From positions 1 to 40,419 of the forward strand of contig JAIWWG010000163.1 in NCBI GenBank assembly GCA_025435555.1: 40,419 bases of DNA, in the 5' to 3' direction. The notes under the pieces are model-generated. The model was not told where the DNA came from, searched no databases, and saw nothing but the letters and a program-made list of their open reading frames with translations. Origin of the DNA: Chytriomyces cf. hyalinus JEL632 (taxonomy: Eukaryota > Chytridiomycota > Chytridiomycetes > Chytridiales > Chytriomycetaceae). The translations under genes and the position numbers were made by a program. Below, in pieces: positions 1 through 40,419 of the stretch (within the stretch, counting starts at the first letter, position 1; the number at the start of each line of letters is the position of its first letter).

Positions 1-1330
1 AACTGAATCGGACAGTGTTAGCCCGAACAACCAGCATCCATCCACAACTAACTCACAAACGGATATCTCTTTACTTCCTTGATGCTGACCAAATCTATGA
101 CTCTGAATACGAAATGTTTGGAAGTGCCCGGTTTGGAAGTGCCCGCATTGCTGTTTCAGTTTTTTAAAAGTAAGTTAAATGATTCTGTGCTCACTTTAAG
201 AAAATGACGTTGTCCCTCAACCAGCACACGAGAGCAACCGCACGCTCACGTTTCGCAAATCTGGGGTGGGACGTTTCCAGGTTCTGACGGTACTTTTTAT
301 TGTTAACACCTCACAACAGCCGCGGATAAAGAAAAAACATCCCAAAATCAGTTGCATTTCAGTTAATTCTGGGGTAGCGATGGCAAAGCTTGACTTCGCT
401 GTTATCTTCTGCAAGAACAAATTTACTCCAATAGCTTCTGAAAAGCCTTCAATCAGACGCAGTATCAGACTTGTCGCGTTCATCACTTTCTTGATAGGTA
501 TTTTTTTTGTGGAGCTTTTCTTTCATCTGCGCATGGAATTTTTTATTCTTGTTGGAATTTTTAACAACAGGCAAAGTCCCTCAAACTCAACAGAACCTTG
601 CGTTCTTCTTTAAGAGAAACACGTTGCCCGCAGACCAGGCATATCCGCTGGTGTGCTGTTTCAAGGTAACCTGCGCAAATTCGATGAACCCAGCAGTGTA
701 ATTTTTGAACATCCCAAATTTGAATCAAGGCAATCAATAATCATCGCAGGAGTGTTGGATGAATTTCTGGAAGCCTTCAACTCAGACGACAACTCGAAAC
801 TCAATCTCCTCGTATTGTCTCTCAGATCTCAAGTTTTTATCTGCCGCTTCAGATCTGCCTTGACCGCCTGCTGCATAACGTTTTTGAACCAACATCGCGC
901 CCAGCCAATCGCACTGCTTTGGAACGAAAAGGAGAATTCAAATTGGTGGATCCTGCAAATTCGATCTTTCAACATCTGTATGCAACGCGGCTGGCGCCAA
1001 AGAAGCGAAATTGTCAAACGAATGGATCTGTTTTTGAGGGCACGCATAAAATTTTTTAGGATCTTCAACGGCCACTCAAGGAGTCGTGGGAAAACGGAAA
1101 TATTGGTGTTTTAAAAAACTCTGCATCACTGCTGCTCCTGGATGAGGAAAATTCTGTCAGTTGAGTATTGCCAAGTTTTTAACTAAGTTTTCCCTCACTC
1201 AACCGATAACCAATTCACACGCAGATTTGTGGCCAATTTAGTCTCTCCGCAAGTTTCGATTGGCAAATCTGCCGAAGATGGACATGTGCGTCTGGAGATC
1301 AATTGCGAAATGGAGAAATGCACGCATCGT
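1..1330. repeat. Partial third copy of the segmental-duplication unit
   Basis: This stretch aligns by eye with about 10.87-11.83 kb and about 20.8-21.65 kb. Shared landmarks in order are a donor-like 'aagtaagtta', 'cactttaagaaaat', 'ggtactttttattgtt', a block rich in 'gataaa', and 'ccactcaa'. It is the most diverged of the three copies, and the window starts inside it. On the minus strand the two other copies share a short frame ending in FNALFEGQ followed by a GT donor; here that frame is broken. No intact gene was found. It is best read as a decayed duplicate. Confidence 0.6.
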
Positions 1331-1439
1331 TGAATGATTCAGTATGGAGCATTTGGAATTGAACCCACGGTGAACTCAACGAAAGGTTGAACAATTAAGC
1401 GCGAAATATGGTGTCAGACGTGTTTATGCAAGAGTAATT

Positions 1440-1850
1440 TGCTATTCCGACTTCCAGTTTGGCTGGAATCTCGTCTCTGTACAAGAGCTGTCGGCCATTG
1501 GTGCGTGCGTTATAAAAAAGTGCAAGAGCGGCTGAATATTGATCAATGCGATGTCATCGATGCGAGTTTAAACGCGCTATCAAAGCTCAAAGAGGGAAGA
1601 CCGTTTCCGCAGGAAAGGATGAGAAAAAATATTGTCCGAAATCAGCAACATGTATGCCATCGGCAGAGTACTATCGATTTCGCGGAAACAAGGTGCATCA
1701 GAATAATTTACGTGTGGCTCTGGAGCACACTGAATATTTGGCTACCATTGTGTTTCCCTGCTTTACTGACAAACGCGTCTTGGCCTCAACGCATGCTGAG
1801 CGACTCCCTGATTCGAAACTATATGCGCGAGCAAAGTGATAACCAACAGA
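1440..1850 (+). pseudogene. Decayed fragment of the RabGAP second GRAM domain
   Basis: The DNA aligns with the GRAM-2 coding part of the RabGAP gene at about 39.64-39.88 kb. Matching landmarks are 'gaaatcagc', 'aacatgtatgccatc' against the parent's 'gccatgtgtaccatc', and a block reading YLATIVFPCF here and YQATIVFPCF in the parent. Frames are interrupted and no start or splice structure survives. It is one of several scattered dead copies, others being near 4.6-4.8 kb and 16.55-17.2 kb. It is followed by a T-rich run and then the 1.06-kb element. Confidence 0.65.
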
Positions 1851-2202
1851 AAAGCGAAATGACCAGTGACGGGGTCATTCCGGCAGTTAACAGGGACGAA
1901 GGCGTCAAATTTTCGAACCGCTGGCAAGCTCTGTATTCAACTGGACGCGCTGCTGTTCCCTTGAGACCGGTATTGCAGGGTTGCATGTTGCTCATCGTTT
2001 TATATTTATTTATTTATTTTCTTTTTCTTTTATTTTTTCTTTTTTTTTGCTCATGGGCGTCAAGGACAGACATTGGCGCGAGAAAAGGAAACAGAACAGC
2101 GAATAAACAGAATATGCTATGATTTAAAATAGAACCCGTTCTTGCCTGCGAGACAAAAAAAAGTGAAAGAAAACAGCCGAGGACCCCCCCGTCAGCGAGG
2201 CA

Positions 2203-3266
2203 GCACAGCGCGAGATGGCCAGCCGCGGCCTCCATTCATAGCCTCGTCGCACCGTCGTACGCAGGTGAGCGTGCTTTGAACGTGTGTTTTACGTCCCCTG
2301 ACACCTGCTTGGCCCAAATCCCCCAACCAGTTTGCTGCCTCTCGATTCAGTCTTGGTCGTAAGAGCCCTTCCCGGGGACAAAGGTGCGTATAAAGACAAA
2401 CAGCAGCGCGGTTCTCGGGCCGACCTTGGACAAGTTCGAGAACCGCTGGTGCCAGCTGTACGGGAATACAGCTGGCTGCCATTTGGATGCGTCAAGAGGA
2501 GGGCATCGATGGCGGACCCGACCACGGACATTGCACAGGGTCAAAGGAGGTGTGGCATAACCCTATCCTTACTCCCCTACCGTCCCGAAGGGTCTGCCCA
2601 ATCTCTTGGTGCCGCTCTCACTCTTCCGCTTGTCCGTACACGACCACCCACCTTAGGTCGCCGCAACGTTAATTTGGGAATGCTGCATGATCGACAGAGT
2701 CTGCAGATAGAGTCCCCACTCTGTGACCCGGGGGACCGGGGCAGGGGTTGCATAGAACTGTAATTGACCCATTCGCAGCTGACAAAGCTATCTCTGAATT
2801 TATTCAGAGGCGGAACGCGTCCATCCGTGCATAAGGTCTGCTGGGGTATCGATAACAAGAGTTGGGGAAAATGCTGCTGATTGTCTCGCCTTTTTTTGAC
2901 CCTCCGCCTCCTCTTTATTGTGTATGCTAATCTCTTAGATTACCATTGAAGCGAGACTTTGGATCATTTTTTTATTCTTCCCTCCCTGCTCTCCTTTTTC
3001 TTAACCCGATTAAGCTTCTTTTATGTCTACCACGCAAACTAACCCCTAGGATTCCCGTGGCCAATGGACACTGGACGCGCTTGGATCAGAATGGACACTG
3101 GCTACTGAAACTGGGTGCGGAAACTGGAAACCGGAGGCTGTAGGCTGAGCGCAATGGATACTGGACACCTGAGGTAAGCGGTGGGATATGATTCAGGGCC
3201 TCCTCGCGGCTCCCACCGGAAACGAGGGCAGAGGTTTACCCTTTGCTCTCGGCTGACACTGAATCG
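2203..3266 (+). repeat. 1.06-kb near-identical element, copy 1
   Basis: This segment matches 13831-14896 almost perfectly. From 2203 to about 3010 I see only one substitution and one single-base indel. About 3014-3110 has a cluster of changes, and the rest to 3266 is again nearly identical (one indel). The flanks are far more diverged. It contains a TATAAAG at 2389-2395, two adjacent perfect hairpins (2408-2446 and 2452-2475), another hairpin at 2792-2809, and pyrimidine-rich runs. ORFs inside it are shared by the copies only because the DNA is the same, so they are not evidence of coding. No terminal inverted repeats, target duplication or polymerase domain was recognised. It could be a non-autonomous mobile element, a solo LTR, or a structured RNA gene. 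Confidence 0.8.
2408..2475 (+). other. Two adjacent perfect hairpins in element copy 1
   Basis: Stem 1 pairs gcggttctcg (2408-2417) with cgagaaccgc (2437-2446), ten perfect pairs around a 19-base loop. Five bases later stem 2 pairs ccagctgta (2452-2460) with tacagctgg (2467-2475), nine perfect pairs around a six-base loop. Two clean, GC-rich stems side by side suggest a folded RNA. The sequence gttcgagaacc resembles a Pol III B box, but I found no convincing tRNA fold. Confidence 0.6.
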
Positions 3267-3469
3267 TTTTATTATTTTGTTTCCTTTCTTGTGGATGTGT
3301 TTGAAATAAAAATGCCGACGTTTGCTGGACTTGTTACTGTCTGTGTTTGGACTGATTGCGCCTGTCACGCCTTCTGTTTTGAGAGGGTCGTTTGTTCTTG
3401 TTGTTTGCGTAAATGAAGATCGGCAAATATTTTCGTAAAAATGTTCACAGTGCCAGTCTGAATCAACGG

Positions 3470-3800
3470 AGGGAGGCAGAGAAACAGAGCGGTTGCGTCG
3501 TTTGCGTCGGTAGGGTGGAGCATTACAGATGCTGGATCTGGTTGGCTGTCGTGACTGCAATCCTGAGCATGTGAGTGGCACTTACCGGCCGCTTCTGAAG
3601 GCGCTTCACATTGAACCATCCCTGCTGATGGCGCAGCAGCCATCGCGAATTATTCTGTCAATCTCATGGAATCTTGGATGACTCGAGACTGCACATGTGG
3701 CTGAGGTGGGCCTGCACCTCGCTTTTGGCATTTCGATCCCTCTAATCTCGTAATCTCCAGCGGCCGTAAATACCCTTCAAGGATGTAATCGCATCCAGAC
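3470..3800 (+). pseudogene. Decayed fragment of RabGAP N-terminal exons
   Basis: It aligns with the RabGAP 5' exons at 38.38-38.68 kb: 'gtcgtgactgcaatcc' against 'gtcgtggccacaatcc', then 'gtgagtgg', 'cgaattattctg', and 'gatgactcgagactgcacat' against 'gatcactcgagactggacat'. Intron sequences are included, so the copy arose from genomic DNA and not from a reverse-transcribed message. The frame is not maintained. A shortened version of this block is present in inverted orientation near 15.48-15.6 kb. Confidence 0.65.
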
Positions 3801-4619
3801 TGCGCTGTCATTTAAGATGCTTTAAAAGGAAAAAGCGGCGTGAAACATAACGGCCCCATTCGAAAATCTGAATCTGAGCTTGCAAGTCGAATAATTCAAA
3901 ATGCGTTTGCGTGAAACAATATTGGTGGTCTGAGGTGCACGAGAAATTCTATTGTGCAGTTGTGACCAACGCTGAGTCGAGAGACAGCGGAACCCCGGGG
4001 CCTCTGCGGAATCGTGTGGCGCTCCATCTGACGACACGCGGATGTTCTCCAATACAGCGGGGAGGATATCGCTGGGACACTGGAACGCGGGAAGATTTGT
4101 TAACAACAACACGCACGGACGCTGTGGGTGGGTAGACATGGGCTGTGAGAAGACACTGAATGGGATTTCCTTGGACTCCAGCCCAAATTCTGGAACGATG
4201 CCAAACGCGCTTCAAAAACCCAGTTTCAAATTCTCAAACCGACTTCGCGATACTATCTCCTCAGCGCTGTTGATTCATCGACCAAGAAATGCTGCAAAAA
4301 CTGAAGCAAGCCTGTGTCAGCCCAATCATCTGTCCGGGTATTCATCCGAGATTGCAACGTGAGCCAAAGTCTGTGCGGAGCTCTGCTCCAGTTAAACTAT
4401 GCATCAAGGACAATATTTCGAATTGAATGCGAGCAAGATTCATCGAGCTTTCAGGGTCGTTACTTGTCGAGTTGACCAGGTTGCGGCACGTTGTCTCACT
4501 TATGAGGGGAAGAATCCGTTGACACGTGGAATCCCTGCAGAACTGCGCAATCTCAATGCTGCAATATCTTTCGCTCTGCTGAAACCAATTGCATTGAAGC
4601 CCGGCGGATTCGTCATGAA

Positions 4620-4800
4620 TATCTGTGAATTAGCGCCATGTGCAGCATGAACATCATTCGACGCTAGTGGTAATAAGACCAACATCACGGAAACACGAAA
4701 CATCAGCGCGCCATGTCTTTGTATGCAGAGCACCACTTAGTACCAGGCGACCATTGTGTTTTCCTGATTTCCTGTCAAATGCTTCGAACGAGTCAGCAAT
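4620..4800 (+). pseudogene. Second decayed RabGAP GRAM-2 fragment
   Basis: The stretch with 'ttagcgccatgtgcagcat', then 'agcaccacttagtaccagg', 'cgaccattgtgtttt', 'cctgtcaaatgcttcgaac' and 'gagtcagcaatc' follows the parent at about 39720-39890 base for base with many changes. Stops interrupt the frame. It lies immediately upstream of a copy of the N-terminal exons (4815-5110). The two parts are therefore in the opposite order to the parent gene, showing rearrangement after duplication. The preceding 3.8-4.6 kb holds no gene I can support. Confidence 0.65.
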
Positions 4801-4814
4801 CGCGCAAGACCAAA

Positions 4815-5110
4815 CCTGAGTATGTGAGTGGCACATACCCCCTCTTCAGCGCCTCAAATTGAACCATCCCATCTGACGGCGGATCTCGTTTCAATTTTAA
4901 GCAGCCTTTCTTTCGAATTATTCTGAACAGCGCACAGAATCCTGGATCGGCCGATACGTGACATTCATGTTGTTGCGGTGGGTCTGACTCGGATTTTGAG
5001 GCTATCGTCGCGTTTGATCTCACTGATTATATTTCGAACACCCGTGAATAATGCAACGGAATGCAGGCTGCGTAGTCGTTTGAAAAGTTGTCAAGTGGAA
5101 TGGCTGAGCT
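4815..5110 (+). pseudogene. Third decayed copy of RabGAP N-terminal exons
   Basis: Alignment with 38440-38700 is clear: 'gtgagtggcac', 'cggcggatct', 'cgaattattctgaa', 'cacagaatcctggatc', 'gttgcggtgggtctgac' and 'atcgtcgcgtttgatctcac'. It carries both exon and intron sequence of the parent. Reading frames are broken. An inverted relative lies at 15290-15540. Confidence 0.7.
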
Positions 5111-5289
5111 GCAAAGTGATAACCAAGGCCAATACCACGCCGCCTCCAACGCACTTTTTCTTTCGAAACACAATCAAAGTGAACGCATTCGTTGCCGTGG
5201 TAAACTGCCCTATTCAACGGTGCTTTGCAGTAATGCTTCATGGGCGCAAATCTGGACTGGGAGCTCAGCGGCCGAATGATTCATAATTG

Positions 5290-6200
5290 CCATGCGTTCG
5301 AAGCTTTGAACCCTCGCCGACATCGCTATTTGTTGCAGCTCGTAAATCTCGGATGGATGAAGAGAATGAAGGGAATTTTGTGATTGACATCACCGGCAAC
5401 ACTGCTTCGAAACTCATTAGAACACAGGAAGTTGAGGGTTTTCGAGAATCTGAAAGATCTTTGTGCAACGCGTCTGCGCACTTGTTTGAATCCATCAAGT
5501 CTGGAATTTGCGCGAGGCGTTGCTGTCACCGAAATCGAAATCCACCTTTTATCGATTTGTCATGGAGGGAGTGGTCGGCGTCTGGGATCTGCACTCCGCG
5601 TTCTTTCACGGTTTTACGGCTGCGGATCTGCATTGGTTCACTCAAACTTCATTACATTTGATCCTTCCACAATTTAGTCTGACACCAAGCGTCTTCTCGA
5701 AATCATGGTTGACCGAGTCGTTCATTGCATTGGCATTCACTGATGGGTTTCTGGTTGACAAACGTTCCTCTTGCCACTGCTTCAATCTACATGGGTTTCT
5801 TAAAATGTGCTGCACCAGAAAACCAACGCTTCATCATTGGCCCACAGGGCATTCCAGTCGAAACAGATTCCGAGCCAAGCTCCTGCCATTCAACGTTTTT
5901 TGACTCCGGCTGCCTTTGGCTGCAATATTACGTGTTTGTTGAGAATTGGACCATCTAGTCTCAAAAATTGGTCGTTCATCAGCTCTGTCAACCAGTCTGC
6001 TGCACCGGCAACGTCTACTTCTTGTGCGCCTCTTACACCTTCGTGTCAGCTTCAACGAAATTGAATCCGCGCTTCAAATCTGCTTCTCACAGAACTTTAA
6101 CACACTTACATCGTGTACAAGCAAGTATGGATCGAAAGTTGAAAGGCATTCACCAATCCCGGCTGTCGGTATTCAGCTCTCGGGGGCCGCCGTAAGTGTC
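5290..6200 (+). pseudogene. Decayed coding block of unknown origin
   Basis: Two patches keep similar peptides in the copies elsewhere. DE.NEG.F.IDI.GNTAS is seen at about 5357-5410 and, inverted, near 14.93-14.99 kb. MEGVVGV.DLHS is seen near 5561-5600 and again near 15950-15985. Retained peptides in two diverged copies suggest descent from a coding sequence, but the frame changes several times in each. I do not recognise the family. It follows the RabGAP fragments directly, so it may be another part of the same scrambled cluster. Confidence 0.4.
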
Positions 6201-6328
6201 TTAAATTCGAGGCGCTTGAAGGACGTTTGTACTCCCTGCTTTTAGAGCGGGGTAGCCCTTCCGTTATGAGCGAGCAAAAACCTCTTCATCTCCTTGCTGC
6301 AACAGACGATCGGGCTGACGACTTCTGG

Positions 6329-6356
6329 TTTGTGGTGGTTGTGGTGGTTGTGGTGG
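6329..6356. repeat. Short (tggtgg ttg) microsatellite
   Basis: A tract made of tgtggtggt and tgtggtgg repeats, reading as Pro-Gln-rich on the minus strand. The surrounding 6.2-6.54 kb shows no gene I can support. Confidence 0.8.
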
Positions 6357-6539
6357 AGGATTTCTTTCCTCATGCTTGTGTTCAAGCATGTTTTTATTCC
6401 ACTCGCCGCTTATGTTCTTGATTCGTGTTTGAGCTCAAAAAGGGTGAATGAAGCGAGTGTAGAAGAGTCATTATCGATCTATCATCAAACTTCATTCCTT
6501 CAATGAACCGCCACGCAGTCAACTTGACTTGACCCCAAT

Positions 6540-7420
6540 TTCTGAAACTCTTTCTTCACCAGTCTCGCCATCAATTCTATGCACTGACCGGGGATCCATT
6601 TCAGTCTCCCATCGAAACTTGTCTTCGAAACCGTCCTGGCAAATCCCCTTCAAAAAGGTTCCCGCTCAGATCCTATAGCGCCAACTCGCTACAATTCTCA
6701 AGCAACTCGGAAACAGCTGTCCCTTCAACCGCGACTCTGTGGCTTCAACCAACGCCCGCATCATCCAATAATACGCGTCCGCATCTTAAACTTGCCAATC
6801 AAACTGCTTCGTAATCTATAGCACAATTTTGGAATGACATTGTATCCTTGCATCAGTTTCAAGCAGCGAGAGAAGCAACGCACTGCATTCGGGCTCGTGT
6901 CTGCCACAATCACAATGTCGTACTTGTTGCATACGAATTGAACGTGTCCACGTTGAATCAATTGCTGCGCGCGTGTGTGGCTCATGCCGTATCCAGATAG
7001 TTGTGATGGATCGAATGTGGCCATTTTCGAAGAGAGACCTAGTTTATCGAGTGCTGCAAAGAGATTTGCTCGACATCCGCCGTGTCTGTTGTTGTAGAGC
7101 ACGGCTGGTTTCCATTGACCGACGACTCTTTGTATACTCGAATCCGATGAGACGTCGAATCTGCATGCATAACACCAACACTTGAATAAAACGCGTTGGA
7201 ATGAGAATCCGCGACAACTTACATCGGAATGAATGCCTATTGCAGGCTGTTTGAAGAGAACAGAGCAGACCGTGTGTTTCGCAGAGTTCGTTCATGGATG
7301 TTGGGATGCGCACTTTCATGTCGCCCATGAGAATCAGAGTCACGATGGCGGTGGATATGAGGGCAATGATGAAGCGGAGGAGTCGCTTGTGCTTGCGTTT
7401 GGGCCCAGTATTTTTTACGT
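6540..7420 (-). pseudogene. Broken type II membrane glycosyltransferase-like gene
   Basis: Read on the minus strand, a hydrophobic segment (FIIALISTAIVTLILMG, near 7330-7380) is followed by a lumen-like region. Then comes a small intron (gtaagttg...atgcag, about 7164-7222) and a block with the motifs LYNNRHGGC, GYGMSHTRAQ, and KYDIVIVADTSP. From memory these match an uncharacterised fungal family with NNRHGGC, a YD.ivVaDT signature and a later NRFDW motif. Downstream the match continues only by changing frame: CKDTMSFQNC...DYEAV, then a stop, then DADAYYWMMRALVEAT in another frame. That pattern means a decayed gene. It would have been a Golgi or ER enzyme; the glycosyltransferase assignment rests on recollection of the family. 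Confidence 0.55.
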
Positions 7421-7522
7421 TTATTTTTCACGTGACGCGCGAACTGTAGCACTCGGAGGATCCGAGAGAATAACAACAACAACACACAAATTTATTCAAA
7501 TTCAGTACAAAGAAGAAGAGTG

Positions 7523-8150
7523 TTATTCAATCCATGGGGTGCCAGTGTCATTCTGCAGAGTCAGTCTCAGATTCCTAATTTCACCACCAAATTGTTGACC
7601 AGCCAAAATTCCAAAAATTATCCAAGCGACCGCGCGAAGGACCTCCGTATACGCGACCGATGGGGATGGGGTGAGGGGAGGGGGGAGATGAAGGTGATGT
7701 TTCCTGCGAGAAATGGGGGAAATTGGAGGGGGTGATGGTCTTTGAAGGGATGAATAGATGTATGCGTTGATTGGATGACAGGAGGGGGCGAAGGTGTTGC
7801 ATGAAAGGGGTGGGGTTGTTGTGGATTTGCGTGGAAGTGAGTTACTGATGTTTGAATGGGCCGCCGAGAGATTCCTGATGACTTTTTGAGTGCGATGAAA
7901 AAGATAGTGGACGTGGCTTCAGATGCCACTACCGTCCTGAATCGCTGGATAACACTTCGAAAATTCGCAGTTTGGTCCTGCTGACAATTTCGACTCCGTT
8001 AATGCCAATGAGGCAAAAAGTGAGTTTTCTCTTGTCAACTGGAACGACGAAACACTGTCGCTTACTCCATTTGATCAATGAGATGCAAAGGGATGGACAG
8101 GTCAGCGGGAGATGGTCTTGACGTCCAATTCGATGGAAGGATGGCACCAA
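7523..8150 (-). pseudogene. Second unit gene, left copy (probable remnant)
   Basis: Two minus-strand patches keep peptides in both units. One reads SLCISLIKWSKRQ, then VVPVDK, LTFCLIGINGVEIV (about 8100-7950). The other is a C-terminal piece with FGILAGQQFGGEIRNL and LQNDTGT before a stop at 7523; the right unit has FGNLAGQGACGELKN and LQNATGT. The Pro/His/Ser-rich stretch between them is poorly conserved. I cannot build one open multi-exon model, so this may be a decayed gene or one with introns I failed to place. It lies just downstream of the repeat-protein gene on the same strand. The family is not recognised. Confidence 0.35.
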
Positions 8151-8692
8151 AAAGGAATTTTTCCGTCTCGTGAAAGTTCTGAACGCGCTCGCTTATGATG
8201 ACGAGTTTGCGTCAGGCTCAAATGTTGACTTGATGGACATTCTGACATGAATCATTGGTTCGAACCAATGAATCGATGAAGCAGCACGGTTTGTGGTGAT
8301 ATGATGGTGGCTTGGCAGTAAGACGGTTGTGGAAGAAGTCGGGAGAGGAGAGGGGCTGGAGTAGATGTGGGGCAGGAATGGATGATGACGGGATTGTGGC
8401 TGTGGCTGTGTTCATTGATGTTGTTGGATGGAGTAGATGTTGATGCGGAATGTGGCAGTCGTGCAGCGGAGGTCATCGTTGCGGTCGTGTGGTATTTTCG
8501 GGTTTGGATGGCAGCAAATTTGGAAGTGAAATTGGGGAACCAAAACTGAGAGGGATCGAAAAAAGGAAGCTTGTTAAGAGTCTGCAAGATCACGCAGTTA
8601 AAAAAATGGAAAGATACCTGTCCTCCGAGATTTCCACTGGGCGATCCCTTGGATGTGGCAGCGTGACCAAAAATAAAAGTAAATATAGAAAG

Positions 8693-8712
8693 AAAAAAAA
8701 AAAAAAAAAAAA
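8693..8712 (+). repeat. A20 homopolymer
   Basis: A run of 20 A on the plus strand, about 90 bases beyond the stop of the left repeat-protein gene. The matching site in the right unit has 27 A. Because the genes are on the minus strand this is a T run in their 3' flank, so it is not a poly(A) tail of those transcripts. Confidence 0.9.
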
Positions 8713-8801
8713 CCGCGAAGAGCAAAATAATAAATACCAAAAGGAACACAATAAATAATACGCAACAGTAAAAGGAATAATATAACCAAAAATGTCCTTC
8801 A

Positions 8802-10056
8802 TCAATCGGAAGACTTTTTCTTCTGTTGAATTTTTTGAAATGATCAGAAAACCTGTTCAATCCAAAACAAGTGAACTAAAGCAGCGAGTACGTACCTCAT
8901 CGAGCTTGAACGCCAATCCTCGCCATTTGATCTTGATCATGGATCTCTTGAAGATTCGGTCCTGTTCTTCGGTGCAGACTCCCAACTGGTGACAGAACTT
9001 CACAAAGTGTTTGCTCTTCAGCCGAGAATCGCGCCACTTGTTTTGCGACTTCAAACGTCTGTTGACTGAAAAAGCGGGTTAGATATGAAACAGAATCTAC
9101 CCACCAAAGCAAACTTACCAATCTGGTAGTCCACGACTGTTTCAATGACTTTTTTGCCAGCTTTCTTCTTGCCGGAAAGTTTGGATGGGATGTAGAGGCG
9201 GTCCTCTTTTTTTATTTCTGGGCGGATTGTGGCTATGTGTGGCCATTCTGGGATGGTAGGCGACCAAGGATGGGAGACGGGTTCTCAATTCATGCCGATA
9301 ATGCGCGGTACTTTCCTTGAATTCCATCAGCTCTTCTGGACAGGAACCATTTAAGTATTGACGAAAATGAATGGGCATTTCAGCTTTGGAGGATGGTGTA
9401 AGCGAGTTTGTTGGAGTTGCAGATGAAGTGGAGGCAGTACTGAATGGTGAAGGGAATGTTGCAGCTGGTGTACTTGTTGAAGCAGTTCGTAATGTGGATG
9501 ATTTCCTTGCACGTGTGAGGATGAAAACATCGTCATCTACAGGTGATGAATCGCATGTTTGGAGAAAGCAATTGATTAATGTGGGTCGTTGAGAGGATGA
9601 CGTGCATGAGGTGGTGGCAGTTGTGACTGCAGAGGCGGCGGTGATGTAAGCGGAAGTGACTGGTCTAGATAGTGTAGTTGTAGTTGCCGTGGCTTGAGTT
9701 GATGGTTGACTTGCTTGTTGGAGGGCGAAAATAAGATTGTCTAATGGTGATGGGTCGCTTGTTTGGAGAAGGTGATTGTTTGACTCGGATTGAGAAGATG
9801 TTGCGCGTGAGGTGGTCGAAACTGTGGCTGCAGAGGTGGTGTTGGCGGAAGTGGAAGTGGCTGTTATAGCTGGTGTGGTCGGAGCTAAAGTTGCTTGTGT
9901 TGTGAATTTTCGCGCGCGTTTGGCAATGAAAACGTCATCGTCAAAAGCTGCTTCGTCGCGCGTTCGTTTCAATATTGGTGGTGGTTTCTTGAGCATTTGC
10001 TTTTTGGAGCTACGTGAGCCACCTTTGTTTGTGATGTCACTTAATGGACGTTTGTT
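8802..10056 (-). pseudogene. Ser/Thr-rich acidic-basic repeat protein, left copy, frameshifted
   Basis: The main exon begins after an acceptor at 10057 ('ttgcacag') with NKRPLSDITN and then PPPILKRTRDE. It carries three spaced copies of a short motif: FDDDVFIAKRARKF, SPLDNLIFALQQ and SPVDDDVFILTRARKSS. Linkers are rich in Ser, Thr and Ala. After an extra base near 9265 the homologous frame continues as IKKEDRLYIPSKLSGKKK. A 54-base intron (9119 to 9065) and an exon to 8896 follow, with LGVCTEEQDRI and IKWRGLAFKLDE. The last exon has a two-base insertion relative to the right copy before its stop at 8802. KRARK clusters suggest nuclear localisation (inference). With two frame breaks it is probably inactive unless they are sequencing errors. 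Confidence 0.6.
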
Positions 10057-12590
10057 CTGTGCAAAAAACAACACATCAGCAGTTAGCCTTCAAAGTCAAT
10101 TTCGACCACGTCTCATTCACTCCTCAGAGAATCCGTGACCAGTTCAGAAAGTAAAAAGGTGGTGTTGAAAAGGGAGAGCACAAGCAGCCGAGAGTCCACC
10201 ACGCGTTCCAAAGCCGCGTCGATAAGCACCCACACCACACAATATCGCTAAATGAGACTTACTTTGGCGTTCTTCTTTGTCATTTGGTCGTGTTTGTTTG
10301 CTGTGCTGTTTGAATGCAGTTTGCTTGTTTTGGATGAGAAAAAAGTACGAAACAAAAGGCACCATCGAGAAAATCAAGACGGACGAATTTACACGTTCAG
10401 CGAGCTCCGTCAATACGAGCATATGCAAGCTGGACGGGCTGGAACTTATTCAGACGCAGCAGACGGCGAAATCGGCGTAAGAGCAAGCGAGGCGAGATTG
10501 CGTGGACCACTGTTCATGGTTGAAGGCGCTTCGAACACATGTCTTATTCAGCTCCTGAATGCAGCAGCGGTACTCGGCACTCGGTTTCCAGTCGGTTCCG
10601 TGGGTTTGCGCCGTGTCCGAATATCCGCCACCCTGTTGAATTCGTCCGAACCACCCGATGCCATTGCTTTTAACGCAAGCGAACCAGCGTATGACCGCCA
10701 GTAGAGAGTGTGTCAGGAAGATGGATTCGCTGGACGGAATCGAGTGATGTCAGTTGTGGAGTGTATTCGCAGGTGTGGTGTTTTCAGCGCCACACAAGAA
10801 CAGGCGCGGACTCAATTTCGAAAGTGTGAGTCATGTTTGGAAGTATGGCTGTAGAGCAGGCGAGATATGGCACGTGCAGCTCAGGAAGCAGCGAACTAAT
10901 ACGGACTGTGTTGGCTCAGCCAGACTGGTTCCATCATGGCAAACTGGCGGACGGATACATTCGTTTTATTTCCTGTACACTGTCCCACTGTGTAGCTCTG
11001 AAGTGGAAGATATGGTATTTGGGTGGTCTTCAAAGTAAGTTATACTGTAAACATGACACATGTGTGCGCAAACTCACTTTAAGAAAATAGGTTTGGCCCT
11101 CAAACAGTGCATTGAAAACAATAAGTAGCAGCACGCCGACGATCGAAATTCGAGGGCGGATATTGCTGTGACGTTCCCACGTTTCAAGGTACTTTTTATT
11201 GTTTCCATCACACAATGGACACGGATAAAAAAGAGATTCTAATCAGCTGCATCATAATCCAATGGGTTAGCAATGGGAAAGCTTGGCTTAGGCATGCACG
11301 CCATTTTATTGACTCCGCTAGGCTCATTGAAACTGTGTCACTGACTTGGAAGCAGCGAATCCGCAACAAAAAGCTCAATCAACGCGTCATTTTTCCGCCC
11401 AGTTTTTTCATCAGACGCTGCTTTGTCTTGACTGGCTGCTACCTGCTATCTCCACTCGCTTGCAACAAGCCCTTGCGTCATCATTCAAAATCAATGTTGC
11501 ATCGCTCGAATTCTTCCTCCAAACGTGCTGGAGCTCAAAAAATCGCACATGGAAATTTTGAACCGAATGTTGAATTTTTTCCGTTGATGAAACGGCCACG
11601 CAAAAAGTCTTGGAAAAATGCCGAAGCATCGATGTTTGGAACGCTGTTCTCTCAAAGTTCGCGCTTCTGGATGCGGGAAAAATGAGTTGAGTGCAGCTTG
11701 CTATTTTCAGTTGTGGTTGGACTCTGGTTTTTCTGATTCACACACAGTTTTTGATGCCATTTTTATCTGTTGACTGGCATGTATGACGAGCATAGACTGG
11801 AATCTTTGGATGATATGTCACCAAACGGAGCGAAGATTGATTTCCTGATTATGAGCCATTCCTGGGAGTTCCTGGAAGTGACCGTGTGCCCAAGGGGGAG
11901 GCGAAGGTCCAAACCAAGATGCTCCTGAGTTGGCATCAGACGCGTTCACACAAGAAATTTCGCTGTGTCTGGTGTCCAGGTAGTCTCTGCCCGCATATGT
12001 CTCACGCAAAATGATTCTGAACATTGGTGAGAACCTTCGCCAATCGGGTGAGTTTGTCTTTGCGAGTTTTCCCCGCATTGACGCATCAGTCTGATATTTA
12101 TTCAGATGCCAGAGATTAACCCTCAAGGTGACGCCTCCATTTCGGACTTGCGCGTGTGTCTTGTGAAGTCGCGCCTTGCCACAAGCAATGAAAAGGATGT
12201 GCCAAACATGACCACGTGAGTTGTTGGTATCTCCTGGATGCTACGTAAACTCACACATCTTTTTTATTCCGTGGCCCGAAAACAGCCTCTGTAACAATTT
12301 ATAAACTACTTTGACTGTCCAAAGTCGAGTCAGCACACTGCGAACGTTAGTCCACGGTGTGACAGATGGTTGCGTGAAGTCTTAGGAAATGGGAGAATCT
12401 TCTCGATTTGTTTGCTCAATTTCATGCAGGACACTGATATAAAATGACGCCCATGGCTGTGTTGACTCGCAAATCATTGACGGCGGCACAAATACAAAAA
12501 CCGATTCGTAAAACACTACACACGCCATTCAACTCCACATCAGTCATCGCGAAGATATACGCGGAAGAGGTAAACTTTGCTGTTCAAGCT
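10057..12590. other. Unit interior without an intact gene (left)
   Basis: This stretch lies upstream of the left repeat-protein gene and aligns with about 19.8-22.3 kb. The longest plus-strand ORF (10252-10704) is not kept as an ORF in the right unit, so I do not call it. On the minus strand near 11215-11080 both units keep the frame NNKKYLE.WER..NIR and then FNALFEGQ before a GTGAGTT donor. That hints at a former exon with a hydrophobic segment (VGVLLLIVFNALF). Nothing else can be supported. Confidence 0.4.
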
Positions 12591-12676
12591 GTTAGCTCAC
12601 CGCATCTGCGACATAACACAGCGAACAACTCTCTGCATTCCCAATCCGTCCCGTCGACTTCAAAAACACTTGAATC

Positions 12677-12883
12677 TTACGGGTTTCTTCGGTCCGCCTG
12701 AATCCACTTTGATTCCTGTGTTTTGACTGTTGTGTCACTGCGCACCATCGAGATACTTGACTGCTCCCAAACAGGTGGAGGATGGCTTGGGTGCTCGCGA
12801 AGGTCCCGACGGAACAGATGACGCAGTATGTCCAGGCTCGCAATGGAGCAGGCCAAGTTGGGCGATCGCACGATTCCGCACAT
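12677..12883 (-). pseudogene. Conserved reading-frame block, left unit
   Basis: The minus-strand frame here and at 22399-22614 in the right unit share RSPNL.CS..SLD.LR, then LFR..LREHPSHPPPVWEQ and NDTTVKTQES-like segments. A GTAAGA donor follows in the left copy but is lost in the right. Downstream both units keep TDWECRE. Maintenance of the frame across diverged copies suggests a former exon, perhaps of a leucine-rich or F-box-like gene running from about 13.4 kb leftward. Neighbouring parts are broken in both units, so I class it as a remnant. The family is not identified. Confidence 0.4.
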
Positions 12884-13399
12884 CCATCAAAACACAACAG
12901 CAAAATTTTCACAAAACAAGGTGGCGGCAACACAAATTTTCCGTACCAAAGGCCACTCAACGGGATTCACACGCTCTTGAACAAAGTTACGTCGCCGATC
13001 AGAATTGTGAAGAGATTTTTCATATTTCTTTTCCTTTCCATTTTCCTTTCTTGTTCTCTCTGTGTTCAACATGCAACTTAAAGCTGGCAAAAAATCAGGC
13101 ATAACAAAACACCGAAATTTCGGATGGTTTGGTATTTGATGCACGCTCTTCAACAACAAAAATGGGTCATACACCGCCATACGTTCATCGATTCTACGGA
13201 CATTTTTGGGCCAGCGAGACGGAACACGGCGCAAGCAAGTTCGGAGGCTATTCTGCAGCTGCACCTGCCTTGAAAGCAACATGAGAGAAGTGACTCTGAC
13301 TGCAGATTCAGCGCACAACGTTTGTACGAACAGAGGAATATCGCTCGAACACGATGCATCATACATATGTTGAACATTGAGCACTGCTCAAAACCAATA

Positions 13400-13830
13400 C
13401 CAGACGGGCAATGTTCTTCCCACTTTATTGTCATCTTCTGGGCGAATCCCGGACTAGAAACGATTTTTGGAACACGTGAATAAAGTGATTTTCAGCTTGA
13501 AGACGATGCTGGATTTGACAGTTGAACAGGGCGAAATCCCCAAATATTCGTAGCGCCTTCTGGCGAGCTCGTGTATTTAACTGAACGATCAGTGCACGGT
13601 CGCATATTCTTGATTCCGTCAAATCGACGGCGTCAGTGATGGAAATTGGCATGTGAAAAGGAAATAGAACAGCGAATAAAAAGAATATGATATTTTTATG
13701 AAGTCCGTTCTCGACTACGGGACAGCAATATCTTATCTTGCTTTTTGTTTGCTTGGACGGGATTTACCAAAACAAACTTTGTCAAAAGAAAAAGTGAGAG
13801 AAAACAGCAGAGGACCCCATAAGCGAGTCA
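13400..13830. other. Junction between unit and element copy 2
   Basis: The left part belongs to the duplicated unit. From about 13640 the sequence resembles 2065-2200 (shared 'gaaaaggaaa.agaacagcgaataaa'), so similarity to the flank of element copy 1 starts before the near-identical part. No gene was recognised. Confidence 0.45.
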
Positions 13831-14896
13831 GCACAGCGCGAGATGGCCAGCCGCGGCCTCCATTCATAGCCTCGTCGCACCGTCGTACGCAGGTGAGCGT
13901 GCTTTGAACGCGTGTTTTACGTCCCCTGACACCTGCTTGGCCCAAATCCCCCAACCAGTTTGCTGCCTCTCGATTCAGTCTTGGTCGTAAGAGCCCTTCC
14001 CGGGGACAAAGGTGCGTATAAAGACAAACAGCAGCGCGGTTCTCGGGCCGACCTTGGACAAGTTCGAGAACCGCTGGTGCCAGCTGTACGGGAATACAGC
14101 TGGCTGCCATTTGGATGCGTCAAGAGGAGGGCATCGATGGCGGACCCGACCACGGACATTGCACAGGGTCAAAGGAGGTGTGGCATAACCCTATCCTTAC
14201 TCCCCTACCGTCCCGAAGGGTCTGCCCAATCTCTTGGTGCCGCTCTCACTCTTCCGCTTGTCCGTACACGACCACCCACCTTAGGTCGCCGCAACGTTAA
14301 TTTGGGAATGCTGCATGATCGACAGAGTCTGCAGATAGAGTCCCCACTCTGTGACCCGGGGGACCGGGGCAGGGGTTGCATAGAACTGTAATTGACCCAT
14401 TCGCTAGCTGACAAAGCTATCTCTGAATTTATTCAGAGGCGGAACGCGTCCATCCGTGCATAAGGTCTGCTGGGGTATCGATAACAAGAGTTGGGGAAAA
14501 TGCTGCTGATTGTCTCGCCTTTTTTTGACCCTCCGCCTCCTCTTTATTGTGTATGCTAATCTCTTAGATTACCATTGAAGCGAGACTTTGGATCATTTTT
14601 TTATTCTTCCCTCCCTGCTCTCCTTTTTCTTAACCCGATTATGCTTCTTTGATGTCTACCACACAAACTAACCCCTAGGATCACCGTGGACACTGGACTC
14701 TGGACGGGCTTGGATCAGAATGGACACTGGCGACTGAAACTGGGTACGGAAACTGGAAACCGGAGGCTGTAGGCTGAGCGCAATGGATACTGGACACCTG
14801 AGGTAAGCGGTGGGATATGATTCAGGGCCTCCTCGCGGCTCCCACCGGAAACGAGGGCAGAGGTTTACCCCTTTGCTCTCGGCTGACACTGAATCG
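13831..14896 (+). repeat. 1.06-kb near-identical element, copy 2
   Basis: This is the second copy of the element at 2203-3266, in the same orientation and offset by 11628-11630 bases. Differences are one substitution (cgcgtg for cgtgtg near 13910), a one-base insertion near 14405 (cgctagctg), a patch of changes at about 14645-14740, and one extra C near 14870. Everything to its right is arranged differently from copy 1: the flanking segment is inverted. The contrast between the high identity here and the heavy divergence outside suggests recent movement, gene conversion, or constraint on the element. Confidence 0.8.
14036..14103 (+). other. Two adjacent perfect hairpins in element copy 2
   Basis: The same ten-pair and nine-pair stems as in copy 1, with identical loops, at 14036-14074 and 14080-14103. 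Confidence 0.6.
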
Positions 14897-15840
14897 CTCA
14901 GATTCTTGAAAGCCCCCAACTTCCTGTGTTCCGAAGCAGTGTTGCCAATGATATCAATCTCAAACTTCCCTTCATTCCTTGATTCATCCGAGATTTACGA
15001 GGTGCAACAAATAGCGATGTCGGTGAGGGTTGAAAGCTTCGAACGCATGGCAATTATGAATCATTCGGCCGCTGAGCTCCCAATCCAGATTTGCGCCCAT
15101 GAAGCATTACTGCAAAGCACCGTTGAATAGGGCAGTTTACCACGGCAACGAATGCGTTCACTTTGATTGTGTTTCGAAAGAAAAAGTGCGTTGGAGGGGG
15201 CGTGGCATTGGCATTGGTTATCACTTTGCTGTTTGGAGAAGCTCAGCCATTCCACTTGAAAACATTTCCAACGACTGCGCAGCCTGCACTCCGTTGCATT
15301 ATTCACGGGTGTTCGAAAATACAATCAGTGAGATCGAACGCGACGACAGCATCAAAATCCGAGTCAGACCCACCGCAACAACATGAATGTGCAGTATCGA
15401 GTCTTCCAGGATTCCAGGAGCTTGACAGAATGATTCAAAGGAGAGGCTGCTTGGAATCGAAACGAGATCCACCCGTCAGAAGGGATGGTTCAATGTGAGG
15501 CGCTGAAGAGGGGGCCGGTAAGTACCACTCACATGCTCAGGATTGCAGCCACGACGGCCTACCATATTCTGCATTCGTGCTGCTCCTTCCTCCGCGTCGC
15601 AACCACGACATCCTCTGATGATCAAGACTGGCTCGTTGAACATTTTTACGAAAATATTTATCGATCTTCATTTACGCAAACAACAAGAACAAACGACCCT
15701 CTCAAAACAGAAGACGCGACAGGCGCAACCAATCCAAACACAGACAGTAACAAGTGCGGCGAACATTAGCGTATTTCAACAACATCCACGGGAAACGAAA
15801 AACAAAACAAAATGGAAAAAATCATCTCTTGTGCGGCACA
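14897..15840 (-). repeat. Inverted copy of 3.27-5.46 kb with internal deletion
   Basis: Read on the minus strand, 15830 down to about 15480 matches about 3270-3640, and 15540 down to 14900 matches about 4830-5455. The part equivalent to about 3.65-4.83 kb is missing. To the right, 15841 onward resumes in direct orientation at the equivalent of 5458. The inversion breakpoints are therefore the end of the 1.06-kb element and about 5457 of the left arrangement. It includes a RabGAP N-terminal fragment. Confidence 0.7.
15290..15540 (-). pseudogene. Inverted decayed RabGAP N-terminal fragment
   Basis: On the minus strand this shows 'gtgagtggtac', 'cttctgacgggtggatctcg', 'gttgcggtgggtctgactcg' and 'cgtcgcgttcgatctcac', which follow the parent at 38.44-38.64 kb and the decayed copy at 4815-5110. 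It is part of the inverted segment. It has no usable frame. Confidence 0.6.
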
Positions 15841-16450
15841 TCTGCGCACTTGTTCGAATCAACCAAGTCTGGAATTGCGCGAGGCATGGTTCTGTCGTAA
15901 TTTAAGCATCGCTGTCATTGAAATCGAAATTCGACCTTTTACGATTTGCCATGGAGGGGGTGGTCGGGGTATGTGATCTGCATTCGGGTTCTTTTCACAG
16001 AATTTCATCTGCGGATCTGCATTTGTACGCTCAGACTTCACTCGTTTCCATTCCAAGACAGGAAACCATCCGGGAGGGTCTTGGGAAAATTTACTGCTGG
16101 ACGAAAACACGTGCGAACGGCATGCGCGGGCGGAACTGGGCAGTTTGAAGAATACGAAATTGCTTCCTTGCGGTGCACTGATCTCTGGAAGCATTCCGAG
16201 CTGGCTTGGAAACCTGTCACATTCGCAGTTTTGACTCTTCGAAAGCAAGCAGTTTCCGCTCCTCGCGATTCAACGAAATCAAAAGCTGGAATTGCTGGGG
16301 GAACCGAAAGCATCGTCTGTCAGCAACAATGTCTGTGCCACGTGAACTGTAACGCGGAAACAATGGTCGGAATGGAGACATAACACGGATCTGCGAGTTT
16401 GAGTCATTTAATGATGATGTTCCTCACGCGGTCATCGGCAAAATCTGAAT
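15841..16450 (+). pseudogene. Direct relative of the 5.46-6.1 kb decayed block
   Basis: The sequence aligns with 5458-6000: 'tctgcgcacttgtt.gaatc', then 'gtctggaatt', 'gcgcgagg', and the peptide MEGVVGV.DLHS followed by ADLH. The peptide match with 5561-5600 suggests a former coding region, but the frame does not hold beyond about 40 codons. The family is unknown. Confidence 0.4.
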
Positions 16451-16549
16451 GTATACCCACTGTTTGCCAAATCTCGAATTTCCGAAAAGTGGGCCCGGAA
16501 TGGCGGCGCAATCAGTGCGATGTATAGCGGTGTTTGAATTTTGCAGCTG

Positions 16550-17200
16550 TGTATGTGTGGTTCAGGAGAACGAAATGGCGACGCTGCAAGTTTAAACGCA
16601 AAATTGACGCCCAAAAAGGAGGACGACCATTTCCACGTGCAATCTATTTACCCAACACTGAGAAGGTTAATTCGAGAACTCAACAGCATTGTGGATTAGA
16701 GCAATGTTGCCGTCACACCATACATCAGCATTTTGCAATTGTTTTTCCGGAGCACCACTCAATACCAAATTGTGCTTTCTGCTTTCCAATGAAACGTGCC
16801 GAACTAGCCAGCTACCCCGAAAATGCTCACGTATTCAGCGGAGCCATTGCAATCATGACGTGGCGCGAGACGCGGTTTCGACAGAGCAAGTGTTTCAGTG
16901 CTCGGAATCAAAACATTTCCTTGAACTTGCGCCAAAGAAATGAATCTCAGCGGAAATTGCGAAGTAAATGCCAGCGGGATATTCTGAGTATGAAAGCGGA
17001 GGATATCATCTTTACTAGAGACATTGTGCTTCTTACTTTGCCATCAACACGCTGAGGAGGCAAAAAATCCGCAAAAGATTCAGTGGAACCATCACAATCG
17101 CGATATAGAAATCCTGCTATAATTCTTGAGCAATATTCAAAAAGGAGAGGCGTTCTGCAATCAGTTGAGAGACCTTGCGTTTAGCAGAGGCTTGGACTCA
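16550..17200 (+). pseudogene. Decayed RabGAP GRAM-2 and following exon fragment
   Basis: The peptide FPRAIYLPNTEKVNS corresponds to the parent's FCLPNTEKLIAE. VFSGAIAIMTWRETR corresponds to VSSGAIAITVWHDMK. 'atcaaaacatttccttgaac' corresponds to the parent near 40045. A separate piece at about 17118-17185 ('attcttgagcaatattcaaa', then 'ggcgttctgcaatcagttga') matches the parent near 39960-40005. That piece now follows a block it should precede, so the copy is rearranged as well as mutated. The long plus-strand ORF here (16534-17055) is a by-product of this history and not a gene in its own right. Confidence 0.65.
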
Positions 17201-17508
17201 ACATATCCTGAAAGAAAAAGATGCCTAAATGTGAATTCGAAACTGTGGCGAGCTCATTTATCCTGCATGAGTTCATGTGTGGGATTGTCTTTGGCCTTGT
17301 GATGATTTCGTACGGTACATCGTTAGCATGGAAAAGGAAAGGAAACGCGCGCCTCAACTTGAAGCATCATTTGCCTTCTGGCGTGTCTGACGGCTTGGGC
17401 ATGTTTCAATCGAATAAAGCATGGTTACATGACATGGGTGGAATGTGTGACTTCACGTTGAAGGATCAGACAGAACAATAATACAGATTTATTCAGAGTG
17501 GAAAACAA

Positions 17509-18120
17509 TCAAAAGAATAGTGTCAGAAAGGAACCTGATCTGTGGGTGCCAGTGGCATTCTGCAGAATCAGTTGGTTTTTAAGTTCACCACATGCTCCCT
17601 GACCAGCCAAGTTGCCGAAATTGACTGCCGCGAAGGGACCAGAGTAATATGACCGAAGAGATGACTGAGTGAGGAGTGTGGAAGAGTTAATGCTTCCAGC
17701 ATGAAACGGGGGAAATTGGAGGGTGAGCTGACAGCATTTGAGGAATGAGTAGATGGATGCGGTGATTGAAAGAGGGCAGGAAGCGACGATGTTGGATGAA
17801 AGACGTGTTGTTGATTTGCGTGGAAGTGAGTGAATGATGTTGAGGTGGGCTGACGACAACTGGACTTGAGTTTTGAGTTGTTGTGCGTGATGAAAAGATG
17901 TGGATGTGGCTTCAGATGCCAATACCGTCGTGAATCGCTGGATATGATTCAAAAACTCGCAGTTCAGTCCAGCCGACAATTTCGACTCCGTTTATGCCAA
18001 TGAGGCAAAAAGTGAGCCTACTCTTGTCAACTGGAACGACGCGATATTGTCGCTTACTCCGTTTGATCAATGAGATGCAAAGGGACCCGACATTTTCGCG
18101 GGGGCTGTGTCACGGTTTGG
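17509..18120 (-). pseudogene. Second unit gene, right copy (probable remnant)
   Basis: The minus-strand frame ending at 17509 is open for 156 codons. It carries CQLTLQFPPFHAG, then FGNLAGQGACGELKN and LQNATGTH; the left copy shares FPPF.AG, FG.LAGQ...GE and LQN.TGT. Upstream, LTFCLIGINGVEIV at about 18030-17980 is shared with the left unit but lies in a different frame from the 156-codon ORF. Either an intron I cannot place or a frameshift separates them. No known domain was recognised. Sharing of peptides in both units argues for a real ancestral gene; its present function is doubtful. Confidence 0.4.
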
Positions 18121-18615
18121 GCTCGGATCGAACGTCTTGGGATCACCCCCAATCTGCTTTCGTCACTTCCTCTGTTGGACCAATGAGACAAGGGCTGGAG
18201 ATGGCAGGAGAACTGGCGATACTTTGGATGTCGACTCATATCGAAGTTGAAGATTCGTCATCACCAATGAAGGAAAAGGGCTGGTAACTCGAGGATTGTT
18301 GTGGGTGGCTGGGTACATGTGGAGGGCATGGAGAAGCGGAGATGGAGAAGCCGTGAGGTGGGGATGTTTATGGAGTTGTTTTCATTATTGTTGGCGGATG
18401 GAGTGATTGCTGATGATTCTAGTCGTGGTGGTAGTGCAGTAGATTCGGCAAACGGGGCGGTCATTTTCGCGCACAGGTGGCAACAAAGTAGCAAGTGAAC
18501 TGCGATCTGGAACTGAGGGGAAAAAGTGGAAAGCATGTTCAGTGTTCGCACCATTATGTAGTGGAGGGAAAATTCAAACCTTTACACTGGGTTATCCTCA
18601 GATACTACGAAACCG

Positions 18616-18642
18616 AAAAAAAAAAAAAAAAAAAAAAAAAAA
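18616..18642 (+). repeat. A27 homopolymer
   Basis: A run of 27 A, in the same place relative to the right repeat-protein gene as the A20 run of the left unit. Confidence 0.9.
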
Positions 18643-18737
18643 GGAAGCACGTCGCAGAGTAATAAAGACCAAAAAGGATACAATAAATAGTACATAGCAG
18701 TAAAGGAATAGAAAATAAAATCCAAAAATGTCGCGAA

Positions 18738-19793
18738 CTATTCGGCAGCTTTCTTCTGTTGGGTGATGAAGTCATCAGAAAACTAGTTCAGTCCAAATCA
18801 ACCACAAACAACAAAAACAGGCAATAATCGAGTACCTCGTCGATATCAAACGCCACTCCTGGCCACTTGATTGCTATGATGCACTTAGTGAGGATTCGGT
18901 CCTGTTCTTCGGTGCAGACTCCCAACCTCTGACATGACTCAACAAATCCCTTGCATTTCAGTGGTAAGTTATTCTTTTTTTTTTGGGCCTTCAAGTGTCT
19001 TTTCACTGAAAAGCGCGTTAGGTATGAAACTGGATCCACCCGCCATAAAAAACTCACGAAGCACATGGTCAACGACTGCAGTCGCAACTTCTTTCCCAGA
19101 TTGTTGTATCCCAGATAGTTTAGAACGAACGTATGGATTGGCTTCTTTCTTGGTGTCTAGTCTGAGTTTGACTGTGTGTGGTTGGGCTCGGAAGGTAGCA
19201 ACGGAGGACGGGTTTCGCAAACTCAACTCATGCCGAAAGCGCGTTGTGGTTTCAACAAATTTCGTCAACTTTTTTGGAGTGGCATCATGCAGGTGGTCGA
19301 GAAAGCGGTGCAATCCGGCGGATTGGGAAGATGTTGCACGTGAGGTGGATGCTGCGGCTGCAGAGGAGGCGTTGGCGGAAGAGGAAATGACTGTTGTAGC
19401 TGGTGTGGTTGGAGTTGATGTTGATTGTGTTGATGACTTTGTTGCTCGTTTGAAGATGAAAAGTTCATCGTCTAATGGTGATTCGTCGCGTATTTGGAGG
19501 CAGCGATGGTTTAATGTGTGTGGCAAGGAAGATGTTGTGCGCGAGGTTGTTGGAGATGAGGCTGCAGGCGGGATGATAGTGGAAGAGGGAGCAACTATTG
19601 TAGATGGTGTGGTTGGAGTTGGAGTAGCTGGTGTTGCTGGGAATTTACGCGCTCGTTTTACAATAAAAAAGTCATCGTCCAAAGTTGATTCGTCATGTGC
19701 TCGCTTTAGAATCGGTGGTGGTTTCTGAAGCATTGCCTTTTTCCGGCTACGGGTGCTGATTTCGTCGGTGACATCGAATAGTGGGCGTTTGTT
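18738..19793 (-). CDS. Ser/Thr-rich acidic-basic repeat protein, right copy, open
   Basis: The main exon starts after an acceptor ('acaccag', first base 19793) with NKRPLFDVTDE and PPPILKRAHDE. It has two short repeats, TLDDDFFIVKRARKF and SPLDDELFIFKRATKSS, joined by Thr/Pro/Ser-rich linkers. Then comes a more ordered part ending SKLSGIQQSGKEVA.AVVD. Introns fall at 19057-19006 and 18835-18783, both GT-AG and frame-consistent. The last two exons encode LKCKGFVESCQRLGVC, TEEQDRIL, IKWPGVAFDIDE and then FSDDFITQQKKAAE with a stop at 18738. The first coding exon is not resolved. The C-terminal domain and splice sites are shared with the left copy. Basic clusters suggest a nuclear protein (inference). 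I do not recognise the family. Confidence 0.6.
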
Positions 19794-22390
19794 CTGGTGT
19801 AAAAACAAAAGATTTGCAGTTAGCCTTCAGAGCCAACTTTCCCCGCGACTCATACAGTCCTCAGAGACTCAATAAATGATACATCCAGTAATAAGCAGGT
19901 GTTGAGAATAAAGAGAGCCTATGCATCCAGCCACAGCAGCTACAGTCCATCACGCGTTCCAAACCCGCGTCGACTGAGCCCCAAACCACACAACATCACT
20001 GACGAAGACTCACATTTGCTTTTCTGTCGGACATCTGGTCGTTTTTGTTCGCTGTGCTGTTGTATGCAGTTCGCTTTTGTTTTTTGGATAAGAAAAAAAA
20101 GTACGAAACAAACGTTACCATCGAGAATCAAGACCGACGAGTTTTCACACTGAAACAAACCCATCTACCTCGAGCATGTGCACAACTGGACGGGCTGCGG
20201 CTGAGTCGGACGAGTCGGGGGCGAAATCTGCATGAGAGCCAAGCGAGGTAAAATTGTGTGGAGCACTTCTTTGTTGATGGAGGTTTGAACGATGTCTAAT
20301 CCAGCGTTTGAATACAGCTGCTTTACTCGGCACCCGGGGTCCAGTCGCTTTCGTGGGTTTCGCTGTGTCCGAAGGTCTGCGTCACAATCGAATTCGTCCG
20401 AATCACCCACTCTGCAAGTCCGTTTTACGCAAACCTGGCCAGCGTGTGAATTCCAGCAAAGAGTTTGGTACGAATATACCCTCGCTGAATCGAAGAGAAT
20501 GCTGACGTTGAGTGTATTCGCAGACGTCTGTCCCAGTGCGCCCGCGATGCAATTTCGAAAAAAGGAGCGCGTTTCGATTTAGGACGGTAGAGTTTTTCAC
20601 GCAAACATGACCAACGTGCGAAAGCCAGCAGAGAGTTTGGCACGAAGATGCCCTCGTTGAATTGGAGAGAATGCTGACATTTGTTGAGTGTATTTTCAGT
20701 CGCGGTCCAAGAACACCCGTGGATTCAATTTCGAAATAGGTGCGCGTTTCGAATTAAGACGGTAGAGCAGGTGAGATACATCTTTTGCAACCCAGGAAGC
20801 AGTGAACTAAGGCAGGCAGTGTCAGCGCAACCAACTGGGATCCATTCACGCAAAACGACAGGACGGCAATGTTCGCTTTATTTCCTTCTCTTCGTTGCCA
20901 TCTACGGCTCTGAATAGGAAACATCTGTCAAATCGGTTGTTTGGGTGGTTCTTCAAAGTAAGTTCCACAGTGAACATAAAAATGTGCGTCTTAACTCACC
21001 TGAAGAAAACAGGGTTGGCCCTCAAACAGTGCATTGAAAGCAGTGAACAGCCACACGCCAAAGTTCGAAAACTGAGGTGTTTTGCGCGGATGTTGTTGCG
21101 ACGTTCCCACGCTTCAAGGTACTTTTTATTGTTTCCATCACAATGGACACAGACAAAAAAAGTGCTGACCAACTGCATTATAATCCAATGGGTTAGCAAA
21201 GGGAAAGCTTGGCTTTGGGATGCACGCCATTTTATTGACTCCACTGGACTCATTTAAATTGTGCAGGTTATCTGGAAGCGAATCCGCCACAAACCGGCTC
21301 AATCAACCCGTCATTTTTCCGCCTTCTGGTTCCAGCTTTCATCTGGCGCTGCTTTGTCTTGACCAAAGAGATATTGGACGTCTTCAGTCAAATCAAAGTT
21401 GCAAATCGCTGGATTCTTCATCCAAACGTTCTGAAGCTCAAAAAATCGCACATGGAAATTTTGAGTTCATTCCTTCTCAAGTATTTTTCTGTTCATGCAA
21501 CGGCCACTCAAATGGTCCTGGGAAAATGACGCACCATCGATGTTTGGAATGCTGTTGTCTCATAAGTTCTGGATGCATGAAAAATGAGTTGAGTGCAGCT
21601 TGCTAATTTCAGTTTTGGTTGGACCTCTGGTTTTTCTGATTCACACACAGTTTTTGATGCCGCCGTCGCCCAATCAGGAAATGAAGGTCCGAACCAAGAT
21701 GCTCCTGAGTTGGATTCAGACGACTTCGTGAACGAAATTTCGCTGGGCCTGGTGTCCAGGTAGTCTCTGCCCGCATGTCTAAAATGATTCTGAGCCTGTG
21801 CGAGAACTTTCGCCAGTAAGGTGAGTTTGTCTTTGGGAGTTTTCCCCCCATTTACGGCAGTCTATCATTTATTCAGCTGCAAGAGATCAAACTTCAAGGC
21901 GGCGCCTCCATTTCGGAACGTGAGTTGTTGGTATCGCTCCGTCTCATGGATGCTACTTAAACTCACACATCTCTTTTATTCCGTGGCCCGAAAACAGCCC
22001 CCGTATCAATTCACGCACTACTTGGACTGTCCAAAGTCGAGTCAGCACACTGCGAACGTTAGTCCACGGTGTGACAGATGGTTGCGTGAAGTCTTAGAAA
22101 ATGGGAGAATCTTCTCGATTTGTTTGCTCAATTTCATGCAGGATACTGATATAAAATGACGCCCATGGCTGTGTTGACTGGCAAATCATTGACGGCGGCA
22201 CAAAATACAAAAACCGATTCGTAAAACACTGCACACGCCATTCAACTCCACATCAGTCATCGCGAATCTATACGTGGAAGAAGTCAAATTTGCTGCGACT
22301 TGTCAAGCTGTTTGCTCACATCTGTGCCATCCAAACAAAAACAGCGAACTGCTCTCTGCATTCCCAATCCGTCCTGTTGACTTCGACACC
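19794..22390. other. Unit interior without an intact gene (right)
   Basis: The equivalent of 10.06-12.6 kb. ORFs here are short and mostly not kept in the left unit. The NNKKYLEAWER frame is retained near 21130-21090 on the minus strand, and QPCFLQ precedes a GTGAGTT donor near 21000. No complete gene can be supported. Confidence 0.4.
20420..20770. repeat. Tandem duplication of about 175 bases
   Basis: Block 1 (about 20425-20596) and block 2 (about 20597-20770) share in order 'cacgcaaac'-like starts, 'gagagaatgctgac', 'gagtgtatt', 'caatttcgaaa', 'gcgcgtttcga' and 'gacggtagag'. The left unit has one such block (about 10690-10855), so the extra copy arose after the units separated. Confidence 0.65.
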
Positions 22391-22398
22391 CATATGGA

Positions 22399-22614
22399 CT
22401 ATATCCAGTGTCTTCTGAATGTCTGAGCCCGCTCTGATTCTTGTGTTTTGACTGTTGTGTCATTGCGCAGCATCGAGGTTGGTTGCTCCCAAACAGGTGG
22501 AGGATGGCTTGGGTGCTCTCGGAGGACCTGACGGAACAGATTGCGCAGCGTATCCAGGCTTGGATCTGAACAGACCAAGTTGGGTGATCTCGCACCGTTC
22601 CGCATCCCAATCAA
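22399..22614 (-). pseudogene. Conserved reading-frame block, right unit
   Basis: Counterpart of 12677-12883, with ARSPNLVCSDPSLDTLRN, LREHPSHPPPVWEQ and NDTTVKTQESER. The splice donor present in the left copy is changed to gatata here. A TDWECREQFAV peptide follows. It is probably a remnant of the same unknown gene. Confidence 0.4.
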
Positions 22615-23049
22615 AACAAATTTTCACAAACAAGGTTGAGTCAACAGAAATTTTCCGTTTCAGGATTTACCAAGGCTCCAAAAAATGGGATTCACACGCT
22701 GTTGAACATCCGTCAACCAGTTATTTTGACAAGGTTCTTACATCTTTAATTTTCTTTATAATTTTTCCTTTCTTTCACTGACCACGTTCCAGGTGCGACC
22801 CAACTCAAACAATGAAATCGCGGTGTGACTGGTACTGGATTGACTGGAATAATTGCTCAACCTGCAAAAGCGCAATGAACACCTCCATATCCTCATGGAT
22901 TCGACAGTTATGGCCATATTGAGTATAGTAGCACATGCAAGCTTGGAGGTTATGTGGCAGCTGTATCTGGTTAAATAGCACCACAGGAGAAGGGACAGTT
23001 GCTGTGGATTCAGCAGAGCAGTGATGAAGAATGAGACTGAGTTCTGCGG

Positions 23050-23489
23050 AGGAATCGTTGGAATGTTGAATCAGAATAAAAAAACAGAATGCTCATTGGG
23101 CCTCACAATACTAATTGGCACGCTGTGGCAATATTTTATTCGCAGGACCCAAGATCAACGAGCTTGCGCGATTTTTTCGAAGATGTACGGGAAAAAAATT
23201 GGGATTTTCGGATTTAAAGCGCTTTTTTACCATGTTTAAACTCTGACCTTAATCTGAAGAAAGTTTTGTCAAAAAGAATTGTCAGTAACACAGCGCTCTG
23301 CATCTGAGACCACTGCTACACTGACACAAGATCCGCACGCACGCACAAACCATCTTACAAAAGGTGCCGACTGTTTTCTGTTGTGTCTTTGACTCTTGGC
23401 TTTGTGATTGCTGACTCGATCAACACTTGTCAGCAGGAATTTTCGCCCGCGCCTCCTGCAACTTCCAAACCTAAAACAACTTTAAAAAC
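23050..23489. other. Unit edge and putative promoter of the coiled-coil gene
   Basis: The last match to the left unit ends here. I see no gene in this stretch. The 23.25-23.49 kb part probably contains the promoter and 5' leader of the next gene; no clear TATA box was found. Confidence 0.35.
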
Positions 23490-25288
23490 ATGAGCTTCAA
23501 AGTTGCTAAAGAGCACCTCCGAAACTACCAACGCCAAGTGCGAGAGCTGGCTTGCCAAAAAAAGGAATTGGAATCGAAGCGTTTCAAACTGGAACAAATT
23601 GAACGCCAACAGGCCGAAAGGGAGCTTGTGCTGCAAAGCATGGCCAAAGAATTGGAGAAAAAGCAGCGTGAGCAAGAGAAAACCGCTCTGCAGCAGTACG
23701 AGGTTGAAGTTCGGCAGCGTGAGATGGAACGCCGACAAACTAAGACGGCGGCCAAGCAGTTCCGCATCGCTGGCATACAAAAAAAAGGTCGTCGCTTGTG
23801 TTTTAGGGCCAGGTCCGCTGAGTTGCAGCCACTCCTCCCAGTCGGCCCAAATATTGTCTTGGATGAGGTATTTATCGTCAACCAACATGGCTATTGTCAT
23901 TGCAAACGGTGTTCCTCCATCCCACCAGGTCTCCGAAAGCGATCAGATCAGCTCAGGGACATTGATCGATTCCAGCGGGACAGAGGACATATTGACGCCT
24001 GCCTCTGATGCCCCTGTTGCTGCTGTTCCTGCCACTGCCGCAGGTAAGATACGCAATTTGAGAGAGACATACATCCAGCAATAATTATATTCCATATCAA
24101 CCGCACTGCCAAAGAAGTTGACAATGCTTCCAGTTCATTTCCTGGCACGAAGACTGGGTCACTTCCAGGCGCGCTCATCACACTCAAAGAAGGTTACAGA
24201 AAGGCAATTGCAGTCTGCCATCTGGTTGGATTGAAACTGAACGTGTTTGGAAAGGTGTGGACATTGCCAGTTTGAAGTTTTTGAGCAACTGAAACGCGTG
24301 TATTTTAGACACCACGCTCAGTCGACAGCTTTTATCCAGGGGAAGCAGCAGGTCAGTCACCCATTTACCCGAGAGAGCTGACTGAGGAAGAGACTGTTGC
24401 ATGGGACGCTGTGATGGCGCTATGCAACAGGTTGATTTGTTTTGGTTTGCCAGTTCTATTTTAGTTAACATTGATCAATCAATAGTCTCGATTTCACAAC
24501 CATATCCAGACTCAGCCACGATAAGGCGGCTATTTTTGAGCATGTGGACCCGGAAATTTTGAATGATATTGACCACTGCATCAGGTTTCTTATGGGGCAG
24601 TCAGATAAACGTTAGTGCAATTTCACTCGTCATACATCAAGCTCATCTTCTTAACTTTTTGTCTTTTGGATTCCTTTAGAATTTAAATCCGCGCTGCAGT
24701 GGTTTCGGGTGCCGCCACCTCCAGCTGACCTCCAACGTCTGACAGCTCAGGGTTTTGAAGTGTACGCGACAGAAGCAACCAAAAGAGGTCAAGTTTTGGC
24801 GCCGAACCTGGTTGCGACTTTCCTCAAGCGGCTGTTACAGAAAGTGCAAGCTGGTGTAATCACACCAGGCATGCAAGCAGCCATTGCTGAGATGAAGCCA
24901 TCTGAAACACATGGTAATGAAGCCTACTTCTTGCTCCTGTAAAGGTTGAGTTTAAACGTTCTCTCCAGCCACTACCATTGCGCAGCTGCTGAGGCTGAAC
25001 GCTGGTCGGCACCATATTGTTCACGTCATGGCGCGTTTGGCAAGCATGATACTGGAAGGGGACGCTACGCTGTCAACTGAGCTGGCAGTTGTGATGCCCC
25101 TCACAAATTTGGGCATCAGCGATGCATTTGCTGAAGTAATGGCCAAAAAGGCCATGCAAGTTCAGGCATGCGGAAATGCTGAACGTGATGCGAGGGACGC
25201 AGCGGTTATAAAAGAAATGACGGAGGGCCTGACGAAGTGGAATGAAGTTGTTGGGTGGATGTACTTGCACCCAGAACTGCTCGTTTAA
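23490..25288 (+). CDS. Coiled-coil protein of unknown function, seven exons
   Basis: Exons 23490-23867, 23929-24043, 24115-24254, 24309-24430, 24486-24610, 24680-24913 and 24969-25288 join in frame through GT-AG introns and give about 477 residues. Residues 1 to about 100 are a long charged helix (QKKELESKRFKLEQIERQQ, ELEKKQREQEKTALQQYE), expected to form a coiled coil. Residues about 125-175 are Ser/Thr/Ala-rich and likely disordered. The remainder is helical and globular, with TEEETVAWDAVMALCN, HVDPEILNDIDHCIRFLMG and ALQWFRVPPPPADLQRL. No signal peptide or membrane segment was seen. The start is the first Met of the open frame. I do not recognise the family, so no function is claimed. It is the first gene right of the duplicated region and is not part of the duplicated units. 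Confidence 0.75.
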
Positions 25289-25699
25289 TCCCGCCTACCC
25301 AGTCAATTCGTCATCCCTCTTTTTATACGCGTTTTTTATTTCTCCTATTTTCAAATATTCAAAACCAACCCGTGCACCTTGATGGTGTATCTCAGTTCCA
25401 TCTCATCACGCAGCCCGTTTGCTATTTTCATTTTTTATTTCCTGCCGCCTGGAGCATATGTCACCGCCAGCATTCTAGCCTGTTGCATACTTCTTGTCGC
25501 AGCGTCAATGTCGTGCCAGTCAGGATGATGGTCTGATTTTTCTTTCTCGGTATTACTGGACATGGGATCTTGACTATATCTCAGCATTCTCTCATGAGTC
25601 CGGAGGATGAAGAATAAAAAAGTTTCCGTAAACAAGACACACAAAAAGGTCTTTATGGAAAGGTTTCCCCGTTACTTTCCAAATCACCGACTCATCATA
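25289..25699. other. Intergenic 3' region
   Basis: T-rich sequence after the coiled-coil gene, probably holding the 3' ends of two converging transcripts. A TTTTATTCTT stretch near 25615 would supply an AATAAA on the minus strand. No gene was seen. Confidence 0.4.
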
Positions 25700-26800
25700 T
25701 CATACTTTGACTCCCTCCCGGAAGGTATCCCAGAACACACTGCACCAGTCGTTCAAAGGTAATACAAAGGCAGCACACACCTTGTCCAGCCGGGGTTCTT
25801 TGACATTTTCTTTCCCACTCTGCTGCGATGTATCAAGAAATTGGGCGGCGGGAGCTTTTGAAACTAGGCGTCACTTGAGGCGTGGAGGAGGACAAACAAG
25901 TTCAAGGGGTGACTCAACGCGACTTTTTGAAGCAGAATGCACTGAATTTGGAGCTTCCAATGACGCGGAATGGGGAATGTACCATATTGAACGTTTATCA
26001 GAATTTCCGGTTCTTGTTTGCGCGCGGAGTTTGCGCGTGTGCGCGCTTCTTTAATAGAAATCTCGCGCTGCTTTTCATTAATACCGGCGTCGCCCTTAAC
26101 CCCAAATAGGCACTTGCGATGCTCTTGCAGATTAGTGACTTTTGTCGGGCCATACTGGAACTGATAAGTGAAACCGTCGGAGAATTTCGACCAAGCGACA
26201 AACAAGGACTGGGTCCCCGACAAGAAAAAAAGATGCCAAAACAAAGAAAGATGCCCAAAACAACCAACTCCCCACTCGCCTTTCCCTCACAATCCAAGCA
26301 AAACCACGCGCCACCACCTTCTGTGAGCTGTAAGTGTATGTCAAGTTTACAAGTTCCAACCTCATCGTCTTTGTGGTTGTGTTGGAACAGGAAAGAACGC
26401 ACTTTGCGAATGAATCTGGGATCCTGATGAAACAACGCAATTGGTGTCAGCATTCTGAGCAGCTTCGGCGTTTTTGTATCCTTTTAAAGAATGGGTGATG
26501 TTGAGTATTGGGATTGCATTGAACAAAGTCTGGAGTTTCAGGTGCGCCATCACAACCTGATCCGCATCTGCGCTGCTCTGGCTACCACCCGCGTTGCTCT
26601 GATGATGGAGTCAGTCTCTGTGTGTGCCGTGACTCCAATGTACCAACCAATGGAAGCGAGTGGCAAGGAGAAAATTATTTCTCGATTTCGGCGCAGGAGC
26701 CTTGGCAAGATAAGACACTGGATAAAGATCGACGGCAACTTCGAAACGGCAGCGTTGGACAGACCCAAGAAGTTACGAGAAGAAAGTTTAGCAGATGCCA
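25700..26800 (-). CDS. Unidentified multi-exon gene (model incomplete)
   Basis: Several minus-strand stretches look coding and are separated by GT-AG intron-like sequence. In transcript order they are FLGLSNAAVSKLPSIFIQ with LPLASIGWYIGVTAHTE and IIRATRVVARAAQMRI (26800-26550), FHQDPRFIRKVRSFLFQ (about 26440-26375), LTEGGGAWFCLDCEGKASGE (about 26320-26260), and SLFVAWSKFSDGFTYQFQYG (about 26210-26150). The last is RLDKVCAAFVLPLNDWCSVF, ending FREGVKV with a stop at 25700. The first part is hydrophobic and may be a membrane or targeting segment. I could not join all exons with certainty and do not recognise the family. Decay cannot be excluded. Confidence 0.4.
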
Positions 26801-28130
26801 TGATGAAGTGACGGATGTCGTAATTTGCTGCTTGGTTGAAGAGGTTGGTGAAGCGCCAGCAATTTCAACGATGCTCAAGGTTGCAGCTTGGCAAGTTCCT
26901 TGAATCAGGAGATGAGCATGCTGATGATTCGGTCAAGCAGTCATCGCTCGCTCGGCCCAGTGGCGCAGTAAAATGGTCCCAACAGCTTTCAGATCCCTGT
27001 TCAAACAAAACAAAAACAAATTTGAAATGCCAGCCACAACGGGACAACACAAAGACCGTCCTGCAGGGCGTAGGATGACGCTAAAGCCAACCATCTGATG
27101 CACTCGACTTGTCCAAGCATGACCATTCACCCGCACGAAATTCCAGGAAAGCACCGATGAACAACACCGAAAAGATCAGCAAAAAGAAATAACTACAATG
27201 GACTCACAACCGCACATTGCCGATCAAGCCCCTCCTCATTGTTATATTCGATAATGGCAGGGGCTTATCCTGGGACGAGGAGGAAAGTGAGTTGAGATGG
27301 GTTGTCAAACTCTTCAAAACTCAAACTGACTGAAGCTGAAACAGGATGCCAATGCGACGCAAGACTAGATAAAAGATCCATTGATGTGCGTGCTAAGATT
27401 CGAATGAAGGAACATCGCTCCTTGTGGAAAATAGATTTTGCTGAACTTTCAACGGCTGATCGGACAGCACAAACACAATAAACAGCCCGAATCATTGCCG
27501 CATACGTGAGATCGAAGAGTTGGAGCGAATAACTAACGTGCGAGACGGTATTTTTCATCCAGCATGCTTCAAGCCATTGACATCCACAATATCGGAGCAT
27601 TGGGGTTTTCAGCATCAATTGAATCTGAGGACACGTCGAAACAATGATCGCTGGAATTGAGCATCTATGCCGAGCAACAACGATTGGTCCTGTATTGTCT
27701 GAACGTCTGCATCAAACTCTGATGTCAAACTCTCCAACACCGCGGCCCGCCGATATTGAGCATTTGTTCAATGTTGATGTCCGTTCGTATGGGTCTGAGG
27801 ACGAAATTCCGCGAATATTTTGTTCTGGGTGTTTCTTGAGCTGAGCCACTGAAGGAAAAACAAAAACAATCGCTCATGGGATCTGCCGCCGATACAGCAT
27901 TAAATTGGATGGAGTTTTTCGATGTACTGATTATGACGCCAAGTCGAGCGAGGAGAGAAGGAGGAACTGTGACTGATTCTGAAACTGCAAACGAGGATTA
28001 GCAGAACACCCAACAAATCGAATTCTGATTGCCGATACCGTGTCACAGCCATGCATGCGGCGTTGAATTCATCCCACTGCGAGCAGCTGTCCCGCCTCTT
28101 CTGTTCGGACAAAGGGACGCCATTTCGACT
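26801..28130. other. Stretch without a supportable gene
   Basis: ORFs are short and overlap on both strands. On the plus strand near 27570-27830 two loosely similar peptides occur, one with IHNIGALGF...ESED and one with IEHLFNVDVRSYGSED, hinting at a decayed repeat-containing coding region. Nothing else can be named. Confidence 0.35.
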
Positions 28131-28138
28131 TATAAAAG
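28131..28138 (+). promoter_or_regulatory. TATA-like box
   Basis: TATAAAAG, 24 bases before the ATG at 28163. If used, transcription would begin very close to or at the start codon. Confidence 0.4.
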
Positions 28139-28162
28139 TTAAAAATATACGAATACGCCAAC

Positions 28163-30200
28163 ATGCAAATGCTCCCACACTCAGACCAATACTCGCTCGA
28201 TTCATGGACTTACGTCCCGTTGATGGATCATCTTGTAAGCCTCCCATTCACTTCTCTCCCGTCCCCATCAATCGCACTTCCGACTCATGTCCATATCAAA
28301 CTGCTTTCAACGCGTTTGTTTTTGTTTATCCTCGCCCCTTCTGAGTGTGACACCCGTTATGGATCTCTGCAGCCCTTGTATATTCTCCTCAGTTTCGATT
28401 TGCCATTCCCCGCATTCTTCTGTTTGTTTATCGCGCGTTTTTGTTTGTTGATGTTCTTTTCTCAACCAGATTAAACTCGTGCTGATGCTATGCATCCTTG
28501 CGGTGCTCCTTTTTTGGCTCATGCATGGTCTCGCTCAATTTGATGAGGTGAACACATCGTTTCCAGAGACGGCATGATGCTGACACTTCCACATAGACTT
28601 CTTTCCAGTGCTTGTTGGCAAAGACAAACAGTTCGAAAGATGATTCAATTCACGCCATTGACAACACCAAGGTCTCCTTTATCCCGCTGCAGCAAACAAA
28701 CTCCGAGAACATCATCGCCACCAACAACATCAATGTCAACAACATCAACAACATCAACACCAGCGACAACAACACACACAACACCAAGGTGTGTCATTTT
28801 CCTTCCAAGGGTTTGTTTCGTGAGGCTGACTCTGATTCTTTTTCAAGGGAGTCTTGGACATGAAGCACATGGTATCGCATTTTTTATACTCTTTGAACAG
28901 TTTACTCTGCTAATGCACACACCATGCTCACGTTAAATCCTAGGCTCATCCCTCAGACCGTGTGTTTTGTGTCCAGCTCCCGCCAACAAGATATAACAAT
29001 GAAATGAGCACTTTTACTGAAGAACAAGTAGTTCTTATCTCGTACACAGGCATCAATAGTCCACTCACTGCAGGCACAAATGCGCAAGAAACAATTACCA
29101 TCTAGGCTGTTGACTTGCTCGAACCTGAAGACATGAACTCCTGTGACTACAACTATAGCAATGACAGCAATAACAGCAGCAACAACCTCAACAACAACAT
29201 CACGCATGCAGTTACTACCGACCATCCCACCATCCCGGCCCTTAATACGCATGAAACTGAAAAGGCGGCCCCCGACAGCAAAAACTGCAACAACGACAGC
29301 AGCATCATTGACAACTCCAACGTGCTTCTACCCACATCACTCCCGACAAGTTGTGCCGCTCTACCCACCATAACTGGACATTCCCCACACATGCAACTCT
29401 TTCTCTCACTCCCACTACCTCGTGATGCCCCCCTGTACAGATGCAGCAAACCCAGGGACCGCATGATGATAACAAGCTCACGACCAGCGTGGCTTATAAC
29501 AAAGTATCAACTATCATCTCCCACTGTCCTGTCCTCCCTGGTCCAGCCGCATCAAGATCTTCAAAGAGTCCCTGCATTGGTGACGCAATCAGCAAGGCTT
29601 GACATGGTGCAAGCAGTTAGTAGTGGCGTGGGTGATGGTGCAGTTGGAGGGGTGATTGATGATGTGGACATAGATTCCACTCTTCCTGCAATGCCAACAG
29701 CAGCCCAGTTGGCTGACCATGATCGTGTTATTCAGCTGCAGGAGGCTTCTAAGAGGGCAGTGGGGGCTTTGGAGGTTTGCGACTGCGAGTTTGGGTGTGA
29801 CCTGCCAGCTATGCCAACAAAGGCGCAACTGGCACGCCTGGCACAACTGGAAGATGCCATCATCTCTCGTAAGGCAGAGATGTGGCCAACGGTGGGTTTG
29901 GAGATGGTGGAGGGGGTTTTCGTTGACGAGGCGCCGTTGGAGGTGATGGATGGAATCGTTGAGGTGCCTGCCGCAATGATGGCGGACTTCAACGACTGGT
30001 TCGATGAAAACGTTGGGGCTGGTGGCATTGGTGCCATGGACTGGGATTTTGTGAATGCTGTCTTTCAAGAGGTCCTTGGCGGGGATATTGCTGTGCCTGA
30101 TGCACAGCCAGTCATCGCCATCGAAGATCTGGAACTTGGCGAACCGGATTTGCCCGGACTGAATGTTTTTTTGGACGATCTTTTGGCAAACATGCCTTAG
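28163..30200 (+). CDS. Asn-rich single-pass membrane protein, six exons
   Basis: Exons 28163-28234, 28470-28547, 28597-28788, 28848-28871, 28944-29027 and 29106-30200 join in phase 0 throughout and give about 514 residues. Residues 25-43 are one hydrophobic segment (IKLVLMLCILAVLLFWLMH), so a membrane anchor is expected with a short N-terminal tail. Then follow Asn-rich stretches (NNINVNNINNIN near residue 95 and DSNNSSNNLNNN near residue 165). The C-terminal half has two repeats, DSTLPAMPTAAQLA and GCDLPAMPTKAQLA, and an acidic end (IEDLELGEPDLPG). The intron at 29028-29105 removes an in-frame stop at its end, so without splicing the protein would stop early. The family is unknown; a surface or endomembrane role is inference. 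The last exon alone is a 361-codon ORF. Confidence 0.65.
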
Positions 30201-30293
30201 TAGTTTTTGCTGTTGTTTCTCTTACTAATTATTAAACATATATCCTTTTTCTTTGGGATCGTTGTTATTGTGGTGTGTGTTCATGTTTCTTGT

Positions 30294-30749
30294 TTATTCG
30301 ATTTGGACGCGCTTTCCTTCAAACTCGCGTTTCCCCACATCCACTCTCAACACTCCATTTTCCATTTTGGCCTTCAAATCTGAAAGATCGGCATTTTTGG
30401 GCAAGGGGATACGCGCATCCACACTCCTTTCCCTCTTTCCGCGCGCACCGTCTGCGTCCAACTTCCCCTTCAAAATGACAACACTTTCGTGTTCATTGAC
30501 GCTGAGAAGAACATCTTCCTTGTTGAAGCCTGGTACATCGATTTCCAGACTCACGCGGCCGTTTGCAAGATTCGTGGACGTGACATCAGCGTTGCTGAAG
30601 TTTTCGAAACGATTGCGACGCGTTTCACGGTGACGTTTGCATGCGTCGTGGAGCCATCTTCGAACTGTTGGAGTCGCTTCTTCGGCAGAGGCGATGACAC
30701 TGCTATATTGTGACAAATTGCGAACTGTTAGTCTAATTGCATGTGGCAT
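30294..30749 (-). CDS. Small heat-shock protein (Hsp20/alpha-crystallin)
   Basis: Starting at the Met at 30749 (MPHAIRLTVRNLSQYSS) the protein is 151 residues. The alpha-crystallin domain is clear: VSLEIDVPGFNKEDVLLSVN, VVILKGKLD, a variable loop, IPLPKNADLSDLKAKMENGV and LRVDVGKREFEGKRVQIE. The GVLRV motif near the end is the family hallmark. Members are ATP-independent chaperones that hold unfolding proteins. The N-terminus is basic and serine-rich, which would allow mitochondrial import (inference). An alternative start by splicing to the ORF just upstream is discussed in the findings. The gene converges with the Asn-rich protein gene, with 93 bases between stops. Confidence 0.85.
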   Translation of the reverse strand: MPHAIRLTVRNLSQYSSVIASAEEATPTVRRWLHDACKRHRETRRNRFENFSNADVTSTNLANGRVSLEIDVPGFNKEDVLLSVNEHESVVILKGKLDADGARGKRERSVDARIPLPKNADLSDLKAKMENGVLRVDVGKREFEGKRVQIE

Positions 30750-30768
30750 TGTTACGATGAATAGGATC

Positions 30769-30906
30769 CTACCTTGCCGAATCCTCAATAGACATGGTTC
30801 TGTAATGGTTGAAGAAGTTGGACTGGCTTCCGTGGTAGGCCTTGTGAACCCAATCGATTGCGTAGGCGGTGATTCCGACCTTGACCATGAAACTGAAGAG
30901 ACCCAT
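30769..30906 (-). CDS. 45-residue ORF just upstream of Hsp20
   Basis: The frame MGLFSFMVKVGITAYAIDWV, then HKAYHGSQSNFFNHYRTMSI, ending EDSAR, stops at 30769, 19 bases before the Hsp20 ATG. The first 18 residues are hydrophobic enough for a membrane helix, which resembles small mitochondrial inner-membrane proteins in general style. The frame is open further upstream to 31050 (93 residues from the first Met), so the true start is uncertain. It may be a separate small gene, or an N-terminal exon of the Hsp20 gene, because a GTAGGA...ATTAG intron would join the two in frame. No family was recognised. Confidence 0.4.
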   Translation of the reverse strand: MGLFSFMVKVGITAYAIDWVHKAYHGSQSNFFNHYRTMSIEDSAR

Positions 30907-31277
30907 TTCTTTGTTTTGTGGTTTTTCGCAGGTGGTATGAGATGCTTGGTAAGCGTTTGATGCTGTTGAGGGTGCTGAGAAGGGGTCCCTTTTTATGAAA
31001 TTCAGGAACTTGGTCCATACGTGGTTGCTTATTGAGTTTCCGTGGGTCAATTAAAAAAAAGGCTTGATACCTTCCATGACGTGGGTGTGACAAATCAGCG
31101 CAGCATCGCTACTCATGACGACCAATTCCAATCCCCTCGCAACTCGACAGTCCAAACAGTTCGAACAGAGTTTAAATACGGTCGCATTTATTCGCAGCAG
31201 CAGCAGCTCAAACGCGACAGAAAAAACAGTTCGAGCTCGTATCAAAAGTCGTAATGCATCATATAGGCGGGTATCGA

Positions 31278-31776
31278 TTAATCGTCGTCGTCGTCCAGAT
31301 CGTCGTTGTATCTTCGTCCACTGGATTCGTAGGCTGGCACATCCTTATTGACTTCTTCGGAGGCGTCAATCCAGTCATGGTAGACATCGATAGGTTCGGA
31401 TAGTGCTAATGTGAGATGGATTGTAGGGTCAGGATATGGGCGCACAGGTCGCTGTAAAGAAAGACAAACAGTTGATGATGGACTGGAAGGTGACGCCGCA
31501 CTTTTTGCATTGCAGATTGCCGATATTGTTGCTCTTGTCCCTGAGCGTGTTTCGAAGAAGCGAAAGGGTCAGAGACGTCGTTCAAGTTGGATCGAAGATG
31601 GGGTTTTTTTACATTCGCACGGAGATGGCGTTTTCATGGTTGCAGAGAACGCACTGGAACTCCTTCTCGAGCTTCACTTTCAACTTTGCCTGCGGTTTCT
31701 TTGCCGACTTTCGCTTTCCTGTGTTGCCGTTTGAGTGTGAGACAGGAGCAGACGAACAAGTTAAAGACTGACCCAT
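31278..31776 (-). CDS. ELF1: Transcription elongation factor 1 (Elf1/Elof1)
   Basis: Four exons join to a protein of about 90 residues. It begins MGKRKSAKKPQ and has the zinc ribbon C..C (FQCVLCNHENAISVRM) and C..C (LQCKKCGVTFQSIIN). The family signature LSEPIDVYHDWIDASEE follows, with an acidic tail ending in a run of Asp. Exon 1 is only ATGG (31776-31773), followed by a GTCAGT intron; without it the conserved N-terminus is lost. The other introns use donors GTAAAA and GTTTGT. Elf1 binds elongating RNA polymerase II and helps passage through nucleosomes (known for the family). All four zinc-binding cysteines are present. Its start is 37 bases from the Dlt1 start on the opposite strand, so the two share one very short promoter region. 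Confidence 0.93.
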
Positions 31777-31813
31777 TGGCGGTTAAATAAATAAAGAAGT
31801 TAAATATTTCGAA

Positions 31814-32654
31814 ATGATCAAGATCTGGACGTTCTCGTCGCTGCTTGCGATGGTGGCAGTCACGTTTGCACTCATTGGTGTCTGTGGCCTGGATCTGTAC
31901 ATTCAGATTCTGCGCATCCGCGAGAACGTGGCCATGCTCACGACAACGCTGTTGCTCGCTTCTTGCACTTGTAAGTACTCTTTGTGGCTTCAACAGACAT
32001 CTCATTCAACTCCAACGAATTAGGCACTCTTCTCTGTCTCGATCCTCTCTGTGCGAAAGCTGCGTGTGGCCCGTGGTCTCGCACAGATCCCGCGCAACTT
32101 TGTCCCGATCAACGACCATCTGCCACAGTCCATTCTTCTAAAGGCCGTGCAGGGCATGACTGAATCGGCTGCAATACGGGCGGTAATGAAACCGTTATCG
32201 CACGAATGGTCCGTTGTTTCTCCTTGATGATTCATCCAACACTCACGCGCAAAGCAGCCACGTTGACGGTTACGGGCGGTACGATCAAGATACGCCAGTG
32301 CATTTCAAAACAGCAATGAGGAAAACCCTCTCCATCTTTAGTACGCGTCAAATAATCATCCTCTGAACGTTTGGTTGTTTGACGCGTCAAAAGAACTGAA
32401 CAGCAACTTCCGAATCAGGCGACACCGTTTCAAATCCTGCCCATGACCTCGCATACAACGGACACCAACCTCTTCAGGAATACTTCGACTCTCTTTCAGC
32501 GCGCAATATTAAACTCAATCCTCATTTTGCAAAAGTGTACCTTCGAAACTATGAATCCATGGCACAAAATCCAAACGAAGCCACGGAACGCGAATACATT
32601 GAATTCATGAAAGTGTTTTCGCTACTTTTGAGATCGTTGGATGTGGTGGAATAA
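31814..32654 (+). CDS. DLT1: Dlt1-like membrane protein, model with one frame problem
   Basis: The first exon gives MIKIWTFSSLLAMVAVTFAL and LYIQILRIRENVAMLTTTLL, two hydrophobic segments flanking a polar loop. The next block, after a GTAAGT...ATTAG intron, has ALFSVSILSVRKLRVARGLA, QIPRNFVPINDHLPQSILLK and MTESAAIRA. These match the fungal 'defect at low temperature' family as I remember it (SVRR....IPR..vPI...dLP). The last exon has LQEYFDSLSARNIKLNPHF, YLRNYESMAQNP and EYIEFMKVFSLLLRSLDVVE with a stop at 32654. The first splice does not join these frames with standard GT-AG ends, so one base may be wrong or the intron differs. The middle exon boundaries (32.2-32.4 kb) are unresolved. Its stop is 25 bases from that of the aspartate kinase gene. 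Confidence 0.6.
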
Positions 32655-32679
32655 AAAAGACATGTAGAAAGAAGTTGGT

Positions 32680-34619
32680 TTAATCTGTTTCACCCAAGAT
32701 ACACGCATCATGAACTACTTGGAGCGCCTTGACTCCCATTGTCCCATCAATCACGCACGAAATATTTATTTCAGACGCACTGATGAAGAGAGACTGTTAA
32801 TCGAGAGAAATGCGTGCATTCAAAATCAAACTCACCCTTGACTGATCATTTCCAAGTTGATGTGATTTTTGGCAAGCGTCGAAAACATGAGCGATGCGAT
32901 TCCAACCATGTGTCGCATCTCGCGTCCAACTAGCGACAGAATCGTCATATCACCGATAGTGTCCACCTGCAAAAGAAGTAAGCGAAAATGAAGATTGAAG
33001 GTCCAGAAGAAAGGACTCACCACAGCGTACTTTTGCAACTCTGAAACAGCCAGTTTGATCTTGTCTCCAGAAATGTGCGGTCCAAGCGCCATACTCACAT
33101 GCACCTCACTCGTGCTAATCAAATCCACAACAATCCCACACCGATCCAACGTGGAAAAAATCTTGGCAAAGAATCCATGCGATACGCTTTTCCGGTTTGA
33201 ATGAATGTTCAGAACGGTGATGTTTTCTTTGATCGTGATGGCAGTGGCCATGTGCCCGCTGCGACTTCCCTTCCCATTTGCGGTAACTTTGCTTCTTTCC
33301 AAACTGATCTCGCGACTCGGTGGGTGTCCGAGCGACGGCGGCAAGTCACTTTTTAGAGCATCAATCCCATCCTGCGGAATAATCACTGTCCCAGCGCCAT
33401 CAGGTTTAAAAGCGTTTTTGATACGAATCGGGATACTTGCTCGAATCACTTGATCCATTGTAAATGGATGAATCACTTCAGATCCATAGTACGTCAATTC
33501 TGCGGCTTCCTCTGGTGAAATGGACGAGAGAAGATATGCGCGAGGTGCTTTACGGGGATCCGCTGTAAAGATTCCATCCACCTCCTTCCAAATTTGAAGT
33601 TCGCGCGCTTTCAGACCCACCGCAATAAGAGCTGCAGTAAGATCAGTGTATCCACGACCAATTGTGGTCACAATGGATCCCGGTATAGGGCCTAGGTATC
33701 CAGTGACAACTGGAACACAGTTTGGATCCAGACTCGAAATCACTTCAGTCAATCTTGAGGAGAGATAATCGTAAAAAGATTGATCCAGTGTTTTCGGATC
33801 AAATTGCTTTTCAACGAGGCGTTCCAGGTTCACAAAATGTGCGTTGATGCCCTGAACATGAGGGATTTTAGAATAGTCATTCAAGTTGCAGAAAGTAAAT
33901 CAATCTCACCTGATCTTGCAGAATAGCAGAAAAGATGCGAGCCGACAGCTTCTCACCGACAGAAATGATAACATCGCGAGACCGAGGTGAGATTTCGTCG
34001 ATAATCTGGACACGAGTTTTCGAAATGATAGATAAATCAGAACAGATAACGACACAAGGAATTCATCGGGACTCACCTCCGCAGCAGACATGAACGACCT
34101 CAATTTTTCGCACGCATCGCTCACATCTCGAGCAGCGTGTTTGCGAATCTGTTCGTTCTTGACACCCTCGGCAACGGCCTTCAAGTGATTTGCTTCAATC
34201 TTGGACACAATGTCGAGATACAGAGTCGAGTTTGGTAGTAAGATATCTTCTGCTGCTTCGAGGAGCCTGCGGAGATGCATAAGCCATACAGAGTGAGTAA
34301 CTTGTTTTGGGGAACAAGAAGCATTGAATCCATCGCAGCGCGACTTTCAACTTGAAGCTTCGAATACATACATGCTTGTGGTTCCCTCAGCTTTAACGTA
34401 ACTGCTCATGGCCGAGAGGACAACGATTGTGCGGTCATTCTTTGTCAGGTTTCTGGGAAGTGGGAGATAAGAATCGAGGTTCATCAGGGACCCACAGGCG
34501 CAGTGTATGTGCGTACGGGTAGAAAGATGGGTTTAGAGGTACTTGATGATGTCTGCAACTTGAAGCATCCGCTCTGCCGAGCCGACTGAGGTTCCGCCAA
34601 ACTTGGTCACAATCGTCAT
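32680..34619 (-). CDS. HOM3: Aspartate kinase
   Basis: The enzyme phosphorylates aspartate, the first step toward homoserine, threonine and methionine. Seven exons join in frame to about 530 residues. The start at 34619 gives MTIVTKFGGTSVGSAERMLQ with the nucleotide-binding KFGGTSVG. Then come VVLSAMSSYVKAEGT, SVGEKLSARIFSAILQ, GRGYTDLTAALIA, WKEVDGIFTADPRKAPRA and YYGSEVIHPFTMDQVIRASI, all conserved in the kinase domain. Two ACT-type regulatory parts follow: VLNIHSNRKSVSHGFFAKIF with VVDLISTSEVHVSMAL, and GMASL-like VGIASLMFSTLAKNHINLEM. The short last exon reads ASEINISCVIDGTMGVKALQ and ends at 32680. ACT domains usually give feedback control by threonine. It is divergent from the TRIP4-like gene, with 323 bases between start codons. 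Confidence 0.93.
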
Positions 34620-34942
34620 ATTTTTTATCGATTTGTTTTTTTGGTTTGGGGGAGATAATGAAACCCGTTGTGACGTCATTCGAAAACGGACAGCGCTTGG
34701 ACGTAGGAGGGTGGTGCGCTCAAGAAGGACTCGTTAGTATAGCACAGGAGGAAATGCGCTTGCAATTGCTCGAAATAGGAGACATCGCAACTCGTGGTGG
34801 CCAGTTGGATCCAGAGAGGAGAGCTTGAAAAGCTTTGTGAATGAGGCGATCTGCTTGCTGGCTTCGTTTAAACATTGATGCAAACAGTCGGCGAAATCAG
34901 AGATAAATATTAAATAAAGTGAAGTAAAACGACCTTAAAATC
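34620..34942. promoter_or_regulatory. Divergent promoter region, aspartate kinase / TRIP4-like
   Basis: The 323 bases between two start codons facing away from each other. A TTAAATAAAG-type A/T-rich stretch lies near 34905-34925. The 60-codon ORF inside (34646-34828) shows no family features and is not called. No specific regulator site was recognised. Confidence 0.4.
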
Positions 34943-36855
34943 ATGAAGCTCACTCAAGAAACACTCGACTGGATCAGCGATAACCTGTCGCGGCTTCTCG
35001 GTCTGCCCCATTCAGATGCACAGCAAATGGCGGAACAGCTGTCGAACGGGCCAGAGTCTATCGAGTATTTGCAGGTGATTCTGGATCCGACTGCCTTGCG
35101 TTGGGCTGCAACTCACCTTCCCGAACGTCGAACATTCAGGGTCTCCTCGGCGAAGATTCGGACGCTCTCAATTTCATTTCCGCATTCGCCGAACGCACTT
35201 CGAAACCGGCACCGCCGAAACAAAAGAGCTATGCGAACCCTGCACCAACTCCGAAACCAGCCGCGAAAGAAACCACAGGAACCTTCAAAGACCCAACGAG
35301 AGTGTATAGGAAGAAAGATAACAACGAATCGTATTTAGTTTCCGCAAAGCTGAATTCGGGCACCGCGACTCCGCCACAATCTCACGCAACTCAACCATCT
35401 TCCGCAAACACATCCCCCAAACATGACGTGCCCAAGAAAGCTACCAAGCAGAAAAAAACTTATGTTGTTGTCACGGTCGACTCACTCACTGCTGGCGATC
35501 GCGTTGGGAATTTAGTTGGTTTGAACGGCCGACCCATCTGTCAATGCCTCGCTGCGAAACACGGACTATTGACGAACTGCCTCACATGTGGAAAAGTGAT
35601 TTGGTGGGTTGGATAGAATGCTGTCCTCTCTTTTTCTTCTGCGATTCTAATGACTTGCTTGTTAGTTCATTGGAAGGACCTGGTCCATGCCCATCCTGCG
35701 GATCCTTGGTGGAATCGGCAATTCAGCAAGTTACAATGATCCAATCAAAACAAAACTACCACCACGCAGTCGCAATGCCCGAGTCTCCCTCCGCATCGAA
35801 AAACAGCAAGAAAAGTAAAGCATCCGCACCTGGAAATCACATCGTCAATAGGTACGGCGCATCTGTGGGCGCAACTGCTTCCGGAGCTGTTTCAACGCCT
35901 GGAGGACCGCGCGAATCTGAAGCCAGTTTCCCAACCTTGGCGAGTGAGAAAGATTTGATTGCGTTGAGGAAAGCTGAAGAGCAGCGTGAAAGGCTTTTGG
36001 ATTATCAAAAAAACAGTACAGCGAGAACTCGCGTGTTTGGTAAAAACCCCTTTCCCATTATTTTGATCAGACCTGAATGCTTGAACTTTGTTGCCAATAA
36101 CGCAGACTCTGCAAGTGACTTTGATTTCAACAGCGACGCGCAAAACAAATGGTTGACTGCAGAAGAGCGGGGCCTCGCACTCAAAAAAGCCAAAGAGCAA
36201 GAAAAACTCGAAGAGGAGCGCAAAAAAGCTCGAGTCATTTCCATCGACTTGCAAAGCCGGCGCGTTGTTTTGGAAAAAGTCGAGTCTGCTGCATCTTTCA
36301 GAAATCGCTCGTACGAAGAAGAAGTCCACATTTCTCGAGGTGAGTTCAATCCATAAAAACATTATCATTCTGCTGACTGATGCAATTTGTCAATCAGAGA
36401 ATTCTCCAGCTTTTCAAGAAGCGCCAATTACTCCCGGATCTACTGGACTGTTTCAAAATCCAACCCTGCGAATCATTCCCAAGTTCATTCCTCCAACTCC
36501 ACTGAAACAAGACTCTAAAGAAATCGACAGGACGAAAAAACCAAAAGGCCAAGACAAGAAAGCCAAATCAGTGGAGCAGCCCTGGATAAAGGAAGACAGC
36601 AAGCTCGCTGATAAACCTGCAACCATGAAAAAGTTGCGCGAAATCTTGGCAGACGAAGGCCAAGGAACTGAAAATGTGTCCCCAGCAAAGGCGCAGGAAC
36701 GGGCTTTTGCAGAAACGGCCAAGAAACAAGAAGCAGAAGTTCGCAAGTACCTTAAAGGGCCAAGACGCGTTCAGGATAACTATGATGAAGATGGGGTCAG
36801 TTTCAGTGTTGGTGACACAGGGTCTGCAGTTGGAGATGAACCTGTCTGTGGTTGA
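34943..36855 (+). CDS. TRIP4: Activating signal cointegrator 1 (TRIP4/Rqt4-like)
   Basis: Exons 34943-35074, 35140-35603, 35666-36039, 36106-36339 and 36398-36855 join in frame to about 553 residues. The diagnostic part is the C2HC5 zinc finger: GRPICQCLAAKHGLLTNCLT, CGKVIC, LEGPGPCPSCGSLV. The exon junction at 35603/35666 restores its central cysteine. Then come an ASFPTL motif, the coiled charged region LTAEERGLALKKAKEQEK, and RVISIDLQSRRVVLE, which matches the family's conserved I.iD...r++..e segment. The N-terminal KLTQETLDWISDNLSRLLGL resembles the family's helical start. In animals and yeast this protein belongs to the complex (ASCC/RQT) that splits collided ribosomes; that role is inferred by homology. 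The C-terminus has no ASCH domain, as in fungal members. A candidate AATAAA lies at 36865. Confidence 0.88.
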
Positions 36856-37296
36856 AAAATACGAAATAAATATAGAAATTACCTGAGATTTTCATGGTAG
36901 CGGACGTGGCGCAGTTCTCAGCTATTGAGAACAGTCCTGGTGATTCCAGTTGGTAAAGTTGGTACTCCGGTTGGAAAGATTGCACTTACGGACACTGCAG
37001 ATTTGTGGCGCCAGGGATGTGTGACCTTTGCCAGGGACTTTGTTGCAGCAGTTGGGCAGGGCTTCCCCCTCCTCCCCTCCCTCTCTCTCCTTCTCCCTCC
37101 TTCCTTCTCTGTCCCCGGCTCTCCCTTTGCGGAGACCCTGGGAAACAAGAGGATTGGTACTTTCCTAAAAAGGAAATTCAGTATAGGTTAAGAAACTCTC
37201 AAGTTGCGTTCATGTTGTACCAATATCGTGTGGAGAAAAGGTGAGATCAGGTCATTTATTTAGCGCGAAGTTGAATGAATTGCATAGCTGCTGCCG
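36856..37296. other. Intergenic region with a pyrimidine-rich tract
   Basis: Holds a C/T-only tract at about 37062-37110. The 88-codon plus-strand ORF (36925-37191) crosses this tract and has no family features. An ATTTATTT near 37255 supplies AATAAA for the minus-strand gene that ends at 37297. Confidence 0.5.
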
Positions 37297-38160
37297 TTAC
37301 CCCCCCAAGAACAGGCCATACGCTAGGGCGACAAAGGACCGATGCTTTCGCCAACTGTGTTCAAGAAACTCGGACGATATTGTCACCAGGGCATCCAAGT
37401 CGTCCCTATGTATCCATCGCGAAGGCTTCTCACACCACAATATTTGAATACGCGATCCCTTGATCAGCCCCACAATGCAAACCCCCAAACCTACAGGGTC
37501 ATCGCGCAACAATTGCGTAAACGCAACCTCTTTCAAATTAAGGCACCGAGACAGATTGTCGTTGTGATACGTTTCTCTTGGAACAGCCACTTCGAGGTAT
37601 TTGAGTTCAGAAATGAATGGAAGTGCATCCCAAATTTCGTCCAGGGGACAGTCTTCATGTCTCCAAACAAGTGACTGTATTTGCAACCGCGTCAGTTGCC
37701 GGCCGACTTCAGCCCAATTGTCGTACCCACAGCCCGATTCCATTGTACATGATCGAATTTGCTTGTTTGCATCTGCAAGCCCGCGCAGTCAAAGGGTGCA
37801 TTTGGAGTAGTTTGCGATAGAAATTGAGCTCTTCGAGCGCTCTTTGCTGCAGCGAATGGATATGGACTGCGTGCCTTTGACAGCACGCACAATGTGAGGA
37901 GCATGCTGCCATTGTTTTTGTTGAATTTGTTGAATGTTATTCCGTGTCTTGGCACTCAAATTGTTTGCTTGCGGCACGAGCTCACGATCCAGGCGCTTCA
38001 ACAGCAGATGCTCGACCCAAGTCGGACTGTATTTTTTCAGTGACCCAGTAGAACAAGAAGAAGCTCTTTTTCGCAGGCAGGTGGATAAACAAATTCGCGC
38101 GTTCTCCACGCTTCACATCCACTCCAATTCCCGCTGTCCAAATGACCTGTACAAGACGCA
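37297..38160 (-). pseudogene. F-box / leucine-rich-repeat-like gene, frame broken
   Basis: The downstream 148-codon frame has LRR-style spacing: LTRLQIQSLVWR, LPFISELKYLEVAVP and LSRCLNLKEVAF, ending at 37297. Upstream, an F-box-like start (LFIHLPAKKSFFLF) lies in one frame. The continuation (YSPTWVEHLLLKRLDRE) lies in a second, and ALEELNFYRKLLQMHPLTAR in a third. Such frame changes without good splice sites suggest a decaying gene or sequencing errors. F-box proteins usually bring substrates to SCF ubiquitin ligases. It is divergent from the RabGAP gene within less than 100 bases. The F-box assignment is tentative. Confidence 0.45.
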
Positions 38161-38238
38161 TTGAGAGAGCAGTGGTAATTAAAGCCCACCGTGTTAATTA
38201 CAATTGCGGAAGCTTCTTTGGTTGTCAGAGACCACGAG

Positions 38239-40419
38239 ATGAGTGAGCGCGTAAGTTGGGAGTTGTCGGTTCCGTTCGTCGATTATATTTTATTAACCGA
38301 AATAAATGTTCCTGTTGCCAACGCACTGCGAAGTCCACGCAGGATCGTGGGAGGTTGTCAAGGAAAACAAGGTCTTTGTGCTTCAGAAGGCGAAGCAGCA
38401 GGAAAGCGTCATATGGAAGGCGGTCGTGGCCACAATCCAGAACGTGTGAGTTGCACCCCACTTTGACTGATATCAATCTGAACGGCGGATCCAGTTTCGA
38501 CTCCAAGCAGCCGCCATTTCGCATTATTCTGAAAAGCCCACAGAATCCTGGATCACTCGAGACTGGACATGTGGTTGCGGTGGGTCTCACTCACTTTTTG
38601 GATCTGTCGTCGCGTTCGATCTCAGCGATCTTCGAATACCCGTGCATGATGCAACTGAATTTAGGCTGCAGAGTCGCTGAAGATTATTCAAAAGGACTGG
38701 CTGTGGATCGAAGGTGATTTGCCCAACCCAACTATCTTGGCAGAACGGTGACACTTACGTAACGACTCCCCAGAAAACTTACAATCCGAGCTCGCAAGTC
38801 TCGATGATCACGCTGATCAAGAGGCTTTCGCTCTTTCGAAGCTGCACTCTATGGTTTCAAATGCTGGTAATTTTGCTTTGTATAAACAAACTCGAAGACG
38901 GCGACGGCGCTCAAAACATTCCCTCGATTCAATTTTGTCGCCGCGCAGATCGTGACACTGACGAAAAATCAACGGACGCGAAATTCAGGGCTGCATCGCG
39001 AACGTGGAAGCAAACTTTCAGACTCCCAGACACCGAACGACTCGTGAACTGTGAGTCTCATATTGCTATACTTTAACTGGCTTTGTCGGCTCTTAAACCT
39101 AAAATTATTCTTGCCAGTCTACGCGTGCGCACATGATAAAAAGCTCATCAACCAAGGGTGGCTTTACTTGTCACTCTCGCACATCTGCTTCTATTCGTTC
39201 GTGTTTGGAGTGGAGACAAAGATTATCGTGGAGCTGAAGGATATCGAAGAGTTGCACAAGGACAAGTCAAAACGCGGAGTCTTCTCTGACGCAATTCGAA
39301 TCCAAACAAAAAACAAAACCGAGGTTTTACCTTTCGTTCGCAAGCAACCCTTTCACTCCACTAACTCGAAAATCTTTCATTCGCAGCATTTCTTCTCCAA
39401 CCTCTTCAGTCGCGACGAAACCTTTGATCTTCTCGAACACCTCACACTCATTGCCATGAACCGACTCATGAAGTGCACACTCACAGACCCAGCACCGGGC
39501 CTCACCAACGAAGAACAAGAAGCTGCCGAAAATATGGCCGTCGAAAAACTGCGCCTCAGTTCGCGCCTTTCTCCTCGTGCCAGTTTCGCCGCAATCGGCA
39601 TCCTCACAGACACCACAACAGCAAATCAACCTCTCAAACTCGCGTTCGAAGCTCAAAAGCGGGACACTCATTTTCAAACCCAATTCTGCCTACCCAACAC
39701 TGAGAAATTGATTGCGGAAATCAGCGCCATGTGTACCATCAATATTTCTGGGGATCAGAGCAATGTCGCGGGAACACTGTACATCAGCACAACATTTTTG
39801 TGTTTCCAGAGCACAACGCAATACCAGGCGACAATTGTTTTTCCCTGCTTTGCAATCAAACGTGTCGAACGAGTCAACAACCCTGCAAACCAAAACGCGA
39901 ACGTGTCTAGCGGAGCAATCGCAATCACAGTTTGGCACGACATGAAACTCTTGTTTCAATTCTTGAGCGATAAAAATGGAGGAGACGCCTTCTGCAATCG
40001 GCTGACGGAGCGTCTTAAAACGCATGTCGAAAGGATGCGCGGACTCAAAACTTTTCTTGGAACTTGCGCGAGCGAAATGATTCTCAGTGGAAAAAGCGAA
40101 ACAAGCGCAGGCGGGTTGGGCTCGTGTATCACTATGTCGACACGAAGCGAACAAAGGAAAAGAACAAAATGCGGTACTGGGTGTCGTATTTGAAAGGTGC
40201 GCATCTTCGTTGCTTGAAATCATGTGTGTCGACTGAGATTTCTGTGAATAGAGTTTGGAAGGAACATGACGCTTGTGCGGCTTCCCACGTTTATCAAATT
40301 GGTGCGGCTGGGTCTTCCAAATGCGCGCGTGGGGAAATGTGGGAAGTGTGTTCCGGAGCCATGGCGAAGCGGTACATGAATCCTGGATACTACGAAAAAT
40401 TGCATGCGGACAATAGGGG
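38239..40419 (+). CDS. Double-GRAM TBC RabGAP (TBC1D8/9-like), partial
   Basis: The gene runs off the right edge. The first exon is uncertain; an ATG at 38239 is a candidate. Firm exons are 38343-38445 (SWEVVKENKVFVLQK), 38495-38579 (FDSKQPPFRIILKSPQN), 38665-38713, 38774-38866, 38949-39050, 39118-39323 and 39387 onward. GRAM 1 has WKQTFRLPDTERLVN, then NQGWLYLSLSHICFYSF and IIVELKDIEEL. GRAM 2 has FCLPNTEKLIAE, AGTLYISTTFLCFQS and SGAIAITVWHDM. The TBC start reads NKMRYWVSYLK and EFGRNMTLVRLPTFIKLVRL across an intron, then EMWEVCSGAMAKRYMNPGYY. Such proteins stimulate GTP hydrolysis by Rab GTPases in membrane traffic. The catalytic IxxDxxR part is outside the window. Two single-base frame breaks occur near 40120 and 40327. 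Confidence 0.8.

What the first reader, a model, noticed from the sequence alone, without database searches (positions are those of the whole stretch)
2203..14896. Two nearly identical 1.06-kb elements inside heavily decayed duplicates
2203-3266 and 13831-14896 differ at only a handful of positions, while sequence on both sides has drifted so far that only scattered landmarks remain. The element must have arrived recently, been homogenised by gene conversion, or be under constraint. I found no transposase, terminal repeats or target duplication, and no known RNA family.
Basis: partly seen in the sequence, partly recalled or inferred. Interest (0 to 1): 0.75.

Follow-up and report, generated by a model that had tools for sequence, protein, structure and literature searches.

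The report
Self-cleaving RNA ends fungal repeat
The repeated 1.06-kb piece ends in a predicted self-cutting RNA of the hepatitis-delta type, one of more than sixty similar copies in this fungus, most of them placed just before the signal that tells the cell to finish a message.

Summary
In detail: 2155-3266 and 13785-14896 are 97.9% identical inside decayed duplicates; the genome, a fungus by its L3 protein, has five copies. 'No known RNA family' does not hold. 3180-3266 and 14809-14896 are an HDV-like ribozyme by sequence and fold: RF00094 matches 3178-3268 (37.6 bits, E 0.0018, below the gathering score), with P1, P1.1, P2, P3, P4, loop L3 and catalytic C in place. P4 covaries; P1-P3 hardly vary. 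The core occurs at 63 sites with up to 3 mismatches, 0 in the control. In 42 distinct contexts the cleavage site directly follows a T-run (23), a 5' splice site (8) or a 3' splice site (11), and AATAAA lies within 130 nt downstream in 32 (background 5%). Ten of 16 cyclin-like genes carry one downstream. Upstream, 2394-2888 is a near-invariant, very stable 495-nt RNA without Rfam match. Mosaic sites show gene conversion as well. Best reading: a dispersed HDV-like ribozyme that cuts transcripts just before their poly(A) signal, in competition with splicing and polyadenylation. Expression and cleavage are untested.

The parts
2203..3266 (+). copy 1 of the 1.06-kb element (alignable from 2155)
13831..14896 (+). 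copy 2 of the element (alignable from 13785)
2394..2888 (+). near-invariant, highly structured 495-nt RNA candidate, closed by an AGACAA/UUGUCU helix; no Rfam match
   Evidence: MFE -203.5 vs 100 shuffles -173.7 sd 6.7, z -4.43; differences among five copies; Rfam negative
14022..14517 (+). same structured RNA in copy 2
2967..2973 (+). run of T (T6 or T7 in five of five copies) after a conserved GTCTCGC/GCGAGAC stem; possible Pol III stop
   Evidence: role inferred
3171..3179 (+). GAG|GTAAGC, 5'-splice-site-like, abutting the predicted cleavage site, copy 1
   Evidence: use as a splice site not shown
14800..14808 (+). GAG|GTAAGC before the ribozyme, copy 2
3180..3266 (+). HDV-like ribozyme, copy 1; predicted cleavage between 3179 and 3180
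   Evidence: RF00094 match 3178-3268, 37.6 bits, E 0.0018; alignment and pair counts
14809..14896 (+). HDV-like ribozyme, copy 2 (one extra base in the P4 region); predicted cleavage between 14808 and 14809
3305..3310 (+). AATAAA, starting 39 nt after the end of ribozyme copy 1
14898..15820 (-). 923-bp segment after ribozyme copy 2, inverted relative to the C228 copy; copy 2 has no AATAAA within 130 nt

Best explanation
The element is a transcribed unit whose 3' boundary is an HDV-like self-cleaving ribozyme (3180-3266; 14809-14896), one of at least 64 copies in this fungus (haplotypes possibly counted twice). The ribozyme sits directly after a splice-site-like sequence or a T-run and, in most contexts, shortly before AATAAA. 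Proposed action: the nascent RNA folds into the nested double pseudoknot and cuts itself just before the ribozyme. This separates the upstream RNA (here a 495-nt structured RNA, elsewhere cyclin-like mRNAs or repeat-rich transcripts) from its poly(A) signal and leaves a 2',3'-cyclic-phosphate end, often after a U-run. If splicing or polyadenylation wins the race, the uncut polyadenylated RNA results. Shown by sequence: HDV fold, P4 covariation, dispersal, fixed placement, conservation above neighbouring coding sequence. Inferred: transcription, self-cleavage, the kinetic switch. The identity of the two window copies comes from constraint on the RNA parts plus gene conversion.
For: RF00094 on 3178-3268, E 0.0018. 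Of 13 other loci, 5 match an HDV family at E 0.05 or better: four RF00094 (39.6-42.4 bits), two RF02682 (31.7-31.9), L081 both. 97.7% of 726 cells are standard pairs, slid partners 26-49%; P4 has two-sided changes in 5 of 8 pairs, 21 cells against 5.9 in shuffles (0 of 500 reach it). 63 core sites, reversed control 0. T-run abutting the cut 23 of 42 (random 1.07%), base -1 T or C in 42 of 42, AATAAA within 130 nt 32 of 42 vs 24 of 450. Cyclin-like paralogs: ribozyme 92-99% identical, coding part 64-89%, one pair 99%. 10 of 16 cyclin-like loci have it on the same strand 0.46-0.96 kb after the matched part (C171). 495-nt RNA: z -4.43; 1 of 331 against 15 of 189 differences to C22, p 2e-6. Precedent: Cpeb3 ribozyme timed against splicing (PMC10919898, passages).
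Against: No RNA data, no cleavage assay. All Rfam scores are below gathering; 8 of 13 other loci gave no match at E 0.05; the whole-genome RF00094 search returned none, its control also none. P1, P1.1, P2, P3 have no two-sided change; the number of pairs with such changes (5 vs 3.9, 141 of 500 shuffles reach it) and of pair types (338 of 500) do not exceed shuffles, so common origin or conversion may explain much of the identity. 10 of 42 contexts lack AATAAA, among them window copy 2. Some copies are broken (L027:659 in P1; two on C41 in P3). A T6-T7 at 2967-2973 could end a Pol III transcript before the ribozyme. Contexts are not independent.
Confidence: 0.6

Rival explanations
1. The ribozyme is the hallmark of a mobile element (LINE/SINE-like or retrozyme-like): the RNA starts at the self-cleaved end and is copied into new sites; the positions before AATAAA are incidental.
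For: With the long query 19 of 35 partial matches start exactly at the predicted cleavage site and 4 two bases before it, as in R2, whose RNA is cut at the element's 5' junction (abstract start). Many copies, enriched near contig ends (14 of 21 on contigs over 200 kb within 50 kb of an end, 5.2 expected). Twin ribozymes in direct orientation 0.84-1.44 kb apart at four places.
Against: No reverse transcriptase, integrase or transposase among 20 window ORFs and 7 ORFs of other loci; other loci were not scanned. 12 of 35 partial matches share 5-35 bases upstream too, and within paralog groups the upstream flank is shared. Downstream, the most distant contexts stay alike only to about +150 to +195, over a stretch with AATAAA. 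Target duplications were not searched for systematically.
Confidence: 0.2
2. Pure homogenisation: the element and the ribozyme cores are kept alike only by interlocus gene conversion, without function.
For: Copy 1 is mosaic. L035 and L057 share the downstream side, L018 and L057 the upstream side, as if recombined at the ribozyme. P1-P3 show no two-sided changes.
Against: P4 changes length and sequence while 95.3% of its cells stay paired. High identity is confined to the folded parts and does not run into the flanks. In the 495-nt RNA 7 of 9 substituted paired positions keep a pair, through G-U on the + strand; 2 do not.
Confidence: 0.2
3. The ribozyme-like sequence is a conserved coding exon (frame WDMIQGLLxAPTGN...) and the HDV fold is incidental.
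For: Frame 3 is open through internal copies, and in L029 and L033 a GTGAGT at the end of the cyclin-like ORF could splice into it.
Against: All 18 matches of the peptide in the genome are ribozyme sites: 16 among those, two diverged copies on C41. P4 length varies by non-multiples of three, and 12 of the first 15 third codon positions are invariant (compared by eye).
Confidence: 0.05

Closest known systems
HDV ribozyme family, Rfam RF00094 and RF02682
   Same: P1 with G-U or G-C at the cleavage site, L3 UCCUCGC, P1.1 CC/GG, P2, P3, variable P4, invariant C in GGCU(G/A)A
   Different: an extra G between P2 and P3, a 7-nt L3 in 28 of 29 rows, scores below gathering; cleavage not tested
Fungal HDV ribozyme variants (PMC5640933; section 7 and passages read)
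   Same: fungal, many copies, varied gene associations, an extra nucleotide between P2 and P3
   Different: that class typically has C-G at the cleavage site and a loop E in P4; here G-U or G-C and a regular P4 helix
Cpeb3 ribozyme of mammals (PMC10919898, passages read)
   Same: HDV-like ribozyme in a cellular gene, thought to race with splicing
   Different: one ribozyme inside an intron; here many copies abutting splice-site-like sequences or T-runs and mostly followed by AATAAA
Pr77/SIDER hallmark of trypanosomatid retroelements (PMC4035085, PMC5509151; search listing and abstract starts only)
   Same: HDV-like ribozyme spread through a genome; SIDER2 lies largely in 3' UTRs and promotes mRNA turnover
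   Different: those belong to retroelements; none was found at the loci scanned here

Membership tests
HDV-like ribozyme | nested double pseudoknot P1, P1.1, P2, P3, P4 | tested here: met
   97.7% of 726 cells paired in 27 distinct copies, slid controls 26-49%
HDV-like ribozyme | covariation supporting the helices | tested here: inconclusive
   P4: two-sided changes in 5 of 8 pairs; none in the other helices
HDV-like ribozyme | catalytic C in J4/2 (position recalled from the known family) | tested here: met
   C of GGC invariant in 29 of 29 rows
HDV-like ribozyme | Rfam gathering score (50 bits for RF00094) | tested here: not met
   best 42.4 bits, 37.6 in the window; a curators' cut-off, not a mechanistic feature
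HDV-like ribozyme | self-cleavage at the base of P1 | not testable with these tools
   needs RNA
Fungal HDV variant of PMC5640933 | C-G pair at the cleavage site (typical) | tested here: not met
   G-U 19, G-C 7, unpaired 1 of 27
Fungal HDV variant of PMC5640933 | extra nucleotide between P2 and P3 | tested here: met
   G18 invariant in 29 of 29 rows
Fungal HDV variant of PMC5640933 | loop E replacing part of P4 | tested here: inconclusive
   P4 is 95.3% paired as a regular helix; no test of the motif itself
R2/LINE 5'-end ribozyme | reverse-transcriptase ORF downstream | tested here: inconclusive
   none in 27 ORFs scanned; most loci were not scanned
Retrozyme | two ribozymes flanking a unit that forms circular RNA | tested here: inconclusive
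   four twin arrangements, window copies single; circles not testable

The most novel reading that the evidence does not exclude
A fungus has made the HDV ribozyme a reusable 3'-end switch: dozens of genes, among them a family of cyclin-like genes and an unknown 495-nt structured RNA, end in a self-cleaving domain that competes with splicing and polyadenylation to decide whether the transcript is kept, and that makes U-tailed, cyclic-phosphate RNA ends.
Probability: 0.3. Interest if true: 0.9.

Novelty: new variant of a known kind. Interest (0 to 1): 0.7.

Why it matters
What HDV-like ribozymes do in cellular genes is mostly unknown. Here dozens of copies in one genome share one placement (splice-site-like sequence or T-run, ribozyme, then mostly AATAAA), and paralogous cyclin-like genes occur with and without one. 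If they cleave, a natural ribozyme's part in RNA 3'-end formation becomes directly testable. The 495-nt RNA upstream is a second, separate unexplained structured RNA.

Tried and rejected
Rfam at gathering and the tRNA search gave nothing. The coding-exon idea was tested with a peptide search and not supported. A retroelement was looked for by Pfam in 27 ORFs and not found; further ORFs were printed but not scanned. A telomerase-RNA idea (5' splice site near the 3' end, UAACCCUA inside the RNA, TTAGGG repeats in the genome) was left as a weak lead; by my own estimate such an 8-mer turns up by chance in about 5% of RNAs of this length. An AlphaFold model of the cyclin-like protein was too poor to use (mean pLDDT 47.9). 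Viral contigs held no exact match to the core. The literature searches listed no report of HDV-like ribozymes in fungal cyclin genes or beside poly(A) signals; one search listed 40 of 46 papers, and only open-licence papers are held.
Full report
Observation. The two copies are real: 2155-3266 and 13785-14896 are 97.9% identical, with homologous stretches around them at 72-91%. The window is contig C72, whole, of a 37.8-Mb assembly in 242 contigs. Five copies of the full element were found: two in C72, two in C228, one in C22, at 94-99% to copy 1 (the structured part alone also gives 5 of 5 candidates). The first search also gave 35 partial matches, all inside the last 122 bases of the query; 40 of 75 candidates were scored in that call.

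The 3' end is an HDV-like ribozyme. A permissive Rfam scan of 2000-3400 put RF00094 on 3178-3268 with 37.6 bits, E 0.0018, under the gathering score of 50; the window scan at gathering found nothing. Of 13 other loci, four matched RF00094 (39.6-42.4 bits) and two RF02682 (31.7-31.9 bits; L081 matched both) at E up to 0.05, and eight gave no match. A whole-genome search with RF00094 returned nothing, but its control also rang nowhere. I aligned 29 copies with different contexts and counted pairs for P1, P1.1, P2, P3 and P4 on 27 distinct rows. 97.7% of 726 cells are standard pairs, against 26-49% with slid partners. P4 has changes on both sides in 5 of 8 pairs, 21 cells against 5.9 in shuffles, which none of 500 reaches. 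The count of such pairs (5 against 3.9; 141 of 500 shuffles reach it) and of pair types (338 of 500) does not exceed shuffles, and the other helices have no two-sided change, so they say little. The core pattern with up to 3 mismatches hits 63 places, 37 exactly, the reversed control none. One more copy (C171) has an inserted base and was found by similarity; two more diverged ones lie on C41.

Placement. The loci held gave 42 distinct contexts by the core pattern; C171 (inserted base) and copies too near a locus edge, such as L025:58, are not in this set. In 23 of 42 a run of 4-8 T ends at the predicted cleavage site (random positions 1.07%); 8 have GAG|GTRAGY directly before it without a T-run; 11 have ...ACAG|G(T/C) directly before it (the script's 17 less six 5'-splice-site rows that its pattern also caught). 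The base before the cut is T in 34 and C in 8. AATAAA starts within 130 nt after the ribozyme in 32 of 42, the first one at 20-45 nt in 27 of these, against 24 of 450 background windows. Ten lack it, among them window copy 2. Contexts are not independent, since paralogs share flanks. Not every copy begins at the cleavage site: of the 35 partial matches, 19 start exactly there, 4 two bases before, and 12 share 5-35 bases more. Downstream, the most distant contexts stay alike to about +150 to +195 from the ribozyme start, closer ones much further.

Cyclin-like genes. ORFs upstream of three loci match Cyclin_C weakly (E 0.0015-0.07, below the cut-off). A profile of four such ORFs finds only cyclins among its 16 Protein Data Bank matches (E 0.008-0.24). 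In the genome this family has 16 loci (20 match rows). Ten have the ribozyme on the same strand 0.46-0.96 kb after the matched part: C163 twice, C7 twice, C188, C215, C186, C236 twice and C171. C182 has one 2.7 kb away; C234:63940, C6, C85 and C10 (twice) have none nearby within 3 mismatches. Among six paralogs, on columns with letters in both, the ribozyme is 92-99% identical, the 260 nt before it 81-98%, the coding part 64-89% (99% for L029/L033), and +131 to +400 33-83%.

The 495-nt RNA. Among the five element copies 2394-2724 carries 0-3 differences per pair; for copy 1 against C22 it is 1 of 331 against 15 of 189 in 2203-2393, p 2e-6. 2394-2888 folds to -203.5 kcal/mol against -173.7 (sd 6.7) for 100 shuffles, closed by an end-to-end helix. 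The reverse strand also folds better than shuffles (z -3.24, against -4.06 for the + strand of the same stretch). Of 9 substituted paired positions 7 keep a pair, through G-U on the + strand, and 2 do not. Rfam has only chance-level matches. A T6-T7 at 2967-2973 in five of five copies would suit a Pol III stop; this is inference.

Gene conversion. Copy 1 has the w2/C228a alleles at 18 consecutive informative sites from 2239 to 3003, then the C228b/C22 alleles at 8 of 10 from 3022 to 3117. Its left flank is 99.5% identical to C228 while the element is 95.8%. Conversion or recombination among copies is therefore active and explains part of the identity.

Mechanism. Shown: fold, copies, placement, conservation. 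Inferred: the transcript cuts itself just before its poly(A) signal. At splice sites a cut would prevent splicing; at T-runs it would leave an oligo(U) end with a cyclic phosphate. In L029 and L033 a GTGAGT at the end of the ORF would make the 260-nt stretch a terminal intron. The Cpeb3 ribozyme is a precedent for a race with splicing (PMC10919898, passages).

Against. No RNA evidence; sub-threshold Rfam scores; invariant P1-P3; window copy 2 has lost its poly(A) module through an inversion; some copies are degenerate. Counts may include both haplotypes: L3 is found at two near-equal loci.

Organism. Ribosomal protein L3 scores best against fungal chains (the organisms of these chains are recalled, the table does not print them). 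The assembly carries no name.

Noticed in passing
window 14898-15820: 923-bp segment after ribozyme copy 2 is inverted relative to C228 at 99.7% identity; one breakpoint lies 1-2 nt after the ribozyme.
   Followed up: partly
L022, L028, L027, L025: Twin ribozymes in direct orientation 0.84-1.44 kb apart; the first follows a 3' splice site.
   Followed up: partly
L035, L057, L018: L035 and L057 share the sequence after the ribozyme, L057 and L018 the sequence before it, as if recombined at the ribozyme.
   Followed up: partly
window 2558-2565: UAACCCUA inside the structured RNA could template TTAGGG repeats, which the genome has; probably chance.
   Followed up: partly
L081-L084 (C15, C88, C61, C27): Four similar upstream segments with a GGACAA ribozyme variant, followed by two different downstream sequences.
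   Followed up: partly
window 30297-36852 and 39051-40190: Ordinary genes on the right side: HSP20, aspartokinase, a TRIP4-like protein, a GRAM-domain protein.
   Followed up: no
contig ends of the genome: 14 of 21 ribozyme sites on contigs over 200 kb lie within 50 kb of a contig end, 5.2 expected; 51 of 63 sites had a known contig length, and sites are clustered.
   Followed up: partly
L019, L023, L029 from -260 to -3: The stretch between the cyclin-like ORF and the ribozyme is more conserved than the ORF in most pairs; it may hold another RNA structure.
   Followed up: no
L034 341-905 after the ribozyme, minus strand: A cullin gene runs towards the ribozyme from the other side.
   Followed up: no
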